Part shown: piece after piece, positions 1 to 64,000 of the stretch | Numbering within the stretch: position 1 is the first letter of the stretch | Layout: every line of letters starts with the position of its first letter | DNA from: Desulfomonilaceae bacterium | GTDB taxonomy: Bacteria > Desulfobacterota > Desulfomonilia > Desulfomonilales > Desulfomonilaceae | Reading direction: 5' to 3' | Assembly: GCA_031082285.1 (NCBI GenBank) | Contig: JAVHLK010000005.1 | Location: forward strand, 3,303-67,302 | DNA: 64,000 nucleotides | Translations under genes and position numbers: made by a program | Notes under the pieces: model-generated | What the model was told of the DNA's origin: nothing | Seen by the model: only the letters and a program-made list of their open reading frames with translations | The model's database searches: none

Positions 1-246
1 GGGATACCACCCGGGACCGTAGGACCAGTACCTCCAGTCTCCTTTCCAGCCTCCGTAACGTTTTCCTCTCACCGGCACAAACGGGACCGTACCCCGCAGT
101 TCGCCGCTGAAGCCGCTTCCGGTGACTCCGGTAAAGACGGCAAACTCGGCGAGCGGTGCTGCCTGAGCCATTGCGTTGCCGCTCATGGTCAGCATGATCC
201 CGAGGGCGAGCACGCCCACGGCCGATGCGATGACGAATGTTTTCAT
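1..246 (-). CDS. Small exported protein of unknown function (3' end beyond the window)
   Basis: An open frame starts with ATG at 246 behind a strong GGAGG ribosome site and runs off the left edge of the window (82 codons visible). The first 26 residues form a clear Sec signal peptide: a Lys, a hydrophobic stretch, then AMA before QAAPL, a typical signal peptidase I site. The mature part is rich in Gly, Tyr and Trp (for example RYGGWKGDWRYW) with no domain I recognise. It lies about 165 bp downstream of the cobN-like gene on the same strand, so it may be co-transcribed or have its own promoter. Exported to the periplasm or beyond by inference. I cannot assign a function. Confidence 0.7.
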   Translation of the reverse strand, partial: MKTFVIASAVGVLALGIMLTMSGNAMAQAAPLAEFAVFTGVTGSGFSGELRGTVPFVPVRGKRYGGWKGDWRYWSYGPGWYP

Positions 247-411
247 GTCGATCCTCCTTTCCGCCTATCCGTTTGGCGTTTGATGAGGACATCGTGTTGT
301 GTGCACTTCAGATACATCCTTTCCTGACGCTAATCATCTCCGCGGGATCGGTCAAATCACGCGACCGGCCGTCGGTCCGGTCATCATGTCCCGGAGCCGC
401 AACGGTGCCGC

Positions 412-3400
412 TCACCGCTCTCTGTAGGTTCTCCGAATGAGACCCAGCACCGCGGGGACAAGAATTGCCATGATGAACGCAAGGGCGTACCACTGGGCTC
501 GGGACGAGGGAAGCCGAGACGCCTGTTCCTCGGGTCGCATCTCCTCCATCTTGTAGCCTTCCACTTCCTTGTCGGCCGGCCCGGTCGAAGCCTTGTCCCG
601 GCCGCGAATCTTTTCCGACGGGGCGTTCGTATCGAAACGGTCAAGAACTTTTCCGTGCATTTCACGATCGGATCGGGCCTGGTCTTCCATCACTTTCCGA
701 GTGGCGCCCTCCACGGTCGGCCGGAACCGTTTCGCCGTCTCCGGGGTCATCACGCCCGGAGCTGAAATGATGCCTTGGACCATCCGGTTGAGAAACGGGT
801 TGCCGCAGGTGTTTTCGCAGCACGCAATCCCCTGCCCCACGACGCTCTTCGCGTATTCCACCGCAAGCGTGCGCCGCACCTGTTCGGAAGGCTTCCAGTA
901 CTCCTTGCGCACGGCTTCGAGCATGCGCGCGGTAATCGACTGATAAGCCCAGGGGTTGGTCTCCGAGAAGAAGTCTTTCAGGTCCATACCATACTTGTCT
1001 TCAACGTACACCTCGTACGTCTCCGTCCATTTGGCCTCATCGACCGCAAACGGAGTCGTCACCTGCCAGCCCCAGAGGTAATCCACGAAATTGGACATCT
1101 CGCGTGCACCGGCGTAATCCTCTTTCTTCATGCCGTCGATCCACCTGGGATTCAGATAGCGTGTCCGCAGTTCGCGTCCCACGGTCTTTCCCAAATCCTC
1201 CACCGTGACTTCATTGGGACGCCGCTGCATACTCACCACCGTGTCCGGCGCCTCCCCACGCTCCTTGCGGATCGCCAGGGACAGGCCGCCGAGGTACTGG
1301 AACATGTCGTCATTATCCATGGTTCCGTATACCGTCGAGGAAATGGAATGGGCAGCCACATCCGAATCCTTGAGGTTCCGTTTCAGCGCATCACGTGCCT
1401 CGAGTCCCCATTTCCCCTGCCCGTATGCATAACCGGTGTGCTTCTGAAACGCGTCCGCAATCTCCTCGTCGGACTCCCAAAATCCGGAAGCGCCGGTAAT
1501 CTCAACGACTCGGTTGCCGTAATTCCCCGGGATTTCTGAGAATATCCTCATGCGTGACATGAGTTCCGCATCGTGCTCCGACATGCCCGATTCCACCATG
1601 GACCGTTGCATCTTGAGGCTGTTTGTCCTCACCAGATTCTCCACGTCGGTCAGTACCATGGCTCTCTGGACCGCGTCGTCGAGGTACTGAAGCATGTTGG
1701 GAAACAGATCGCGGTACAGACCGGACGCGTCCACCACCACATCGATTCGGGGTCGCTTCAAGAGCGCGCCGGGAATGGGTACGACGCCTTCCACTCGACC
1801 GTTCTTGTCCCACCGCGGCTTCATCCCCAGCAAGTGCAAGATTGTAGCCTCGTTGATACCCTCGTTGCGGATGGTCTCGGTGGCCCACAGCACCATGGCG
1901 ACCTTCTCGGGGTAGCGCTTCTTCCGGTCAAGGCTGCGACGGATCATTCCATCGGCAGCTCGCACGCCGAGTTCGTACGCTTCCCGGGAAGGTACCCGGG
2001 AAGGATCGAAGCCGTAGAAATTCTTGCCCGTGGGAATGGCCTTGGGGTTGCGGAACGGGTCATTTCCCTGACCGGGCGGTACGTACCGACCGTTGAGCCC
2101 GTGCACGAGGCCATCGATTTCGTTCGGGCCGGAAAGGTCCAGTTTCTCGGTTATTTCGTCTCCATCGCGGCTCGGATGCAGCTTGAGGATAAAGGCAACG
2201 GTGTCGTCACGAGCGTGGCCGACCGGAGAAATGCCGAACGTGTGGAGGCCGTACGGCATGAAATTCGTTTGTATCTCAACGAGGTAGTCTTCCACTTTTC
2301 TGAGCGCTTCGTCATCGACCGTCTCGAGCGAGATATCCTTGTCGATTCCGAGTTTCTTCACGAGATCCCTCACGGACTCCAGCCGAATGTCGCCGGTACC
2401 TCCACCGGCCGCTCGTGCTCCGTAGTACTGGCTTATCATGCCGTACAGCTTGCTGTACTCCTCATACAGACCGCCCTCCTTCACCGGAGGAATCAAGTGA
2501 TCCACCACCGCGGCACGACCGCGACGCTTGGCCTGAATCCCCTCTCCCACATCGTCGACGATGTACGGGTACAGGCTCGGGATGTCCCCGATCAGGACAT
2601 CTGGAGGACAGGCCGGGCTCAAACCCGCCTGTTTCCCCGGCAGCCACTCGTGGGTCCCGTGAGTTCCGAGATGAATCTGAGCGTCCGCGTTGAAGACATG
2701 CTTCATCCACAAGTACGCGGCCACATACTGATGATGGGGAAACAGCACCGGTGAATGGTAGAGTTTCATGGGATCGTCGCCGTACCCTCGGGACGGTTCC
2801 GGCATGAGCAGGACGTTGCCGGCCCGAATACCGGGGATAATGATGTGCTCGTCTCGGATCATGATGTCCGATTCCTCCACGGGACCCCATTGCTCGATGA
2901 CGGCCTCTTTGAACGGCTCGGGCAGCTTCTCGAACCATTCCCTATAGGTTTTCACGGGCAGGCGAAAGACGGATTCGTCCCGGAGCATGTCTTCCAGCTC
3001 GCCCGGCGCCCAGCTCCCGATGTTTCTGCCTGATTTGAGTATCAAATCGCGAATTGATTCGGCGGATAATTCACGGTCCAATTCGATCCGGTAGCCCTCT
3101 TTGGACAGTCTTCGGAGGATATGACTCAGGCTCTTGAACACATTGAGATAACTTGCACCGACGTTCTGTTTGCCCGGACCGTTGTTGTAGAAGAGTATCA
3201 CCACGCGTTTGTCTTGGTTGGGCCTGGTTTGAAGGTCGATCCATTTTCCGATACGGGGGATCAGCACATCGAGGTTTTCTCCGATCGCCTTGTGGATGAA
3301 CACCTCCCGCTTCACGTCCGGGTCGGCCCGCTTCTCTTTGCCCGAAACAACGGAGGGTTCGATCAGGCCGGACAGCTCCGGGTTCGACACGGCCCACCCC

Positions 3401-4317
3401 ACCTCCACGGGCTTGAGTCCCGCGGGGTCGGTTTTCCATTCCGCGATGGTGCCGTAATAGACATTGAGCAGATTAAAGACCGGCACGTCCAACTCACGGA
3501 GCGCGGCGAATACCCGATCGTCGAGCGCGGACTGAAACTTCAGAGAAGCCGCGAGGATCGCGTCCATCCAAGGCCGCCCCCGATCGTCCTTCATGAGGTT
3601 GACCAGCACGTCGGGATCCCAGCCGAAGGTTACCGTCACGTTGAAACCCGCGAGTTCGAGTCGCCGAATCACCTCGTCAATGTGCTCGACATGTCCCGGA
3701 CGGGGACCGGGCGAGTACATCATGAGCGCCACCATGGGCGCATGGCCTCGGAACGTTTCTTGCCTTCGATACCACTGAAAATAGGAAGCCGCGTCGGTGA
3801 AAATTTCCTGTGCGTCCGGATGGTACAAGCCCATCTCGGGAGTCGTCTTCACCCTTTCATGGAGGATGAATCCGTCGAATTCCTTCTGAGCGACCTTCCG
3901 TATGAGCCCGCGGACATTTTCCGGCCGGAGATGACGGTAAAAGGTGCGTACTTCTTCGTCGAAGATCACCCCTTTTCCGCGCAATGCTTCGTCGTCCCGC
4001 GAACCCCGAACCGCGTAAACTCGTTTCCCCTTGATATCGACGTTGCGCACAAGGAAATCGGTCAGTTCGTCGATCATCACATCGATGACGATCACGTCCG
4101 CGGCCGCGGCTTGGGCCCTCGCGGCCTCGGATATCCCCAATTGATGAGAAGAGTACACTGCCGCAGCGAGCCCGTGGGGAAGGTCCGGCGTCTCGAGCGC
4201 CTTTGACACGACGGAGGTGTCGCCGTCGGAGACGAGCAGCGCGATCTGTTCGGCACATGCGACCAGGGGGAAACAGATCAAGATCGTTGCCGTGCACGTG
4301 AGAACGTATCGCTTCAT
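412..4317 (-). CDS. CobN/BchH-family chelatase-like protein with signal peptide and C-terminal membrane anchor
   Basis: At 1301 aa this is a full-length relative of the large cobaltochelatase subunit CobN, which binds the tetrapyrrole ring during metal insertion. The family motif GTHGTHEWLPGKQAGLSP and the following PYIVDDVGEG region are intact. Unlike cytosolic CobN it opens with a signal peptide (hydrophobic core ILICFPLVACA) and ends with one transmembrane helix (about residues 1270-1293) followed by Arg/Lys. It should therefore lie in the periplasm, tethered to the inner membrane. This architecture matches HmuS-type proteins, reported in Bacteroides to remove metal from haem. Its ATG overlaps the stop of the upstream BtuF-CbiZ gene (ATGA), and the whole run sits under a cobalamin riboswitch. 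I see no chlI/chlD-type AAA partners in the window. I infer action on corrinoids; direction (chelation or dechelation) and substrate are not shown by sequence. Confidence 0.9.
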   Translation of the reverse strand: MKRYVLTCTATILICFPLVACAEQIALLVSDGDTSVVSKALETPDLPHGLAAAVYSSHQLGISEAARAQAAAADVIVIDVMIDELTDFLVRNVDIKGKRVYAVRGSRDDEALRGKGVIFDEEVRTFYRHLRPENVRGLIRKVAQKEFDGFILHERVKTTPEMGLYHPDAQEIFTDAASYFQWYRRQETFRGHAPMVALMMYSPGPRPGHVEHIDEVIRRLELAGFNVTVTFGWDPDVLVNLMKDDRGRPWMDAILAASLKFQSALDDRVFAALRELDVPVFNLLNVYYGTIAEWKTDPAGLKPVEVGWAVSNPELSGLIEPSVVSGKEKRADPDVKREVFIHKAIGENLDVLIPRIGKWIDLQTRPNQDKRVVILFYNNGPGKQNVGASYLNVFKSLSHILRRLSKEGYRIELDRELSAESIRDLILKSGRNIGSWAPGELEDMLRDESVFRLPVKTYREWFEKLPEPFKEAVIEQWGPVEESDIMIRDEHIIIPGIRAGNVLLMPEPSRGYGDDPMKLYHSPVLFPHHQYVAAYLWMKHVFNADAQIHLGTHGTHEWLPGKQAGLSPACPPDVLIGDIPSLYPYIVDDVGEGIQAKRRGRAAVVDHLIPPVKEGGLYEEYSKLYGMISQYYGARAAGGGTGDIRLESVRDLVKKLGIDKDISLETVDDEALRKVEDYLVEIQTNFMPYGLHTFGISPVGHARDDTVAFILKLHPSRDGDEITEKLDLSGPNEIDGLVHGLNGRYVPPGQGNDPFRNPKAIPTGKNFYGFDPSRVPSREAYELGVRAADGMIRRSLDRKKRYPEKVAMVLWATETIRNEGINEATILHLLGMKPRWDKNGRVEGVVPIPGALLKRPRIDVVVDASGLYRDLFPNMLQYLDDAVQRAMVLTDVENLVRTNSLKMQRSMVESGMSEHDAELMSRMRIFSEIPGNYGNRVVEITGASGFWESDEEIADAFQKHTGYAYGQGKWGLEARDALKRNLKDSDVAAHSISSTVYGTMDNDDMFQYLGGLSLAIRKERGEAPDTVVSMQRRPNEVTVEDLGKTVGRELRTRYLNPRWIDGMKKEDYAGAREMSNFVDYLWGWQVTTPFAVDEAKWTETYEVYVEDKYGMDLKDFFSETNPWAYQSITARMLEAVRKEYWKPSEQVRRTLAVEYAKSVVGQGIACCENTCGNPFLNRMVQGIISAPGVMTPETAKRFRPTVEGATRKVMEDQARSDREMHGKVLDRFDTNAPSEKIRGRDKASTGPADKEVEGYKMEEMRPEEQASRLPSSRAQWYALAFIMAILVPAVLGLIRRTYRER

Positions 4318-6365
4318 GGACGAGCATCCTTGGAGTCCGCGGAGGAAGCTTTTTCCGCGGCAGGCGCGGAACTGAGCCCGTGGAGCAATGCCTCAAAGGC
4401 CATCCGTACGACTTCCGGTGCCGCGTCTTCCGGTAAGAGTCGCGGTGCCGCGGGGACGGGTCTTCCTGCAATGGCCGCGCTCACCCGGCCGCACGTACGT
4501 GTGAACTCCGTGAGATCGGACATGAGCCGGGCCCGGTACGCGTCACTGAGCGCGAACGCTGCTTCCAGGAACCCGGCATACTGCGGTTGCACGAGAAGCC
4601 CCTCCAGACCGGATGTCAACTCAAGGACATCTCCGCGGCCGGCCCCGAGGTACTGTGCGGCGATGCCGTGAAGGTCGATCTTTCGCTCGTGCATGCGCCG
4701 AAACACGTCTCTGCGGTCCACAAGACCGTTTTGCTTTCCAAGACTGTCCGTGACCGCTGCATAGACCGCTTCCGCGATCAGTTCGCCCATTTTCGTATGC
4801 CCTCCGGAATTATCGACGCGCGGGCCCCTGCCCTCCACGACGACGATGTTGTCGGTACCGGTTCCGGTAGCTTGCCTGGAAGGCGTGTACGAACTCCTCA
4901 CGTCGAGATCCTGCAGTGCCGCGGTTTTCGCTTCCGTGGCAGTGATGAGGGCCCTGGTCATGGCCCGTGGAGTCAAACGAGTGTTGGTCAAGATTATGAT
5001 GTTGATCGTGCCCGGCTCTTCGTAATCGCCGGAATCCGTACCGGTGCGGATCGCGTTGGTTTCCGCTCCGGCCGTTACAAGTGCGTAAGCGGTCATACTC
5101 TTGTAGGAACGTTTCTGAACCGAGAGGCTTTCCATTCGTGCACCGGTGTACATCAACGTACTCGTCGCGGAATCCCGTTCGAGTACGTTACAAAGCATGG
5201 TCTTCACATGGGAAAGCGCAACGCCATGGGGAAAATGCCACAGGGGCATCGGCAGGCTGTGATTGCCGATCGTCCGGATGTCCTCGACCGGACCTTCCAG
5301 CGTGTTGATGCACCGCATGGGTTCCGTGAAGTCAATGAGCAAGGTGCGATTGAAGAAGTCGCGAAACATGCAGTCCGTAATGACGGCTGATTTGACGTAC
5401 GGAAGATGAAGGTCGACGGCTTCCGAGGTATTCCGGTGATCTTCCGATACGGCCGTATCGTCGAGATGGAACACGTCTTCATAAATGACCGATGCGAGCC
5501 ACGCGATGAAATCCCCCATATGCACTGACGCTCGGCACGTGAAATCACAGGGAAAGCGAGCGAAGTGCTTGAGGCGAACCGCGTCCGCATCTTTCCAACC
5601 GGGTGTGTCGAAGTATATCTTGGACAGCCGCCATTCATCGCCGCAATAGTAGATCAGTTGAGGATTGAACTTCCGCCACTCCTCGACGGTCATTTCCACG
5701 GCAGGCCCGTTCCTTCCCGTCGACGGAGGAATACCCCCCGCGGCTCGAATGAACTCGTTCTGAAACGAGTCATCTCCGGGAGTCATGATGCCGGCAATCC
5801 CCATGAGCCTTATCACACGCTTGCGTTTATCACGGGGGATTTTGGCGACTTTGCGTTGCACACGGTCTATCTGGGCCCGTATCCGTCCGATCAATTCCGC
5901 GGCCTCCCGCTCCCTGCCCACGATTGCGCCCACAAGTTCCATCATCCGGTACCCGTCAGCCATGGAGCGGGTGTCCGTTTCCACCAGCAGGACCGTGGAA
6001 CCGGCGAAACGGTCCCGCAGATCTCGGTGGATTCGAGACAGAAAGATGAGGTCGGGCTCTTGCTTCTCCACTTCCTCAATTGACGGCTTGAAATAGCCGC
6101 CCACCACGGGTATGTCGTTGACGGCCGCGGGCCGGGTCGTGTGATAGGTCCTGCCGACCAGCAGGTGCTGTGCACCCAGGGCAAAGATCACTTCCGTGAC
6201 CGAGGGACTGACCGAAACAATGCGCCGCGGTTCCTTCGTCAGGGTCACCTCACGGCCCCCCATATCGGTGACAATAAGGGGATACTCAACGGCAAGCGCG
6301 GACGGAACAAGAGAAGCGGCCATGAAAACGGCCGCAAGGACACGCATACGTAGCGCAGTGCGCAT
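4314..6365 (-). CDS. Exported BtuF-like corrinoid-binding protein fused to CbiZ adenosylcobinamide amidohydrolase
   Basis: A 683-aa fusion. Residues 1-25 form a signal peptide ending ALA. Residues about 30-290 are a BtuF/FepB-type periplasmic binding domain (IVSVSPSVTEVIFALGA near its start, QEPDLIF further on). Residues about 320-600 match CbiZ, the amidohydrolase that cuts the aminopropanol side chain of cobinamide or pseudocobalamin to give cobyric acid; the motif ATEAKTAALQDLDVRSSYTP and the ATGTGTDNIVVVEG stretch are present. The last 80 residues look helical and low in conservation. ATG at 6365 has an AAGGAG site 7 bases upstream, 14 bp after the DUF2149 stop. Because the signal peptide precedes both domains, CbiZ should act in the periplasm, which is unusual. 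Role in corrinoid salvage is inferred from both domains and the upstream riboswitch. Confidence 0.9.
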   Translation of the reverse strand: MRTALRMRVLAAVFMAASLVPSALAVEYPLIVTDMGGREVTLTKEPRRIVSVSPSVTEVIFALGAQHLLVGRTYHTTRPAAVNDIPVVGGYFKPSIEEVEKQEPDLIFLSRIHRDLRDRFAGSTVLLVETDTRSMADGYRMMELVGAIVGREREAAELIGRIRAQIDRVQRKVAKIPRDKRKRVIRLMGIAGIMTPGDDSFQNEFIRAAGGIPPSTGRNGPAVEMTVEEWRKFNPQLIYYCGDEWRLSKIYFDTPGWKDADAVRLKHFARFPCDFTCRASVHMGDFIAWLASVIYEDVFHLDDTAVSEDHRNTSEAVDLHLPYVKSAVITDCMFRDFFNRTLLIDFTEPMRCINTLEGPVEDIRTIGNHSLPMPLWHFPHGVALSHVKTMLCNVLERDSATSTLMYTGARMESLSVQKRSYKSMTAYALVTAGAETNAIRTGTDSGDYEEPGTINIIILTNTRLTPRAMTRALITATEAKTAALQDLDVRSSYTPSRQATGTGTDNIVVVEGRGPRVDNSGGHTKMGELIAEAVYAAVTDSLGKQNGLVDRRDVFRRMHERKIDLHGIAAQYLGAGRGDVLELTSGLEGLLVQPQYAGFLEAAFALSDAYRARLMSDLTEFTRTCGRVSAAIAGRPVPAAPRLLPEDAAPEVVRMAFEALLHGLSSAPAAEKASSADSKDARP

Positions 6366-6379
6366 GGGCGAACTCCTTG

Positions 6380-6718
6380 TTAATCCGGAACGTAGACCAT
6401 GGTTCCGTCTTCCAGGCGATACGCGGTACCCAATCGTTCCCCGCCGCCTTTCGCCTTGGACCTTGTTACTTTCATTGCCTTGATGTGCTTGCCCTTTTTC
6501 GTGATGATCTGCAGTTCCTTGGATTCGCTCTTCTTGATGATCGTCATGTCCGATGTTTCGCTGAACAGATCCTGCAATTGGTAGGCTGAGAACAAGGTCA
6601 CCAGCAGCCCCACTATGAACACAAGGCCGACGTCGAAGAGGTTGGCGATCCCGGCCATGGGATCGTCGCCGCCGAACTCATCGTCCGAGTGCGGTCTTAC
6701 CCGCTTCATGAACCGCAT
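6380..6718 (-). CDS. DUF2149 membrane protein (ExbD-like partner)
   Basis: A 112-aa protein with one transmembrane segment (LFDVGLVFIVGLLVTLFSAY) preceded by the family hallmark DPMAGIANLFD, and a basic extramembrane C-terminal domain. DUF2149 proteins are found next to MotA/TolQ/ExbB channel genes and CobN-like genes, and by topology resemble ExbD/TolR. I take ATG at 6718 because an AAGGAAGG ribosome site lies just upstream. A longer frame to 6793 would overlap the channel gene by more than 100 bp. Even so the start lies 41 bp inside the upstream gene, indicating translational coupling. Likely forms a proton-driven motor with the gene product encoded at 6678-7337. Confidence 0.82.
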   Translation of the reverse strand: MRFMKRVRPHSDDEFGGDDPMAGIANLFDVGLVFIVGLLVTLFSAYQLQDLFSETSDMTIIKKSESKELQIITKKGKHIKAMKVTRSKAKGGGERLGTAYRLEDGTMVYVPD

Positions 6719-7337
6719 GGGAGCCTTCCTTTCCGCCGGGTCGACCAACGAGAAGCTCCGTAAGGAATTCCATCCGTCGGATGTCCTCTTCAACCCATCG
6801 CTTCTTTTTCCAATAGAAGAAATATGACGTCAGTCCGACGGCAAGACCCACCACCGTCGTAGTGAACGCGATTACCAGGTCCGACGAGAGTTTCGTCACA
6901 TCACCCTGTCCCAACGCGGCGAGGCCGGTGCCCATGGGTATGAGGGTCCCGATCAATCCCAGGCCGGGACCGATGCGCACCAGAATCCTGACCTGGTCCA
7001 GGGACTTCCACAGTTCCGCACTCTTCTGCCTGAGCAGGTCTTCCAGAAGCGTCTCGCACATGACCGAGCCAGATTCCACCGCCTGCAGCGCGGTCTTGAG
7101 ATACCCTCGAACATGGTACGAGCACACGTCGGACAGATCTCCGGTCAGATCCCTGCGGGAAAGTTCCAGACCCGAGATGCAACGAAGACTGGATCGGGAC
7201 AGCGCTTCTCCAATGAAGGAACCGGAAAAGACCAGGACCCGGACCACAAGGACCGTAAGCAGCAGCATCGCGGGATAGAGAAGCGACGAGGAAATGAGAT
7301 ATATCAGGGACCTGAGGACGGCTCCCACATCGATCAT
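6678..7337 (-). CDS. MotA/TolQ/ExbB-family proton channel protein
   Basis: The protein is 219 aa from ATG at 7337, which overlaps the stop of the DUF2162 gene as ATGA. It has an N-terminal membrane helix (about residues 8-33), a long cytoplasmic stretch, then two further helices: IGPGLGLIGTLIPMGTGLAAL, with the Gly/Pro-rich signature of the ExbB family, and AFTTTVVGLAVGLTSYFFYW. These three helices are the ExbB/TolQ/MotA plan. The family makes a proton channel that drives mechanical work across the envelope, here presumably with the DUF2149 protein. A longer frame extends upstream to 7799 but runs antiparallel through a convincing gene and has no family similarity there. Context suggests energising corrinoid or tetrapyrrole handling. 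Confidence 0.88.
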   Translation of the reverse strand: MIDVGAVLRSLIYLISSSLLYPAMLLLTVLVVRVLVFSGSFIGEALSRSSLRCISGLELSRRDLTGDLSDVCSYHVRGYLKTALQAVESGSVMCETLLEDLLRQKSAELWKSLDQVRILVRIGPGLGLIGTLIPMGTGLAALGQGDVTKLSSDLVIAFTTTVVGLAVGLTSYFFYWKKKRWVEEDIRRMEFLTELLVGRPGGKEGSHAVHEAGKTALGR

Positions 7338-8086
7338 CTCGCCCCCCTTTGCCGCAACATCTGTCGAAGGAACCCTGCCCCGACCGCAAGCGCCGCGGGA
7401 ACAACCAGGAGCGCGAACTCGTCGGCGGCAACGGATGAGCCGGGGCAATGAAACGCGGCCACCCGATACACTTTGTCCACGTCGCCGGCATGGGGTACCA
7501 GGAGCACGGACAAGACGAGGTAGGATGCGACAAGGAGCATGCCGACGCCGATCCTCTGCTCGACGTGCCCGGTTGGAATCCACGTTGAGACGCGGAGCAC
7601 CAAGAGCGTCGCAAGCACGATGGCGGCACACAGGGCGTACGCGCCGAGAACCGCGCTCAAGGAATGGTCCGGGAAGAGGCTCACGAGGATTCCCGCCAGG
7701 GAGAAGATGACCGCGGCGCAAACAGGGCACGGGATCGCCGGGAACAGCCATGACAATCCCGGCCGCCCCGTCTCCGTCCAATTGCCGCGAAGCAAGCAAA
7801 AGCCCCGGGCGATCAGGCCGGCGGCAACGATGACGTGCAACGTCATTCCCGATTGAAAGACTCTATTTAACCGGTTGAAGTAGAAGACCACGTCCGCATG
7901 GGAGCATACGTACCAAGAGGCAAGAAAGACGGCCAAGTAACCCGCGGCGATTCCCGACAGGACGACAAGCTTGTGCCCTGTGGGCCGCGGAGAGGAAAGG
8001 AAGCGGTCGATACCTGCACCCGTCTTCACCGCGAACATTCCCGCGGCAAAGACTAGCCCGACGACCAGGCTCTTCAACTCAAGCAT
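7334..8086 (-). CDS. DUF2162 polytopic membrane protein, putative transporter
   Basis: A 250-aa protein with seven or so hydrophobic helices, starting with MLELKSLVVGLVFAAGMFAV, which is the usual start of DUF2162 proteins. The frame is open to 8164, but the extra residues are unlike the family and ATG at 8086 fits best. A Cys pair in PCPVCA sits mid-protein. DUF2162 genes travel with CobN-like, DUF2149 and ExbB-like genes, and the group was described in Bacteroides as part of the haem-use hmu locus. It is the first gene after the riboswitch terminator, so it leads the operon. It is an inner-membrane protein; transport is the family guess and the substrate is inferred as corrinoid or a derived metal or tetrapyrrole. 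Confidence 0.75.
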   Translation of the reverse strand: MLELKSLVVGLVFAAGMFAVKTGAGIDRFLSSPRPTGHKLVVLSGIAAGYLAVFLASWYVCSHADVVFYFNRLNRVFQSGMTLHVIVAAGLIARGFCLLRGNWTETGRPGLSWLFPAIPCPVCAAVIFSLAGILVSLFPDHSLSAVLGAYALCAAIVLATLLVLRVSTWIPTGHVEQRIGVGMLLVASYLVLSVLLVPHAGDVDKVYRVAAFHCPGSSVAADEFALLVVPAALAVGAGFLRQMLRQRGAR

Positions 8087-8225
8087 GAGCCGCGCCTTTC
8101 GCAGGAGGGATCGGGTCAATGGAGGGACGGCAGGAGCCGAGCGGCTGAGAAGACGGCCCTGCAAGAGGCTTCAGGCCTTTCACGCCTGCGGAGACCTGTC
8201 TACAGGGAAGATCGACCATTGTCGC

Positions 8226-8262
8226 CAAAACAAAAACCCTCTCGGTGAACACGCGAGAGGGT
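8226..8262 (-). terminator. Intrinsic terminator of the riboswitch expression platform
   Basis: On the minus strand ACCCTCTCG pairs perfectly with CGAGAGGGT (9 bp, 9-base loop) and is followed at once by TTTTTGTTTT. It lies between the cobalamin aptamer and the first gene of the operon, so ligand-dependent transcription termination is the natural reading. Confidence 0.9.
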
Positions 8263-8308
8263 ACGAGACGAGCCGTCCGGTCCCTGCCCGCGCAGGTTTG
8301 TCGGATCC

Positions 8309-8457
8309 GAAAAACCGTCCGGGTCTTCTGGCTCCCGCTTCGTCCTAATCTCCGCGCCTTCCCGGAGTTATGCTCCAGTGACATGATTGCGGATTTCGTC
8401 AGCGGTTACAGCTGCGGGGCAGCACCGGACTTGCACCGGTTTCCCCCAACGGCTTCC
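8309..8457 (-). promoter_or_regulatory. Cobalamin riboswitch aptamer
   Basis: Read on the minus strand the segment holds, in order, the conserved blocks GGGAAACCGGTGCAAGTCC, GCTGCCCCGCAGCTGTAA, GTCACTGG (one base from the usual GCCACTGG), GGGAAGGCG and AGCCAGAAGACC, all hallmarks of B12-element aptamers. A P1 stem can be drawn between GAAGCCGT at the 5' end and ACGGTTTTTC at the 3' end. With the terminator at 8226-8262 it should shut off the downstream DUF2162-exbB-DUF2149-btuF/cbiZ-cobN run when adenosylcobalamin or a related cobamide is abundant. The first start codon is about 220 bases downstream of the aptamer end. Confidence 0.96.
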
Positions 8458-8759
8458 AATTCTTCCTTTTTTTTGTACTGCGCGGAATGATGGATTACGT
8501 GCCGAGAAAAGTCAAGACCATAATCTCCAAGTCCTTTGAATCATGCTTAACAAGGATCCGTGCCTATGGTATGCTCACGCGCCGAGTGTGTCTCAAAGAT
8601 GAAGTTGGAAAGACCACACGGGGCGGTGGGCGCGGAACGGAGGAGCGGAATCATGGACGTTACGGAAATCCTGACCGAGAGTTGAAAGACAAGAAATCGA
8701 AGGTTGTGAAAAAATTTCAGCGATCGCTCGACGAGGATTTTTTTCGATACGAGAAGCCT

Positions 8760-9215
8760 ATGAAAGTGCAGAAGATAGGGCGAAACGAACCGTGTCCCTG
8801 CGGGAGCGGCAAGAAGTACAAGAAATGCTGTCTGCTGAAAGAGCAGATCGGCACACCGGTGGAGGTGGAGGCCGAACCCATGTTCCCGGAAGAAGTCGAC
8901 GAGCTTGATTCTCTTTCCAATGCGGTGCCTCATCTGGTTCGAACCGGCCGACTTGACAAGGCCGAGGAGATCTGCCGGCAACTCATCACACGATATCCCG
9001 ACCAGGTCGATGGATTGGACCGACTCGCGTCGGTGTACGAGGCCAAGGGAGATAAGGTGAGAGCCGCCGAGTATTACAGGAAGGCCGCGGATTTCATGCG
9101 CAGCCGTCACGGGTTCGACGAGGAGGGAATAGCCTGGATGGAGAATGAGGCAAAGCGGTTGGACGCGGAGCATGAGGCGGAGCAGATTGCCGATACACCT
9201 CCCGGAAAAGAGTGA
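8760..9215 (+). CDS. SEC-C motif protein with TPR-like region
   Basis: About 151 aa from ATG at 8760. The N-terminus carries a SEC-C zinc-binding motif, IGRNEPCPCGSGKKYKKCC, as at the SecA C-terminus, where it binds zinc and SecB or ribosomes. After an acidic linker, residues about 55-130 form two TPR-like helical repeats (LVRTGRLDKAEEICRQLI; VYEAKGDKVRAAEYYRKA). The frame stays open upstream to 8487 and a few in-frame codons before the ATG (KVVKKFQRSLDEDFF) could belong to the protein from a non-ATG start, so the 5' end is uncertain. It diverges from the riboswitch operon. Probably a cytosolic adaptor; substrate unknown. Confidence 0.8.
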   Translation: MKVQKIGRNEPCPCGSGKKYKKCCLLKEQIGTPVEVEAEPMFPEEVDELDSLSNAVPHLVRTGRLDKAEEICRQLITRYPDQVDGLDRLASVYEAKGDKVRAAEYYRKAADFMRSRHGFDEEGIAWMENEAKRLDAEHEAEQIADTPPGKE

Positions 9216-9310
9216 CCATCAATTACCTGGGGCCGGCTTCCGGCAATAGTAAAAGTCCGTCCTCGACGGGCCGCTTGGAAATTGTATAGTATGGACTGAG
9301 AGGTGAGGAC

Positions 9311-9613
9311 ATGAAATCCGGAGAAGAAATCAAGACCCTGATCGGCGCCTTGAGACAGATGCTGCCGGTCCTGGAAGAGAAGTACCAGGTGGAGTCCCTT
9401 GGCGTTTTCGGATCCTATGTGCACGGTTCACAACGAAAAGGCAGCGACTTGGATCTTCTCGTGACATTTAGGGCCCCCCCCAGCTTGTTGAAGTTTATTG
9501 AACTGGAGAACTATCTCTCGGATTTTCTTGGTGTGAAAGTGGATCTGGTGATGAAGGATGCCCTGAAACCCAGGATCGGCAACCGTGTCCTCAGAGAGGT
9601 CATGCCCCTATGA
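9311..9613 (+). CDS. mntA: MNT-domain nucleotidyltransferase (antitoxin of MntA/HepT type)
   Basis: A 100-aa minimal nucleotidyltransferase. The catalytic motif [18 protein letters not shown] gives the GSx10SDxDL pattern, with the third acidic residue in KVDLVMKD. In this family MntA adds AMP to its partner HepT and blocks the RNase activity. ATG at 9311 follows AGAGGTGAGG. The stop overlaps the HEPN start by ATGA. A TATAGT box at 9285-9290 could be the -10 of a promoter for the pair. The match to family length and gene order is good. Confidence 0.88.
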
Positions 9614-9963
9614 CGGTGGAGCGTACACACCTGGATTACCTGGTGGATATCCTGGACGCGGTGGACAAGATAAAGCAGTTCACTCAGGGCTTGTCCGAGG
9701 AGCAGTTCGTCAGCGATGCGAAAACGGTCTACGCTGTAATTCACGCATTCGAGATCATCGGGGAGGCCACGAAACGATTACCGCCGGAGATAAAACAAGC
9801 TTATCCGGATGTGCCGTGGCGATCGATGGCCGGCATGCGCGACAAGCTGATCCATGACTATTTCGGGACGAGTCTCAAGGTAATTTGGAAGTCGGTCGTG
9901 GAGGATTTGCCTGTAGTAGCAGAGCACATCCGTCGGATCCAGGCCGAGAGTGAGCCTCAATGA
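9610..9963 (+). CDS. hepT: HEPN-domain (DUF86) toxin RNase, HepT type
   Basis: A 117-aa all-helical DUF86/HEPN protein. The RNase motif R-x4-H is intact in [10 protein letters not shown] near residue 78, and the preceding [13 protein letters not shown] segment is typical of HepT. HepT toxins cut RNA as dimers and are silenced by AMPylation of the Tyr in the RX4HXY motif, which is present here (HDY). It is translated from an ATG that overlaps the antitoxin stop codon. The array at 10063-10475 follows it. Confidence 0.88.
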
Positions 9964-10062
9964 TCTCGGAGGCCTTTATACTCTGATTCGTAAGTTCGGT
10001 CGCACATTTTTCACCGTCCCGGCTGTTGGGGGGGACAGGCGTTCTCCGCCGGATGCCCGCCG

Positions 10063-10475
10063 CTCCCCGGCCTTCGCCCATAGGCGTTAAGTTAAGCCCG
10101 TTGGTCCGGTTCATCTTGGTCCGATTCATGCCGTCCCGAAGGGACAAGTCCCGCGTCTCGCGGGATTAGCCGGGCCTTTCAAGGCCCGGAAATCGACGGC
10201 CGAACATGGTGGACGCGTCCTGAAGGGACGCCGCAATGCTCTCCACTGTGAATGCGGCCATGCGCGCCGTCCCTTCGGGACGGAAATCGCGTTTGATTTA
10301 TCCCGTTCATTCCGGGGGATGAATCCCCCGGCTAAATTCGTGTGTGCCTTCAGCACAATAAGATCGCTGCATTTCAATACCCAAGAAGGTGTGCATGCCT
10401 CGATTCATGTGCAGGTTAATGTATGGGTTGGCAGCCAAAATCCTTAACTTAACGCGCATGGGCCTTCGCCGGGGA
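10063..10475. repeat. Palindrome array bounded by inverted repeats (about 410 bp)
   Basis: The ends 10065-10096 and 10442-10473 are inverted copies over 32 bases except for the loop of an internal hairpin (GGCCTTCGCC reads the same way at both ends) and one base pair. Between them lie several short palindromes: CGTCCCGAAGGGACA, CCCGCGTCTCGCGGG, GGGCCTTTCAAGGCCC, CGTCCCTTCGGGACG and CCGGGGGATGAATCCCCCGG. No credible gene fits inside. The layout is matched by a second element at 59849-60241. The rest of the 9964-10714 gap shows nothing recognisable. Confidence 0.7.
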
Positions 10476-10714
10476 GACGGTGCTCGTAAACGCGACCGTG
10501 TTCATGCCACAGACGTGCCAGTGGAAACGCATCGTCAGAAAAGCATCGAAACAGAAGCGAATTCGATCAGAACACCATGTGTTGAGAGGGGACTTGGCAA
10601 TCGGGATCAGGGCGCTTGGACCGCGGTTTGAATCCTCCGAAGATTTTCCGCATCCAAGACATCAGGAAGATACGTGCAGGGTGATGGAGCAAGGCAGCCA
10701 GTGGAGGAAAGCCA

Positions 10715-11080
10715 ATGAGCAATACAGCGACTAAATTGGCATCAGCGGCCTGCGGGGTCATTGCCGCGTTCGTCATCGCGTGGGCGGTTCCCGCCGTGGG
10801 AGCATTTTATCAATCACACGGCGATCGGAGTTCAGGGCAACCGGCCGTAGCCCTCATCGGGGGTGAATCTCAGGGTCAGGGCTATGTCTTGTTGGCACGA
10901 AGAGGCGCGATCGTGCGGGACCACCGCTCCTGCGCACCGAACTGCGGCCCCTATATTCCGAGAAGGCCTCGGCCTTATCAAAGACCGTCGGCAGTATCGC
11001 CGGGAGACGGCCAAGGCGGTGTTACCGTAACCCCCTCGAACCGCAAACGAGGCATACCGTGCTTCGGCGACTTGTGCTGA
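10715..11080 (+). CDS. Small secreted protein of unknown function
   Basis: A 121-aa protein with a GGAGG site 6 bases before its ATG. Residues about 8-30 form a hydrophobic signal segment ending VGA before FYQSH. The mature part is basic and Pro/Arg-rich, with four Cys (SCAPNC in the middle, CFGDLC at the very end) that could form two disulphides. No domain is recognised. It stands alone between repeat elements; an 8-bp hairpin (11121-11150) lies just downstream, without a T-run. Exported to the periplasm or beyond by inference. Confidence 0.65.
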   Translation: MSNTATKLASAACGVIAAFVIAWAVPAVGAFYQSHGDRSSGQPAVALIGGESQGQGYVLLARRGAIVRDHRSCAPNCGPYIPRRPRPYQRPSAVSPGDGQGGVTVTPSNRKRGIPCFGDLC

Positions 11081-11263
11081 TGAAACCGGAGCTGGGAAAC
11101 CATCACACGACTTGTTCTCCGAGCCGCTTCTTGTTCGTACGGAGCGGCTCAAAGTCCGGGAGAATCGTATCGCACTCGGCCAAGTTGACCGTCTCATCAA
11201 GAATTGACTGACGGCCGTGTCGCAGTACCCAAGTGGTCGATTCCCTGAGTTCGACTTCTTATC

Positions 11264-11306
11264 CTTAACCGCTCGCGATTGCCGTGGGCTTCGCCCTCGC
11301 GATGAC
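11264..11306. repeat. Short dispersed repeat, copy 1 (GATTGCCGTGGGCTTCGCCC core)
   Basis: The same sequence with few changes recurs near 59800-59840 and is related to one arm of the palindromic repeat at 45024-45102. The arms GATTGC and CTCGCGATGAC resemble the common intergenic GTCATTGCGAGCGAAGC type repeat found in many bacterial genomes. Confidence 0.6.
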
Positions 11307-11360
11307 AAACGTAAAAACGTCCGCAGTCTTCAAGGAGCGACACTATAAGAATCCGACAGC

Positions 11361-12431
11361 TTACCACCCCATCAGGGTCCGTGTTTCGTCAAGAATTCTT
11401 TCGGGCGTGATCTCCTCCAGGCAGCGGTGGTTGTCGCACGATCGTTTTCGGCATGCCAGGCAGTCCAGATCGTGGTGTCTGACGACTTTGTGCCCGGTCC
11501 CGTACGGTCCGACCTTGGCGGGATCCGTGGGGCCGAAGAGCGCGACCACGGGCGTTCCGGTAAAGGCCGCGATGTGCATGGGACCGGAATCTACCCCGAC
11601 GTACACATCGGCCGCGTCGATCAGCGCGACCGCATCCGCGAGGCTTAGTCTACCCGCCGCGATGAGCGGGCGTTCCTGCGACCGCTCGGCGATTGAATCG
11701 ATGTAGGGCACGTCGCCGGGACCGCCGGAAAGCACGACGGCCGCATCCAGGTCACCGATGAACAGATCCGCGAGTCGGGCCCATGCGTCAACGGACCACA
11801 TCTTGGTGCTCCAGCGGGCCGCAGGATTCGCGTACACGACGCGTTCGCCCTCCCCTATTCCGTTGTCCGTGAGGAAATCGCGAACCCGTTTTCGTGCTTC
11901 CGGAGCAACGGCCACCCGGAAATCTTCCGGTTGAGGAACGCATTCAAGATGTCGCGCGAACACAAGGTTCTTATCCACGGCATGAGGCTTGTTCGAGTCC
12001 GTGACGAGCCTGTGGTGCTGAAAGAAGGTGTTGAGTTCCTTCGCGTCCGCGAAGCCCACTCTCAGTCCGTTCGGATTGGTCATGCTCAGGAGACCGCTCC
12101 TGAAGGACGCGTGCAGATCCAGCACGATGTCGTAGGGGTGCTCCCGAAAAAGCTTCCTGAGACGGCTCACCGTCCTGACCGTCGCAACCGCGGCTCTCAT
12201 GAATGCACCGCGCGCTGCGAGCGGATCGCTGGTTGACGGGATGGAAATGGGGATAATCTCGTCAACCGCGGGATCGCTCTCCAGAATAGCAGAAAAGCTC
12301 TTCTGCACGATCCAGCCGATGTAACACGATGGATAGGTACGTTTGATTGCATGCACCACCGGCAGGGTATGGACCACGTCGCCCAGAGAACTGGGCTTGA
12401 CGATGAGGATTCTCTTGTCGGCAGGATTCAT
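11361..12431 (-). CDS. Glycosyltransferase family 9 (heptosyltransferase type)
   Basis: A 356-aa GT9 protein. Its start MNPADKRILIVKPSSLGDVV carries the heptosyltransferase N-terminal signature, and the nucleotide-sugar region VYVGVDSGPMHIAAFTGTPVVALFGPTDP is near residue 270. GT9 enzymes add heptose from ADP-heptose to the lipopolysaccharide inner core at the cytoplasmic face. The C-terminal segment HHDLDCLACRKRSCDNHRCLE holds four Cys and several His, typical of this subgroup. ATG at 12431 overlaps the lpxK stop (ATGA). A longer frame to 12533 is only the lpxK tail in another frame. It closes the envelope operon. WaaC or WaaF type cannot be told apart here. Confidence 0.9.
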   Translation of the reverse strand: MNPADKRILIVKPSSLGDVVHTLPVVHAIKRTYPSCYIGWIVQKSFSAILESDPAVDEIIPISIPSTSDPLAARGAFMRAAVATVRTVSRLRKLFREHPYDIVLDLHASFRSGLLSMTNPNGLRVGFADAKELNTFFQHHRLVTDSNKPHAVDKNLVFARHLECVPQPEDFRVAVAPEARKRVRDFLTDNGIGEGERVVYANPAARWSTKMWSVDAWARLADLFIGDLDAAVVLSGGPGDVPYIDSIAERSQERPLIAAGRLSLADAVALIDAADVYVGVDSGPMHIAAFTGTPVVALFGPTDPAKVGPYGTGHKVVRHHDLDCLACRKRSCDNHRCLEEITPERILDETRTLMGW

Positions 12432-13459
12432 CGCGGTTCCAACAACCCGAGGAGAACGTCCCGGAACGAACCCTCGTCCTCCATTTCCACTTCGATTCTC
12501 AGGGCCCATACTCGCCCGGTCTTCTTGGCCCAATGGGGGAGTTTCACCCAGTCCTTTTCAGTCACCACCACGGCCGCGTCGGTTGCCTGCCGAAGAATTT
12601 CCTCCAGGTCTCCATCCGAGAAGACGTGGTGATCCGGAAATGTCTTGTGAGCCCGTACGCTCCAGGAGAGCGTTTCCGCGGTATCGCGAAATCGTTTGGG
12701 GTGTGCGATGGCCGAAGCCAAGAGCACATCGGTCCCGGAGAAGAGATCCGGAGCGCTCATGCGGGATGAGAAGCCCTGATGGACCCCCGCCGGATGCTGC
12801 CGGCACCGAAAAACCGGTACATCGCGGAGGTATGGCCGAGCAGCTTCCGGAGGCTCCGTTCCTTCACCCACGAGCACCACCACGTCCGCTCGACGAAGCG
12901 CGGAGATCGGTTCTCTCAGGCTCCCCACAGGAAACATGCAATCCTCCGTTCCGTTGAGCAACACCACGTCCACGGTCCGTTCGAGCGACAGGTGCTGAAA
13001 CCCGTCGTCCAGTATCACCACATTGCAGTGGAACAGATCTCGCGCGGCACGCACGGGATGAATACGTTTTCTGCCGACAATCACCGGAATTCCGGGCAGT
13101 CGCTCAGCCATGAGACGGGGTTCGTCGCCGCACACGTCGGGTTCGACAAGGGGACCCTCGTGACGCGGGATACCGTCGGACACCACGAGATAGGACCCAC
13201 GATATCGCCCGCGGTACCCGCGGCTTACCACGGCCGGTTTCAACCCTATCTCATGTAGACTTTGCGCAAGGAAGATAACGAACGGGGTCTTTCCGCTCCC
13301 TCCCAGCAGGATGTTTCCCACCGAGACGACGGGCACCGGCCCTTGTTCGCTCGCCAGGAGTCCCAGAGAGTACGCCTTCTCTCTGACCTTCTGTACCGCG
13401 TAATACCCCGCAGCCGGAAGGAGCAAGAAAGCCTTGGCAAGTTGCGTAGTCGCGCGCAT
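12428..13459 (-). CDS. lpxK: Tetraacyldisaccharide 4'-kinase LpxK
   Basis: The 343-aa protein has the usual LpxK length. It phosphorylates the 4' position of the lipid A disaccharide precursor at the inner membrane. An N-terminal hydrophobic helix is followed by the Walker A variant VGNILLGGSGKTP around residue 52 and by VVSRGYRGRY, both LpxK hallmarks; VVILDDGFQHLSLERTVDVV gives the catalytic Asp region. The gene begins 2 bp after the msbA stop and couples by ATGA to the GT9 gene. Its place between msbA and a core glycosyltransferase is the classical arrangement. Confidence 0.95.
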   Translation of the reverse strand: MRATTQLAKAFLLLPAAGYYAVQKVREKAYSLGLLASEQGPVPVVSVGNILLGGSGKTPFVIFLAQSLHEIGLKPAVVSRGYRGRYRGSYLVVSDGIPRHEGPLVEPDVCGDEPRLMAERLPGIPVIVGRKRIHPVRAARDLFHCNVVILDDGFQHLSLERTVDVVLLNGTEDCMFPVGSLREPISALRRADVVVLVGEGTEPPEAARPYLRDVPVFRCRQHPAGVHQGFSSRMSAPDLFSGTDVLLASAIAHPKRFRDTAETLSWSVRAHKTFPDHHVFSDGDLEEILRQATDAAVVVTEKDWVKLPHWAKKTGRVWALRIEVEMEDEGSFRDVLLGLLEPR

Positions 13460-13461
13460 TT

Positions 13462-15231
13462 CTACATGGGGCCGGTTGCAGCGTCCCGCGTTTCCTGGGA
13501 CGAAAACTGCATGTGGTACAGGCGGGCGAATTCGCCCCCCCGTGCGAGGAGTTCTTCGTGGCTTCCCTCTTCAACGATTCGTCCGGCCACGATGACATAG
13601 ATGCGGTCCGCGTTACGGACAGTGGACAGCCGGTGTGCCACCACGAGGGTGGTCCGCCCGCGCATGAGCACTTCGAGCGCGCTTTGGACTGCCTTCTCGG
13701 AATCCGAGTCGAGGTTTGACGTTGCCTCATCCAGGATCAGGATCGGTGGATCCTTGAGCAATGCCCGCGCGATGGCAATTCTCTGGCGCTCCCCGCCCGA
13801 CAACCGTATTCCGTTCTCACCGATGAACGTGTCGTAACCGTTGGGAAGCCCCATGATGAAATTGTGCGAGTGCGCGGCCTTGGCGGCCTCCACTACCCGG
13901 TCCAGAGGGAGATCCGGCCTTCCGTACGCGATATTGTTCCTGATCGTGTCGTCGAAGAGAATCGTTTGCTGCGTCACGATCCCGACATTCTCCCTCAGTG
14001 ACTTTTGCGTAACTTCCCGCACATCCATGCCGTCCACGAGCACCCGTCCGGACGTCACATCGTAGAAACGAGGAACAAGGTCGAGCAGCGTGCTCTTCCC
14101 CACGCCGCTCTCTCCCACGATTGCGATGGCTTCTCCTGCACTAATCCGAAGAGTGACATCCTTGAGCACCGGTTCGTGATCGTACGCAAAGCCGACCCGA
14201 TCGAAGAGAACCTCCCCTCTCACCGTCGCAAGATCGACGGCATTGGGCGCATCGACCACTTCTGTTTCCGCGTCCAGGAGCGCAAAGATCCTCTCCCCTG
14301 CACTGACGCCTTCCTGAATGGTTATGTTGGCCTCGTTCAATCGCTTGATGGGTTCATAGAGCAAGAACAACGCGGTCATGAAGGAGAAGAAGGTCCCTTG
14401 AGTGGAGTGACCGGAGATCACCTGGTACCCGCCGTACGTAACGATCGCGCAGACGCCCAATCCTCCCAGTGTTTCCATGACCGGATTGGAAAGGGCTCTG
14501 ACCTTGAATCGCCTCATAAACGCATTGAACAGGGTTTCATTGACCTTCCTGAACCGTTCGCGCTCGTAGTCCTCCATGGCAAAGGCCTTTACGATGCGTA
14601 TCCCGGTGATGGTTTCGTTGAGTCTTTCCGTGATGTCCTCAAGAGAAACCAGCATCCTTCGGGAATAGCGTTTCAACTTCTTGCCGAAGGACAGGAGCGG
14701 GTAGATGGCCAGAGGGAACACAATCATTGCGATCAGTGCAAGCTTGTAGTCACGGTAGAACACGAGGCACACCAGCGCGACGACGGTAACCGCGTCCCTC
14801 ACGATTCCCGTGATGGCGTTCGTCATGGCTCCCTGGACAAGTGCTACGTCATTGTTCATCTTGGACAGCATCTCCCCCGTGGAATGACGCGCGAAGAAGC
14901 CGACGGACATGCTCTCGATCTTGTCAAACATCTGATTGCGCAAATCACGGATAACGCTTTGGCCTACGTAGGCCATGAGGTAATACTGACCGAAATCGCA
15001 AAATCCCTTAAAAATGTACACCGACGCGACAACGATGGGGATCATGAACAGCATGCGCGAGTCTTTCTTGAGAAAGATCTCGTCCAGCGCGGGTTTCACC
15101 AGATACGCCAGTGACGCGGTGAGAAGGGCCACCCCGACCATGCAGATGCCGGCGAGCACGAGTCTGACCAGATAGGGATTCAGATATGTGAGGAGGCGCT
15201 TGTAGACGTGCAAGGTGTATCTCCGGATCAA
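13462..15231 (-). CDS. msbA: Lipid A export ABC transporter MsbA (permease-ATPase)
   Basis: A 589-aa half-transporter with six membrane helices in residues 1-320 and a C-terminal ATPase domain: Walker A GESGVGKST, signature LSGGERQRIAIARALL, Walker B ILILDEATSNLD, and the H-loop VAHRLSTV. MsbA flips core-lipid A across the inner membrane. Its place upstream of lpxK supports this specificity over a general drug exporter. About 370 bp separate it from lpxI upstream, so it may be transcribed by read-through or from its own promoter there. Confidence 0.92.
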   Translation of the reverse strand: MIRRYTLHVYKRLLTYLNPYLVRLVLAGICMVGVALLTASLAYLVKPALDEIFLKKDSRMLFMIPIVVASVYIFKGFCDFGQYYLMAYVGQSVIRDLRNQMFDKIESMSVGFFARHSTGEMLSKMNNDVALVQGAMTNAITGIVRDAVTVVALVCLVFYRDYKLALIAMIVFPLAIYPLLSFGKKLKRYSRRMLVSLEDITERLNETITGIRIVKAFAMEDYERERFRKVNETLFNAFMRRFKVRALSNPVMETLGGLGVCAIVTYGGYQVISGHSTQGTFFSFMTALFLLYEPIKRLNEANITIQEGVSAGERIFALLDAETEVVDAPNAVDLATVRGEVLFDRVGFAYDHEPVLKDVTLRISAGEAIAIVGESGVGKSTLLDLVPRFYDVTSGRVLVDGMDVREVTQKSLRENVGIVTQQTILFDDTIRNNIAYGRPDLPLDRVVEAAKAAHSHNFIMGLPNGYDTFIGENGIRLSGGERQRIAIARALLKDPPILILDEATSNLDSDSEKAVQSALEVLMRGRTTLVVAHRLSTVRNADRIYVIVAGRIVEEGSHEELLARGGEFARLYHMQFSSQETRDAATGPM

Positions 15232-15332
15232 TGCAGCCGTGGGATGTTCTCAGTACTGCGTTTCAGGAATACGACGGTGACGAATCTCCGGCATGCGAGA
15301 GATCGAGACCGGCAGCGAGGCTCACCCGTCTT

Positions 15333-15575
15333 CCCGGCGTAAGCCGGGCTCCGGAGTAATACCGGTTCCCGGCTTATACCCTAAAAGATAACGGGCCCCC
15401 GCCGCGGAGACGGCGGGCACAGCCGCCCTACGACGCGGAACTCCGACTCCGGGAATACGTAACCACATAGACCTGAAAGCCTACCCGGGGGGCCGGCCCG
15501 CGTTCTGAGCGGGACTCCTACGGGCTGGGAATGACTGTCCTTCCCGCGTCATGCGGGATCTTTGTGGAAGGGCGC
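15333..15575. repeat. Cluster of short GC-rich palindromes between lpxI and msbA
   Basis: The gap 15232-15604 holds no gene. It contains the perfect hairpin CCCGGCGTAAGCCGGG (15333-15348), CCCGCCGCGGAGACGGCGGG, CCCGCGTTCTGAGCGGG and CCCGCGTCATGCGGG. The last two resemble the palindromes in the repeats at 41059-41199 and 43356-43494. No T-run follows any of them on either strand, so I do not call a terminator. Confidence 0.55.
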
Positions 15576-15604
15576 CCCTGTGCCCGTAATCTTCCGGCAG
15601 GTTT

Positions 15605-16432
15605 CTACCGCACCGACCCGTCCGCAGGAATTCCCACAACGGAAATCTTGGCCCTGTCCGCCTTGTGAATCATGTCGCTGCAATCCGCAATGAGCGTTTT
15701 CCCCGCCTCGACCGCCAGCACTTTGGCCTTGGCGACAATCATGCTGTCGATTGTGGACGTTCCCACGCCGGGCACGTCGAAGCGCATGTCCTGCTTGGGT
15801 TTTGCCATCTTGACGACGACGCCGTCGGGAATATCGAGTTCGGCTGCTCGGCGAATTGCCTTGTCCGTTCCCTCAATGGCCTCGGCCACCAGTACCGCGG
15901 CGTTTTTTACCACGACGGTTTGGCCTATGTCCAGTGCACCGATCCCTTGCGCCATGATCCGACCGAATTCAATGTCTCTCCATTGCCTTTCGTTGGGAGA
16001 TCTCTTGGTAAGCACTCCTTGAGTGGCCATGAGTCCCGCCGCCCATTGGGTGATCTCGTCGACCACGATCCCTTCTCGGGAAAGCTCCGCGGCGATCGCG
16101 CCGAGGACCGTATCGTCCCGCCAGTCTTCCATAGACCGGATTACCCGGAGTGCACGAAAATCCGGCCGCACATTCCAAAGACGAAGGAGGTTGACCTTCT
16201 CGATCTTGCCCGCCATGATCACACGGTCGATGCCTTGCGACTTAAGCACGGAGATTGCGCGTTCGAGTTGGCCCAGCTTGAGCCAGAAGGTTTCCCGAAC
16301 GACCTGTTCCATCGTTGGATCGGTAAAACCGGGGAACGCGATGGCCACTACACGGTATCCGCGTTTGAGTGCCTCGTGGGCGACAAACAGGGGCAGGACG
16401 CCGGCTCCTGCGATGATACCCACACCGTTCAA
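15605..16432 (-). CDS. lpxI: UDP-2,3-diacylglucosamine pyrophosphatase LpxI
   Basis: A 275-aa DUF1009 protein. It starts MNGVGIIAGAGVLPLFVA, typical of LpxI, and the C-terminal domain has the conserved stretch VVVKMAKPKQDMRFDVPGVG. LpxI hydrolyses UDP-diacylglucosamine to lipid X and replaces LpxH in many deltaproteobacteria and alphaproteobacteria. It lies 2 bp after the lpxA stop, in pathway order. No lpxH or lpxB is present in the window. Confidence 0.95.
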   Translation of the reverse strand: MNGVGIIAGAGVLPLFVAHEALKRGYRVVAIAFPGFTDPTMEQVVRETFWLKLGQLERAISVLKSQGIDRVIMAGKIEKVNLLRLWNVRPDFRALRVIRSMEDWRDDTVLGAIAAELSREGIVVDEITQWAAGLMATQGVLTKRSPNERQWRDIEFGRIMAQGIGALDIGQTVVVKNAAVLVAEAIEGTDKAIRRAAELDIPDGVVVKMAKPKQDMRFDVPGVGTSTIDSMIVAKAKVLAVEAGKTLIADCSDMIHKADRAKISVVGIPADGSVR

Positions 16433-16434
16433 GT

Positions 16435-17238
16435 CTATACCTGCCTGAAGTGGTGACGACTCAACGATACACGAGCCATCCCTCGTCGAGACGTCACGAG
16501 GAATTCGGCAAATTTCAGGGCCTCGGGAGTATCGGCCATCTCGGTGCGTATTTTCAGAGCGGCCTGCTCCTTGGTCAGCGACGAACGGAACGCTATTCTG
16601 AACGCCCGCTTGAGTGCAAGAATCGTATCGCGGGAGAAGCCGTTGCGGCGCAAGCCCACTTCATTGAGTCCGTACACGTAGATCCTTGCACCGGAAGCCA
16701 GAGTATACGGCGGAACATCCTTTGCCACTCCCGACACGCCGCCCACCAGGGCAAATTCACCGACCCTGACGAACTGGTGGACCGCGACGATGCCGCCGAG
16801 GATCGCCTTCTCCCCGAGCTCTATGTGGCCCCCCAAATGGGCCGAATTGGCCATAATGACGCCGGAACCGAGCACGCAGTCATGCGCCACGTGACAATAT
16901 GCCATGAGATAGCACTCGTCACCGATGACCGTGGCGCCGCGGCCCCTCCCGGTGCCGCGATGAATCGTCACGTACTCCCTCACCGTCACGTTGGTCCCAA
17001 TACGCACACTTGTCCGCTCTCCTCTGTATGAGAAATCCTGCGGAGGTCCGCCGATGGAAGCAAACGGAGAAACTCGCGTACGCCCGCCGATGGTCGTGTC
17101 GCCTTCGATGCAGACATGCGAACCGATCTCACATTCGTCGCCGATAACTACGTTGCTCCCAATTCTCGCGTAGGGACCGATGGCGACATTGTTACCCAAT
17201 TGGGCCCCGGATTCAATGACGGCCGTGGGGTGAATCAT
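16435..17238 (-). CDS. lpxA: UDP-N-acetylglucosamine O-acyltransferase LpxA
   Basis: The protein is 267 aa from ATG at 17238, the usual length. It begins MIHPTAVIESGAQLGNNVAI and continues in left-handed beta-helix hexapeptide repeats. The catalytic His region is in MAYCHVAHDCVLG, and the C-terminal helical domain follows IYVYGLNEVGLRRNGF. It catalyses the first acylation of lipid A synthesis in the cytosol. The start overlaps the lpxD stop (ATGA). The frame is open 400 codons upstream, but that part is lpxD in another frame. The fabZ gene that often separates lpxD and lpxA is absent. Confidence 0.96.
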   Translation of the reverse strand: MIHPTAVIESGAQLGNNVAIGPYARIGSNVVIGDECEIGSHVCIEGDTTIGGRTRVSPFASIGGPPQDFSYRGERTSVRIGTNVTVREYVTIHRGTGRGRGATVIGDECYLMAYCHVAHDCVLGSGVIMANSAHLGGHIELGEKAILGGIVAVHQFVRVGEFALVGGVSGVAKDVPPYTLASGARIYVYGLNEVGLRRNGFSRDTILALKRAFRIAFRSSLTKEQAALKIRTEMADTPEALKFAEFLVTSRRGMARVSLSRHHFRQV

Positions 17239-18284
17239 ATGTCTTCCTTGCGGTGTGTTTGAACGAGACGTTCCAGTCTCCTGACCCGTTCCAGGATCTC
17301 GGGAAGCCTCTTGAAAAGTGATTGCGCCCGCAGAAAAACCTTGTGGGGCATTGCGGGCACCGATCCGGCCATTATGGAACCGCCGGGAACGTTGCGGTAG
17401 ATTCCGACACGGGTTGCCAGGACAACTCCGTCTCCAACCGTAACATGGTCCTTGATGCCTACCTGCCCGCCTATCATGCCGTACTTGCCGACGGAAGAAC
17501 TCCCCGCAATACCAACCTGCGAAGCCATCACCGTCTGGTCTCCCACCTGCACGCTGTGGGCGATTTGAACCAAGTTGTCTATCTTGACTCCTCTTCCCAA
17601 CCTGGTATTGCCGGCCAGTCCTCTGTCGACTGCACAAAGGGCTCCAATTTCGACATCATCTTCGATCCGGACGCTTCCACTATGGAATTTCTTGACATTT
17701 ACGGGCAGTCCGTTCTCGTCCACATCTCTGGCGTATCCAAATCCGTCCGATCCGATCACCGAACCGGAGTGTATGATCACCCTGCAGCCGATGATCACAC
17801 CGGGATAGATCGTGACGTTGGGAAAGATCCTTGTGTCGGGACCAATGAGAACGTCCTCTCCAATGTTCACGTGGGAGCCGACCACGCAACGGTCGCCCAG
17901 CACGGCCCCCTTTTCTATCACTGCGAATGCGCCGATTGAGACGCCCGTGCCGATCTTCGCTTCGGGATGAACTTCGGCCCGGGGAGAAACGTGCCCGGAG
18001 GGCTTCTTATGGGAATAGAACACGGCCGTCAGCCGGGCAAAATCCGCTTCCGGGTTTGCCGATCGTATGTGTGGGAGTCCGCCCGCGTCAAGCCCTTGAG
18101 GAAGGATGACCGCGCCCGCGGACCCTTCGGCCAGCTTTTTGAGGAACGCCTGATTGGCCGCATAAGTGATGTCCATTTCACGGGCGTACTCAATCGGCCG
18201 TGCGCCCGTGATCTCAGGACCCGGACTTTCGGAGGACACCTTTCCCAAAATATCCGCCAGTTGATCGAGCGTGAACGTGCTCAT
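17235..18284 (-). CDS. lpxD: UDP-3-O-acylglucosamine N-acyltransferase LpxD
   Basis: A 349-aa LpxD with an N-terminal uridine-binding domain (residues 1-100), a left-handed beta helix of hexapeptide repeats (about 100-290) and a C-terminal helix. Conserved segments include GSVIGSDGFGYA and the catalytic His in LVQIAHSVQVG. It adds the N-linked hydroxyacyl chain in lipid A synthesis. It starts 27 bp after skp and couples by ATGA to lpxA. Confidence 0.96.
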   Translation of the reverse strand: MSTFTLDQLADILGKVSSESPGPEITGARPIEYAREMDITYAANQAFLKKLAEGSAGAVILPQGLDAGGLPHIRSANPEADFARLTAVFYSHKKPSGHVSPRAEVHPEAKIGTGVSIGAFAVIEKGAVLGDRCVVGSHVNIGEDVLIGPDTRIFPNVTIYPGVIIGCRVIIHSGSVIGSDGFGYARDVDENGLPVNVKKFHSGSVRIEDDVEIGALCAVDRGLAGNTRLGRGVKIDNLVQIAHSVQVGDQTVMASQVGIAGSSSVGKYGMIGGQVGIKDHVTVGDGVVLATRVGIYRNVPGGSIMAGSVPAMPHKVFLRAQSLFKRLPEILERVRRLERLVQTHRKEDI

Positions 18285-18311
18285 CTTTGTCCTACGATCT
18301 TCTTACCCGCG

Positions 18312-18935
18312 TCACTGCGCCGGCCTGGCGGGGGCCTGCGGGCGACCAGTCGCTCTTGGAGCCGCAGCGGGAGCAGCGGCTGCGGGCCTTCTCGGCGCAG
18401 CCGGTCTGGCCGCGGCGGCCCCTTGGGCATCGTAGGCGCGGATGACTTCGTCGGTAATGTTCAACGCGTCGTCAACGGAAAGGAGAGCCGCGGAATTAAG
18501 CACCAGGGTCAGGCCCTTCTGCTCCCGTATTGCGGATATTACCTTGATCACGTCTCTCTGAAAAACTTCCTGAGCCGACTGTTGCTCGTTCCGGACAAGG
18601 TTCTCGGCCTCTTTTTCCAGGAGTTTCAACTCCATTTCCTTGATGCCCAATTCCTTGATCTTCGCGTTCCGTGCTTCTTCCTTCAGCATGGGACCGGTCT
18701 TCTGAAGCTGCTCCTGGAGATCCATGAGTTCCTTCTTCTTATTCTCGAGCTCGTTGCGCTTCTGAGACACGAGCTGAACCAATTTGTCCTGCTGTGCTTG
18801 AGCTTTCTTGGATTTGTTGGCGAATTCAACGAAATCAACAAACCCGATTTTCAGGCCTTGAGCCCCGCAGGTTCCAAACCATACAAGCGCCATCCCGAGA
18901 ACCAGGCAGATGACCGTTACAGAGCGTCCTCTCAT
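18312..18935 (-). CDS. skp: Periplasmic chaperone Skp/OmpH with Ala/Pro-rich tail
   Basis: A 207-aa OmpH-family protein. A signal peptide (residues 1-25, ending CGA) precedes the core strand LKIGFVDF, then a long coiled coil rich in Lys, Glu and Gln (about residues 40-130), then the closing IREQKGLTLVLNS and VDDALNITDEVIRAYD, as in Skp. The last 40 residues are an unusual Ala/Pro/Arg tail, probably disordered. Skp trimers carry unfolded outer-membrane proteins to BamA. The gene lies between bamA and lpxD, as is usual. Confidence 0.93.
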   Translation of the reverse strand: MRGRSVTVICLVLGMALVWFGTCGAQGLKIGFVDFVEFANKSKKAQAQQDKLVQLVSQKRNELENKKKELMDLQEQLQKTGPMLKEEARNAKIKELGIKEMELKLLEKEAENLVRNEQQSAQEVFQRDVIKVISAIREQKGLTLVLNSAALLSVDDALNITDEVIRAYDAQGAAAARPAAPRRPAAAAPAAAPRATGRPQAPARPAQ

Positions 18936-19273
18936 TACTCAACTCCTTCTCTTTTGGTGAAGTGCCGCCTTGCGACATTCGAGATACCCTCCCGAGTCGC
19001 CGGCATTTTCTTTTGGTATCTTTGCAGGATTGCTTTTGGGGGCGCAGTCCCGGAGACCTCCCGCATACGGCCGCACGATAGTCCCAACAAAAATCTATGT
19101 CGGAAACGATCGGCCGGGCAAAGCACTCTCGGTTACGGCGAGTACCGTGCCCCTGCTCGTCATCCGTGTCCACCTCCGGCATCATACGCCGCCGTTGCAT
19201 GGACCTGTGTGTTCACCATCCTCCTTTGTCGCCGTTCCGATCCGCAGGGCGATCTTCGTTGGTGTGAAAACCA
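18936..19273. other. Intergenic stretch between bamA and skp
   Basis: About 340 bp without a convincing gene. Frames here are Arg/Cys-rich and lack ribosome sites. A promoter for skp-lpxD may lie here, but I see no clear consensus. Confidence 0.4.
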
Positions 19274-21949
19274 TTAGAAGAGCTGTCCCATGGCAAAGGC
19301 AAAAGCCCCGGGCTCCTCACCTTTTGCGGGATTGATCTTCCATCCGTATTCCAAGCGGATGGGCCCCATGGGGGACATCCACCTGATGCCGACTCCGGCC
19401 CCTGCCTTAACTTCATCCAGAAACGGGCCGTCTTCAACGTTCCAGGAATTGCCCGCGTCCGCAAAAACGACTCCATTGAGGTTCATGCTTTCTACAAGCG
19501 GAAACAGACATTCCGCATTGGCGAACAATGAGCGGTCGCCGCCGATGATGCTGCCGTATTTGTCTCGCGGGCCGATCTCCCCGTTTTGATATCCCCGAAT
19601 ACTTTGGATTCCCCCCAAGACGAGCCGACGGTCGAACGGTATGGGGTCGCTTCCCGATTCCTGCAACAGCGAACCGTTTGCCCGAACTTTGAAAATCGCC
19701 TGCCACAACAACGGATAGTAGTAGGTTGCCTCCGTGAAGTAACGCTGAAAGGCCACGTCGCCGCCAAAACCCGATATGCGACTCCCAATGGATATCTTGC
19801 TTCCACCTCTCGGTATGACATGGCCGATACGCGTATCTCGACCAAAACCTACGGTCACGGAATTCTCCGCTACGTTGAGAAACCGTTGAGCGACTGTGTT
19901 GTACCGCTTATAGTAGTCCACCACGGACAATGCGTACACTCTCTCGAATTGGGAAACTTTACTGGAGTCGCGACCTATACCGGTGTCCATACTCCAGGCA
20001 CCGTAGAGCGGAAAGCCCAGGTGAAGACTAAGACCTTCTCCTTCCCTCACGAACTGGGTTTCCCTCTGAACCGCGCGATACCCTCGAGCGCTGCCTGTGA
20101 GAGGATAATCAAAGAGCCAGGGGTAAGTTACGGACCCTTCGTAGTTGTTCTTGCGTCCCGACAGATTTGCTTTGACATTGGCCACGATTCCCATGCCGAA
20201 CAGGTTCCTCTCCTTGAGATCCACGTTTCCCATGGCCCCATCCTGAGAGGAATACCCAAGGCCGGCCGCCAGTGAACCCGTCTTCTTCTCCGAGACTTGT
20301 ACGGTGACGTTCATGAGGTCCGGCCGAGAACCCGGTGCGGTCTGTATCTGAACCCCTTCGAAATAATCCATGCTCTGAAGGTTTTTCTTCGTGTTCTCGA
20401 ATTTGTCCGCGTTGTACAGATCTCCCTCATTAATGGCCAGGGACCTGCGGATCACCTTGTCGCGAGTCCGATCGTTTCCCACAATGTCCACTCGCTCGAT
20501 GGAGACCCGTTCTCCCTTCGATATCTCGTAACTGATGTCGATGAAATTATGCTCTTCATTGGCCTTTTGCCGTGGAGCTATGTCCACGTACGCATACCCC
20601 ATGTTGTTGTACAGTCTTTGAAGGGCCTGGATGTCCTCGGCGATGAGTGAACGTTTGACCCATGTTCTGGGGCCTGTTTTGAGTTCTTCCTTCAGTTTTT
20701 CTTCGGGAACGATGAGCTCGCCGGTGACGTCGACTTTCCTGACTTGAAATCTTTGTCCTTCTCGGATGGGATAGGTCACCTTTGCCCTTCCATCCTTGAT
20801 GTCGATCTGAGGAGCGCCCACCTGAACCTGCACAAAACCGTGGTCGAGATAGTACGCGATGAGTCGCATTCGATCTTCTTCGAGTTTCTCGCTTGTAAAG
20901 GTGCCTGAATCGTCGATGAGCCAGAACCAGGTCTTCTCCTTGACGTTCAAGATCTTCTTGAGTTCCTTCTCGGGAATGCTCTTTCGACCTTCCAGGACTA
21001 TTTCCGTCAGGTAGCTCTTCACACCTTCATCGATGGTAAATATCAGGTTCGCCTCGTCTCTCGACAGTTCCTTGATTTCATAATCAATCTTGGGTTCGTA
21101 ATATCCCTCCTTCTCGTACATCTTCTTGACCTTCTGGATATCGTCCCTGATTTTTTCGACACTGGCCACATTCAAGCGCTTGGTGAGAAGGCGGTCAAGA
21201 ATCTGATCCGCTGTGAACACCGTGTTTCCACTGATTTCAATTTCTTTGATGAAGGGGCGTTCTTTGATCTCTATGTTGAGATCGATTTCTCCTGTGGGAG
21301 TCTTTTCCGCGCGGATCTGAACATCATCGAAGTACCCCAGATCGTAGATCCTCCGGATGTCTTCACCGATTGCAGACTTACGGAATTGTGTCCCCGGTTT
21401 CATTTCCACCCGGTTGAGAATCGTTTCAGTTTGGACTCTCCTGTTCCCCTCGATGTGAATCTTACCGATCTTCGGCCGGTCCAGCACGGCACCACCGATA
21501 TCCACGGCGAGATCCTTCATGGCGGCCACCAACTCCTGCATGTCCTTTCCGGTCGCGGTGAAGAGCCGGGGCTTGTCCGACCGTTTCGTATCCAACGCCC
21601 ACACTTCGAGCGAATACCCATCTTCAAGCTTGGATACGGATCCCCAAGCCACCACTTCCGCGCCGATGCGGCCGGCTATCCTTTCCAGACGCGCGGGATC
21701 TACCCGGGGCAGCCGCACCGCCTCGACAAACTGGCCGCCGCTCAGAACATTCACGTCGCCTTCGCGGGACAACTCCGCGCCTAGGGCGGCCGCGACTTCA
21801 TTGCTGAACGTGTCCACAGAATCCTTGGTCTTCATCCTGAACGGGAAGATGAGAACCCTCTTCTGCTTTGTCTCCTGCTCCTGCTCCTGAGCCATTGGCG
21901 GAACAGGGACCAACAGGAGAATCATTATGACGGCAATAACCTTGATCAT
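19274..21949 (-). CDS. bamA: Outer-membrane protein assembly factor BamA with extra N-terminal TolB_N-like domain
   Basis: The protein is 891 aa from ATG at 21949, which overlaps the lolD stop (ATGA). A signal peptide ends near MAQ at residue 20. Residues about 28-150 are not POTRA: the pattern RVLIFPF, AAALGAELSREGDVNVLSG, GAEVVAWGSVSKLEDGYSLEV resembles the TolB/FlgO/CsgG-type N-terminal fold. Five POTRA domains follow from KIGKIHIEGNRRVQTETIL to about residue 560, then a 16-strand barrel ending in Phe (FAFAMGQLF), the usual outer-membrane signal. BamA folds and inserts outer-membrane proteins. The extra domain makes it about 100 residues longer than typical BamA. Confidence 0.94.
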   Translation of the reverse strand: MIKVIAVIMILLLVPVPPMAQEQEQETKQKRVLIFPFRMKTKDSVDTFSNEVAAALGAELSREGDVNVLSGGQFVEAVRLPRVDPARLERIAGRIGAEVVAWGSVSKLEDGYSLEVWALDTKRSDKPRLFTATGKDMQELVAAMKDLAVDIGGAVLDRPKIGKIHIEGNRRVQTETILNRVEMKPGTQFRKSAIGEDIRRIYDLGYFDDVQIRAEKTPTGEIDLNIEIKERPFIKEIEISGNTVFTADQILDRLLTKRLNVASVEKIRDDIQKVKKMYEKEGYYEPKIDYEIKELSRDEANLIFTIDEGVKSYLTEIVLEGRKSIPEKELKKILNVKEKTWFWLIDDSGTFTSEKLEEDRMRLIAYYLDHGFVQVQVGAPQIDIKDGRAKVTYPIREGQRFQVRKVDVTGELIVPEEKLKEELKTGPRTWVKRSLIAEDIQALQRLYNNMGYAYVDIAPRQKANEEHNFIDISYEISKGERVSIERVDIVGNDRTRDKVIRRSLAINEGDLYNADKFENTKKNLQSMDYFEGVQIQTAPGSRPDLMNVTVQVSEKKTGSLAAGLGYSSQDGAMGNVDLKERNLFGMGIVANVKANLSGRKNNYEGSVTYPWLFDYPLTGSARGYRAVQRETQFVREGEGLSLHLGFPLYGAWSMDTGIGRDSSKVSQFERVYALSVVDYYKRYNTVAQRFLNVAENSVTVGFGRDTRIGHVIPRGGSKISIGSRISGFGGDVAFQRYFTEATYYYPLLWQAIFKVRANGSLLQESGSDPIPFDRRLVLGGIQSIRGYQNGEIGPRDKYGSIIGGDRSLFANAECLFPLVESMNLNGVVFADAGNSWNVEDGPFLDEVKAGAGVGIRWMSPMGPIRLEYGWKINPAKGEEPGAFAFAMGQLF

Positions 21950-22632
21950 CCTAGTTCCACGAGTCTCCCACCGATCAGGCCCACTCTTCGATCCATGACC
22001 CGTGAAAGCGATTCCTTGTGGGTGACCACAATCAGCGTCGTCTTCCGGGACCCATTGAGATCTCTCAACAAAATCTCTATTTCCTCCCCGGTATCGGGAT
22101 CGAGATTGCCCGTTGGCTCGTCGGCCAGGATTACATCCGGATTCATGATCAATGCCCTGGCAATGGCAACCCGCTGTTGCTCTCCTCCCGAAAGTTCTCC
22201 GGGCCGGTGGCCGACCCTGTCCGCAAGCCCTACGGTCTCGAGTAGACTCCGAGCCCTCTCGACGATTCCGTTGCCGCGGTCGCCCGCAATAAGACCAGGC
22301 ATAACGACGTTTTCCAGGGCCGTGAATTCGGGCAGGAGTTGGAAGAACTGAAAGACAAAACCGATGCTCTTGTTGCGAATGCGCGCCCGAGCGCTCTCGC
22401 TGAGTTGCCGAACGTCCGTTCCCTTGAGAAGCAGTGTTCCGCTGATCGGTTTGTCCAGGAGTCCCATGATGTGGAGCAGCGTGCTCTTCCCCACTCCCGA
22501 TGGACCGATGACGGCCACGCTTTCTCCCTGGTTTACCGTGAGGTTCACCCCGCGCAGAACCTCCACGACCTTGGTTCCGTTGGAAAAGCTCTTCCACAGA
22601 TCGGTCAGTTCATAGAGCCGGGGCTCATTCAT
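21946..22632 (-). CDS. lolD: Lipoprotein-releasing ABC transporter ATPase LolD
   Basis: A 228-aa ATPase of the MacB/LolD class: Walker A IGPSGVGKSTLLH, signature LSGGEQQRVAIARALI, Walker B VILADEPTGNLD and the LolD-typical IGFVFQFFQLLPEFTALENV. It powers release of lipoproteins from the inner membrane toward LolA. The start lies 8 bp inside the lolC 3' end, and the stop overlaps the bamA start. Confidence 0.95.
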   Translation of the reverse strand: MNEPRLYELTDLWKSFSNGTKVVEVLRGVNLTVNQGESVAVIGPSGVGKSTLLHIMGLLDKPISGTLLLKGTDVRQLSESARARIRNKSIGFVFQFFQLLPEFTALENVVMPGLIAGDRGNGIVERARSLLETVGLADRVGHRPGELSGGEQQRVAIARALIMNPDVILADEPTGNLDPDTGEEIEILLRDLNGSRKTTLIVVTHKESLSRVMDRRVGLIGGRLVELG

Positions 22633-23860
22633 AACGAAGCGCCTCCACCGGTTCCAGGCGTGCGGCGCGCAAAGAGGGGTATATCGTAGCCAAGAAGCAT
22701 ATGAGCAGTGCCACCAAACAGGTAATAAGGACGTCGGACGTCGTCACTGAAACAGGGAGCGTGGAAATGGTATAGATCTCCTCCGGTAGTTCGATGATCG
22801 GATATTTTGCCAACAGAGCCGCTCCCGCGATGCCGGCCGCGGCGCCCAGGAAAGTCCCCACAACGCCCACAACCATACCCTGTGCAATGAAGATGCTCAT
22901 GATCCTGTCCGAGGTTGCTCCCAACGCCTTCAGGATCGCAATATCCCTGCTCTTCTCCATGACGAGCATGATCAGCGAGATAATGATGTTGAACGCCGCC
23001 ACCAGGACGATGAATGTCAGGATGATGAACATCGCTATCTTCTCCAACTTCATGGCGCTGAAGAGGTTGCGATACATGTCCCTCCAGGTCCTGGTCGAGT
23101 AGGGCGATCCCAACGACGCCTCAATCCTGCCGCCCAACTTGGGCGCATCATAGATGTTCGAGAGATTCACCTCGATTCCGGTGACGCCGTTGCCCATCTC
23201 AAAGAACTTCTGAGCTTCCCCCAGAGACATGTAGGCAAGATTTGCATCGAACTCGTACATCCCGGACTTGAAAACTCCCACGATCCTGAAGTGTTGCACC
23301 TTCGGGATGGCTCCAATGGGCGTCCTCCTTCCCTGCGGCGAGATCAGTTGCACCAGGTCGCCGACTCTGAGCGAGTTCGCGATGGCGAGTTCTTTGCCTA
23401 CGATAAGTCCTCCCATTCCGTCCTTGGACGGATTCAAATCCTCCAGTGTGCCGTGGAGAATGTACCGAGGAAGCGCGATCACGTTTCCGGCCGTCTGGGT
23501 GTCGATGCCTCGCACCACAACTCCGCGAACGACACCGCTCGTGGAGAGCATGGCCTGACCGTATATGTACGGCGTGACGGCCTTTACACCGTCAAAGAGG
23601 TTAATTCGTTCCATCAGCGCCGGCCACTCCGTCACCCGACGACTGGAATGGCTCGTCACCACGAGATGAGACACGGTCCCAAGAATCTTCTCCTTGAGAT
23701 CTTTTTCGAAGCCGTTCATCACTCCCAGCACGATAATCAGGGTCATCACTCCCAGCATGACGCCCAGCACGCTGAACCCGCTGATAACCGAGACAAAGGC
23801 CTGCTTGCGCTTGGCCTTCATATAGCGTAAACCCACGCTTATTTCGAAGGGCAACCTCAT
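22625..23860 (-). CDS. lolC: Lipoprotein-releasing system transmembrane protein LolC/LolE
   Basis: The protein is 411 aa from ATG at 23860 (ATGA overlap with lysS). It has one N-terminal helix (VISGFSVLGVMLGVMTLIIVLGV), a large periplasmic MacB-PCD domain (about residues 50-260) and three C-terminal helices with the FtsX-type segment KSRDIAILKALGATSDRIMS. Start MRLPFEISVGLRYMKAKRK is typical of LolC/E. Only one such gene is present, so it probably forms a homodimer (LolF type) with LolD. A longer frame to 24130 is lysS in another frame. Confidence 0.94.
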   Translation of the reverse strand: MRLPFEISVGLRYMKAKRKQAFVSVISGFSVLGVMLGVMTLIIVLGVMNGFEKDLKEKILGTVSHLVVTSHSSRRVTEWPALMERINLFDGVKAVTPYIYGQAMLSTSGVVRGVVVRGIDTQTAGNVIALPRYILHGTLEDLNPSKDGMGGLIVGKELAIANSLRVGDLVQLISPQGRRTPIGAIPKVQHFRIVGVFKSGMYEFDANLAYMSLGEAQKFFEMGNGVTGIEVNLSNIYDAPKLGGRIEASLGSPYSTRTWRDMYRNLFSAMKLEKIAMFIILTFIVLVAAFNIIISLIMLVMEKSRDIAILKALGATSDRIMSIFIAQGMVVGVVGTFLGAAAGIAGAALLAKYPIIELPEEIYTISTLPVSVTTSDVLITCLVALLICFLATIYPSLRAARLEPVEALRYE

Positions 23861-25368
23861 CCGACTCCCTTTTCCGGGCGCATATGAGGAAAGAGAATCA
23901 CTTCTCGGATAGACTGCGCGTTGGTCAGAAGCATCACCAAACGATCTATCCCGAGACCTTCGCCGGCTGCCGGCGGCATACCGTACTCCAACGCCCTCAG
24001 GAAATCCTCGTCGAGAAAATGTGCCTCTTCGTCCCCGGCCGCTCGTGCCCGAACCTGTTCCTCGAACCGACCGCGCTGATCCAAGGGATCGGTGAGTTCC
24101 GTGAACGCGTTCGCGGTTTCCCGCCCACAAATATAGAGTTCGAATCGGTCGGTGACCGTGGGGTCTTCATCGTTCCTGCGAGCCAGCGGGGACACCTCAA
24201 CCGGATACTTGTGTACAAAGATGGGACCCCACAAGCGCTTCTCCACCAGTTCATCGAACAACGCCATTCGCAACTTGCCGAGCGACGCGTCCTTGTGGAC
24301 GTCCAGGCCCATGTCCATTGCCTTGATGAACAGCCCGTTGCGATCTTCAACCTGTTCTGCGGTCAGTGCGCCGTAGCTTTCGAGGGCTGCGTTCACCGTG
24401 ATCCTCTTCCACGGCGGCGTCAGGTCCACCTCGCCGTCGCCGTACGGCACGATATAACTGCCGGTAGTCTCCAGGGCGACCCCGGAAATCATTTCTTCCG
24501 TGAGAGCCATGAGATCTTCGTACGTGCTGTATGCCTGGTAGAATTCGAGCATGGTGAATTCGGGATTATGCTGTGTGGAAATCCCCTCGTTTCGGAAATT
24601 CCGATTAATTTCAAAGACTCTTTCGAAGCCGCCGACCAGAAGACGCTTCAGGTACAGCTCCGGCGCCACTCTCAGGAACAGGCCGCGGTTCAGGGCATGG
24701 TGGAACGTCTCAAACGGCTTGGCGGTAGCACCACCGGGAATGGGCTGCATCATCGGCGTTTCCACCTCGAGATAGCCGCGCTTCGTCAGGAAGTCTCGCA
24801 AGTACGAAACGATGCGGCTGCGCGTTACGACGATCTCCCTGGCGTGACGATTCACTATTAAATCGAGATAGCGCTGACGGTACCGTATTTCGATATCGGT
24901 CAACCCGTGCCACTTTTCAGGAAGAGGTCGAAGCGACTTGGTGAGCAGTTTCATCTGGTCTGCAAGAATACTCGGTTCGCCGGTACGGGTCTTAAACGGT
25001 GTTCCGCGAAAGCCGACAATGTCTCCCACATCCAATTTCTTCACGAGCTTGTATGCGTCTCTCCCGAGCGTGTCCCGCGTCAAATAGGCCTGAAAATCGC
25101 CCGAGCTGTCGCGTACGCGGGCGAATGTCGCTTTTCCCATGATGCGCAGCGCAAAAATTCTTCCCGCCATGCTTATGGAATCTTCGGATCCATCGAACGT
25201 TTCTGCCGAGCGAAACCGCTCCTGGAATTCCGCCGCACTCAAAACCGGAACAAAACCCACGGCATACGCCGGAATACCTAGATCGGCCAATTCTTGGACC
25301 TTGCGCAGTCGCGCTTCGGTCAAAGATGCTCCATGAGCTCTCGTCTTTTCTGTTGAAGGTTCCGCCAC
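23857..25368 (-). CDS. lysS: Lysyl-tRNA synthetase, class II
   Basis: A 503-aa enzyme charging tRNA-Lys. The N-terminal OB-fold domain covers about residues 65-170 (IFALRIMGKATFARVRDSSGDFQ split at its core). Class II motif 2 is FRNEGISTQHNPEFTMLEFY and motif 3 is GEGLGIDRLVMLLTN near the C-terminus. It is the first gene of the long envelope operon and couples by ATGA to lolC. The lysS-lolC-lolD order occurs in many deltaproteobacteria. A promoter candidate lies at 25411-25437. Confidence 0.96.
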   Translation of the reverse strand: MAEPSTEKTRAHGASLTEARLRKVQELADLGIPAYAVGFVPVLSAAEFQERFRSAETFDGSEDSISMAGRIFALRIMGKATFARVRDSSGDFQAYLTRDTLGRDAYKLVKKLDVGDIVGFRGTPFKTRTGEPSILADQMKLLTKSLRPLPEKWHGLTDIEIRYRQRYLDLIVNRHAREIVVTRSRIVSYLRDFLTKRGYLEVETPMMQPIPGGATAKPFETFHHALNRGLFLRVAPELYLKRLLVGGFERVFEINRNFRNEGISTQHNPEFTMLEFYQAYSTYEDLMALTEEMISGVALETTGSYIVPYGDGEVDLTPPWKRITVNAALESYGALTAEQVEDRNGLFIKAMDMGLDVHKDASLGKLRMALFDELVEKRLWGPIFVHKYPVEVSPLARRNDEDPTVTDRFELYICGRETANAFTELTDPLDQRGRFEEQVRARAAGDEEAHFLDEDFLRALEYGMPPAAGEGLGIDRLVMLLTNAQSIREVILFPHMRPEKGVG

Positions 25369-25410
25369 CTTTTCGGTTCTCCTGAATCGGTCCCCTGATC
25401 AGACCGGGTT

Positions 25411-25437
25411 ATTATCCTTTCCCCCCCAAAAAGTCAA
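25411..25437 (-). promoter_or_regulatory. Candidate sigma-70 promoter for lysS and the envelope operon
   Basis: On the minus strand TTGACT and GATAAT are 15 bases apart, about 43 bp before the lysS start. The spacer is short for an ideal promoter, but both boxes are close to consensus and nothing better is seen. The surrounding gap 25369-25866 otherwise holds only the pil terminator. Confidence 0.45.
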
Positions 25438-25624
25438 GTGAAGCCCTCCCAATGGACACCGCGCCTCTCCAGAGAACGAGCCGTCCCTCGGCAGTCTCAC
25501 CAAGCACCTCTGCACGTTTCCCATCATGGGAAATCCATTTGGCCGTCTTGAATCGTCCCGACTCTCCATCACCTCCCACCGGCTTGCCCGCGCACGTTCT
25601 ACCGATATGCCCGAAGAAACACCT

Positions 25625-25650
25625 AAAAAAAAAGAGGCTTGTCAGCCTCG
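25625..25650 (-). terminator. Intrinsic terminator after pilB-pilT-pilC
   Basis: On the minus strand GAGGCT pairs with AGCCTC around a 4-base loop and is followed by nine T residues. It lies about 215 bp past the pilC stop and before the lysS promoter region, so it separates the two operons. Confidence 0.85.
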
Positions 25651-25866
25651 TGAGCAGACTCTTCGGCGACCGGTCCGGTATCCCGCCGATACGACTTCCC
25701 AATGACATCGAATCGATCGTCGTCAGGCCAACAGCCGAGAAAGCCCTTCGCCGGTCTCCCCGGCACTCGACTTGGGTCTCGGGTCCCGCCTCAATCGGCA
25801 TCCGACCGAGCCGCCTCCTCGCCCTCTCCTCGATCCCCTCCGACCGATGAAGCCGGATGACAACCG

Positions 25867-27084
25867 CTATTGGCCTTCCGAGACCACGCCGGCCATGGAG
25901 AACACCGGGAGGTACATCGCGATGACCATGCCGCCGCAAACTCCTCCCAGAAAAACGATCATGATCGGCTCCATCAACTGTGTGAGGCCTTCGACCGCTG
26001 CGTCGACTTCCTCGTCGTAGAACTCCGAGATCTTGGCCAACATGGCGTCGAGAGCACCCGTCGCTTCCCCGACCGCGATCATACGCACGACCATTCCTGG
26101 AAAGACACCCGTTTCCATGAGAGGTTCCGCGATGGTTCGTCCTTCGGCAATTGCGGTCCTCGTATTCATGATCGCAGCCTCGATAATGACGTTGCCGGCA
26201 GTCCTCGCGGTAATTTCGAGCGCGTCCAGTATGGGGACGCCGCTGGAAATCATCGTTCCCAGTGTGGAGCAGAACCTCGCGACCGCGACTTTGCGAAGCA
26301 GGATCCCGAACACCGGAGTCCTGAGCAAGAGCCGGTCTATGATCATCCTGCCCTTTTCCGTGTTGTAAAACTTCCGAATAATGAAAATTATGAAGCCCAG
26401 CGTCAGGAAGATGTAGATGAAGTACGCCTGGAGAAACTCACTCATTGCGAGCACAAACAGGGTCGGACCCGGGAGCTTCTGCCCGGCCCCCTCGAACATC
26501 TCTTTGAACACGGGGATCACGAACAGGAGAAGGATTGATACGACGGCCATGGCGATGGTGATGACCACGGCCGGATAGATCATCGCTCCCTTGACTTTTC
26601 GTTTGAGAGCCTCGGATTTCTCGAGAAACACCGCAAGTCTTCGAAGAATGGTATCCAGAATACCACCGGTTTCACCGGCATGGATGAGATTCACAAACAG
26701 ATCGTCAAAGATCTTGGGGTGATCCTTGAGAGCTTCCGCAAAGGTACTTCCGCCCTCAACGCTCGATTTGACCTGAGTGAGTACTCGTTTGAAAGTGCGA
26801 TTTTCTTGCTGGCTGGCCAGAATCTCCAAGCATTGGACAAGAGGAAGACCCGCGTCGATCATTGTCGCAAATTGCCTGGTGAAAATAACGACATCCTTGG
26901 TGGAGACTTTGGGCTGAAACAGTTCGATGTTCTCGAACAGGTCTTTGGGCTTCTTCTTGACCTTGATGTCGCTGTAGTTCATCTTACGGAGTTTCGTAAG
27001 GACTACGGCCTCATTGACCTCGCTCATCTCCCCTTTGAGCATGTTGCCGGCAGTCGTTCTCGCCCTCCAAACAAATTCAGGCAT
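25867..27084 (-). CDS. pilC: Type IV pilus inner-membrane platform protein PilC (GspF family)
   Basis: A 405-aa protein with two GspF repeats (about residues 68-190 and 270-395) and three membrane helices (near 170-192, 210-240 and 375-398). Start MPEFVWRARTTAGNMLKGEM is typical of PilC. Signatures TRQFATMIDAGLPLVQCLEIL and, in the second repeat, CSTLGTMISSGVPILDALEI are clear. GGAGG lies ahead of ATG 27084. It is the platform that PilB and PilT act on. It is the last gene of pilB-pilT-pilC. Confidence 0.95.
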   Translation of the reverse strand: MPEFVWRARTTAGNMLKGEMSEVNEAVVLTKLRKMNYSDIKVKKKPKDLFENIELFQPKVSTKDVVIFTRQFATMIDAGLPLVQCLEILASQQENRTFKRVLTQVKSSVEGGSTFAEALKDHPKIFDDLFVNLIHAGETGGILDTILRRLAVFLEKSEALKRKVKGAMIYPAVVITIAMAVVSILLLFVIPVFKEMFEGAGQKLPGPTLFVLAMSEFLQAYFIYIFLTLGFIIFIIRKFYNTEKGRMIIDRLLLRTPVFGILLRKVAVARFCSTLGTMISSGVPILDALEITARTAGNVIIEAAIMNTRTAIAEGRTIAEPLMETGVFPGMVVRMIAVGEATGALDAMLAKISEFYDEEVDAAVEGLTQLMEPIMIVFLGGVCGGMVIAMYLPVFSMAGVVSEGQ

Positions 27085-27132
27085 ATGTCGTCCTCCTTGG
27101 ATCAGAAGGAATTGAGGAACGGGCGAACACCC

Positions 27133-28233
27133 TTAGCTCCTCAACCCTTTCTTGATACCCTTTGTTACGCCGGACATCATTTGTTTGAGTTCGTCCGGAT
27201 CAGGCGATCGAGCCATCGCGTCGTCGAAGGAGATAATTCTCCTCTGATACAACATCAGCAGCGATTGATTCATCGTCTGCATACCCGACTTGGCTTGCCC
27301 GACCTGTATCTGTGAGTATATCTGATGGATCTTGTCCTCTCGGATCAAGTTTCGAATGGCCGCGTTGGGAACCATGACCTCCAACGACAATGCCCTTCCT
27401 CTTCCGTCCATGGTCGGTATCAACGTCTGGCACAAGACGCCTTCGAGCACGAAACTCAACTGCGCGCGAACCTGTGGTTGTTGGTGCGCGGGAAAGACGT
27501 CAATGACCCGGTTGATGGTCTGAACGCACGAGTTCGTGTGAAGGGTGCCGAACGTGAGATGCCCCGTCTCGGAGACGGTCAGTGCCGCCTCTATGGTTTC
27601 CAGGTCCCGCATCTCACCGATGAGGACTACGTCCGGGTCTTGTCGAAGGATCGAACGCAACGCGGCGTGAAAGCTTTTCGTATCCTGATGCACCTCCCGC
27701 TGATTCACGATGCACGACTTGTGCTGATGGGTGAATTCAATGGGATCTTCTATCGTTACGATATGTTCCCGCCGATCGGTGTTGATCTTGTCCACCATCG
27801 CGGCGAGGGTCGTCGATTTCCCCGATCCGGTCGGACCGGTCACCAACACCAGGCCGCGCGGTTTGGAGCATATGTCGTTTACCACCGACGGCAGCCCCAG
27901 TTCCTGAAACGACCTTATCTGGTATGGTATCAGACGAAACGCTCCTGCCAGTGCGCCTCTTTGCATGAAGATATTGGCCCTGAACCTGCTCAAGCCCCGG
28001 ACCCCGAACGACAAATCGAGTTCCTGGGCCTCCTCGAATCGATGCTTCTGTGCATCCGTGAGCACACTGTAGCAGAGCTGTCGCGTTTCGGTCGGCTTCA
28101 GCGGCGGATAGTCCAATGGAATCAGTTCGCCGCGGGTCCTGATCATGGGCGGTACACCCGGGGTGATATGCAGGTCGGACGCACCTCGCTCAACCATCTC
28201 TTTCAGAAAATCGTGAAGGCTGGCCAAAGTCAA
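27133..28233 (-). CDS. pilT: Type IV pilus retraction ATPase PilT
   Basis: The 366-aa protein starts with the PilT N-terminal domain (LHDFLKEMVERGASDLHI) followed by a RecA-type ATPase: Walker A GPTGSGKSTTLAAMV, the Asp box IVTIEDPIEF, Walker B QDPDVVLIGEMRDLETIEAA and the His box HLTFGTLHTN. It depolymerises pili for twitching or DNA uptake. It lies between pilB and pilC on the same strand with gaps of about 120 and 50 bp. Confidence 0.95.
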   Translation of the reverse strand: MTLASLHDFLKEMVERGASDLHITPGVPPMIRTRGELIPLDYPPLKPTETRQLCYSVLTDAQKHRFEEAQELDLSFGVRGLSRFRANIFMQRGALAGAFRLIPYQIRSFQELGLPSVVNDICSKPRGLVLVTGPTGSGKSTTLAAMVDKINTDRREHIVTIEDPIEFTHQHKSCIVNQREVHQDTKSFHAALRSILRQDPDVVLIGEMRDLETIEAALTVSETGHLTFGTLHTNSCVQTINRVIDVFPAHQQPQVRAQLSFVLEGVLCQTLIPTMDGRGRALSLEVMVPNAAIRNLIREDKIHQIYSQIQVGQAKSGMQTMNQSLLMLYQRRIISFDDAMARSPDPDELKQMMSGVTKGIKKGLRS

Positions 28234-28355
28234 TTCCTTTCGGTAATAGTCATTTACACCAATTTCCCGGGTGATCGGCCCGGTCGGTTAACGGGACACG
28301 CCGACTGCTCCGCGTCGATCCTCTGCCCGTACTGGACGAAACGTCGGCCCGGATG

Positions 28356-30059
28356 CTAATCCGCCATGGTACTCCTCGCCACTTCCGGAATCGTGGTAAT
28401 ACCTTCCTTGAGCTTATTGACGCCGGCCATCCGAAGGGTGTCCATACCCAAGCGGACAGCTTCCCGTTTGAGCTCCATGGCCGACGCGCCCGCGAGGACC
28501 AGTTCCTTGATCTCGTCGGTGACGGGCATCACCTCATACAGGGCCACTCGGCCCTTGAATCCCGTGTTGCCGCAAGACGTGCATCCTTTGCCCTCATATA
28601 CGGGAAATGTGCCTATCTCCTCCATTTTCACGCCAAGTTCTCTGAGCGCCTCGGCAGGCGGTTCAATCTCGGTCTTACAGCTCGTACAGATTCTCCGCGC
28701 CAACCGCTGAGCAATAATGCAGTTAACGGAGCTCGCCACGAGAAAAGGCTCCACGCCCATGTTCAACAAACGGTTGATCGTCTGGGGAGCGTCGTTGGTA
28801 TGCAGGGTGGAAAGGACCATGTGCCCGGTCAACGCGGCTTTGACCGCAATTTCAGCGGTCTCGAAGTCACGTATCTCCCCGACCATGATAATATCGGGAT
28901 CCTGTCGAAGAAACGATCTCAGGGCCGACGCGAAGGTAAGGCCGATCTCTTCGTGCATCTGAACCTGATTGATCCCGTGAAGGTTGAACTCCACCGGGTC
29001 TTCCGCAGTGGACAGATTGACGTCGGGAGCGTTGAGCTCGGAAAGGGCGCTGTACAACGTCGTGGTCTTTCCCGATCCCGTGGGACCGGTTACCAGGACC
29101 ATGCCGAACGGCTTATGGATAGCTTCCTTGAAATGTTTCAGAGGCGCCTCTTCAAACCCGAGTTTTGTCATGTCCAGCTGGAGATTCGACTTGTCCAACA
29201 GCCGCATGACCACCTTTTCCCCGAACAGCGTAGGGAGGACCGACACGCGAAAGTCCATGTCGCGACCCTTGCCGAGCTTGAGCTTGATTCGGCCGTCCTG
29301 GGGCAGACGACGCTCGGCAATGTCCAGTCGCGACATGATCTTCAAGCGACTGACGACGGGATTCTTGAGCTTGAGCGGCGGCTTCATGAGCTCAAACAGT
29401 GCACCGTCGATGCGCAGTCTTACGCGGAATATCTTTTCATACGGTTCCACATGGATGTCGCTGGCCTTTTTCTGAATAGCCTCCCGCAGAAAATAGTTGA
29501 CAAGTTTGACCACCGGTGCATCCTCAGCGGCTTTGAGCGGGTCCTCGCCGTCAAGGTCCGAATCGTCCGCACCAATCGACTCCATGTCGTCGTCCTCGAA
29601 CTCGTCAAGCATTTCCTGGGCGTCCATACCCGTGTCATAGAACGTGTCCAAGGCCTTACGTATTTGAGATTCGGTGGCGATGCTGACTTCAACCGCGAGG
29701 TCGGTCACGAACTTGATGTCGTCGATTGCATTGAGGTCGGTGGGGTCCGCCATGGCCACATGAAGCGTGCCGTTCACCTGTCCGTAGGGAATCGCCATGT
29801 ACTTCTGAGCTATGGAAGACTGCAACAATCTTACGGAATCGGGATCGACATCGATTTCATCGAGCGAAACGGTAGGAAGCCCCAGGTGTCGCGAAAGAAA
29901 CTCCAGGAGATCGTCCTCGTCAAGGAAATCCAATTTAATCAAAGCACTCGAAACCTTCCCGCCCTGAGTCCTTTGATAATCTACGGCCTTTTCCAGTTTG
30001 TCTTCGTCGATTATTCCCGCTCGCAGGAGCATCTCGCCGATGCGGTCTTTCATGGTCAA
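28356..30059 (-). CDS. pilB: Type IV pilus assembly ATPase PilB
   Basis: A 567-aa extension ATPase. Residues 1-150 form a MshEN/GspE N-terminal domain (LLRAGIIDEDKLEKAV). The ATPase core has Walker A GPTGSGKTTTLYSALSELN, Asp box AEDPVEF, Walker B QDPDIIMVGEIRDFETAEIA and a tetracysteine zinc site made of CTSC and CTSCGNTGFKGR. An acidic stretch near residue 150 (DEFEDDDMESIGADDSD) resembles a linker. ATG 30059 or 30053 both fit. It is the first gene of the pil run, divergent from the DUF362 gene. Confidence 0.95.
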   Translation of the reverse strand: MTMKDRIGEMLLRAGIIDEDKLEKAVDYQRTQGGKVSSALIKLDFLDEDDLLEFLSRHLGLPTVSLDEIDVDPDSVRLLQSSIAQKYMAIPYGQVNGTLHVAMADPTDLNAIDDIKFVTDLAVEVSIATESQIRKALDTFYDTGMDAQEMLDEFEDDDMESIGADDSDLDGEDPLKAAEDAPVVKLVNYFLREAIQKKASDIHVEPYEKIFRVRLRIDGALFELMKPPLKLKNPVVSRLKIMSRLDIAERRLPQDGRIKLKLGKGRDMDFRVSVLPTLFGEKVVMRLLDKSNLQLDMTKLGFEEAPLKHFKEAIHKPFGMVLVTGPTGSGKTTTLYSALSELNAPDVNLSTAEDPVEFNLHGINQVQMHEEIGLTFASALRSFLRQDPDIIMVGEIRDFETAEIAVKAALTGHMVLSTLHTNDAPQTINRLLNMGVEPFLVASSVNCIIAQRLARRICTSCKTEIEPPAEALRELGVKMEEIGTFPVYEGKGCTSCGNTGFKGRVALYEVMPVTDEIKELVLAGASAMELKREAVRLGMDTLRMAGVNKLKEGITTIPEVARSTMAD

Positions 30060-30300
30060 CTTCTTCTATGCTTCTTGTGGCCTTCCGTGGCCGTTCTTCA
30101 CGTCGTCACGGTCCCGATTTGCGTCACGGACCGACGGTACCCGTGATGACATCTTACCGTCCATGCGATGACGGTTGCCTGCCGGGTGACTCCCATCTGC
30201 ACGTGCAGCGTACCGAGGTCGATCACTCCGCGCAATCACAGTATACCGTTTACGGCACAAATATTACATCTACCACAACGATTTTTCAAAAAAAATCTCC

Positions 30301-30328
30301 TTGTGATTTCGGTTATGCAGGTGATAAT
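30301..30328 (+). promoter_or_regulatory. Candidate promoter for the DUF362 gene
   Basis: TTGTGA (30301-30306) and GATAAT (30323-30328) are 16 bases apart in an AT-rich stretch of the 310-bp divergent gap between pilB and this gene, about 42 bp before its start codon. I see no separate box for pilB. Confidence 0.5.
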
Positions 30329-30369
30329 TTTTCGTTATTATCGAAACAACGGGTTGAGGAGAACGCTCT

Positions 30370-31491
30370 ATGCCTTCCAGAGTCTTCATGACCGATCTTT
30401 CCGCCGGCTGGAAAAAGAATGTAAGCACGAAAATAACGGAACTCTTCGAGACGTTGGATCCCGCGAATTACTTCAATCCCGGAGACCTGATCGCGGTCAA
30501 GATCCATTTCGGCGAGCGAGGAAACACTGCGTATATCAGACCGCAATTCGTTCGGTGCATTATCGATCGCCTCAGTCAACTGAAGGTCAAGCCGTTTCTC
30601 ACGGATACCAATACACTCTACGTGGGATCGCGGGCCGAGGCCCAGTCTCACTTGTGTACCGCCTTTGACAATGGATTCACCAGAGAAATCACGGGCGCGC
30701 CGGTAATCATTGCCGACGGGCTACGCGGCAACAACGGAGTCGAGGTTACGGTGAACGGCAGCCATGTAAAAAGGGCACACATAGGATCGGATATCCATAA
30801 CGCGGACGGTCTGGTCGTACTGACTCATTTCAAAGGGCACGAGCTCTCCGCGTTCGGCGGGGCGCTCAAGAATGTGGGCATGGGATGCGCCGCACGTGAA
30901 GGCAAATTGGAACAGCACTCCAACATCTCTCCGAAGGTGAGCAAGAAGAAGTGCATTGGATGCGGAGAATGCGTCGTCTGGTGTCGAGGAGGCGCAATCG
31001 AACTCCATGAGGTGCGATCCGGTCGGAAGGCCGAGATAAATCCTGAGAATTGCATCGGATGCGCGGAGTGTATCCTTACCTGCAGGCAGAAGGCCATTCA
31101 GATCCAATGGAATGAATCCGTACCGATCTTCATGGAAAAGATGGTCGAATATGCCGCCGCGGTCTTGAACCACAAGCAGGAAAAGACCGTCTTCATGACG
31201 TTTGTCACGAACGTGTCACCGCTCTGTGATTGCACGCCGTTTTCCGATCGTCCCATCGTGCCCGATCTAGGTATCCTCGCGTCTTCGGATCCGGTGGCCA
31301 TCGATCAGGCCGCGGTGGATCTTGTCAACAACTCGCCGGGCAATCCGATCTCTTGCCTCGAGAGCGCTTTGTCCCCGGGGGAAGACAAGTTTCGCTCTCT
31401 TTACCCGAAAATCGATTGGGCCCATCAGCTCGCCTATGCCGAACGGATCGGCCTCGGGACCCGGGATTACGTACTGGAAAAGCTGGAATGA
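30370..31491 (+). CDS. DUF362 protein with two [4Fe-4S] ferredoxin motifs
   Basis: A 373-aa protein. The N- and C-terminal parts form a DUF362 domain (VKIHFGERGNTAYIRP; HFKGHELSAFGGALKNVGMG; SSDPVAIDQAAVDLV). Two ferredoxin clusters are inserted at about residues 196-245: CIGCGECVVWC and CIGCAECILTC. Such proteins are common in strict anaerobes and are thought to be iron-sulphur electron carriers or maturation factors; their reaction is unknown. GAGGAG precedes ATG 30370. It stands alone, with its own candidate promoter. Confidence 0.88.
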   Translation: MPSRVFMTDLSAGWKKNVSTKITELFETLDPANYFNPGDLIAVKIHFGERGNTAYIRPQFVRCIIDRLSQLKVKPFLTDTNTLYVGSRAEAQSHLCTAFDNGFTREITGAPVIIADGLRGNNGVEVTVNGSHVKRAHIGSDIHNADGLVVLTHFKGHELSAFGGALKNVGMGCAAREGKLEQHSNISPKVSKKKCIGCGECVVWCRGGAIELHEVRSGRKAEINPENCIGCAECILTCRQKAIQIQWNESVPIFMEKMVEYAAAVLNHKQEKTVFMTFVTNVSPLCDCTPFSDRPIVPDLGILASSDPVAIDQAAVDLVNNSPGNPISCLESALSPGEDKFRSLYPKIDWAHQLAYAERIGLGTRDYVLEKLE

Positions 31492-31609
31492 CAGGGAATT
31501 TCAGCAAACCCGGCCTTGGATGGAGCATTTGCCGGCCCCCCTCCAATGCGTATTGTTGTGAGCTATTTCCTAAATTACTCGACGCTTGATACGGAACCCA
31601 AGGATTGCC

Positions 31610-31638
31610 TTGACAGACATTGACCACTGAAGTAAAAT
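31610..31638 (+). promoter_or_regulatory. Strong sigma-70 promoter for the Gln/Pro/Tyr-rich secreted protein
   Basis: A perfect TTGACA (31610-31615) is separated by 17 bases from TAAAAT (31633-31638). The predicted transcript start is near 31645, leaving a leader of about 70 bases before ATG 31715. Confidence 0.8.
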
Positions 31639-31714
31639 AATTTAAATTAGTGTCGAAACATATCTACCTGTTCATCTTACGCAATACGGCCTCTTGGGCC
31701 GCGAGGAGAATACG

Positions 31715-32554
31715 ATGAAACGAGCAGGAATGGTTATCATGGTTCTATTCGTGGTTCTTCCAAGCACCGCGTGGAGCCAGGGCCTTCTCGACTCCATCTT
31801 CGGCCAGTCGGGCATGGGTTTGTGGGGAACGGGTCCTCCAAACACCTTTGACAGCCCGCAATATTACGGAGGAAGCGCCGCGCCGAGCGGGCAGCCACAG
31901 CAGCAGCCCGCATACCCCCAAGGGTACGGAGATCCCCAAGGCTATGGGTATCCTCAACCGTACGGGACACCTCAGGGGTACGGAGACCCTCAGGGTTATG
32001 GGTATCAGCAGGCTCAGCCGGGTTACGGGTACCCGCAACAGGGCTACCAGCCCCAATGGCAAGGTTATCAGCAGCCGCAAGCCGCTCCGCAGGTCCAGTA
32101 CTCCACGCCTCAAGCCCAGGCACCGCAACCCGGATCGCAGCCCGTGACGGTTCAAGTTCAGCCTCAGGCGGCCGCACCTGTTCAGCAGCAGGGAGCAGCC
32201 TCGCAACCCACCGATTCCGGATACGATTTCGACCCGAACCTTCCTGCCGGCGCAGTAAAGATCACAACCACAACTCCGGAAGGGACGACGATTCAGTATT
32301 ATCCTCCTACCGCGCAGCCGGCTCAGCAAGAACCCGCAGTGAGCCCGAGCCCGCCGCAGCGTCCACAGGCCCAACCAAGACGTCTTCGCGCGAGTCAGGC
32401 CGGCTCGTCGGAGCAAGGGCGACCCGGTTCTTCGCCTGAGCGGCAGTCGTCCATAGCAATGCCCAAACCGGTTGAGATTCCGCACGGCCAAGACCCGCGA
32501 GCCGGTTGGGGGCCGGCGGTCAATCGAGCCCCTTCCGCCCCGGGCCCCCGGTGA
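31715..32554 (+). CDS. Secreted Gln/Pro/Tyr-rich low-complexity protein
   Basis: The protein is 279 aa from ATG 31715, 7 bases after GAGGAG. Residues 1-22 form a signal peptide ending AWSQ. Residues about 50-125 are degenerate repeats of the type [12 protein letters not shown]; then a Gln/Pro/Ala-rich part; then a short ordered-looking segment [23 protein letters not shown]; then a Pro/Ser/Arg tail. No enzyme motif is seen. A protein of similar style is encoded at 41874-43292, and both have near-consensus promoters. Probably envelope-associated or extracellular and disordered. Function unknown. Confidence 0.8.
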
Positions 32555-32735
32555 GGAGATCGAGGACGGAATTCCGAACGATTCAGCGTCTTACCGCGGA
32601 TAACGGTAGGGGAGAGCCTCGCCGCAGTCGGTTCGAGGTACGTACGCCCACGCAACCTCCGCGATGCAGGGCGTTCGCCATAGGCGCTCAAATAAGCGTT
32701 ATCGGCACCAAAGCCGCTCTCTGCCCGGCACTGAA

Positions 32736-32861
32736 GCACCGGGCTACTTTCGGCCGCCCCTTCGGGCTTGGAAGGATTTGCGTCCCGGAGGGACTGCATG
32801 AGAGTAGACCGGTCTGTCAAGGCCGGGCGCGAGGCATTGTCTTCCTAAATTAGCGCCTATG
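32736..32861. repeat. Dispersed intergenic repeat A, copy 1
   Basis: Aligns over its whole length with 58216-58343, roughly three bases in four by eye. Shared blocks include GCACCGGGCTACT, CGTCCCGGA and AGACCGGTCT, ending in CGCCTATG. The segment contains short palindromes. It sits in the 460-bp gap between the secreted-protein gene and purF, which holds no credible gene. Confidence 0.65.
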
Positions 32862-32945
32862 AGGGCGTTCGCCCTGCCGCTCCGAACTCGGCCAACGGAC
32901 CGGTTTGTTGTGGATAGCCCATGAACGCCTCTCCGTTGACCTCTC

Positions 32946-32972
32946 TTGACGTGAAGCGGCACGTCGGATAAT
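32946..32972 (+). promoter_or_regulatory. Possible promoter for purF
   Basis: TTGACG and GATAAT are 15 bases apart, about 45 bp before the purF start. The spacer is shorter than ideal. Confidence 0.35.
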
Positions 32973-33017
32973 TTGTGACTGAGAAACGCACTCGATCGAT
33001 TTCCTGGACATCACAGA

Positions 33018-34442
33018 ATGCTTGCCCCCCCCTCGAAGAAAGAAGCTTGTGGAATTTTCGGCATCTATGGCGCTGAAGACCCCGCTCGGTTGATCTATTT
33101 AGGCCTCTACGCGTTACAGCACCGCGGACAGGAATCCGCGGGAATCGTGACGAGCGACGGGACCGACGTTCACGTTCACAAGGGAATGGGACTCGTTTCG
33201 GACGTCTTCAACGAAGGCGAACTGCTGAAACTCAAAGGCCATATGGGAATCGGCCACGTCCGGTACTCGACGACCGGGAGTTCCATGTTGCGAAACGCGC
33301 AGCCTTTTCTGGCGGAGCAAATCGACCGTATCTTTGCCCTGGGTCACAACGGAAACGTGGTGAACATCACCAAGTTACGTAGAAAACTCGAAGCCAAGGG
33401 CGCGATTTTCCAGACGACCACAGACTCCGAACTCATGGCGCACCTGGTACTTCACAAGAAAGGAAGCCTTGAAGAGCGTCTCATACGAGTGTTCGAGGAG
33501 CTTAGGGGAGCCTGGTCGGTGGTTCTCCTCACCGGAAATGCCGTACTTGCCTCACGAGACCCCTACGGATTCAGGCCCCTGTGCATCGGACGTAAGGGCG
33601 ATGCGATCATATTCACGTCCGAGACCTGTGCTTTGGACATCATTGAGGCCGAGTATGTACGAGACGTGGAACCAGGAGAAATCGTCATCGCGGACGAAAA
33701 TGGACTCCGATCCGTGCATGGTCATAGAAAGGCCAATTCCGCGGTGTGCATATTCGAGTACATCTATTTTGCCAGACCGGACTCGAGAATCTTTGGCCAC
33801 AGTGTGTACAACGTGCGAAAACAGCTGGGTCTTCAGCTTGCTCTGGAGAGTCCCGTTGAAGGTGCGGACCTGGTTGTGCCCATGCCCGCGTCGGGAAACT
33901 ACGCGGCACTCGGTTATTCGCAGGGCAGCGGAGTGCCTTTTGAATACGGGGTCATTAGAAACCACTACGTGGGACGAACGTTCATTCAACCGTCGCCGGT
34001 GGTAAGAGATCTTGGCGTGCGACTGAAGCTCAATCCGGTTCGGGAGATACTTCAGGACAGAAGCGTGGTGGTGGTGGATGATTCAATTGTCCGCGGAACC
34101 ACAAGCAGGCTGAGAACGCGCACTCTTCGTGAAGCCGGCGCCCGAGAAATCCACATGCGAATCAGTTGTCCGCCTATCCGGTTCCCCTGCTTCTACGGCA
34201 TCGACTTCTCCAGCAAAGGCGAATTGATCGCGTGCAACAGCTCGGTGGAGGAGATCTGTCACTTTATTGGAGCGGATTCCCTGGGCTATCTCAGCCTCGA
34301 GGGAATGTTCAGGGCAATGCCCATGCCTGCCAAGAATTTTTGCACCGCATGTTTTACCGGAAAGTATCCGGTTAAAATCACCGATGATGCCACCAAAATG
34401 TGCCTCGAGTGTCGTCCGATCAGTCCCGGACAGTGGCCGTGA
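33018..34442 (+). CDS. purF: Amidophosphoribosyltransferase PurF
   Basis: The 474-aa enzyme of purine synthesis moves the glutamine amide nitrogen to PRPP. A ten-residue propeptide precedes the nucleophile Cys11 (EACGIFGIYG), as in the Fe-S, self-processing class of PurF. The glutaminase domain holds LQHRGQESAGI and GHNGN; the phosphoribosyl domain holds the PRPP loop VVVVDDSIVRGTTS. Cys residues expected to bind the 4Fe-4S cluster occur in CFYGIDF, FCTACFTGKYP and MCLEC. No strong ribosome site is visible. It stands apart from other pur genes. Confidence 0.96.
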   Translation: MLAPPSKKEACGIFGIYGAEDPARLIYLGLYALQHRGQESAGIVTSDGTDVHVHKGMGLVSDVFNEGELLKLKGHMGIGHVRYSTTGSSMLRNAQPFLAEQIDRIFALGHNGNVVNITKLRRKLEAKGAIFQTTTDSELMAHLVLHKKGSLEERLIRVFEELRGAWSVVLLTGNAVLASRDPYGFRPLCIGRKGDAIIFTSETCALDIIEAEYVRDVEPGEIVIADENGLRSVHGHRKANSAVCIFEYIYFARPDSRIFGHSVYNVRKQLGLQLALESPVEGADLVVPMPASGNYAALGYSQGSGVPFEYGVIRNHYVGRTFIQPSPVVRDLGVRLKLNPVREILQDRSVVVVDDSIVRGTTSRLRTRTLREAGAREIHMRISCPPIRFPCFYGIDFSSKGELIACNSSVEEICHFIGADSLGYLSLEGMFRAMPMPAKNFCTACFTGKYPVKITDDATKMCLECRPISPGQWP

Positions 34443-34523
34443 TGCACGGATGCGGCCCGTTGAGCGGACTTGCCGGGCACGTGACGGTGCAGACATCGGC
34501 ACACGCAAGAACTGGAGGTCGTC

Positions 34524-35084
34524 ATGCCGGAATTTGAGTCTTTTTCGCCCGATGTCGAAGTGCTGGGAGAAGTGATCGACGCGTTTATTGCGGGGTTCCC
34601 ATCGGAACTGAAGAACCTGGGCCTGGAAATTTTGCGGAAGCACGGGATTGACAGCCCCCGGCATGGAGAGTACTACCGACTGCAGTCCCTCCTCGACGCG
34701 ATGAGAGAGATCCAGAACAGATTCAGCACTCAAATGCTTTTCCGAATTGGGGAGAACATTGCCGCCAGTGCCAAGCTTCCTCCGGGTATAGACTCGCTGG
34801 AAATCTGCCTGAATGCAATCAATCAAGCGTATCACATGAACCACCGAGGAGGCGAGATCGGGAGCTATGACTATGTGCAGCTTGATGACGACCGCGGGCT
34901 GAAGAGAGCTCGACTTACCTGCCCCAATCCGTATCCGTGTTCATTCGACCGGGGGGTCATCGAAGGTTTTGCCAAGCGCTTCAAGACTTCGGAAATTAGA
35001 GACGTTCTCGTGCTCCATGACGAATCTGAACCGTGCAGGAAAAAAGGCGGCCGATCGTGCACGTACACCGTGAGTTGGGGCTGA
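34524..35084 (+). CDS. V4R/HNOB-like small-molecule-binding domain protein
   Basis: A 186-aa soluble protein without signal peptide. The C-terminal half ends with ESEPCRKKGGRSCTYTVSWG, the Cys-x-Lys-Gly-Gly-x-Ser-Cys pattern that closes many V4R (4-vinyl reductase) and haem-NO-binding-like sensor domains. The N-terminal 60 residues are helical (VLGEVIDAFIAGFPSELKNLGLEIL). Such domains bind small ligands, often with output domains attached; here there is none. GGAGG lies before ATG 34524, 81 bp after purF on the same strand. Assignment to the fold is by pattern only. Confidence 0.6.
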   Translation: MPEFESFSPDVEVLGEVIDAFIAGFPSELKNLGLEILRKHGIDSPRHGEYYRLQSLLDAMREIQNRFSTQMLFRIGENIAASAKLPPGIDSLEICLNAINQAYHMNHRGGEIGSYDYVQLDDDRGLKRARLTCPNPYPCSFDRGVIEGFAKRFKTSEIRDVLVLHDESEPCRKKGGRSCTYTVSWG

Positions 35085-35127
35085 TACGAACCTAGTACAC
35101 GTGAGTCACGAATACTTTGGAAAGTTA

Positions 35128-35814
35128 TTACGGCGAGAGGGCCCGCCGAAGAAGGATGTCGGCAAGGTTCAGGTCATCCGGGGTGGTGATCTTCAGGTTG
35201 GTGTACGCATCCTCGACTATGCTCACGGGGATGCCGAGACGTTCAACAAGCGATGCGTCGTCGGTTCCCACGAAGCGGTCTTCTTGAGCGCGTCGATGGG
35301 CATCCAGAATGACGAGGGTTCGGAACGCCTGTGGAGTATGAGCAAGCCAGAGATTCGACCGGCTGATGGTGTGCAGGAATTCTCCCTCTTGTTTCTTCAC
35401 GGTATCGCGAACACGCACGCAGGCCGCCGAAGCACCGGTTGCCCGGGCAGCTTCGATCGTCCGACTGATGGTGTCCGCGGTTACGAACGGGCGTACTCCG
35501 TCATGGATGGCCACTATTTCGGTTTCAACGATCGTCTTCAAGCCGTTGTGCACCGACTGTTGACGTGAGTCTCCCCCGGGTACGATCTCGCGTACTTTGC
35601 GAATGCCATATCTTGAGATCACGTGACCTTGACAGTATTCCTCATCCCCCGGCGGTACCGTCACCACGATCGTGTCGATCATGGGGTGCGTCTCAAAGAC
35701 CATGAGCGTCCTGGCAAGTATTGGGATACCTCGAAGATCCAGGTATTGCTTGGGAATGTCACGCCCCATGCGCGCACCCTGCCCGCCGGCCGTAACCAGG
35801 GCCGCACAGGTCAT
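35128..35814 (-). CDS. ispD: 2-C-methyl-D-erythritol 4-phosphate cytidylyltransferase IspD
   Basis: The protein is 228 aa from ATG 35814. Signatures: the CTP-binding loop AGGQGARMGRDIPKQYL, the HDGVRPFV stretch, and TPQAFR toward the C-terminus. It forms CDP-methylerythritol in the MEP isoprenoid pathway. ATG 35814 follows GGGAG and starts right at the conserved TCAALVTAGG; a 7-residue longer form from 35835 is possible. No ispF or carD partner lies next to it. Confidence 0.94.
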   Translation of the reverse strand: MTCAALVTAGGQGARMGRDIPKQYLDLRGIPILARTLMVFETHPMIDTIVVTVPPGDEEYCQGHVISRYGIRKVREIVPGGDSRQQSVHNGLKTIVETEIVAIHDGVRPFVTADTISRTIEAARATGASAACVRVRDTVKKQEGEFLHTISRSNLWLAHTPQAFRTLVILDAHRRAQEDRFVGTDDASLVERLGIPVSIVEDAYTNLKITTPDDLNLADILLRRALSP

Positions 35815-35872
35815 TTCACATACTCCCGGGAGCAACGTCGAGGTTGCCTGAAACGGCTATCGGCATATTGGG

Positions 35873-37285
35873 TCACACGTCCTTCTCCATGTACGCTTCA
35901 GCCTTCAAGAATGAGAGGACCGAATCCTTCGTCCCCCGAGGGACGTGGATGGTATGGACCAGTGCCCTGCCGTTGCCCCCGGCTCGGAACGACCTTTCTC
36001 CTCTTTGCAGTGCCGGGTTGATCTCCCGCATGAAACGTACCGAGCATCCGGCGACGGCCGCTACGACGCTGAGAGGCAAGTCCTTGGTGAACGTGATGCG
36101 CTCGATGGTGTCGTAGTCGATGGGGTGGATGCCGTCGATCTCGATCTTGTAGAACTCTCGGTTCGCGTCAATAACGTGCAAGGCTACCCATCTGGGAACG
36201 TACTCTTCGGTCTCCCGGGGCATTTTGATGTCCCAATAGCATCCGGTCCCGTATGATACCGTGCGATAGCTCGCTTTGCTCAGTCCCGCATTGTATGCGG
36301 CCGCAGCCAAGAGCCAACTCACCGGCTCGGATTCGCCGGAAAGCCTCAGACGAATCCATTTGAGGTATCGTGCGGCCGAACGCGTCGACAAGGTGAGGTC
36401 CGTCCTGTCGTCCCGCCACGGAGTGACTTGCAGAGCCCAATCCATCTCCTTGCTCCGTCCGGGTGAACTAACTGCGGTGGGCTTTGCGAATTGCCACCAC
36501 CCCGTTGCCCTGGTCGGAGAGACTACGGTACCGGCATAACCGGACTCCAGCGCGGGGAGGAGACAGAATTCCTCGGGCAAGCCCTCCTCCGCGAGGATAC
36601 GCTTGATCACGTGACCGTACCGCTCTTTCCGTTTCAGCCACACAACGGTCGTATCGACCAGATCGGCGAGCAGATATTCTATCTGATTCTCTATTCTTTG
36701 CCTCACGTCGTCGCGCCGGATCGGAATTTGTTCCCCGCAAAAAGAGAGACCGCGGGCCATGACGGATGGAGGAAGTTCTCTTCTCAGTGCCGGAGCGACC
36801 ACCGGATCGGGCGGTCTGTACTTCAAACAGTCCAGCACGTGCATGCGGACGATCTTTTCCCACTGCGCGTCGGTCGCGGCATGTGCGACTCGCAGAGCAT
36901 CCAATCTCCGCCTCATTTCGTCGATTGGATCGACCCGGAGCAAATCATGGGGAAGTCCTTCGCGCCAAAGTATGAATCGGGCCAGTACATCCTGAAAGAA
37001 GTCGAGCTTCGGCGGCGAGCCCGAGAGGTCCTTGAGCCCCATCAACGCTTCGTGGTCCTCAAGACTCATGTATTCCCGGAGTATCTCGGCGTAATTGGGT
37101 GGGGTTCCGTCCTCTTTCGATTCAGCGCAGCGTATCTGCAAAACCAATTGGTGAGCAAGATCGTAGGCGACGAGCAGTGGGATTCTTTCGCGCACCTGCG
37201 TCCGAACCGAGGGGTACGAAAGCATGACAAACATAAGCACCGGCAGGACCAATCCCGGAACTATTCCATTGAGAAGGTTTCTCAT
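35873..37285 (-). CDS. Membrane-anchored lytic transglycosylase (MltD-like SLT domain)
   Basis: A 470-aa protein with an N-terminal hydrophobic anchor (IVPGLVLPVLMFVML), a long helical region rich in Arg and Asp, and an SLT-type domain at about residues 215-380. The catalytic Glu is in LPALESGY; further family signatures are ATGWWQFAKPTA, AARYLKWI and LLAAAAYNAG. The C-terminal 90 residues follow the MltD pattern of a modified LysM-like region but with no clear LysM repeat. It cuts peptidoglycan in the periplasm. Its ATG overlaps the stop of the TPR gene (ATGA), so the two are co-expressed. Confidence 0.85.
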   Translation of the reverse strand: MRNLLNGIVPGLVLPVLMFVMLSYPSVRTQVRERIPLLVAYDLAHQLVLQIRCAESKEDGTPPNYAEILREYMSLEDHEALMGLKDLSGSPPKLDFFQDVLARFILWREGLPHDLLRVDPIDEMRRRLDALRVAHAATDAQWEKIVRMHVLDCLKYRPPDPVVAPALRRELPPSVMARGLSFCGEQIPIRRDDVRQRIENQIEYLLADLVDTTVVWLKRKERYGHVIKRILAEEGLPEEFCLLPALESGYAGTVVSPTRATGWWQFAKPTAVSSPGRSKEMDWALQVTPWRDDRTDLTLSTRSAARYLKWIRLRLSGESEPVSWLLAAAAYNAGLSKASYRTVSYGTGCYWDIKMPRETEEYVPRWVALHVIDANREFYKIEIDGIHPIDYDTIERITFTKDLPLSVVAAVAGCSVRFMREINPALQRGERSFRAGGNGRALVHTIHVPRGTKDSVLSFLKAEAYMEKDV

Positions 37286-38070
37286 GGTGCACGATTCTCG
37301 GGGAAGGCTGTTCCGACACGCTTATTGGAAGCGTCGGCCGGTCCGTCCGGTGAGCACAGGCGAACCAGGTACGCCAGACGAGTGTCGCCCGGGAACGCTT
37401 CCAACGACTCTTGAGCTCGTTTCAGAGCCGCCTTCCTGTTTCCCGTTGCAAGTAGAGCAATGACGTAATTGACCCGCGCCGGAACAAAGTTCGGGAACGC
37501 TACAACGATCCGTTCGTAGAGCGCGAGGGCGTTTCGTCTTTTCCCCGTGCGCTCCAAAATGTCGGCCGTGTAGAGCAATGGCCGCGGGTCGTCCTTCAGC
37601 AAACCGCGACAGAGCCGAAAGACTTCCAACGCTCTCTCGAGATCGCGGCTCTTCAAGGCGTTCAAACCGATCTGGATCAGGTGCTCTCCAGCCGGATTCA
37701 CCGGCTTCACCGGCGCATTGACGGCCCTGAATGAGTGCAGTTGCTTGAGATTGTGCGCGGCCGCGGCGCTGTCGGGATCTAATTTCAAAGCTCGCCGGTA
37801 GCACGTGACCGCTTCCCGCCAATTCCCCAGGTCTTCATAAGCCGCTCCCAAATGAATCCAAGATTCTACGTGTTCGGGTGTTCGTTCAAGAACCGCGGCA
37901 AGAATATCGACGGCCTTTCGCGTCTTCCCCTCGGCTCGTAGCGCTTTGCCTTGAGCGACCAGGCTGTTCACGGTTTGCCCTAATCCGGTAAGAGGAAAGA
38001 GCAAGATGAACAGGAAGATTGTCGCGAATCCGACCAACCGACTCGCGGCGTCCCGAGCGTTCTCCTTCAA
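37282..38070 (-). CDS. TPR-repeat protein with N-terminal signal segment
   Basis: A hydrophobic export segment (LVGFATIFLFILLFPLTGLG) is followed by TPR repeats: SLVAQGKALRAEGKTRKAVD, WIHLGAAYEDLGNWREAV and ALALYERIVVAFPNFV among others. The start is uncertain. There is no ATG close to the signal segment; TTG at 38070 or 38037 would give a normal signal peptide, while the frame is open to a start at 38484 through Arg-rich sequence that looks non-coding. Probably a periplasmic scaffold working with the lytic transglycosylase it is coupled to. Confidence 0.75.
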   Translation of the reverse strand: MKENARDAASRLVGFATIFLFILLFPLTGLGQTVNSLVAQGKALRAEGKTRKAVDILAAVLERTPEHVESWIHLGAAYEDLGNWREAVTCYRRALKLDPDSAAAAHNLKQLHSFRAVNAPVKPVNPAGEHLIQIGLNALKSRDLERALEVFRLCRGLLKDDPRPLLYTADILERTGKRRNALALYERIVVAFPNFVPARVNYVIALLATGNRKAALKRAQESLEAFPGDTRLAYLVRLCSPDGPADASNKRVGTAFPENRAP

Positions 38071-38648
38071 GGCACGTCTGCCGTGCCGTCCACACCAAGG
38101 CGGTTCCACCGGGGCAATGGTCTTGCCGAGCCTCTCGTGCCCTTCTTTACTGTGCGAAGCGGAGGGATACTCGGCGAGGGCCGGTTCCGCTTTGGAAACC
38201 CGTCTCGATGGGCGGTCGGGCCCACCGACTCCTTGAGACCGCACTCCGGCGAGCGCCTCCCGGATGGACCGTACGAATTGGAGCCGGCTGTTTTTGAGGT
38301 GAAATCGAGTACGTCCCAAAGTCCTTCCTCGCGTCCGCAGGTTGTTCCTCCCTGTCTCCAAGGCAAGGCCATGGAATGTCGTACGTCGGGCGAGGGCTCC
38401 AGAGCCGCCTTGCGCGTTCGCAGACGAAACGGTTTTGATAAGTCTACGCGTGCGAAACACTGCGGGGCATGCCCATAGAGTCAATGACCGCCCCCTAATC
38501 GTCTAAAATACCACAACATTGCCCGAAGTGAAAGGTGAACGGACCGGATGAGCCGAGATGCACTCGTCTCGGGTTGCATTGAGAGTCCAAAAAATGGGAT
38601 AAAGGAAACCACGTACACAGCCCCTATCGTATGAGGTAAGAAAAAGCC
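38071..38648. other. Divergent intergenic region before iorA
   Basis: About 580 bp between the TPR gene and iorA. Part of it is an open extension of the TPR frame (to 38484) with Arg-rich translation and no domain. I see no RNA gene or clear promoter box. Confidence 0.4.
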
Positions 38649-40475
38649 ATGCCAAGTCAGAACGATTCCGATGTCAGGTTTCTCATGGGGAACGAGGCCA
38701 TCGGGCGGGGGATCATTCAAGCAGGCTGCGGCGTTGCCGCGGCCTATCCGGGCACGCCATCGTCCGAAGTACTGCAATCCCTTGTTCGGTGGAAAAAGGA
38801 ACTCGATCATTCGATCTATCTCGAATGGTCCATTAACGAGAAAGTGGCCTTCGAAGTGGCGTATGGAGCGTCGCTGGCCGGAATGAGGTCGGTGGCCGTC
38901 ATGAAGATGGTCGGTCTGAACGTTGCTTCGGATCCCTTCATGAGTGCGGCCTATCTCGGCGTCCGCGGAGGTCTGGTCGTTGTGGTTGCCGACGATCCCG
39001 GTCCTCATTCCAGTCAAACCGAACAGGATAGCCGCTTCTTCAGCTGGTTCGCAAAAGTCCCCGTGCTGGACCCCGGAACTCCGGCAGAGGCGCTGGAGAT
39101 GGCTGTGAGAGCATTCGAGATTTCAGAGAAGTACCAGGTTCCTGTTCTCCTCAGACCCTGCCTCCGCGTATGTCATGCTCGCCAGAACGTCACGTTGTCC
39201 AAGCCTGCGCCGATTGCGAACGTGGGACCGTTCGAGAAAAATTGGACACGGTGGGCGGCAATACCTCGGTTCAGACTCGTGCTCCATGGAGAGCTTAACG
39301 AAAAAATTGAAAAAATGCGCCTGGAGGAACCCGAGTCGAAGCCGGTGCCCATTCTCAACGGTTCCGGCAACTCCATCGCTCTGGTCACTTCGGGATCCGT
39401 GTCCTCCCACGTGAGGGACGTGGTCGCCTCAGACGATCGACTGAAGGACATCGATGTCTTCAAGGTTGGAATGCCGTTTCCATCTCAAGCGGACGCGCTG
39501 CAACAGATCGTAGACTCTCATGAAAAGACCCTTGTGATCGAGGAGACGTATCCGGTTCTGGAACTTCAGATCATGGACAGGAGAAAGGTCGAAGGGCGGC
39601 TCTCGGGGGCCGTCCCCCCGCAAGGCGAACTGGTGCCGGAGACCGTCGAAGACATCATCCTCAAGAGTCTTGGAGAAACACCGACGGAAAGAGAGGCTCC
39701 CAAGATCAAGTCGAGGCGACCTTCTCTCTGTGCAGGCTGTCCTCACAGGCCCGCGTTCTACATGATCAAGAGTATTTTTGATGAGGCGGTCTACAGCGGC
39801 GATATTGGATGCTATACGCTTGGAATCAATATGGGCGCGGTGGATACGTGCCTTTGCATGGGATCGTCCATCGGCATGGCCGGCGGTCTCGCGCGCACCC
39901 CGACCGCGTCCAACGGAACACAGGTTGTGGCCACCATAGGCGACTCTACGTTCTTCCACTCCGGTGTCGCGGCGCTCATCAATGCCGTCCACACGGGCGC
40001 GCCGTTCGTGCTGGTCATTATGGACAACAGCGTGACGGCAATGACCGGGGGGCAACCCACACCCGGCAATCCTTACCTGGCGGACGGATCCGGCGGCAAG
40101 CCCATCGACATGGAGCGACTGATTCAAGGATGCGGAGTAGACTTCCTGGAAGTCGTGGACCCCTACGATCACGATGCAATGAAGGATGCCTTGGAACACG
40201 CGAAAAAACACGTGTTTGAAGACCGGAACGGGGTCGCGGTCGTCATCACCAGGCGCGCATGCATCCGGGCACCCAATGCCGAGATCCCGTCACAACGATT
40301 TCGGATCGGCGACGACTGCGATCTGTGCATGACATGCGTGAAGGATCTCGAATGTCCTGCAATCCACTACGTAAAGGGTGAACGACGGATGGAAATCGAC
40401 GAGGATCTGTGCGCGGGATGCGGCTTCTGCGTAAGCATCTGTCCCTCCCGGGCCATAGAACTGAAGGGTGCGTAA
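38649..40475 (+). CDS. iorA: Indolepyruvate:ferredoxin oxidoreductase alpha subunit
   Basis: A 608-aa protein. Residues 1-190 hold the pyrimidine-binding fold (AIGRGIIQAGCGVAAAYPGT; EWSINEKVAFEVAYGASLAG). Residues about 355-530 hold the thiamine pyrophosphate domain (SLCAGCPHRPAFY, ATIGDSTFFHSG, DNSVTAMTGGQPTPG). The end carries two ferredoxin-type Cys clusters (CDLCMTCVKDLECP; CAGCGFCVSICP). It oxidises aryl-pyruvates from aromatic amino acids to aryl-acetyl-CoA and reduces ferredoxin, an oxygen-sensitive anaerobic reaction. iorB follows one base after the stop. GAGGTAAG lies before the ATG. Confidence 0.96.
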   Translation: MPSQNDSDVRFLMGNEAIGRGIIQAGCGVAAAYPGTPSSEVLQSLVRWKKELDHSIYLEWSINEKVAFEVAYGASLAGMRSVAVMKMVGLNVASDPFMSAAYLGVRGGLVVVVADDPGPHSSQTEQDSRFFSWFAKVPVLDPGTPAEALEMAVRAFEISEKYQVPVLLRPCLRVCHARQNVTLSKPAPIANVGPFEKNWTRWAAIPRFRLVLHGELNEKIEKMRLEEPESKPVPILNGSGNSIALVTSGSVSSHVRDVVASDDRLKDIDVFKVGMPFPSQADALQQIVDSHEKTLVIEETYPVLELQIMDRRKVEGRLSGAVPPQGELVPETVEDIILKSLGETPTEREAPKIKSRRPSLCAGCPHRPAFYMIKSIFDEAVYSGDIGCYTLGINMGAVDTCLCMGSSIGMAGGLARTPTASNGTQVVATIGDSTFFHSGVAALINAVHTGAPFVLVIMDNSVTAMTGGQPTPGNPYLADGSGGKPIDMERLIQGCGVDFLEVVDPYDHDAMKDALEHAKKHVFEDRNGVAVVITRRACIRAPNAEIPSQRFRIGDDCDLCMTCVKDLECPAIHYVKGERRMEIDEDLCAGCGFCVSICPSRAIELKGA

Positions 40476-40476
40476 C

Positions 40477-40986
40477 ATGGTAGAGATCATTCTTTGCGGT
40501 CGAGGGGGGCAGGGAATCGTCTTCCTCACCCGACAAATCGGTGAAATAGTCGCGGCCAAGGGCCTGAATGTGATTTCGTCCGAAACTCACGGCATGGCGG
40601 TACGAGGAGGATCCATCAACAGTCACCTGCGTATAGGCGGTTTTTTCTCGCCGCTGATCCGCCAGGGGCATGCAGATTTCCTGCTCTCACTAGATCCGTC
40701 CGAGACCTCCAACAACCGGCACTATCTCAAACCCGGCGGCCTCATTGTCGAGAATTCTCCCGAGCCGCCGGAACCCGGAATCAGAAGAGTCAATGCGACA
40801 GGTCTTGCACGGGACATAGGAAGAGTGCAGCTCGAGAATGTGATCCTCCTGGGATTCGCGTCCACGCAGGACGGATTTCCCGTTACCCCTCAAGAGATAC
40901 GAGCTCAGATCGAAAAGGATCGGCGTGAACAGGTGCGGGATATGAACCTGAAGGCATTTCAGGCCGGCATCGTCGCTGCTTCGTAA
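40477..40986 (+). CDS. iorB: Indolepyruvate:ferredoxin oxidoreductase beta subunit
   Basis: The protein is 169 aa from ATG 40477, directly after the iorA stop. It has the gamma-type oxidoreductase fold with ILCGRGGQGIVFLTRQIGE at the start and SSETHGMAVRGGSINSHLRI, both typical of IorB. It pairs with IorA as a heterotetramer in the cytosol. It is a little shorter than many IorB proteins (about 190-200 aa), missing part of the C-terminal end. Confidence 0.95.
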   Translation: MVEIILCGRGGQGIVFLTRQIGEIVAAKGLNVISSETHGMAVRGGSINSHLRIGGFFSPLIRQGHADFLLSLDPSETSNNRHYLKPGGLIVENSPEPPEPGIRRVNATGLARDIGRVQLENVILLGFASTQDGFPVTPQEIRAQIEKDRREQVRDMNLKAFQAGIVAAS

Positions 40987-41058
40987 CGTCACGCGGGACT
41001 TTTTTCCGTGCCCGCCGCCGGGTGACGACACGCCGTTGCTTAGTACAGGATTTCCTAA

Positions 41059-41199
41059 ACGCGGTCACGTATTCCTGTAAACGCTCGGTAGCGTCCCGTC
41101 CCGCGTTCTGCGCGGGATGCCGGGCGAAGGAATACCCGCACGGGCGCCCGGCGCCGGCAAAGCAGGGAAGTTTGCCCTGAATTCGACACTCTATTTACG
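41059..41199. repeat. Dispersed intergenic repeat B, copy 1
   Basis: Aligns with 43356-43494 in direct orientation, about three bases in four by eye. Shared blocks include GGGATGCCGGGCG, GCAAAGCAG and AATTCGACAC. It contains palindromes of the CCCGCGTTCTGCGCGGG type. It lies in the gap 40987-41372, which holds no other feature I can support. Confidence 0.65.
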
Positions 41200-41372
41200 C
41201 AACGGTGCACTTCGTGGGGGGGCCCGGTCACGGGAGAAAGGCATGCGTGCCCGTTCCCGCGGCCTTTCAGAGACTATGATTTTTCACCGGAGCATGCGTG
41301 AAGCATTCGCGCCTCTTGACCGTGCTTTCAAAAAGGCTTACCCTTGAATCTGTACGGAGTGAAGGAGGACAC

Positions 41373-41633
41373 GTGGGGATCGAGAAAGTGTTACTGGACT
41401 TGGCCGACCGGGTGCTGGATTTCGACGAGGCTTCCCTCGCCCAACTTCAGGAAGGCTACCTGAAGAAAGTGGCCGAGTTTGCTCCGACTCGAGAGTGGGA
41501 ACGGGCCATCGTAGTCTATTTCATGATCAATTCCGTCCGGGTTAAGAATAAGATTTTCAACGAGAAGATCAAAGGCTCGCATCCTCCGGACCCGCCCAAA
41601 CCGGCCAGAAATTTGCTCAAAATAGTAAAATGA
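41373..41633 (+). CDS. Small hypothetical protein
   Basis: The protein is 86 aa from GTG 41373, four bases after GGAGG. The sequence is helical and mixed in charge: VLLDLADRVLDFDEASLAQLQEGYLKK is split over the first half, then REWERAIVVYFMINSVRVKN, and a Pro-rich PPDPPKPA segment before the end. No membrane segment or signal. No family recognised. The frame runs upstream to 41298 but only the GTG has a ribosome site. It lies between repeat B copy 1 and the Gln/Tyr-rich gene. Confidence 0.6.
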   Translation: MGIEKVLLDLADRVLDFDEASLAQLQEGYLKKVAEFAPTREWERAIVVYFMINSVRVKNKIFNEKIKGSHPPDPPKPARNLLKIVK

Positions 41634-41719
41634 GGCGATTTCTCTGACGATGTGTGAGCAAAAGGGTGCATGTATCGAACATCATAAACGTTTGAGAATG
41701 GAGAAGGCGTCTTTTGAAC

Positions 41720-41747
41720 TTGATTTTCAATGAAACATACGTATAAT
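41720..41747 (+). promoter_or_regulatory. Sigma-70 promoter for the Gln/Tyr-rich secreted protein
   Basis: TTGATT (41720-41725) and a perfect TATAAT (41742-41747) are 16 bases apart. The transcript should start near 41754, about 120 bases before ATG 41874. Confidence 0.72.
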
Positions 41748-41873
41748 GTACCCGGTGGTATTGTAGGCGGCTTGTACGGCAACGGACGGGTATGGCGCTT
41801 TGGCGGAACCCCTCAGCGGCCTGTCGAGGTCGACATCTGCCGCAGAGTTGCTTCCGCCGAAAGGAGACATGTC

Positions 41874-43292
41874 ATGGGGAAAAGTTGGAAATTCCTACCA
41901 GCCACGGTCATGGGTATCGCTCTCATGGTGGGGCCGGCCTTGGGGCAATGGAGCGGCGGCCAGAATTACGCCACCGAATACGGCGGTTCTACCCTGATGC
42001 AGCCTCCTTCGTCATCCGGCGGTCAGATGCCCCAGAGCTACAACGCATACTGGCACAACTATTTGGATAGGCTTCAGCAGCAGGGCGGGTACCAAGCCAT
42101 TACCGGCAATTATCCGAACTCGGTGCCGATCACCAGTTACTATCCGGCGACGTCGGGCGGTCAGGCCGCGACTTCTCCTCAGGCCGGCGGTCAATCCGGT
42201 CTCTATTACAGTCCGTCACAGTACTACGCGACCCAAGGCGCACAACAATACCAGCAACCGACCCAAGCGTATCAGGCCGAGTACGAGCAGCCCGCTCCGC
42301 AACGCGCGCCGAGTGCGGCGCAGACACGTCGACAAAGTGCGCCTCCCCAGCAATCCTTTGAAGATCAAAAGGCGGCATGGGCGCAGGTTCGATCCAGTTA
42401 TGCGGATCAACAGAGTTATCAGCAGCCCCAAGCCTACCAACAGCAGGCCGCGTACACTCAGCAACAACAACAAGCTTATCCACAGCAGGCTTATCCACAG
42501 CAACAAGCCGACCCCCAGCAACAGGCCTATCAGCAGCAACAAGCCTATCAGCAGCAACAAGCCTATCAGCAGCAACAAGCCTATCAGCAGCAGCCGCAAG
42601 CTGCATATGGCCCCCAGCCTGGAGCGGAGCAAGCGCAGGCCGCTCAAGAGGTGGCATACAGCGGCGATCCCATCGTGAGAGACGCTCAGCAGAAGGCATA
42701 CGAACGAGCCGTTGCGCGTCAACGAGCAGCCGAGTTGGCGGCTCAACAACAGGCGGCACTACAGGAACTTCAGCAGACGCAGAAGATGTATGAGTCCGCT
42801 CAAAACAAGCTGCAGGAGCAGGAGTCTCGTCAGAGAGCACTGCAGGAGGAATTTCATCAAAAGGCCGTCACTGAAGCGTACGACCGACTCCGTGACTCTC
42901 AGCAGAAGTACTACGAGCTTATGGGCGTGTCGGGCGAGAGCGGGGGGCCCCAGCAGGCCATGCAGCAGCAGCCGACGCAATATCCGCAGCAGGCTCAGCA
43001 ATATCCTCAGCAGGCTCAGCAGTATCCGCAGCCCACTCAAGCGTATAATCCTCAGTCGGCCGTGGCCACTCAGGGCTACCCCGCCGCAGCGGCAGGCATG
43101 CAACAACCGCAAGCCGGGGGAGCGTACCTCACGCCTCCCGGACAGGCGACGCCTCTTCACGTTCAGGGACAGGGGCAAGACGAAGGCGGAGGCCTCTGGG
43201 GCAAGATAAAGGAATTCTTCGCAGCGCCGGGACCAATTGTGACTCCCAACCAAAGCGTTTTGGATCGCGAAGCGGGCATCATGCCGAGATAG
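41874..43292 (+). CDS. Secreted Gln/Tyr-rich repetitive protein with central coiled coil
   Basis: The protein is 472 aa from ATG 41874, with AAAGGAG 7 bases upstream. A signal peptide (MGKSWKFLPATVMGIALMVG, cleaved near ALG-QW) is followed by Gln/Tyr/Ala-rich sequence, including an exact-looking QQQAYQ run encoded by an 18-bp tandem repeat. Residues about 260-345 form a Gln/Glu-rich coiled coil (for example AQQQAALQELQQTQKMYESA). A further Gln/Pro/Tyr part and a short closing domain (GGGLWGKIKEFFAAPGPIV) end the protein. Composition resembles the protein encoded at 31715. No known domain; likely an extracellular or envelope structural protein. Confidence 0.8.
   Translation: MGKSWKFLPATVMGIALMVGPALGQWSGGQNYATEYGGSTLMQPPSSSGGQMPQSYNAYWHNYLDRLQQQGGYQAITGNYPNSVPITSYYPATSGGQAATSPQAGGQSGLYYSPSQYYATQGAQQYQQPTQAYQAEYEQPAPQRAPSAAQTRRQSAPPQQSFEDQKAAWAQVRSSYADQQSYQQPQAYQQQAAYTQQQQQAYPQQAYPQQQADPQQQAYQQQQAYQQQQAYQQQQAYQQQPQAAYGPQPGAEQAQAAQEVAYSGDPIVRDAQQKAYERAVARQRAAELAAQQQAALQELQQTQKMYESAQNKLQEQESRQRALQEEFHQKAVTEAYDRLRDSQQKYYELMGVSGESGGPQQAMQQQPTQYPQQAQQYPQQAQQYPQPTQAYNPQSAVATQGYPAAAAGMQQPQAGGAYLTPPGQATPLHVQGQGQDEGGGLWGKIKEFFAAPGPIVTPNQSVLDREAGIMPR
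42522..42593 (+). repeat. 18-bp tandem repeat, four units, within the Gln/Tyr-rich gene
   Basis: Four consecutive units of CAAGCCTATCAGCAGCAA with single-base changes in the first and last encode QAYQQQ repeats. In-frame repeats of this near-perfect kind are prone to expansion or loss by slippage. Confidence 0.9.
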
Positions 43293-43355
43293 TGCGGAAC
43301 TCACCCGCCGGAGCGCGTCACCGACGCGGAAGTCCCATAGTGCTCAGTGGCATGA

Positions 43356-43494
43356 ACACGGTCGCACATTCCTGCAACCGCGCGGGAGCGTTCTGCCCGG
43401 GATGCCGGGCGTGAAGAATATCCCGCGGAACGCGGGAAGGCCGGCGCTGCCAAAGCAGCGAAGTTTACCGTAAATTCGACACCGTATTTGTGGC
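43356..43494. repeat. Dispersed intergenic repeat B, copy 2
   Basis: Second copy of the repeat at 41059-41199, same orientation. The two flank the 41373-43292 gene pair. The remainder of 43293-44136 has open frames on both strands, but they are rich in Pro and Arg, lack ribosome sites and match nothing I know. Confidence 0.65.
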
Positions 43495-43739
43495 AGGGAG
43501 TACTTGGGACCTGCAGAAACCTTTGGTATTGTTCGACCTGAGTGTGAAATCGGACAAGCCCCCCGCCCCCTCCTTGGGACCTCGAGTCCCCCCCAATTGT
43601 AAAGACGAATCGATGATGCGCGTTGGCGGCACCCCTCGATTCCAATCGCAGAGAGCGCACCTTGCCGGTGGGACCTTGGCTTGCGCGACGAGGATCAGAC
43701 GTGGTCCGTGTGAAGATCTCGCACTGTCGACAGAGAAGA

Positions 43740-43772
43740 AAAGAGGCGACACGCTTTTCGGCGCGCCTCTTT
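43740..43772 (+). terminator. Possible bidirectional intrinsic terminator
   Basis: AAAGAGGCG pairs with CGCCTCTTT over 9 bp with a 15-base loop. It is followed by CTTA on the plus strand and by TCTTCTC on the minus strand. It lies about 450 bp downstream of the Gln/Tyr-rich gene and could also stop transcripts from the gene at 44137. Confidence 0.55.
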
Positions 43773-44136
43773 CTTACGGTCCACGAACGCGCCGGGCTTG
43801 CGGCTGAGCCGCATTGCAGGGACCAGTGGATTGCGGGGCTTTACGGTCACGCGTTTCCTTTTCATATCCACATTATCCTTTTCTCGGACAACGATTCCCT
43901 CTTTTCACGGTACCGTGGGGTGCGGTCTGTTCCGAGACGTGGGCCGGTTGAGCGTCACACAGTAACGGATTGGATCGAAGATCGCCCTTCAACCCTGCAG
44001 TACCTCGGTCTCGGGCATGCGCCGGGCCGCAGCGACCGTGCCGCATGGGAATCGGATCGCTCTTACGGCCCCGACATGTCCCACTGCTCGCACTCCGGTT
44101 CCGTCCGGAGTTTTTGATGCAGCTCACCGTGAGGGC

Positions 44137-44712
44137 TTACTTTCTCTCTCCCCACTTGAACTTCTTCTCTTCGGGCTCGGCAGGTTTAACGTCCACTTGT
44201 CCCCACGGCATCTTTCTCGTGGGGGGAGGAGAAGTTGTTTCGGGCTTCGCGGTCGTCTCAGTCGAGGTTACTTCCCCTTCAGCGCCCGTTTCAGACCGGG
44301 GGCCTCTGCCGGGCGCACTGGCAACCGGCTGCGGCCGGTCGATGATGGATCGAGACGGTTCGACGTCGGCTGCCGCAGGTCTCCGGGGTCCCGCCGTGTC
44401 GGGTGATGTGACACTTCTGCGCGTAGGGGGTTGAACCACGGCGGCTGCCGGTCTGGGCGCTAAAGGCGCCACCACGGGAGGTGCTGCTTGCACCTCTCCC
44501 GGAGCCGATTCAATGTCCATTACCTGGAAATCGTCGTACATTTTGGTCCGAGGAGGGGCCGCGGGCTTGTCGATCGGTTTGACGTCCGCAACCGGCTCGG
44601 TGATGGTGATGTCGGTTTCACCGCTCCTGTCCCAGTACATCTTGGCTGCGCTCAACCCAAGGGAAGACAAGACAAGGAGAATCACAAGGCCCGGAAATAC
44701 CAAGAATTTCAT
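44137..44712 (-). CDS. Membrane-anchored Pro-rich protein of unknown function
   Basis: The protein is 191 aa from ATG 44712, 6 bases after AAGGAG. Residues 1-22 form a hydrophobic anchor or signal (FLVFPGLVILLVLSSLGLSA). The rest is rich in Pro, Ala, Thr and Glu, with repeats such as PTRRSVTSPDTAGPRRPAA, and ends in a charged EEKKFKWGERK. It looks like a disordered periplasmic linker protein. No domain is recognised. A TTGACT/TAAGCT promoter candidate lies upstream. It stands alone between gene-poor stretches. Confidence 0.65.
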   Translation of the reverse strand: MKFLVFPGLVILLVLSSLGLSAAKMYWDRSGETDITITEPVADVKPIDKPAAPPRTKMYDDFQVMDIESAPGEVQAAPPVVAPLAPRPAAAVVQPPTRRSVTSPDTAGPRRPAAADVEPSRSIIDRPQPVASAPGRGPRSETGAEGEVTSTETTAKPETTSPPPTRKMPWGQVDVKPAEPEEKKFKWGERK

Positions 44713-44788
44713 GACACACTCCTTCAGCATGAGGGATCCCCGCTTCGACTGTTCTCTCCTCCCACTAAATTCAAACACTTACAGCGTA

Positions 44789-44818
44789 AGCTTACCATAA
44801 ATGGTGAGAACCAGTCAA
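44789..44818 (-). promoter_or_regulatory. Candidate promoter for the Pro-rich protein gene
   Basis: On the minus strand TTGACT and TAAGCT are 18 bases apart, 77 bp before ATG 44712. Confidence 0.4.
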
Positions 44819-45023
44819 GATTTCTTATGCTTCCCATCCCGGAGCCGCCGGGCTTCCCCCGCGGTCCGTGGACAATCGGCTGCACAAGAGATCGCGGCCT
44901 CATTGATAGTCATGACAAGCGCGTCGTGTCATTTGTTCCAAACCGGAGGGACCGTGAAACGACGCGCAAACCGAACATGTCTGGAGAAATGCATTCGGTT
45001 GCGAGCGGCCGTCGTACCCAGTA

Positions 45024-45102
45024 CGTCATTGGGAGCGAAGCGACGCAATCTCCAACGCGCGGAAGTGGAAATTGCCGGGTCGCGTCGCTCCCCGCAATGA
45101 CG
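45024..45102. repeat. Imperfect palindromic repeat of the GTCATTGCGAGC type
   Basis: The left arm CGTCATTGGGAGCGAAGCGA pairs with the right arm TCGCGTCGCTCCCCGCAATGACG, allowing a few bulges, over about 79 bp. This family of intergenic palindromes is widespread in bacteria. Shorter relatives occur at 11264-11306 and near 59800-59840. Confidence 0.75.
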
Positions 45103-45174
45103 GACTTCGTGCGACACGGAGAATAAGGTGAAATATCAACAGCGGCTAAATTTTGGCCCCAGGAACATTTTCGC

Positions 45175-45203
45175 TTGACAGGCGACTGACACAAAGAGAT
45201 AAT
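45175..45203 (+). promoter_or_regulatory. Strong sigma-70 promoter upstream of the micro-gene and speD
   Basis: A perfect TTGACA (45175-45180) and GATAAT (45198-45203) are exactly 17 bases apart. The transcript would start near 45210, 36 bases before the small frame at 45246 and about 430 bases before speD. Confidence 0.78.
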
Positions 45204-45245
45204 TGCCGATTAATTCAGACTGATTTCCTAACCGAGGGCGGAACC

Positions 45246-45422
45246 ATGTGCCGGACGAATCTTCGTGAAAACTCATGCTGCCTCATCGCCGCGGAGAATG
45301 TTCACCGTGCTCTCCGTCCCTCGCGCCCGTCTTTTGCTCCTGCCATTATCAAGTCTTTTTTCGGAGGGATCAACCTGAGCTGCGAAGTCGCCGATTTCCA
45401 GCTCGTACGATTGAAACCCTAG
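45246..45422 (+). CDS. Possible CooT-like small protein (58 aa)
   Basis: ATG 45246 follows GAGGG by 7 bases and lies just downstream of a near-perfect promoter. The product begins Met-Cys (MCRTNLRENSCC) and ends FFGGINLSCEVADFQLVRLK. That resembles the plan of CooT-family proteins, about 60 aa, with a Met-Cys start that binds nickel and a closing LFGE...L...I..IDL..H.I.L pattern. The central part fits less well. A frame on the opposite strand (45273-45476) is also open but has no ribosome site. The assignment is tentative; a frameshifted or decayed copy is possible. Confidence 0.42.
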   Translation: MCRTNLRENSCCLIAAENVHRALRPSRPSFAPAIIKSFFGGINLSCEVADFQLVRLKP

Positions 45423-45638
45423 CATTCCCAGGACGGGGGAGAAGACAATCCTCGCCTTCTCTTTCAACGACGACATGATATCGCGACGCCGACGGGGTTA
45501 TGTGCGTCGGCATACATCGTGGTAACAGAGGCTTTCACTTCGTCTACCGGGCAGGGCCGATGGGTGACGTAGTGGCGGCAAGCTCAAGACATATACCTTC
45601 GCGTGGAGCCAACAGCCCACTCGGTACGGAGGATGACG

Positions 45639-46055
45639 ATGAAGGCGCTTGGTATTCATCTTCTGATCGAGCTTTGGTCCTGTAACAGGAAAAAGATTGA
45701 CACCCTCGATTACTTGGAAAACATCATGGTAAAGGCCGCGGAAGTGGCCGGTGCCACCGTGCTCAAGTCCGCTTTCCAGGATTTCAATCCACAAGGCGTT
45801 TCCGGCGTGGTGGTAATCGCAGAGTCGCACCTTACCATTCACACCTGGCCTGAACACGGCTATGCAGCGGTGGACATTTTCACGTGCGGCACGACGGTGG
45901 ATCCGTGGAAGGCCACCAACTTTCTCCGAAACGAACTGGAGGCAGGCGACATACAGGTGCGGGACTTTCAGAGGGGAGTGTTCCCCGCCGAAGAGTGCCG
46001 CCCACAGAATTACGAGTTGACTCAACATGTTGCGTGTGGGAATTCTCACTGTTAG
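45639..46055 (+). CDS. speD: S-adenosylmethionine decarboxylase proenzyme (SpeD, class 1B)
   Basis: The protein is 138 aa from ATG 45639, with GGAGG 7 bases upstream. It is of the short class 1B type. The self-cleavage site is the Glu-Ser bond in VVIAESHLTIHTWPEHGYAA, where the Ser becomes the pyruvoyl group; Cys in DIFTCG is the proton donor. It supplies aminopropyl groups for spermidine. Its 3' end overlaps moaB by 29 bp. Codons upstream to 45603 are open but the ribosome site favours 45639. Confidence 0.95.
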   Translation: MKALGIHLLIELWSCNRKKIDTLDYLENIMVKAAEVAGATVLKSAFQDFNPQGVSGVVVIAESHLTIHTWPEHGYAAVDIFTCGTTVDPWKATNFLRNELEAGDIQVRDFQRGVFPAEECRPQNYELTQHVACGNSHC

Positions 46056-46512
46056 TGACAGGTCGTCTCAAGGTCTGCGCGACGATGCATCGGGACCGGT
46101 ACTGGCCGATATGCTCCGGGCCGGCGGCATGCAGGTGGCATGCACCGCGGTATGTCCGGACGATCGCAGCGAAATCCGGAAGATATTGAGTTCTTGGGCC
46201 GACGAAGAGAGAGCCGACCTCATATTGACGACCGGGGGGACCGGCCTGTCCCCCCGGGACGTCACCCCTGAGGCCACCTTGGACGTGGTTTCCCGAACCG
46301 TCCCCGGCATGTCCGAGGCCATGCGGCAAGCGAGTCTCCGAAAGACGCCCCATGCGATGATCTCGCGGGCCGTGGCCGGAGTCCGCAACCGTTCCCTGAT
46401 CGTCAACCTTCCGGGCAGTCCCAAAGGAGCCGTGGAAAACCTTGAAGTGATTCTCCCCGCAGTCGAGCACGCAGTTGCCAAACTACAGGGTGACCCGTCG
46501 GACTGCGCTTGA
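46027..46512 (+). CDS. moaB: Molybdenum cofactor biosynthesis protein of the MoaB/MogA family
   Basis: A 161-aa protein with the MogA fold: LRVGILTVSDRSSQG at the start, LILTTGGTGLSPRDVTPEAT in the middle and IVNLPGSPKGAVENLEVILP near the end. The family adenylylates molybdopterin before molybdate insertion. It overlaps speD by 29 bp, so it is part of that transcript. A moaA gene lies at the right edge of the window, far from here. Confidence 0.93.
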   Translation: MLRVGILTVSDRSSQGLRDDASGPVLADMLRAGGMQVACTAVCPDDRSEIRKILSSWADEERADLILTTGGTGLSPRDVTPEATLDVVSRTVPGMSEAMRQASLRKTPHAMISRAVAGVRNRSLIVNLPGSPKGAVENLEVILPAVEHAVAKLQGDPSDCA

Positions 46513-46573
46513 AGTACAGCTCCATTGGTGATACGGATCCATCGACTGGAAGTACGCGGGAGTCTTCGGGCAC

Positions 46574-47059
46574 ATGAATGGTCGTACACGCAAATTCCCC
46601 GCATCCATCAGCAGCGTTGTCAAGAGCGCCCTCGATCGTAAGGGCTTGACGGCCGCGTTCGCTCGCCATGCCGTCATCCGAGAATGGCCCCGGATCGTTC
46701 CCCGCTCGGTCTCCGCTCACGCCGTCGCCCTCAAAGTCACCGGTTCCGTCTTGCATGTGGAAGTGGACTCCTCCGCATGGATGCATGAGTTGGCCGCGAT
46801 TAAACACATCCTCTTGCAGAAAATCAACGCGCACCTTCCCCCCGGAGCCGCGAAAATTCAGGACGTGCGCTTCTACCAGCGTTCACGGAAGACGAGCGCG
46901 CCTTCCGCCGAGCCGGAACCCGTTCCGCCCGCCCCCACCGACGGCGACCTCCGTACCGCTCGACAAGTTCTCGAACCGATACGGGACGAGGATCTCAAGA
47001 CGGTGCTGGAGCGAATCCTGGAGAAAGATCGCCGGCTCAAGTGGCGCCGCGAACGCTGA
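46574..47059 (+). CDS. DUF721/DciA-like protein
   Basis: A 161-aa protein. Residues 1-95 match DUF721 (KSALDRKGLTAAF, VIREWPRIV, VHVEVDSSAW-like stretch LHVEVDSSAWMHELA, KHILLQKINAHLPPGAAKIQDVRF). Members related to DciA help load the replicative helicase. A Pro-rich linker and a C-terminal charged helix (LKTVLERILEKDRRLKWRRER) follow. It lies 61 bp after moaB on the same strand and is the last gene of the run. Confidence 0.8.
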   Translation: MNGRTRKFPASISSVVKSALDRKGLTAAFARHAVIREWPRIVPRSVSAHAVALKVTGSVLHVEVDSSAWMHELAAIKHILLQKINAHLPPGAAKIQDVRFYQRSRKTSAPSAEPEPVPPAPTDGDLRTARQVLEPIRDEDLKTVLERILEKDRRLKWRRER

Positions 47060-47373
47060 GTGCGGTTGCACGGTCCACTCTGTTCCCGATAAACCTCATA
47101 GCCGTCCCCCAGCACTTCTTTTCCCAAATACGTGAACAGTTCCGTGAAGTGGTTCGACAATCCCAGGTCTCCAGGAACCGTTCCGGCATACCCAAGGACG
47201 CGTTCGTCCGCCGAGCAACCAGCCGGCTCCACACCAATACTATCTCGAACGAGTAACATAAGCCTGACACGTATGCCGAGGTTCGTGACGGACCTCCTCC
47301 GGTTGGGACGCCGACGATTTGTCCTCGTCGCGAGGAAGTGCTCTCCAGCATCTCTCACCAATTGACAGGACGG
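47060..47373. other. Gap between DUF721 gene and arsM
   Basis: A 314-bp stretch where two genes converge. A minus-strand frame (to 47361) continues downstream of arsM with fairly protein-like sequence (AGTVPGDLGLSNHFTELFTY) but no clear start or family, so it may be a decayed gene. No terminator hairpin with a T-run is seen. Confidence 0.35.
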
Positions 47374-48180
47374 TCAACATGCCGGTTTCACGGCTTCAAT
47401 GACCGCAGACACAATGTAGTCCTCTATGTTGCGCCCCGGAGCCCATTCACGTATGAATTCGCGACTTCCGTCTTTGGACCGAATTCGAATATCTTGAAAC
47501 CCCGATTCATGGAGCATTCCTTCCAGGTCGGTTATGGTAGCGGCTCCACTCACGCAACTGGAGTAAAGAGCCAAGTCGCTACGAAGAGATTCGGGTAAGG
47601 GTGCCGTAGCGACCACGTCTGAAACGGCTACGCGTCCTCCCGGCCGCAAGACTCGGAACGCTTCACGGAAAACTCTGCGTTTGTCCGGTGAGAGATTTAT
47701 GACGCAGTTGGACATGATGACGTCCACACTTGAATCGGCTACGGGCAGATTTTCGATTTCACCCAAACGAAACTCGACGTTCGAGTATCCTTCCGTTCCC
47801 GCGAGGTCCCGTGCTTTGCCTACCATCTCCGGCGTCATGTCCACACCGATCACGCGTCCGGTTTCCCCCACCTGTTTGGCTGCCAAGAAACTGTCAAATC
47901 CTGCTCCGCTGCCGAGATCCAAAACAATCTCTCCGGGACGCAGTGCCGCAATGGCATTCGGATTGCCGCATCCAAGCCCCTGGTCGGAGCCTTGTGGAAC
48001 AGATTGCACATCCTCGGCCGAATACCCGATCCGAATTGACGAAATGGTTTGTAATGAAGCCGAAGTTCCGCAACAGCTTCCCGATGGTGCGCAACCGCAT
48101 CCCGTGTTTCCATCTTTTGCAATTTGCCCATATCTCTCCCGCACCGACTCCCGTATCTCCGAATCTTTAAGATCCTTCAT
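47374..48180 (-). CDS. arsM: Arsenite S-adenosylmethionine methyltransferase ArsM
   Basis: The protein is 268 aa from ATG 48180. A Cys-rich N-terminal segment (GNTGCGCAPSGSCCG) precedes the Rossmann-fold methyltransferase: VLDLGSGAGFDSFLAAKQVG, GVDMTPEMVGKARDLA and the ArsM hallmark SNCVINLSPDKRRVF. Cys in the SSCVSGA stretch is a further arsenic ligand. It methylates arsenite in the cytosol. The arsR-like regulator lies 330 bp upstream on the same strand. A longer frame to 48246 lacks a ribosome site; AAGGAT precedes 48180. Confidence 0.92.
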   Translation of the reverse strand: MKDLKDSEIRESVRERYGQIAKDGNTGCGCAPSGSCCGTSASLQTISSIRIGYSAEDVQSVPQGSDQGLGCGNPNAIAALRPGEIVLDLGSGAGFDSFLAAKQVGETGRVIGVDMTPEMVGKARDLAGTEGYSNVEFRLGEIENLPVADSSVDVIMSNCVINLSPDKRRVFREAFRVLRPGGRVAVSDVVATAPLPESLRSDLALYSSCVSGAATITDLEGMLHESGFQDIRIRSKDGSREFIREWAPGRNIEDYIVSAVIEAVKPAC

Positions 48181-48512
48181 TTTCGATATCCTTTCCTTGT
48201 ATCCAGTGTGCGTCACGGTGCAGCCAAGACGCGGAAACCGAGGCAACCGGGAGAGCCCGGCCTACGCCTGTTGACTGCAGCGTTAAACCTCTTCACGACC
48301 AACGTCAACTTTCCGAATCCCGATCCAAATCCGAGGCATCCATACACCGTACGGAATCGAGAACTCGGTTGAACCGAGCCTCTTCCGATTGCGATTGCGA
48401 TTGCGGCTCACTTCGACATCTATCTATTCAGTACCATTGTGTCTTCCGGTCATCGCCCCCGGAAAGGACATTACAGAGTCCAGGCCGTAAGGCTGGGAGG
48501 AGTTCCCCGCAT
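48181..48512. other. Gap between arsR and arsM
   Basis: About 330 bp with no credible gene or RNA. Its length suggests a lost gene in an ars cluster or a separate arsM promoter, but I see no remnant or clear consensus box. Confidence 0.35.
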
Positions 48513-48884
48513 TCATGTCCCTCGTCCTACACAAAGACCTTCGTCATTCGTGAGAGACGCAGGCCTCGCGTTCCCGGACAGCAAGTTCGCCGTGGCGGTC
48601 ACCGTTTCCGGGTCAACCCAACACAACATGTTCTTTCCTCGTCTTTCCATCCGTATGAGGCCGGAACGCCGCAGTTCTCTGAGGTGATGAGAAACGGTTG
48701 AAAGATCTATGCCAAGGCCTTTCCCAAGATCGCTCACACACTGCGCCAGTGCCATATCGGAGGTGCATTTCGTTCCCGGGGGACAGCATGAAGCCAGCCG
48801 CAAGAATATTCTCAAGCGGTTCGGGGCGGCCAGAGCCTTGAAGATTTCGGCGAAACGCTCAATCTCGTCTTGATAGTTGGACAT
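48513..48884 (-). CDS. arsR: ArsR-family metalloid-responsive repressor
   Basis: The protein is 123 aa from ATG 48884. A winged-helix ArsR/SmtB domain: IFKALAAPNRLRIFLRLASC, then the recognition region IDLSTVSHHLRELRRSGLI. Cys pairs (SCCPPGTKC) follow the second helix and could bind As(III) or Sb(III). The frame is open to 49007 but the family starts here. A TTGACA box lies so close that the mRNA may be leaderless. Likely controls arsM and itself. Confidence 0.88.
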   Translation of the reverse strand: MSNYQDEIERFAEIFKALAAPNRLRIFLRLASCCPPGTKCTSDMALAQCVSDLGKGLGIDLSTVSHHLRELRRSGLIRMERRGKNMLCWVDPETVTATANLLSGNARPASLTNDEGLCVGRGT

Positions 48885-48891
48885 GTGTCCA

Positions 48892-48920
48892 TGTATCCCA
48901 TAATAAGGGTCCGTTGTCAA
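48892..48920 (-). promoter_or_regulatory. Promoter for arsR, overlapping its start
   Basis: On the minus strand a perfect TTGACA (48915-48920) and GATACA (48892-48897) are 17 bases apart. The start codon lies only 7 bases past the -10 box. The sequence ATGGGATACATGGACACATG around it has repeated CAT/ATG dyads that could be the ArsR operator. Confidence 0.55.
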
Positions 48921-49016
48921 GGGGTCGCAGCAGTACCTTGACCACAGAAAAACGGCGATCGGAAACCTTCGGAAACGGATGGGCGACCGCGGTGGGCGGA
49001 CCAACACGCAGCAAGC

Positions 49017-49772
49017 CTATTCTTTAGGCTTCTTCCGTTTATCACGGATGTAGATCACCGTGGACTGACCGTCATTTTGAATCCTCTTGTCGAACTCAAA
49101 GAGATTGGTGGCCGCAGCCAGCGCCCCCAGCTTACCATATCCGTAGTTGCGAGGATCAAACTCCGGAGCCTGCTTGATCACATTGCTGCCCACGTTACTC
49201 AAATGGGCCCAACCGCTCTCATCGGAAGCCGCATCCAGAGCACTTCGGAGAAGACTGACCAGTTTCGTGTCTCCTCTCAGTTCCTTTCCGGTTTTCGGTT
49301 TGGAGGCCGGTTCCGCGTCCACCTGGAACCGAAGGACTTCAGTGAAGATAAACTTGTCGCACGCAGACACGAATGGCTTTGGAGTCTTTTTCTCGCCGAA
49401 TCCATACACGAGCAGCCCCCCTTCCCTGATTCGGGACGCCAAGCGAGTGAAATCGCTGTCGCTGGAGACAAGACAGAATCCGTCGAAACGGCCGGTGTAG
49501 AGAAGATCCATGGCATCGATTATCATTGCGCTATCCGTCGCATTCTTACCCACGGTATAGCGGAACTGCTGAATCGGCTGAATCGAATGCTCCAACAGGA
49601 CCGACTTCCATCCGCTCAGGCTGGGTGTGGTCCAGTCACCATAGATGCGTTTCACGCTTGCCACACCGTACTTGGCGACTTCCGCGAGCAGCGCCTCCGT
49701 GATCGAGGGCTGGGCATTGTCTGCGTCAATAAGGACGGCAAGCCTGTCCTGAGACTGTTTCTCATTATTCAT
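49017..49772 (-). CDS. NYN-domain RNase-like protein with C-terminal OST-HTH/LOTUS domain
   Basis: A 251-aa protein. Residues about 8-150 form a PIN-like NYN nuclease domain with the acidic residues VLIDADNAQ, DSAMIIDAMDLLY and CLVSSDSDF. Residues about 170-245 match the OST-HTH/LOTUS domain (LVSLLRSALDAASDESGWAHLSNVG split at its core; NYGYGKLGALAAAT; FEF). This pairing is known from bacterial proteins thought to act on RNA. It lies 145 bp after the radical SAM gene on the same strand and could be read from it or separately. Confidence 0.88.
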   Translation of the reverse strand: MNNEKQSQDRLAVLIDADNAQPSITEALLAEVAKYGVASVKRIYGDWTTPSLSGWKSVLLEHSIQPIQQFRYTVGKNATDSAMIIDAMDLLYTGRFDGFCLVSSDSDFTRLASRIREGGLLVYGFGEKKTPKPFVSACDKFIFTEVLRFQVDAEPASKPKTGKELRGDTKLVSLLRSALDAASDESGWAHLSNVGSNVIKQAPEFDPRNYGYGKLGALAAATNLFEFDKRIQNDGQSTVIYIRDKRKKPKE

Positions 49773-49917
49773 GGTATTCTCCGTGAGTCCTTCTCATGTC
49801 GCCCGTCATTGAGGGCTCTTGCCCGGAGACCGTCACTGGGGCACCTACCGAAAACCGTGTGGGAAAAGGCCCCAATGCCGGACGTAAACCATGGCCGGGT
49901 TGTCGACTCCCGTCGCC

Positions 49918-52113
49918 TCATACCGTCACGATCCCCTGAGAAGCCAATGCGAGGAGAAACGATACGGCGCGATTCAATTCGTCGCCTTCGAACTTCGAGA
50001 GGATCGACTTCAGGTTTTTCCGAGCGTCAAGGTGCTTGAGCACCTGCCGTTCGGTCACGCCTACGGGAATGATCGTGTTCACGGGACTCAGCAGATAGTC
50101 GAGATGCCCAACATGATGGAGAGCATGAGACGGACCGTACGCGTGCCGATTCGGTGTCATTCGATCCAGCGGATATGGCGACCGAAAAAGCTCTACCGGG
50201 ATCAGAGGTCTCGCAATCAACGATTTGAGGTTCCTTGTTCTCGCTTGCCCGTCCATTGTTCTTAATCCGTCGAGCAGCCTTTCATAGGGGCCGGTCTCCT
50301 CTGTCTTGAGCTGCTTAAGTATGCCCGGACCCTGTCGGAAGTACAGAAAGCCGTGGTTGGTGGACAGGGACCCCACATACGGGTATTCGTTGATGACGTA
50401 ACGGTCCTCCAGCCTTTCCAAGCGTGCATAGAGCCTATTTACCGCGCGTGCGGATATCCTTGTTTCCGAAGTCCATATCGGCAGCGGAGCCATCAGGTGG
50501 TTGCCTTCATAGCTGATTGCGGACACGCCGTACTTCTCGGGGTCTTCGTGCATCCGTGAGCCGGGTACCACCATCAGGAGCCCGACTACATAATAGGAGA
50601 TTCGGTCCGGATTGTCTTCGAGAAATTCCACCGTACTCTCGGCTTCGCTTTCAGTCTCCCCCGGGAAGCCGAAGATCCCCATGGCCTGAGTCGCGACCCC
50701 GTTGTCATAGAGATCCTTCATGACCCGCGTGACGATCTCAATGTCCTTGCCCTTGTTCATCGCGTCCAGGGTCCGCCGGCACGCACTCTCCAGTCCGATG
50801 GCGACGCTGTTCAGACCCGCTCGTGCCATGAGCCTGCACAGATCCGCGTCGAACTCTTTTTCCGCGCGCAAGTCCGTGTTCCACACAAAGTGCTTCCCGG
50901 ATGCGATTGCCGCTCTGCTGAACCGCTCGAGGTACCGAGGATCGATCACATCGTTGCTGAAATTGAAGTGATTCGTCCGGTAACGTTCCGCAAGTGCCGA
51001 CATTTCATCCAATGCCTTGTCCACAGGTACAGTCTGGTAACGCCGGATGCGATTGTCGCCGTACCGATTCTGACAAAAGACGCACTTTCCCCAATAGCAT
51101 CCACGGCTTATGCTGTAGGGAAGCACGGTTTCAGGAATGAGGTACGCGTCGAGGTCCAGGTCGCTGAAATCGGGAGGCGGCAACTCCTTGACGTCTGGAT
51201 AGCGGAGTTGGTCGAAGCGATGGACCGTACCGGTTGTGCGGTCGATGTGAATGAGGTTGGGTAAGCCCGTCGGCGCCTGCTCCAGCGCCAGGCGGTCCAT
51301 CAGCCCGGTGAAGGCCTCCTCCCCTTCGCCGCAGACGACCGAATCCGTGCAGGTGAACAGCCATTGCAGCTGAGGCTCCTGCATGAGCAGCACCCACTGC
51401 GACAGATAGGCTCCACCCATAGTGATGTGAACGGTGGGAAACCGTTCCTTGAGTATCTTGGCCAGAACCGGCGCCTGAACCGACTGGGCGGCAAACTCCA
51501 TGGAAATTCCTATGGCCGTGGGCCGGTACTCCGCAATCTGCGGGCAAAGGACTTCCTCATAGTAGCTCACGTACGGATTGAGCGAGGGATCGCAAAAGGC
51601 AAAGACGCCTTCGGGCGAGTTGACTGATTGCGCGGAGGTGAAGTCGGCCGGCCCGATTTCCGCGGGGAAATGCGCGGCCGACAACAACCGGAAGAACGCG
51701 TCCAACACGCGGCAAGACCTTTTGTACTGGCGGTAGTCTCGAAATCTGCGGGCACTTCCGAAAGTCTTGACGGCATCGCCGAGTGCGCGCAGGTTGCGTT
51801 CCATCCACACTGCGCTTGCGAGGAGTGCGTACTGCCGCTGCTCGTCCTGCTCCAGCCGGCCCTTGGCTTCGAGCCGCTCTCTCATGCGTGAGGCACGCTG
51901 CACAAGGGCTTTCAATTGCTCCTCTCGGGCGAGAAAGTGAAAGGCTTCGATGCCGAGGTCGCGGACCCACGTCCTGTGACCGCGCGGCTCGGCAAACGCC
52001 TTTAAATACGGCAGCGCGGGATAAGGCCCGGTAAGGTCCCCCGGAGGGGGCTGCAATAGGATTGCTCTGGACTCCGTCTTTTTCATATTCAATGCATTGA
52101 ACCGTTCGGTCAC
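49918..52113 (-). CDS. B12-binding-domain radical SAM protein coupled to the pup operon
   Basis: A 731-aa protein. Residues about 15-290 form a cobalamin-binding-like domain with a long helical insert (about 75-170). Residues about 350-560 form a radical SAM core with the cluster motif CYWGKCVFC (C-x3-C-x2-C variant of spacing CxxxxCxxC as written) preceded by YSISRG, and with IGLESACRRTLDAMNKGKD. The C-terminal 130 residues include a HALHHVGHLDYLLSP segment and end in a winged-helix-like part. No DxHxxG cobalamin motif is obvious. Its ATG overlaps the stop of the 228-aa gene (ATGA). Substrate unknown; some relatives modify peptides or RiPPs. The Cys spacing should be read from the residues given. 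Confidence 0.85.
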   Translation of the reverse strand: MTERFNALNMKKTESRAILLQPPPGDLTGPYPALPYLKAFAEPRGHRTWVRDLGIEAFHFLAREEQLKALVQRASRMRERLEAKGRLEQDEQRQYALLASAVWMERNLRALGDAVKTFGSARRFRDYRQYKRSCRVLDAFFRLLSAAHFPAEIGPADFTSAQSVNSPEGVFAFCDPSLNPYVSYYEEVLCPQIAEYRPTAIGISMEFAAQSVQAPVLAKILKERFPTVHITMGGAYLSQWVLLMQEPQLQWLFTCTDSVVCGEGEEAFTGLMDRLALEQAPTGLPNLIHIDRTTGTVHRFDQLRYPDVKELPPPDFSDLDLDAYLIPETVLPYSISRGCYWGKCVFCQNRYGDNRIRRYQTVPVDKALDEMSALAERYRTNHFNFSNDVIDPRYLERFSRAAIASGKHFVWNTDLRAEKEFDADLCRLMARAGLNSVAIGLESACRRTLDAMNKGKDIEIVTRVMKDLYDNGVATQAMGIFGFPGETESEAESTVEFLEDNPDRISYYVVGLLMVVPGSRMHEDPEKYGVSAISYEGNHLMAPLPIWTSETRISARAVNRLYARLERLEDRYVINEYPYVGSLSTNHGFLYFRQGPGILKQLKTEETGPYERLLDGLRTMDGQARTRNLKSLIARPLIPVELFRSPYPLDRMTPNRHAYGPSHALHHVGHLDYLLSPVNTIIPVGVTERQVLKHLDARKNLKSILSKFEGDELNRAVSFLLALASQGIVTV

Positions 52114-52796
52114 AGTAGGCGGGACAGTTCGGAATTCTTCAGTGTTTCCAAGTCCAACACTCGGTACGAAGGGTTGTTGAGGCGCTTGTATTCCAGTGAA
52201 TGCGACAATATGGGCAAGGAGTTGTACGTCTGTACGAAATCAGCCACCTCCATGAGAAAAGAATCGAGCGTGTCGGAAGCGAAGGCGAATACCATGCCGT
52301 CCACAACGAGCGAACCCGCCCTGTTAAGATCTCTGAAGCGTGCCAGGGCGGCCAGAAACCGCTCTCCGCTGCCCCTGACCCTCTCCGCCGACTCCAGGCA
52401 AGCCTTCAATAAACACGCGCACGCGGTATCTTCATCATCCTTGAACCGCAGTCGATACGGACGGAGATTCACCCGGAAGACGGTCCCGTCCCGCGATACG
52501 TCTTCCAGGATCGGTCTGTCTGCTTCGGGTCGGGCCTTGAGCAGATCTCTCGCAAGGTTGTTGCCGAACGTCATCGGGTCGTCGACAATGTGTCCGATGC
52601 CGAACTCGCCCTGGTGCAAAAACTTGTAGATGTCCGCGGGCGTGTGGGCGATTGGCACTACCGATCCGTAACCGGTCTTCAGGCCGGTGCGCAACGTGTG
52701 ATGGGGAACCTCGTGCAAGCGGAATTGCCTGATTACGGTCGCCTGAACGCCCTTGCCCTCACGAGAGTCCCCATGACGTGGTCCGTTGATTTCCAT
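52110..52796 (-). CDS. Unrecognised 228-aa protein between pafA and the radical SAM gene
   Basis: A soluble protein, without signal or membrane segments. It starts 29 bp after the pafA stop and overlaps the radical SAM start by 4 bp, so it is translated with it. Notable segments are FRLHEVPHHTLRTGLKTGYG, a Cys pair in DEDTACACLLKAC, and VVDGMVFAFASDTLDSFLME. The C-terminal 60 residues look helical (EVADFVQTYNSLPILSHSLE). No proteasome, Ntn-hydrolase or chaperone motif is seen. I do not recognise a family. Context suggests it works with the radical SAM enzyme, perhaps as a substrate-binding partner. Confidence 0.75.
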   Translation of the reverse strand: MEINGPRHGDSREGKGVQATVIRQFRLHEVPHHTLRTGLKTGYGSVVPIAHTPADIYKFLHQGEFGIGHIVDDPMTFGNNLARDLLKARPEADRPILEDVSRDGTVFRVNLRPYRLRFKDDEDTACACLLKACLESAERVRGSGERFLAALARFRDLNRAGSLVVDGMVFAFASDTLDSFLMEVADFVQTYNSLPILSHSLEYKRLNNPSYRVLDLETLKNSELSRLL

Positions 52797-52825
52797 GGCC
52801 TATTACCGTTCCTTGAAATTCATGG

Positions 52826-54316
52826 CTATCCCCAGGCCGCGAGAAACCCATCGACTTCCGCGGTTAGGGACTCGTCCCGCGCGAGGAACGGGTCCAACAA
52901 CCTGACGTCGAGTCTGTTCGACATTCGATGGAGTCTTCTGAACGGATGCTCGAATCCGTTCTTGTCGGCGTTCGCGGCTATCCTCACCATTTCCCAATTC
53001 TCGACCACGACTTCCACGTTCTTGCCGGCGGAACTCTGTATGATCATTCCACGAATGCGGGCTCGCGTGTCGCCGGGCGGCTCATGAAGAGCCCTTTCGA
53101 TTGCCTCGTCATCAAGGACCTTATCCGCGATTTGCATCTGCAGGCATCGATTGAACAGACCCGCTTCCGGGTCAAGATCATGGTAAAGCACATCGATCAA
53201 CCTGCTCCGGTAATCGTCCCAACCGATCCCCTTGGCCTTGTGAACCCGGTCTATCAGCCAGAGTTTGAGTACCCAGTCCAGCTTGGATTTCAGGTTGCCC
53301 GGGTCGGCTTCCAGCAGTCCGGTTTGAGGGGAGATCCGCAATTCTTCCAGCCCCTCGAGAGTGATGGCCCACTGCTGGAGGATCTCCTTCTCGTCCGGAG
53401 TCGCACCGTTGTTCGCGCAGAATCGCCGTGCCCTGTCCCAATAGAGGCTCTGTACGTCGAGAGCGGTGGACTTGCGCGTATGACCCTTAAGGCCTATCGG
53501 ACAGTTCAATCCCCGCGAAATACCCTTGAGAGCCCGAACCGGTGACGACAGTTCAGGCGCGTCGCCGAGCGCCCCCTCTTCCAGTAATCTCAGAATCAGC
53601 GATGTGGTGCCGATCTTCAGCCATATGGCGTATTGCGACATGTTGGAATCGCCCACGATGATGTGAAGGCGCCTGTTCTGCCCTTCCCGAGGAATCTCTC
53701 GTTTTCTGAGGTTTATGATTCCTCTCACCTCGGAAGTGCGGTCGCTGAAGACCCGATCCACGAAATCCGCGCGTTGAGTAATTTGATAGACCGGGGAATT
53801 TCCGTCATGTGGGGCCGTCACTTTTCCCGAACCCGCGATTACCTGACGAGTCACCAGGAACGGAATGAGAGCTCGAATATCTTGCATGGCCGATGGGGTT
53901 ACAAGGTAATTCTCGTGTCCTCCATACGTAGTCCCGAAGGAATCCGTGTTATTCTTGAACACCCGAAGCGTTCCCGCGTGCCCGCTGTCGGCCAGGAGAG
54001 CCCCGGCACCCGTCGTGAGATCCAGTACAATCCTCTCGCCCGCTTTTTCGTGCGCGACAAGGTCCTTGAGAGTCGAGCACTCAGGGGTGGCATATTCGGG
54101 GTGACCACCCCGATCGATATAGAAGCGCCCTCCATTGCCGAGGAACTCCCCTGCGTAGGTGTATCCCTTTGACGCGAGGGAGGATACAAGCAGTGGAGTC
54201 AATTCCTTCATCCGGTCCAGCAGCAACCCGTGGCTGAAGGGTCCGCAGGGCCGCGTGCCTTCCGGGTAGTGCATGAGGGCATATTCACACTCCGTACCGA
54301 AAATGCGGGTTTTCAC
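52826..54316 (-). CDS. pafA: Pup ligase PafA
   Basis: The protein is 496 aa from GTG 54316, placed to match the family start (MKTRIFGTECEY). TTG 54337 would add seven residues. It is a carboxylate-amine ligase of the glutamine synthetase-like fold that joins the Pup C-terminal glutamate to substrate lysines. ATP/Mg residues sit in GTECEY; the Asp base is in GGRFYIDRGGHPEYATPEC. The stretch FKNNTDSFGTTYGGHENYLV is PafA-type (Dop has NNVD here), and there is no Dop loop. SD-like AGGGGAG overlaps the Pup stop. It lies 7 bp after pup. Confidence 0.93.
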   Translation of the reverse strand: MKTRIFGTECEYALMHYPEGTRPCGPFSHGLLLDRMKELTPLLVSSLASKGYTYAGEFLGNGGRFYIDRGGHPEYATPECSTLKDLVAHEKAGERIVLDLTTGAGALLADSGHAGTLRVFKNNTDSFGTTYGGHENYLVTPSAMQDIRALIPFLVTRQVIAGSGKVTAPHDGNSPVYQITQRADFVDRVFSDRTSEVRGIINLRKREIPREGQNRRLHIIVGDSNMSQYAIWLKIGTTSLILRLLEEGALGDAPELSSPVRALKGISRGLNCPIGLKGHTRKSTALDVQSLYWDRARRFCANNGATPDEKEILQQWAITLEGLEELRISPQTGLLEADPGNLKSKLDWVLKLWLIDRVHKAKGIGWDDYRSRLIDVLYHDLDPEAGLFNRCLQMQIADKVLDDEAIERALHEPPGDTRARIRGMIIQSSAGKNVEVVVENWEMVRIAANADKNGFEHPFRRLHRMSNRLDVRLLDPFLARDESLTAEVDGFLAAWG

Positions 54317-54323
54317 AACTCCC

Positions 54324-54524
54324 CTATTCCCCTTCAACCTGCCGGAATTCGTCGAGGAATTCTTCCCCGGCCTTTTCCAACACTCCCTCTATGAAATCGT
54401 CGAGGTCCTCGAGCTTTCGCTTCATGTCGGGAGACATCTGGGAAGAGGCCGGTACCTCAAACGATTCGTCCTTCTTGCTTTCTCTCTTCTTCTTGGTTTT
54501 TGGAGCGAAACGACTCTCAGCCAT
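54324..54524 (-). CDS. pup: Prokaryotic ubiquitin-like protein Pup
   Basis: The protein is 66 aa from ATG 54524, 7 bases after GGAGAAGGAG. The N-terminal half is Lys/Glu-rich and disordered (APKTKKKRESKKDES). The C-terminal half is the helix that binds the ARC coiled coil (KRKLEDLDDFIEGVLEKAGE). It ends VEGE: the last residue is already Glu, so Dop deamidation is not needed before ligation, but the usual Gly-Gly before it is Glu-Gly. It lies between dop and pafA, as in actinobacteria, but here the gene order includes arc first. Confidence 0.92.
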   Translation of the reverse strand: MAESRFAPKTKKKRESKKDESFEVPASSQMSPDMKRKLEDLDDFIEGVLEKAGEEFLDEFRQVEGE

Positions 54525-54558
54525 CACGTATCTCCTTCTCCCAGAGACGCGCCCGACG

Positions 54559-56127
54559 TCATTCACGCGCACCCGAACGGAGAATGCGGATCAGATCTCT
54601 GGAAGTCTCGGCTTTTTCCAGGATATCTTGGCACAACTCCTTGGTTCCCTTCAATGGGTTGAGAAGGGGGACCATGCGATGTATGTCGCCATGATCGAAT
54701 CCCACGACTTCCCAATTCACGAGACAAACCTCTTTGGCGAACTTTTCCACACACTTCCCTCGAAAATGGGCCCGGGTGTCGGCAGGGGGCTCGCCGAAGA
54801 ATCGAACGATATCGGACTCGGAGACGAGTCTCTCCGTCAGTCCTTGTTCCTGCAGGCGGCCGAAGATCCCCTGCAGGGGCTGAATATTGTGATACTGCAA
54901 ATCGAGAACTCGGAGCCCCTGGGTGTCCCACGGCCGATCCTTGTTCTCACGAAACCGCGTAATGAACCACAGTTTCAACACCCAGTCCAGCCTTCTCGCC
55001 AGTTCCAGCGGATCTTCCATCAACCTGAAGTCGTCCGAAAGCCTGAGCCGGTCCAGTCCGTCCAGGGCGTAGGCCCACTGCTCCAGTATGTACTCGGCCT
55101 CCGGAACGCCCGGGCCCGACCCCTTCTCCAGATAGTCATGCGCCATATGGAGATACGATCTCTGAATCTCCATGGCGGTAAGTCTTCGCCCGTCCGCGAG
55201 ATCCACCGGAGTCGAGAAATCTGCGGAGATCCGTTTCAGAGCACTCAACGGTTCCGCGATCTCCAGTCGGTCGGTGAGAACATCGTCCTCCATCATCTGC
55301 AGCACGATCTGAGTGGTCCCAATCTTGAGAAATGCGGACCACTCGCACATGTTGGAATCTCCCAGAATCAGATGGAGCCGCTTGAAGCGAGCATCGTCGG
55401 CATGATGCTCGGCTCTGGTGTTGATGATGGGCCGGGCGTACATGGTCTCGACCCCGAAAACCTGTTCGAGGAAATCCGCTCTCTGAGAAAGCTGATACCT
55501 CGTTGCGCGACTCTCATCGACTTCACCGCCGATCTTTCCCGCTCCCGTAAAAACCTGGCGGGTAACAAGGAAAGGAATGAGGCCTCGCACGGCTTTCTCG
55601 GGGTTGCGCACCAGATATTTCTCGTGTGCCGCGGCATCCATGAGATAGTTTTCGTGACAACCGTAGCTATGTCCCTGGTAGTCAACGTTATTCTTGAAAA
55701 TTGAGACTTCGGATGTGGGAAGCTCCTTCCTCATCAAATCCAGTGCCTCACGGAGAACACGCTCGCCGGCCTTGTCGCAGGCCGTGACGTCTCGGGCACT
55801 CAGGCATTCCGGGGTCGAGTACTCGGGATGACCATGGTCGGTATACAATCTTGCGCCGTTGGGCAACACCGTATTGATGCGCAGGTTATCCTCCGCGGAT
55901 ATGATCTCCCGATTGGTACTCTTGCTGAACAATCCTCCCCGTATGTCCTGAAACGGCGTTTCGTGTCCGTAGTCCCAGAGTACTCCAATGCCCGGATCGC
56001 GCAGTCCCTTCGCTCGGGCGTACGAATTGATAAGGAACGACGATGCCTGGAAAGGCGTTAACCGGTCGGTGCCCCTCACCGTCAGCGCATACTCTTGCTC
56101 GATCCCGACAACTTTGGGGATGCTCAT
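54559..56127 (-). CDS. dop: Depupylase/Pup deamidase Dop
   Basis: The protein is 522 aa from ATG 56127 (GGAGG 4 bases upstream; the frame continues to 56142). It is a PafA paralogue that removes Pup from proteins. Dop-type marks are GIEQEYAL at the start, the Dop-loop region VLWDYGHETPFQDIRG at about residues 50-65, LPNGARLYTDHGHPEYSTPEC with the nucleophile Asp, and FKNNVDYQGHSYGCHENYL. As Pup here ends in Glu, its main role would be depupylation. It lies 28 bp after arc and 34 bp before pup. Confidence 0.93.
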   Translation of the reverse strand: MSIPKVVGIEQEYALTVRGTDRLTPFQASSFLINSYARAKGLRDPGIGVLWDYGHETPFQDIRGGLFSKSTNREIISAEDNLRINTVLPNGARLYTDHGHPEYSTPECLSARDVTACDKAGERVLREALDLMRKELPTSEVSIFKNNVDYQGHSYGCHENYLMDAAAHEKYLVRNPEKAVRGLIPFLVTRQVFTGAGKIGGEVDESRATRYQLSQRADFLEQVFGVETMYARPIINTRAEHHADDARFKRLHLILGDSNMCEWSAFLKIGTTQIVLQMMEDDVLTDRLEIAEPLSALKRISADFSTPVDLADGRRLTAMEIQRSYLHMAHDYLEKGSGPGVPEAEYILEQWAYALDGLDRLRLSDDFRLMEDPLELARRLDWVLKLWFITRFRENKDRPWDTQGLRVLDLQYHNIQPLQGIFGRLQEQGLTERLVSESDIVRFFGEPPADTRAHFRGKCVEKFAKEVCLVNWEVVGFDHGDIHRMVPLLNPLKGTKELCQDILEKAETSRDLIRILRSGARE

Positions 56128-56155
56128 GCTTCCTCCACGCACACGTCATCTTCGC

Positions 56156-57970
56156 CTATGTGAAACAATCCGCCGGGTCCAACACCTCTTGACGTGTGCA
56201 TTCCGGCGGCTGCGGCATGCAGCCCTTGCGAAATACGGAGCGGACCCTTACGACTCGCTCTCCTCCCTTACCGATTATCCGATACCACTCCGACGGATTC
56301 GTGTTGCTCGGGAGTTCTTCGTTTTCCTCATATTCCTTTCGAAGAGCGCTGAAGAGGTGCTGGAGGGTGATGCCTCTCTTGCCGGTGCCTATCAGATCCT
56401 TGACCGCGGCCAGCTTGGCTCGATTGACGATGTGCTCGATGATGGCGCCCCCTGCGAAATCTTTGAGGTAGAGTACGGTTCTGGTTCCGTCCGCATACGT
56501 GATTTCGAGCAGCTCGTTCTCCGGCTTCAGGCTGTACATCTCTTCCGAGATCTGATCGATCATCCATGCCGCCGCGGCGGCCGCATCCGCAAACTCATTG
56601 GTCAGCAAAGGATCAAAAGGGAGGTCCGGTTTGAGATACTTGGAGAAGATCTCCTTCGCGGCCGCCTTGTCGGGTCGAGGTATGCGGATCTTCCTGTCCA
56701 GACGGCCCGGTCTGAGAATTGCCGGGTCGATGAGATCCTCCCGGTTTGTCGCTCCGATCACGATCACGTTCTCCAGGGATTCGAGGCCGTCGAGTTCCGC
56801 AAGGAACTGCGGCACGATCGTTGATTCCATGTCCGATGATATGCCGGACCCCCTAACTCGGAACATGGAATCCATTTCGTCGAAAAATATGATTACCGGG
56901 GTATTGCCGCTTGCCTGATTGCGTGCGCGAGCAAACAGGTCCCGAATGGCCTGTTCCGTCTCCCCCACGTATTTGTTAAGAAGTTCGGGCCCCTTCACGT
57001 TAAGAAAGTAACTCTGCTTCCTCTCACCGGTCTCCTCTTCGATCCTCTTGGCCAGGTTATTCGCTACCGCTTTTGCCAGTAATGTCTTTCCGCATCCGGG
57101 AGGTCCGTACAGGAGGATGCCCTTGGGCGGAACCAGCTGGTACTCTCGGTAGTACTCCGGGTACAAGTGCGGCAATTCAATGGCTTCCTGCATCAACTCA
57201 ATCGCTTCATCGAGTCCGCCGATATCCGAATACCTGACGTCCGGCACCTTCTCCAGCACCAAACGATCCACCTCGTGCTTGGGAAGGATGCCGTATGCGA
57301 ACAAGGACTCCGGATCGTACTCGATATTGTCCCCGGCCAGGATCTTCACCGACGCGAGCGGTTCGGCTCTGGTGAGGATGATCGTCTCATCGCCGACGGT
57401 CTTCACGAGGAGTTTTTCGTCACTGAGAACTTGCTGTACATGGGCCAGGCTCCCGCATACCAGTTCAAATCCCCTCGCTTCAATGACCTGAAGATCGTTG
57501 TCCAAGAGCAGGTACTCACCCTTCCTGAATCCTTCCGCGGATCGCCTTCGTTTCGTGTGTATCTCCCGTATGGCATGAAACGTGCCCTTGGCACGCTCCT
57601 CACGATCGGATTCCTCTTCCTTGGGAATGACTTTGGCCTCGTACAGCCTCCCGTGATGCTTTATGACGACCGTGTTGTCTTCCCTCCCCTGCTGGACAAA
57701 AACTCCATAGGGATAGGCCCTGTCCGGATTGCGATCGCCGTTCGGCATGATATTCCGCATTTCCAACCTGGACTGGTGCAAGGCCTCGGCCAACAGGAGC
57801 CTCTTTTTCTCGGACTCCCGATACCTGGCTTCCATTTCGGCCTCATTTGCTTCGCTCTTCGGCGGGGTATGGGCATCCGCTTCCCTGACGATCCGGTCGA
57901 CAACCTGTCGTCGCTTCGACAGTCGGTCTCGCTTATGATCGCTTCTGCCGCTCTTCTCATCGTGTGCCAT
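56156..57970 (-). CDS. arc: Proteasome-associated AAA ATPase ARC/Mpa
   Basis: The protein is 604 aa from ATG 57970, with GGAGG 9 bases upstream. N-terminal coiled coil (about residues 30-75, EAEMEARYRESEKKRLLLAE), then tandem OB domains (about 80-230), then the AAA module: Walker A LLYGPPGCGKTLLAKAVANN, pore loop GPELLNKYVGE, Walker B VIIFFDEMDSMF, and RPGRLDRKIRI. It unfolds pupylated proteins. The end is ECTRQEVLDPADCFT, with no Gly-Gln-Tyr-Leu tail, which in actinobacteria docks and opens the 20S core. No prcA/prcB genes are in the window. The longer frame to 58072 lacks a ribosome site. Confidence 0.94.
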   Translation of the reverse strand: MAHDEKSGRSDHKRDRLSKRRQVVDRIVREADAHTPPKSEANEAEMEARYRESEKKRLLLAEALHQSRLEMRNIMPNGDRNPDRAYPYGVFVQQGREDNTVVIKHHGRLYEAKVIPKEEESDREERAKGTFHAIREIHTKRRRSAEGFRKGEYLLLDNDLQVIEARGFELVCGSLAHVQQVLSDEKLLVKTVGDETIILTRAEPLASVKILAGDNIEYDPESLFAYGILPKHEVDRLVLEKVPDVRYSDIGGLDEAIELMQEAIELPHLYPEYYREYQLVPPKGILLYGPPGCGKTLLAKAVANNLAKRIEEETGERKQSYFLNVKGPELLNKYVGETEQAIRDLFARARNQASGNTPVIIFFDEMDSMFRVRGSGISSDMESTIVPQFLAELDGLESLENVIVIGATNREDLIDPAILRPGRLDRKIRIPRPDKAAAKEIFSKYLKPDLPFDPLLTNEFADAAAAAAWMIDQISEEMYSLKPENELLEITYADGTRTVLYLKDFAGGAIIEHIVNRAKLAAVKDLIGTGKRGITLQHLFSALRKEYEENEELPSNTNPSEWYRIIGKGGERVVRVRSVFRKGCMPQPPECTRQEVLDPADCFT

Positions 57971-58128
57971 GGTATCGTTGCCTCCAGGATGCTGCGGTTC
58001 CTCCATCAGAACAACCTGATGTCGCCGACTGCGCGCACATGGGGACGAGTTCCGATTGCATGCCGCGTCCACCCGTTGAGATCGCTCCCTATGTCAACCG
58101 GTCCAACCGCATTGTGGGTCTCAATTAC

Positions 58129-58157
58129 AGTATAGGCCATCGCGGTCGGTCACGGAA
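58129..58157 (-). promoter_or_regulatory. Possible promoter for the arc-dop-pup-pafA operon
   Basis: On the minus strand TTCCGT and TATACT are 17 bases apart, about 160 bp before the arc start. The -10 box is good, the -35 box is weak. Confidence 0.35.
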
Positions 58158-58215
58158 GCACCGTTCCGTAGACGGTTCCGCACGCCGCGCACATGCGTGA
58201 ACATAAGCGTCTTGG

Positions 58216-58343
58216 GCACCGGGCTACTCTCAGCCGCCCCTGTCGGGGCTCGGGAGTATATACGTCCCGGAAGGACGGTATAAAAGCAGACCGGTCTTTC
58301 AAGTCCGGGGCGCACGCATTCTTGACTCAAGTTAACGCCTATG
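58216..58343. repeat. Dispersed intergenic repeat A, copy 2
   Basis: Second copy of the repeat at 32736-32861, same orientation. It lies in the 58073-58429 gap between arc and the FIST gene. Its end AAGTTAACGCCTATG resembles, inverted, the left arm of the element at 10063-10475 (CATAGGCGTTAAGTTAAG). Confidence 0.65.
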
Positions 58344-58429
58344 CCTCACCCGCCCCTCTCCCGCCGGTCCCGTGGAACACGGCGGGGTCGACGCGAGGGG
58401 CGGGGGCAGGATAATCCGTTGTGCGGCCG

Positions 58430-59590
58430 TCAGCGAGATCCGACCACGGTCACGGTGGCTGTTTCGTTATGGAGCCTGCAGTCCGTACCGCTGACGGAGG
58501 GGCAGTACTCACCGTACGTATAGAATCCGATGATCGGGACACTCCGGCCCACCACATTGGCTATCCTCTCCGTTTCTTCTCTCGTGCGTGGGCCCAACAG
58601 TATCTTGCGTGCCATGCACGAATAGAAAAAGGTAATCGACGGAGACACCGCTCCAAGGGAGTCCATTGCTCTTCGAGCGGCGTCGGTGGACGCATCGAGC
58701 AATGAGGCCGCACTTCCGCCGGTTGTGAGGCTAATCGTGCTTCCCTGAGGTATTTCCCCCGCAAAACTCACCGATCCCTGGGATTCATTCAGTGTCATGG
58801 GCGCTCGCAAGACCGGATTTTCCCCGAGACTACCCGCCTCATTCACAAGTCCAAACGGAAACTGAATACCTACGGCCGGGAGTTTGTCGGCAAGAGGACC
58901 CAAATAGCGACGGTATACGGCCAGAGCCGATTCGCCGTCCAGTTCGTACACAACGTTGCCTGCCGAGCGAGTCACTTTCTTGGGCACTCCGGCCGGGAAC
59001 CAGCCGCTCCGAACGCCGGTCCCCACGTGAATGTCACCGGAAAGCGAGATGGCCGACGCGGCATCCGTCAAGATCCGGCTGCCGACAAACTGCCATGTTT
59101 GTTTCATTGCCCTTGCATCGCCTGCCGCGCCCCCACTGATCGGTACCTGGGGACCAAAAACCGATTGCATTCCCCGTAGGATCGCGCATCCGTTGCCGGT
59201 CAGTCCGTCCGAGAACAACTGCACGTGACGGGCAGTCCGAGGCAGCTGTTGAGCGAGTCGTCTACCGGCGCTCTCACTGTCGGCCCCGATCGACGATGTT
59301 GATGCAACCTCGAAAGCGATCGTGTCCGAGGCCAATCCCGCGAGAACCGCGGATCCCGTGCTGAAACCGCTCGTCGAGATTTCGCCGTCCGTGGTGCACC
59401 CCGCCAACTTAGTCGTCCCCACGGCCTGGACTATCCCGGACAACATCTCTGCCATACCGTCCCCAGGCTCACAGAAGAGCCAGCATGCATTCGGCGGTGT
59501 CCCGAGTTCGTGTACCAGCTTTTCTCCCAGTGCCTTGCCGAGACTCCTGGAAAACGGCTTCTTCGCACTTACCGTTGCGCCCTTCACCAT
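58430..59590 (-). CDS. FIST-domain sensor-like protein
   Basis: The protein is 386 aa from ATG 59590 (GGAGGG 7 bases upstream). It carries a FIST_N domain (about residues 25-225: GCTTDGEIS, HVQLFSDGLTGNG, PISGGAAGDARAM) and a FIST_C domain (about 235-375: YRRYLGPLADKLPAVGIQFPFGL, SITFFYSCMARKILLG, GFYTYGEYCP). FIST domains are thought to sense small ligands such as amino acids, usually linked to signalling domains; here they stand alone. It is upstream of the pup operon on the same strand but 460 bp away, across a repeat, so a link is not shown. Confidence 0.88.
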   Translation of the reverse strand: MVKGATVSAKKPFSRSLGKALGEKLVHELGTPPNACWLFCEPGDGMAEMLSGIVQAVGTTKLAGCTTDGEISTSGFSTGSAVLAGLASDTIAFEVASTSSIGADSESAGRRLAQQLPRTARHVQLFSDGLTGNGCAILRGMQSVFGPQVPISGGAAGDARAMKQTWQFVGSRILTDAASAISLSGDIHVGTGVRSGWFPAGVPKKVTRSAGNVVYELDGESALAVYRRYLGPLADKLPAVGIQFPFGLVNEAGSLGENPVLRAPMTLNESQGSVSFAGEIPQGSTISLTTGGSAASLLDASTDAARRAMDSLGAVSPSITFFYSCMARKILLGPRTREETERIANVVGRSVPIIGFYTYGEYCPSVSGTDCRLHNETATVTVVGSR

Positions 59591-59796
59591 CTGTCTTCCC
59601 TCCTGTACGACGATGATCGTGCCGCAATGCGGCCGCCATAGACAATGTCCGATAGGGAGTGAAGAGCTGAGAATTTCAAGGAACTGTCGTCTCTCGTCAA
59701 TCCGTGACCTGGTGGTCGATTTCATAAATAAGGTCAAGCACTTGCAAATCAGAGCGCTGAGTGCTCTGCGGCCTAAGTAAGGTCACGTATTCTTAA

Positions 59797-59838
59797 CCTT
59801 TCGAGATTGCCGTGGGCTTCGCCCTCGCAATGACAAAC
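59797..59838. repeat. Short dispersed repeat, copy 2 (GATTGCCGTGGGCTTCGCCC core)
   Basis: Nearly identical to 11264-11306, with the same flanking CTTAACC and AATGACAAAC. It abuts the left inverted repeat of the element at 59849. Confidence 0.6.
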
Positions 59839-59848
59839 TTCCTTCTCG

Positions 59849-60241
59849 TTCCCAGGCTCTGCCCTGAGCATGTCCCATATCCTGGATCGCTGGACACCGT
59901 CCGCATGCCCTGAAAGGGCATACCTTGAATAGCCATGGGTTTTAACCCATGGTAACGGTGAACAATAATAGATGGTTATGGACCCTGAAGGGGTCCACCA
60001 ACTGGGCAACGGATGCGGTGAGTCATTGGTCGGCCCCTTCAGGGCCGTTCAGACAATTGGGTTGGTGCCCTCTCCACGGGTTGAAACCCGTGGCTACTCA
60101 TGGTGAGCCCCTTCGGGGCTCCGGGCAGGCATCCCGCGAGGAACGCGGGACCCCTACCCAAATCGGTTGACCTATTGTCGGCCCATTCGCACGGTGTCCA
60201 GCCAAAGAGATATGGGACATGCTCAGGGCTCTGCCTGGGAA
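59849..60241. repeat. Palindrome array bounded by inverted repeats (about 393 bp)
   Basis: Ends 59849-59880 and 60210-60241 are inverted copies over 32 bases except for a short hairpin loop that reads the same way at both ends (GGCTCTGCC). A second inverted block (CTGGACACCGT at 59890 and ACGGTGTCCAG at 60191) lies just inside. Between them are palindromes such as CCATGGGTTTTAACCCATGG, CACGGGTTGAAACCCGTG, GAGCCCCTTCGGGGCTC and TCCCGCGAGGAACGCGGGA. Frames inside are not credible genes. Same architecture as 10063-10475. With flanks it fills the 59591-60336 gap. Confidence 0.75.
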
Positions 60242-60336
60242 TGCCTATCTTCCCCGCGTCCCGCGGGGTGTTTGGACCGGAGTTTGCTTCAGCCAGAGAC
60301 TTTCATGGTCAGTTGTCATCCGAGGATCATGGCGGT

Positions 60337-60663
60337 CTATTTCTTCCTCCCTTTGCCGTGGTACATGGAGTGCGTGCGGCGGTCGAACTCCGCGCGATGC
60401 TCCAGCCATTCAAGGGCTTGTTGTCTTTGCCACCCACGTTGTTGGCAAATCAAGTCCACCACCGATCCGCCCACATCAGGGCAAGTCCTGCACATGAACG
60501 TATTCTTGACCGCGTTGAAGAAAAGCGTCGGAGCCTCGTTATCCTTGTGCCTTTCACTCCTGAAGCACGGGCCCATGTTGCCCCGCACTTTGATCCCGAG
60601 TTCGATTGCAACCTCTATGATGCGCTCGGTACTTTCAATTCGTTTCACGTCCTTGTCATCCAT
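60337..60663 (-). CDS. Stand-alone CHC2-type zinc-finger protein (DnaG-like)
   Basis: The protein is 108 aa from ATG 60663, 3 bases after AGAGGA. Residues about 10-85 resemble the N-terminal zinc domain of DnaG primase: KDVKRIESTERIIEVAIELG, then GPCFRSERHKDNEAPTLFFN and FMCRTCPDVGGSVVDLICQQ, giving Cys, His, Cys, Cys ligands. A basic tail follows. There is no TOPRIM or helicase-binding part, so it is not a primase by itself. It overlaps no neighbour and lies 88 bp downstream of the SirB1-type gene. It may bind DNA; role unknown. Confidence 0.78.
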   Translation of the reverse strand: MDDKDVKRIESTERIIEVAIELGIKVRGNMGPCFRSERHKDNEAPTLFFNAVKNTFMCRTCPDVGGSVVDLICQQRGWQRQQALEWLEHRAEFDRRTHSMYHGKGRKK

Positions 60664-60751
60664 GGTTCCTCTCAGCAGCCGAATCGCTGCGGGATTCCGG
60701 AGGCGATGTGTTCCTCTTCCCCGACAACTCGGCGTAGACCGGCAGGGGATC

Positions 60752-61585
60752 TCAATGAACCGATGTCTTGTGCTTCCGGAACATCGCAACCTTGGCGCGC
60801 AGCCTGTTTCTTTCTTCTTCGTCACGAGTCAGGGACGCGCACTTCTCCAGGTCCGTCGCCGCACTCCCGTAATCACCTACGGATTCATAGTACGCCGCCC
60901 GCTCCAAGAGTTCCTGAATCGCATCCGGTGCGAGGATGAGTATCCAGTTGATCAGTGCAAGGGCTCGCGTCTGATTCTTCATGGACAGATACACGCCCTT
61001 GAGATTTCGCATGAGCCGCACCACGATCTGCTTGGGCCGGACGGGATCGAGAAAGCTCCGGTTGAAACCCGCGGATGTCCCTGCATGGGATATGACGATC
61101 CGCCTGCACGCATCTTCGGTGAGAACTTGTCCTCTGTTGAACGGGTCAATGAATACGCGGGCGGAATCGGTCAACAAGCCGACTATGAAATGGCCGGGCA
61201 AACCGATTCCGTAGGTTTTGAGACCCGCTCTCCGGCCGACCTCCAAGTAGACGATCGAGAGCGTGATGGGAATCCCCAGCTTTCTGTCCAGGACCTCATT
61301 GAGAAAGCTGTTCCTCGGATCGTAGTAGTTTTCCGTATTTCCTCGAAAACCTTCTTCTTCGAACACTACCGTGTTGATTTCATTGACCACGTGTTCCGGC
61401 TCATCCGGCACCTGCATTCTCCGCCGAAGCCTCTCGGCCATTTCGTCGAGCCCGGCCAAATAGTGAGGTGCATCCAGTGACGGATACTGCAGTCGGGCAA
61501 TCAGCAACGCCGAGGCTGCAAGCTCGACTTCGTGATCCTCCATGGATGCGATCCGGGCGATCCGTTGGGTTATGTCTCGCTTCAT
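60752..61585 (-). CDS. SirB1-family transglutaminase-like protein with TPR region
   Basis: The protein is 277 aa from ATG 61585. Residues about 35-190 match SirB1/transglutaminase-like proteins: VVNEINTVVFEEEGFRGN, NSFLNEVLDRKLGIPITLSI, then YGIGLPGHFIVGL and FIDPFNRGQVLT. In true transglutaminases a Cys starts the triad; here the usual Cys position in PITLSIVYLEV is Ser, so peptidase-like activity is doubtful. Residues 200-270 form TPR-like helices. Common in proteobacteria beside prfA/hemK, which are not here. Function uncertain. Confidence 0.82.
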   Translation of the reverse strand: MKRDITQRIARIASMEDHEVELAASALLIARLQYPSLDAPHYLAGLDEMAERLRRRMQVPDEPEHVVNEINTVVFEEEGFRGNTENYYDPRNSFLNEVLDRKLGIPITLSIVYLEVGRRAGLKTYGIGLPGHFIVGLLTDSARVFIDPFNRGQVLTEDACRRIVISHAGTSAGFNRSFLDPVRPKQIVVRLMRNLKGVYLSMKNQTRALALINWILILAPDAIQELLERAAYYESVGDYGSAATDLEKCASLTRDEEERNRLRAKVAMFRKHKTSVH

Positions 61586-61607
61586 GCCCAAAGCTCTATC
61601 CTTGTCC

Positions 61608-62876
61608 TCATATGCCCAAAAGCCGGCACGCGTTTTGTCCGAGCACTTTACGCTTCTCCTTTTCAGTCACCAGATTGTTCGCCTTGAGCCCGTTGACGAG
61701 ATACTCCAGACTCACCCCTGCCGTAAGAGGCAATGGGTAGTCGGTTGCAAAGAGGATTCGGTCGAACGTGATGGTCTTTCTGATCTCCTTCGGGACCATC
61801 TCTCTGTCCAGTATCCAATCGACCGCAGCGAGGTCCGCGTACACGTTGCGGTATTTCTTTCCCAGCCCCAAGGTTTCGTGGAGCCAGATGCCGGGAATGA
61901 GACTGCTGTACGCCCCGGAGTGTGCCATGATAACGGGTACGTCGGGATACTTCTTCACGATGGGTTCCCACAGGAGGGGATTTGCATCCTGACTGAGTTC
62001 CAGGATCTCGAACGGGCCTGCGCCGCAACCTGTGTGAGAGAGGACAATGGAACCGGTGTCTCGGCAGTAATCGAACAGCACCTTCACATTCTCGCATTCC
62101 GAGGGATTGAAAAATTGTGAGAAGGGGAGCAGCTTTATTCCTTTCAGGCCAAGGCCGCGGATCTCCTCCAGCGTACGTTCAACATACTCGCGATCCTTGG
62201 AGAGATTCACGGAACCGAAGCCGATAAGCGTTTCCGGGTAGTCCTTGACCCAGTCGGCCACGTCATGATTGGTGACGTGAGTGGGAGAGTAGAGGCTTGC
62301 TTTGATCTGTTTGAGCATGTGTTCAAAGGGAACACGAGATGCCTGAGCGCTTCCAGAGTAGGCCTTTTCGAGCTTGGACCTGATCTCGGGTCGGTCCGGG
62401 TCCGAGGGGTCCGTGTCGGTGGCCAGGATCACGCCGTGAGTGACCCCCGCTTTTCGCATGTCGGTGAAGAATCTCATGTCGGGCATTTTGGGATGAATGT
62501 GAAAATCAACGATGGGAAAGAAATCCAGATTCGACCTGAGATCCTTCGGATCGACGGGATCGTTTTTCGACGCGTTCGTTTCGTTGTTCTTCACCGCGCC
62601 TTTTCCGCGTACGAGGGTGTAGTCCGTCGATTCTACCGAGTGATGGAGAGCCTGAAGTGCAATGACCACGCGATACTTGACCCGAAAATCTTCCAATTCG
62701 GTCAGGTACGGACGGAGTTTCTCGATCAAGCGTCGGACGGTGCTCTCATCCGCGATTCTGAACAGCTTTCTCACCGTTCTCCATCTCACGTCGGGAGGAT
62801 CGTTAATCAGCGCGTCCACGATGTCGTCTTCCTCCGGTAAGGGCGGGAATCCGACATAGCATTCTTTCTCTTTCAT
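61608..62876 (-). CDS. Amidohydrolase-family metal-dependent hydrolase with N-terminal helical extension
   Basis: A 422-aa protein. Residues 1-90 form a HEAT-like helical extension (DALINDPPDVRWRTVRKLFR). From about residue 118 an amidohydrolase-2 TIM barrel follows: FFPIVDFHIHPKMPDM with the first metal His pair, GFGSVNLS, KGIKLLPFSQFFNP, IVLSHTGCGAGPFE, VPVIMAHSGAY and RILFATDYPLPL with the catalytic Asp. The ligand set is that of decarboxylase/hydrolase members. Substrate cannot be read. It lies 23 bp upstream of the SirB1 gene on the same strand and 108 bp after the AmiS/UreI gene. Confidence 0.87.
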   Translation of the reverse strand: MKEKECYVGFPPLPEEDDIVDALINDPPDVRWRTVRKLFRIADESTVRRLIEKLRPYLTELEDFRVKYRVVIALQALHHSVESTDYTLVRGKGAVKNNETNASKNDPVDPKDLRSNLDFFPIVDFHIHPKMPDMRFFTDMRKAGVTHGVILATDTDPSDPDRPEIRSKLEKAYSGSAQASRVPFEHMLKQIKASLYSPTHVTNHDVADWVKDYPETLIGFGSVNLSKDREYVERTLEEIRGLGLKGIKLLPFSQFFNPSECENVKVLFDYCRDTGSIVLSHTGCGAGPFEILELSQDANPLLWEPIVKKYPDVPVIMAHSGAYSSLIPGIWLHETLGLGKKYRNVYADLAAVDWILDREMVPKEIRKTITFDRILFATDYPLPLTAGVSLEYLVNGLKANNLVTEKEKRKVLGQNACRLLGI

Positions 62877-62984
62877 GAGGCCTCACTCGGTTGATTCGGC
62901 GGCGAAAAGTCCTGGATCATACTCGGGGGTACGTATGCCGCCCACACGGACGATCCGGGTGTGAGCGGCGTCACCGATCAAAGT

Positions 62985-63515
62985 CTAGAACGGAAGTTTG
63001 CCCGTCACCATCAGCGAGAAAGCGGGCAGCCAGAGTCCGACAAGTGACCACACGATGAGAGACCAGGCCAAGCCCGCTGCCGGGAATTTGCCGTAGGCAT
63101 TGAGCCAGACCTCAAGGGTGAGCACGGCATAGCCCAGACACGCCAACGCGAAGAAGTTGCTCTTGGCCACCAGCTGCTTACCGTCCTCAAGCACCGGCCC
63201 TCCGGTGAAAAAAATCACCATGTAAATCAAGGAGACAATCATGACGGTAAAGCTGACGTTCCCAACGGATCGAAGGTCCTCCAAACCGGCCAACAATGCA
63301 TAAGCGACCGTGCAATAGAGCAGGCCGTGGACAAAAAGCAGACCCGCGGTGAATGGATCCTTGAAGACCGCGGCCTGGAGAATCGCGCCGATAACGACTA
63401 CTGCTCCAACAAAAGCGGTAGCTGCGCCGGTTCCTTTGGGCTCGCCTTTTCCCAGAAAGAGGATTGCGACGGGCATCCACATAATGCTAATGGCTACCAA
63501 CACTGCCAACGTCAT
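62985..63515 (-). CDS. AmiS/UreI-family membrane channel
   Basis: A 176-aa protein with six predicted membrane helices, the size and topology of AmiS/UreI urea and short-amide channels. Typical parts are FVGAVVVIGAILQAA, GLLFVHGLLYCTVAYALLAGL and FFALACLGYAVLTLEVWLNA. Such channels let urea or short-chain amides cross the inner membrane passively. AAGGAAGG precedes the ATG. The neighbouring amidohydrolase may use the imported compound, but no urease or amidase genes are here. Confidence 0.88.
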   Translation of the reverse strand: MTLAVLVAISIMWMPVAILFLGKGEPKGTGAATAFVGAVVVIGAILQAAVFKDPFTAGLLFVHGLLYCTVAYALLAGLEDLRSVGNVSFTVMIVSLIYMVIFFTGGPVLEDGKQLVAKSNFFALACLGYAVLTLEVWLNAYGKFPAAGLAWSLIVWSLVGLWLPAFSLMVTGKLPF

Positions 63516-63663
63516 AGACTCACCTTCCTTTCGGTTAGAGGATGAACCTCATCTCTCACTACCTCCCCCAATGCACATGGAACTGCTCCACATTGAAGGT
63601 TCCCGGACTCCCACTCAAGAGATGTACCAGCCCCCTTTCCTCAGGAAATCCCGTGAACGCACC

Positions 63664-64000
63664 TCATCCTCCGATCTGGGACATGTCTCGCCGACAGACA
63701 TGATCGCTGCGGAAATCGAGCCCATGCTTGGCCGGCTTGAGCGCTATTGCCGTTTGGATCAGCCTGGAAAGGCAATGATCCGAGCAATTAGCTCTGAGTG
63801 CGCTCCTTACGTCCACTTCTTCGTCCGACAGCAGGCAGGGACGAAGCTTGCCGTCCGCGGTGAGCCGCATTCGATTGCACTCGCGACAAAAGTGATTGCT
63901 TACCGAACCTATGAGTCCGACCTCACCCGCAGCCGAGTCAAAACGATACCGTTCGGCCGGTCCGTCATACCTCGAGCGCGGAATCGGAATCAGGCGACCC
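63664..64000 (-). CDS. moaA: GTP 3',8-cyclase MoaA, C-terminal part (5' end beyond the window)
   Basis: About 112 residues from the window edge to the stop at 63664. The second Fe-S cluster motif is intact: HFCRECNRMRLTADGKLRPC, which holds the CxxC and the distant Cys and binds GTP. The terminal Gly-Gly that docks into the active site is present (MSQIGG). MoaA makes the first step of molybdopterin synthesis. The radical SAM core lies off the right edge. No gene separates it from the AmiS gene. Confidence 0.92.
   Translation of the reverse strand, partial: GRLIPIPRSRYDGPAERYRFDSAAGEVGLIGSVSNHFCRECNRMRLTADGKLRPCLLSDEEVDVRSALRANCSDHCLSRLIQTAIALKPAKHGLDFRSDHVCRRDMSQIGG

Follow-up and report, generated by a model that had tools for sequence, protein, structure and literature searches.

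Pupylation genes in a Desulfomonilaceae bacterium are continued, on the minus strand, by a gene for a 228-aa protein of unnamed family (F228) and a gene for a predicted cobalamin-type radical SAM enzyme (rSAM), giving the order mpa-dop-pup-pafA-F228-rSAM by ORF reading of the 64-kb stretch of DNA analysed here (the window). Within the phylum, pup itself is no more closely bound to the module than F228, whose linkage to the pup genes is well supported; rSAM is optional and occurs only together with F228. We consider F228 likely to be a functional partner of pupylation. The fuller reading, an extended pupylation operon without a 20S proteasome in which F228 is a core partner, probably metal-dependent, and rSAM an accessory modifying enzyme, has in our judgement about an even chance of being right.

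A pupylation operon extended by two genes

To identify the pupylation genes, we compared their products with Pfam and NCBIfam profiles (Table 1). The ATPase exceeded the NCBIfam cut-off for Mpa/ARC (601.8 versus 504.75 bits for TIGR03689), and PafA and Dop both scored well above the Pfam PF03136 cut-off and below the cut-offs of their NCBIfam equivalogs, giving a ligase/depupylase pair. The Pup protein, sub-threshold in Pfam, ends in VEGE and thus carries the C-terminal G-E that fits the G-[EQ] ending of canonical Pup; its C-terminal half is conserved in four related loci (G602, G047, G305 and G295) and its C-terminus across five. The 'Pup operon' of an earlier, sequence-only reading of this DNA therefore stands.

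That reading had also placed the F228 start 29 bp after pafA, in agreement with the coordinates (pafA end at 52826, F228 ATG at 52796). It had described an ATGA overlap between F228 and rSAM; the overlap of 4 bp (52110–52113) is there, but reads GTGA in the window, where GTG is the rSAM start, and ATGA is found at this junction in the relative G602. The interval 52110–54337, under which it had described the continuation of the operon into F228 and rSAM, covers pafA and F228 only, rSAM lying at 49918–52113. ATG 52086, 23 bp downstream, is an alternative rSAM start because two aligned orthologues begin nearby, and alignment to orthologues makes GTG 54316 a more probable pafA start than TTG 54337. 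A sequence scan of little power revealed no promoter- or terminator-like sites on the coding strand between the operon genes. No Pfam match was found for the small protein at 60340–60651, so its CHC2-type name is a reading of the sequence alone. Elsewhere in the window, CobN and CbiZ homologues fit a cobalamin-handling organism.

Table 1 Features of the extended pup locus and its neighbours (positions in the window)
Feature	Position	Strand	Evidence
rSAM, predicted cobalamin-type radical SAM protein	49918..52113	-	PF04055 75.1 bits; fold match; orthologues only beside F228
rSAM iron-sulfur cysteine motif CYWGKCVFC (CX4CX2C)	51073..51099	-	Invariant in orthologues and more distant homologues
F228, 228 aa, unnamed family, pup-linked clade	52110..52796	-	ORF, ATG start 52796; kept after pafA in G602, G047, G305, G295
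HExxHH of F228 (residues 28-33, HEVPHH; predicted helix 12-36)	52698..52715	-	Invariance in pup-linked copies; model
pafA, Pup ligase (likely start GTG 54316)	52826..54337	-	PF03136 373.5 bits; TIGR03686 335.1 bits, below cut-off 551.3
pup (likely start ATG 54524), C-terminus RQVEGE	54324..54572	-	PF05639 21.6 bits, below gathering score 27
dop, depupylase family	54559..56142	-	PF03136 485.3 bits; TIGR03688 453.7 bits, just under cut-off 492.3
mpa/ARC, proteasomal-type AAA ATPase, C-terminus DPADCFT, without GQYL	56156..58072	-	TIGR03689 (pup_AAA) 601.8 bits, above cut-off 504.75
FIST-domain protein, syntenic neighbour	58430..59737	-	PF08495 and PF10442; also near the locus in G602, G047, G142
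Small cysteine-containing protein, CHC2-type zinc finger look-alike	60340..60651	-	Near the locus in G602 (119 aa), G047, G295
SirB1-like Transglut_core2 protein	60755..61609	-	PF13369 174.9 bits; syntenic in G602
Amidohydrolase	61611..62876	-	PF04909; syntenic in G602, G047, G295

F228 follows pafA in every canonical locus found

Two profiles, PF03136 and one built for F228, were run against 395 genomes of the phylum; the survey as a whole covered this phylum in depth, where it yielded six loci, and a sample of Bacteroidota. PF03136 was found in five of the 395 genomes (G000, G047, G077, G295 and G305) and F228 likewise in five (G000, G047, G142, G295 and G305), four of them common to both (hypergeometric P = 2.5e-8, a value that ignores phylogeny). 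Canonical dop/pafA and F228 thus have the same sporadic distribution in the sample. Of the two mismatches, G077 carries a different, divergent PF03136 cluster; in G142 the contig stops just upstream of F228, so that pafA would lie beyond its end, and a search of this draft, which is 93% complete, turned up no PF03136 gene. A later class-wide search added G602, again with F228 directly after pafA. Both PF03136 and F228 are absent from G009 and G083, which belong to the same genus as G047, and the match between F228 and pup is therefore not a matter of vertical inheritance alone.

F228 lies directly 3′ of pafA in all five canonical loci, one of them decayed, the sixth F228 being that at the G142 contig end. 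The order mpa-dop-pup-pafA-F228 recurs in G602, G305 and G047, where an acyl-CoA synthetase-like gene follows dop as an insertion, and pafA and F228 are separated by 22 bp in G602 and 6 bp in G047 and overlap by 8 bp in G305; gene order is thus kept in independent genomes whose F228 proteins are 36–58% identical. An orthologous rSAM gene, found solely after F228, is present in five of the six loci and missing in G305. In G047 and G142, F228 and rSAM are separated by a further small gene, F100 (103 aa), which has a homologue just upstream of mpa in G305 and is absent from the window. The sequence-only reading had taken the coupling of these genes as a sign of shared function, which is well supported by this conserved neighbourhood, with F228 after pafA in every canonical locus and rSAM orthologues only beside F228. 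A pair occurring mostly in pup-free genomes, which would have spoken against that claim, was looked for in the phylum and is not what we observed: no genome of the sample has F228 outside a pup or pup-remnant context, save the contig-end case G142.

Pupylation apparently without a 20S proteasome

Analysis of PF00227 proteins in six phylum genomes (G000, G047, G142, G295, G305 and G077) revealed a single member per genome, HslV or HslV-like, and no PrcB/PrcA 20S core subunits in these draft MAGs; because draft genomes may miss genes, we infer rather than observe the absence of the 20S particle. The GQYL/HbYX C-terminus was likewise absent from the four Mpa proteins read, which end in DPADCFT, VTESLK, IPDQLK and VSDALE. 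Judged from these sequences, pupylation in these bacteria apparently operates without a 20S proteasome. Corynebacterium glutamicum lacks prcBA but has Pup, PafA, Dop and ARC, and pupylation there has been proposed to drive unfolding, not degradation (PMC8223512); Plesiocystis and Rhodopirellula were noted by Iyer et al. (2008) to lack proteasome genes beside pafA (PMC2588565).

F228 represents an unnamed family with a candidate metal site

Searches with F228 returned no match in Pfam, NCBIfam, phage families (PHROGs), PADLOC or PDB sequences, nor in plasmids or viral contigs. AlphaFold2 yielded a confident model (pLDDT 86.7, pTM 0.83), for which Foldseek gave nothing significant in either PDB or BFVD and no PDB fold below E = 0.27. 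The earlier statement that the protein belongs to no known family thus holds, by sequence and by fold, for the databases searched. Distant relatives were identified in 6 of 198 genomes of the Bacteroidota phylum (the phylum of the Melioribacter MAG), and none of these six genomes contains PF03136. By inspection, most of these homologues carry signal peptides, and one (in G574) is fused to an alpha/beta-hydrolase. As these six unlinked homologues occur without pup, the ancestral function of F228 was probably not related to pupylation.

The pup-linked F228 proteins (n = 6) form a single clade (support 0.999). Fourteen residues, many of them polar and including D55, Y57, K58, H69, R108, H199, S200, Y211 and R212, are invariant in all 12 sequences; the pup-linked clade has 47 invariant positions, 7 of them histidine, and its common residues further include H51, H61 and E64. 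An HExxHH motif (residues 28–33) is present in all six pup-linked proteins and HExxH in none of the six unlinked homologues, although the motif is short and about 0.04 HExxH per protein would be expected by chance from composition. The motif falls within a predicted helix (residues 12–36), as HExxH does in zincins; F228 is not classifiable as a zincin, because the structure searches matched its model to no zincin or other solved fold. This distribution suggests that a metal site may have been gained when F228 moved into the pup operon. We rate metal binding by F228 as possible, at somewhat less than an even chance, and hydrolase activity as doubtful.

Several other roles for F228 were discarded. 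It is not a proteasome subunit, having no PF00227 match, and homologues without rSAM speak against its being a RiPP precursor or nothing but an rSAM substrate. A comparison of rSAM-bearing copies for a modification site gave six weak candidates, which stem from the single contrast with G305 and are unusable.

rSAM is a predicted cobalamin-type enzyme found only beside F228

The rSAM protein contains a radical SAM domain (PF04055, 75.1 bits) with its three cysteines, spaced CX4CX2C instead of the usual CX3CX2C. The label 'B12-type' given to it earlier is borne out by fold and not by sequence score, which for the cobalamin-binding domain is sub-threshold (PF02310, 24.7 versus 32.1 bits). Its AlphaFold2 model (pLDDT 76.6, pTM 0.80) matched OxsB best (E = 1.1e-14), TsrM (5.7e-14), MgmA, CysS and also the non-methylating AprD4, all within E = 1e-14 to 1e-12, which supports a predicted cobalamin-type N-terminal fold. 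In sequence, rSAM falls under every named NCBIfam equivalog cut-off; its closest relatives, RiPP C-methyltransferases and phosphorus C/P-methyltransferases, score far below, and the RiPP maturation family TIGR03975 reaches 118.3 versus 281.85 bits. No precursor peptide was found beside rSAM: the F228/rSAM junction in the window leaves no space for a small ORF, and the neighbour F228 is, in its model, a folded 228-aa protein with homologues that occur without any rSAM orthologue.

Orthologues (54–60% identity) were found only in G000, G047, G142, G295 and G602, the next homologues being 30–33% identical. This pup-linked subfamily shares an N-terminal LLQPPPGD(L/V)TGPYPAL motif, and the window protein is extended at its C-terminus by about 115 residues. 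F228 does not need rSAM, as it occurs without an rSAM orthologue in G305 and in Bacteroidota. A literature search that missed most subscription journals found no link between pupylation and a radical SAM enzyme; if a protein-tagging operon does include such a B12-dependent enzyme, two kinds of protein modification that stand apart in the literature searched would be connected.

Possible roles of F228 and rSAM

The chemistry of F228 and rSAM, as we infer it, would be as follows. Pup would mark proteins for reversible tagging and pulling by Mpa, not for 20S degradation, as proposed for C. glutamicum. F228 would be a cytoplasmic and probably metal-binding protein, with its HExxHH helix and the invariant D/Y/K/H/R/H/S/R set, and would act directly in the pathway, its targets being Pup conjugates or the products of their unfolding. 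The rSAM protein, resembling cobalamin-dependent radical SAM methyltransferases, would modify a protein or peptide of the pathway; for such a substrate, the chances appear to us evenly balanced. Like rSAM, F100 and the FIST protein would be accessories of a proteasome-less pupylation module. The boldest form of this proposal, that pupylation without 20S gained in F228 a metalloenzyme of new fold acting on pupylated proteins pulled by Mpa, together with rSAM adding a further protein modification, we regard as improbable in its entirety.

Alternatively, rSAM could modify Pup, its targets or F228, as the sequence-only reading had suggested, F228 being the substrate or a substrate-presenting partner and the modification tuning pupylation. 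We hold this to be unlikely. It accords with the nested occurrence of the genes (rSAM only with F228), with the stop/start overlap in the window and in G602, with a fold near that of MgmA, a protein glutamine methylase, and with RiPP and phosphorus C/P-methyltransferases as the best, if all far sub-threshold, NCBIfam relatives. However, F228 needs no modification where it occurs without an rSAM orthologue, and the Pup C-terminus is alike in the rSAM-bearing loci and in G305, which lacks rSAM and whose Pup ends in RQIEGE. Moreover, several structural relatives, OxsB and CysS among them, act on small molecules, which weakens the case for a protein substrate.

A non-catalytic F228, binding to PafA/Dop or Mpa in the manner of an adaptor or regulator, seems to us comparably unlikely: its fixed position beside pafA and a size common among adaptors speak for it, but the residues invariant among the 12 homologues are mostly polar and charged, which fits a ligand or active site better than an interaction surface.

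Slightly less probable still is that F228 and rSAM belong to an island (AmiS/UreI, amidohydrolase, CHC2-type and FIST genes) that carries pup by chance, the two proteins working on something else. Syntenic non-pup genes do flank the locus in G602, G047 and G295, and its sporadic distribution is that of a mobile island. In G295, moreover, F228 and rSAM stand intact beside broken pup genes: mpa and dop are gone, pup has lost its N-terminal part, and an internal deletion shifts the reading frame of pafA. This pup-gene loss looks recent, because what is left of pafA retains 57.6% identity to pafA of G047; we therefore rejected the locus as proof of a pup-independent F228–rSAM pair, since next to an undecayed remnant and a recent deletion an intact pair proves little. 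Against chance carriage, G305 has neither the island genes nor rSAM, yet keeps mpa-dop-pup-pafA-F228 with F228 overlapping pafA, and the phylum sample contains, G142 excepted, no F228 without pup or its remnant.

Least probable of the alternatives is that F228 replaces the missing protease as a metallopeptidase degrading or trimming pupylated proteins threaded by Mpa: the lack of detected 20S subunits and of GQYL on Mpa would suit it, as would a zincin-type metal motif that falls within a predicted helix and is invariant in the pup-linked clade alone, but the model resembles no metallopeptidase fold and has no predicted beta-sheet before the HExxH helix, nothing in the 228-aa protein points to ring formation or a docking motif, and HExxHH may be structural.

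Comparison with known systems

In these few Gram-negative bacteria the pup genes are always followed by F228 and usually by rSAM, and the pathway there therefore probably has unstudied parts. F228, as a nameless family without a fold match that accompanies every canonical pup operon seen in the phylum, offers itself directly as a candidate effector, the component that proteasome-less pupylation is missing.

The locus shares with the actinobacterial Pup–proteasome system a single operon for PafA, Dop, Mpa/ARC and a Pup that ends in GE, and differs from it in that no 20S subunits were found, Mpa lacks GQYL, F228 and rSAM are added and the gene order is another. With the proteasome-less pupylation of C. 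glutamicum (PMC8223512) it has in common a set of Pup, PafA, Dop and ARC to which no prcBA was found, whereas F228, rSAM, F100 and FIST neighbours appear in no description that we found. The rSAM protein has in common with OxsB, TsrM, MgmA and CysS (by fold) and with TIGR03975 and PhpK (by sequence) the radical SAM domain, the predicted cobalamin-type N-terminal fold and the cysteine cluster, and is set apart from them by its scores below the NCBIfam cut-offs, its CX4CX2C spacing, its own N-terminal motif and, in the window, its C-terminal extension. Zincin metallopeptidases resemble F228 in having HExxH in a helix, here a predicted one, but not in fold. Finally, F228 and its secreted Bacteroidota homologues share the core D-x-Y-K ... 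G-x-x-H ... R-x-N-L ... HS ... P-x-YRV, whereas the Bacteroidota proteins, unlike the pup-linked ones, mostly have signal peptides, lack HExxHH and come from genomes without pup.

Genomic surroundings of the pup locus

The mpa-dop-pup-pafA-F228-rSAM operon, in which F228 denotes the 228-aa protein encoded after pafA and rSAM the B12-type radical SAM protein, has a block of syntenic neighbours in the window with a possible nitrogen or amide link, and parts of this set were found again beside the locus in three phylum relatives (G602, G047 and G295). Genes for cobalamin uptake or salvage share the window with the B12-type rSAM.

F100, a protein of 103-107 aa with no family assigned, is encoded in the F228/rSAM interval or immediately 5′ of mpa; the window lacks it. 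The pupylation locus of G295 appears to have been disrupted recently: pup lacks its N terminus and pafA carries a frameshifting deletion, with rSAM and F228 both intact beside them. In G574, an F228 homologue outside the pup-linked clade is joined to an alpha/beta-hydrolase (esterase-like) domain, and the fusion protein looks secreted.

Coordinates of features in the window and in related genomes
Location	Feature	Remark
Window 412-6365	CobN-type chelatase; protein combining Peripla_BP_2 and CbiZ domains	
Window 49017-49772	Protein with NYN and OST-HTH/LOTUS domains	Immediately downstream of rSAM, same strand
Window 58430-63515	FIST; CHC2-like zinc finger; SirB1-like transglutaminase-fold protein; amidohydrolase; AmiS/UreI-like transporter	Syntenic neighbours
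L006:10547-10858; L007:8751-9062; L022:15933-16253	F100 copies	
L023:9897-10953	Disrupted pupylation locus	G295
L047:697-2118	F228-hydrolase fusion	G574
L024:1087-10577	ThiF/E1-like protein; E2-like (UQ_con) protein (weak match); JAB-domain protein (weak match); proteasomal-type AAA ATPase with OB domain; two Pup_ligase-family proteins	G077:C211

In the phylum genome G077, one operon unites ubiquitin-like and pup-like parts.
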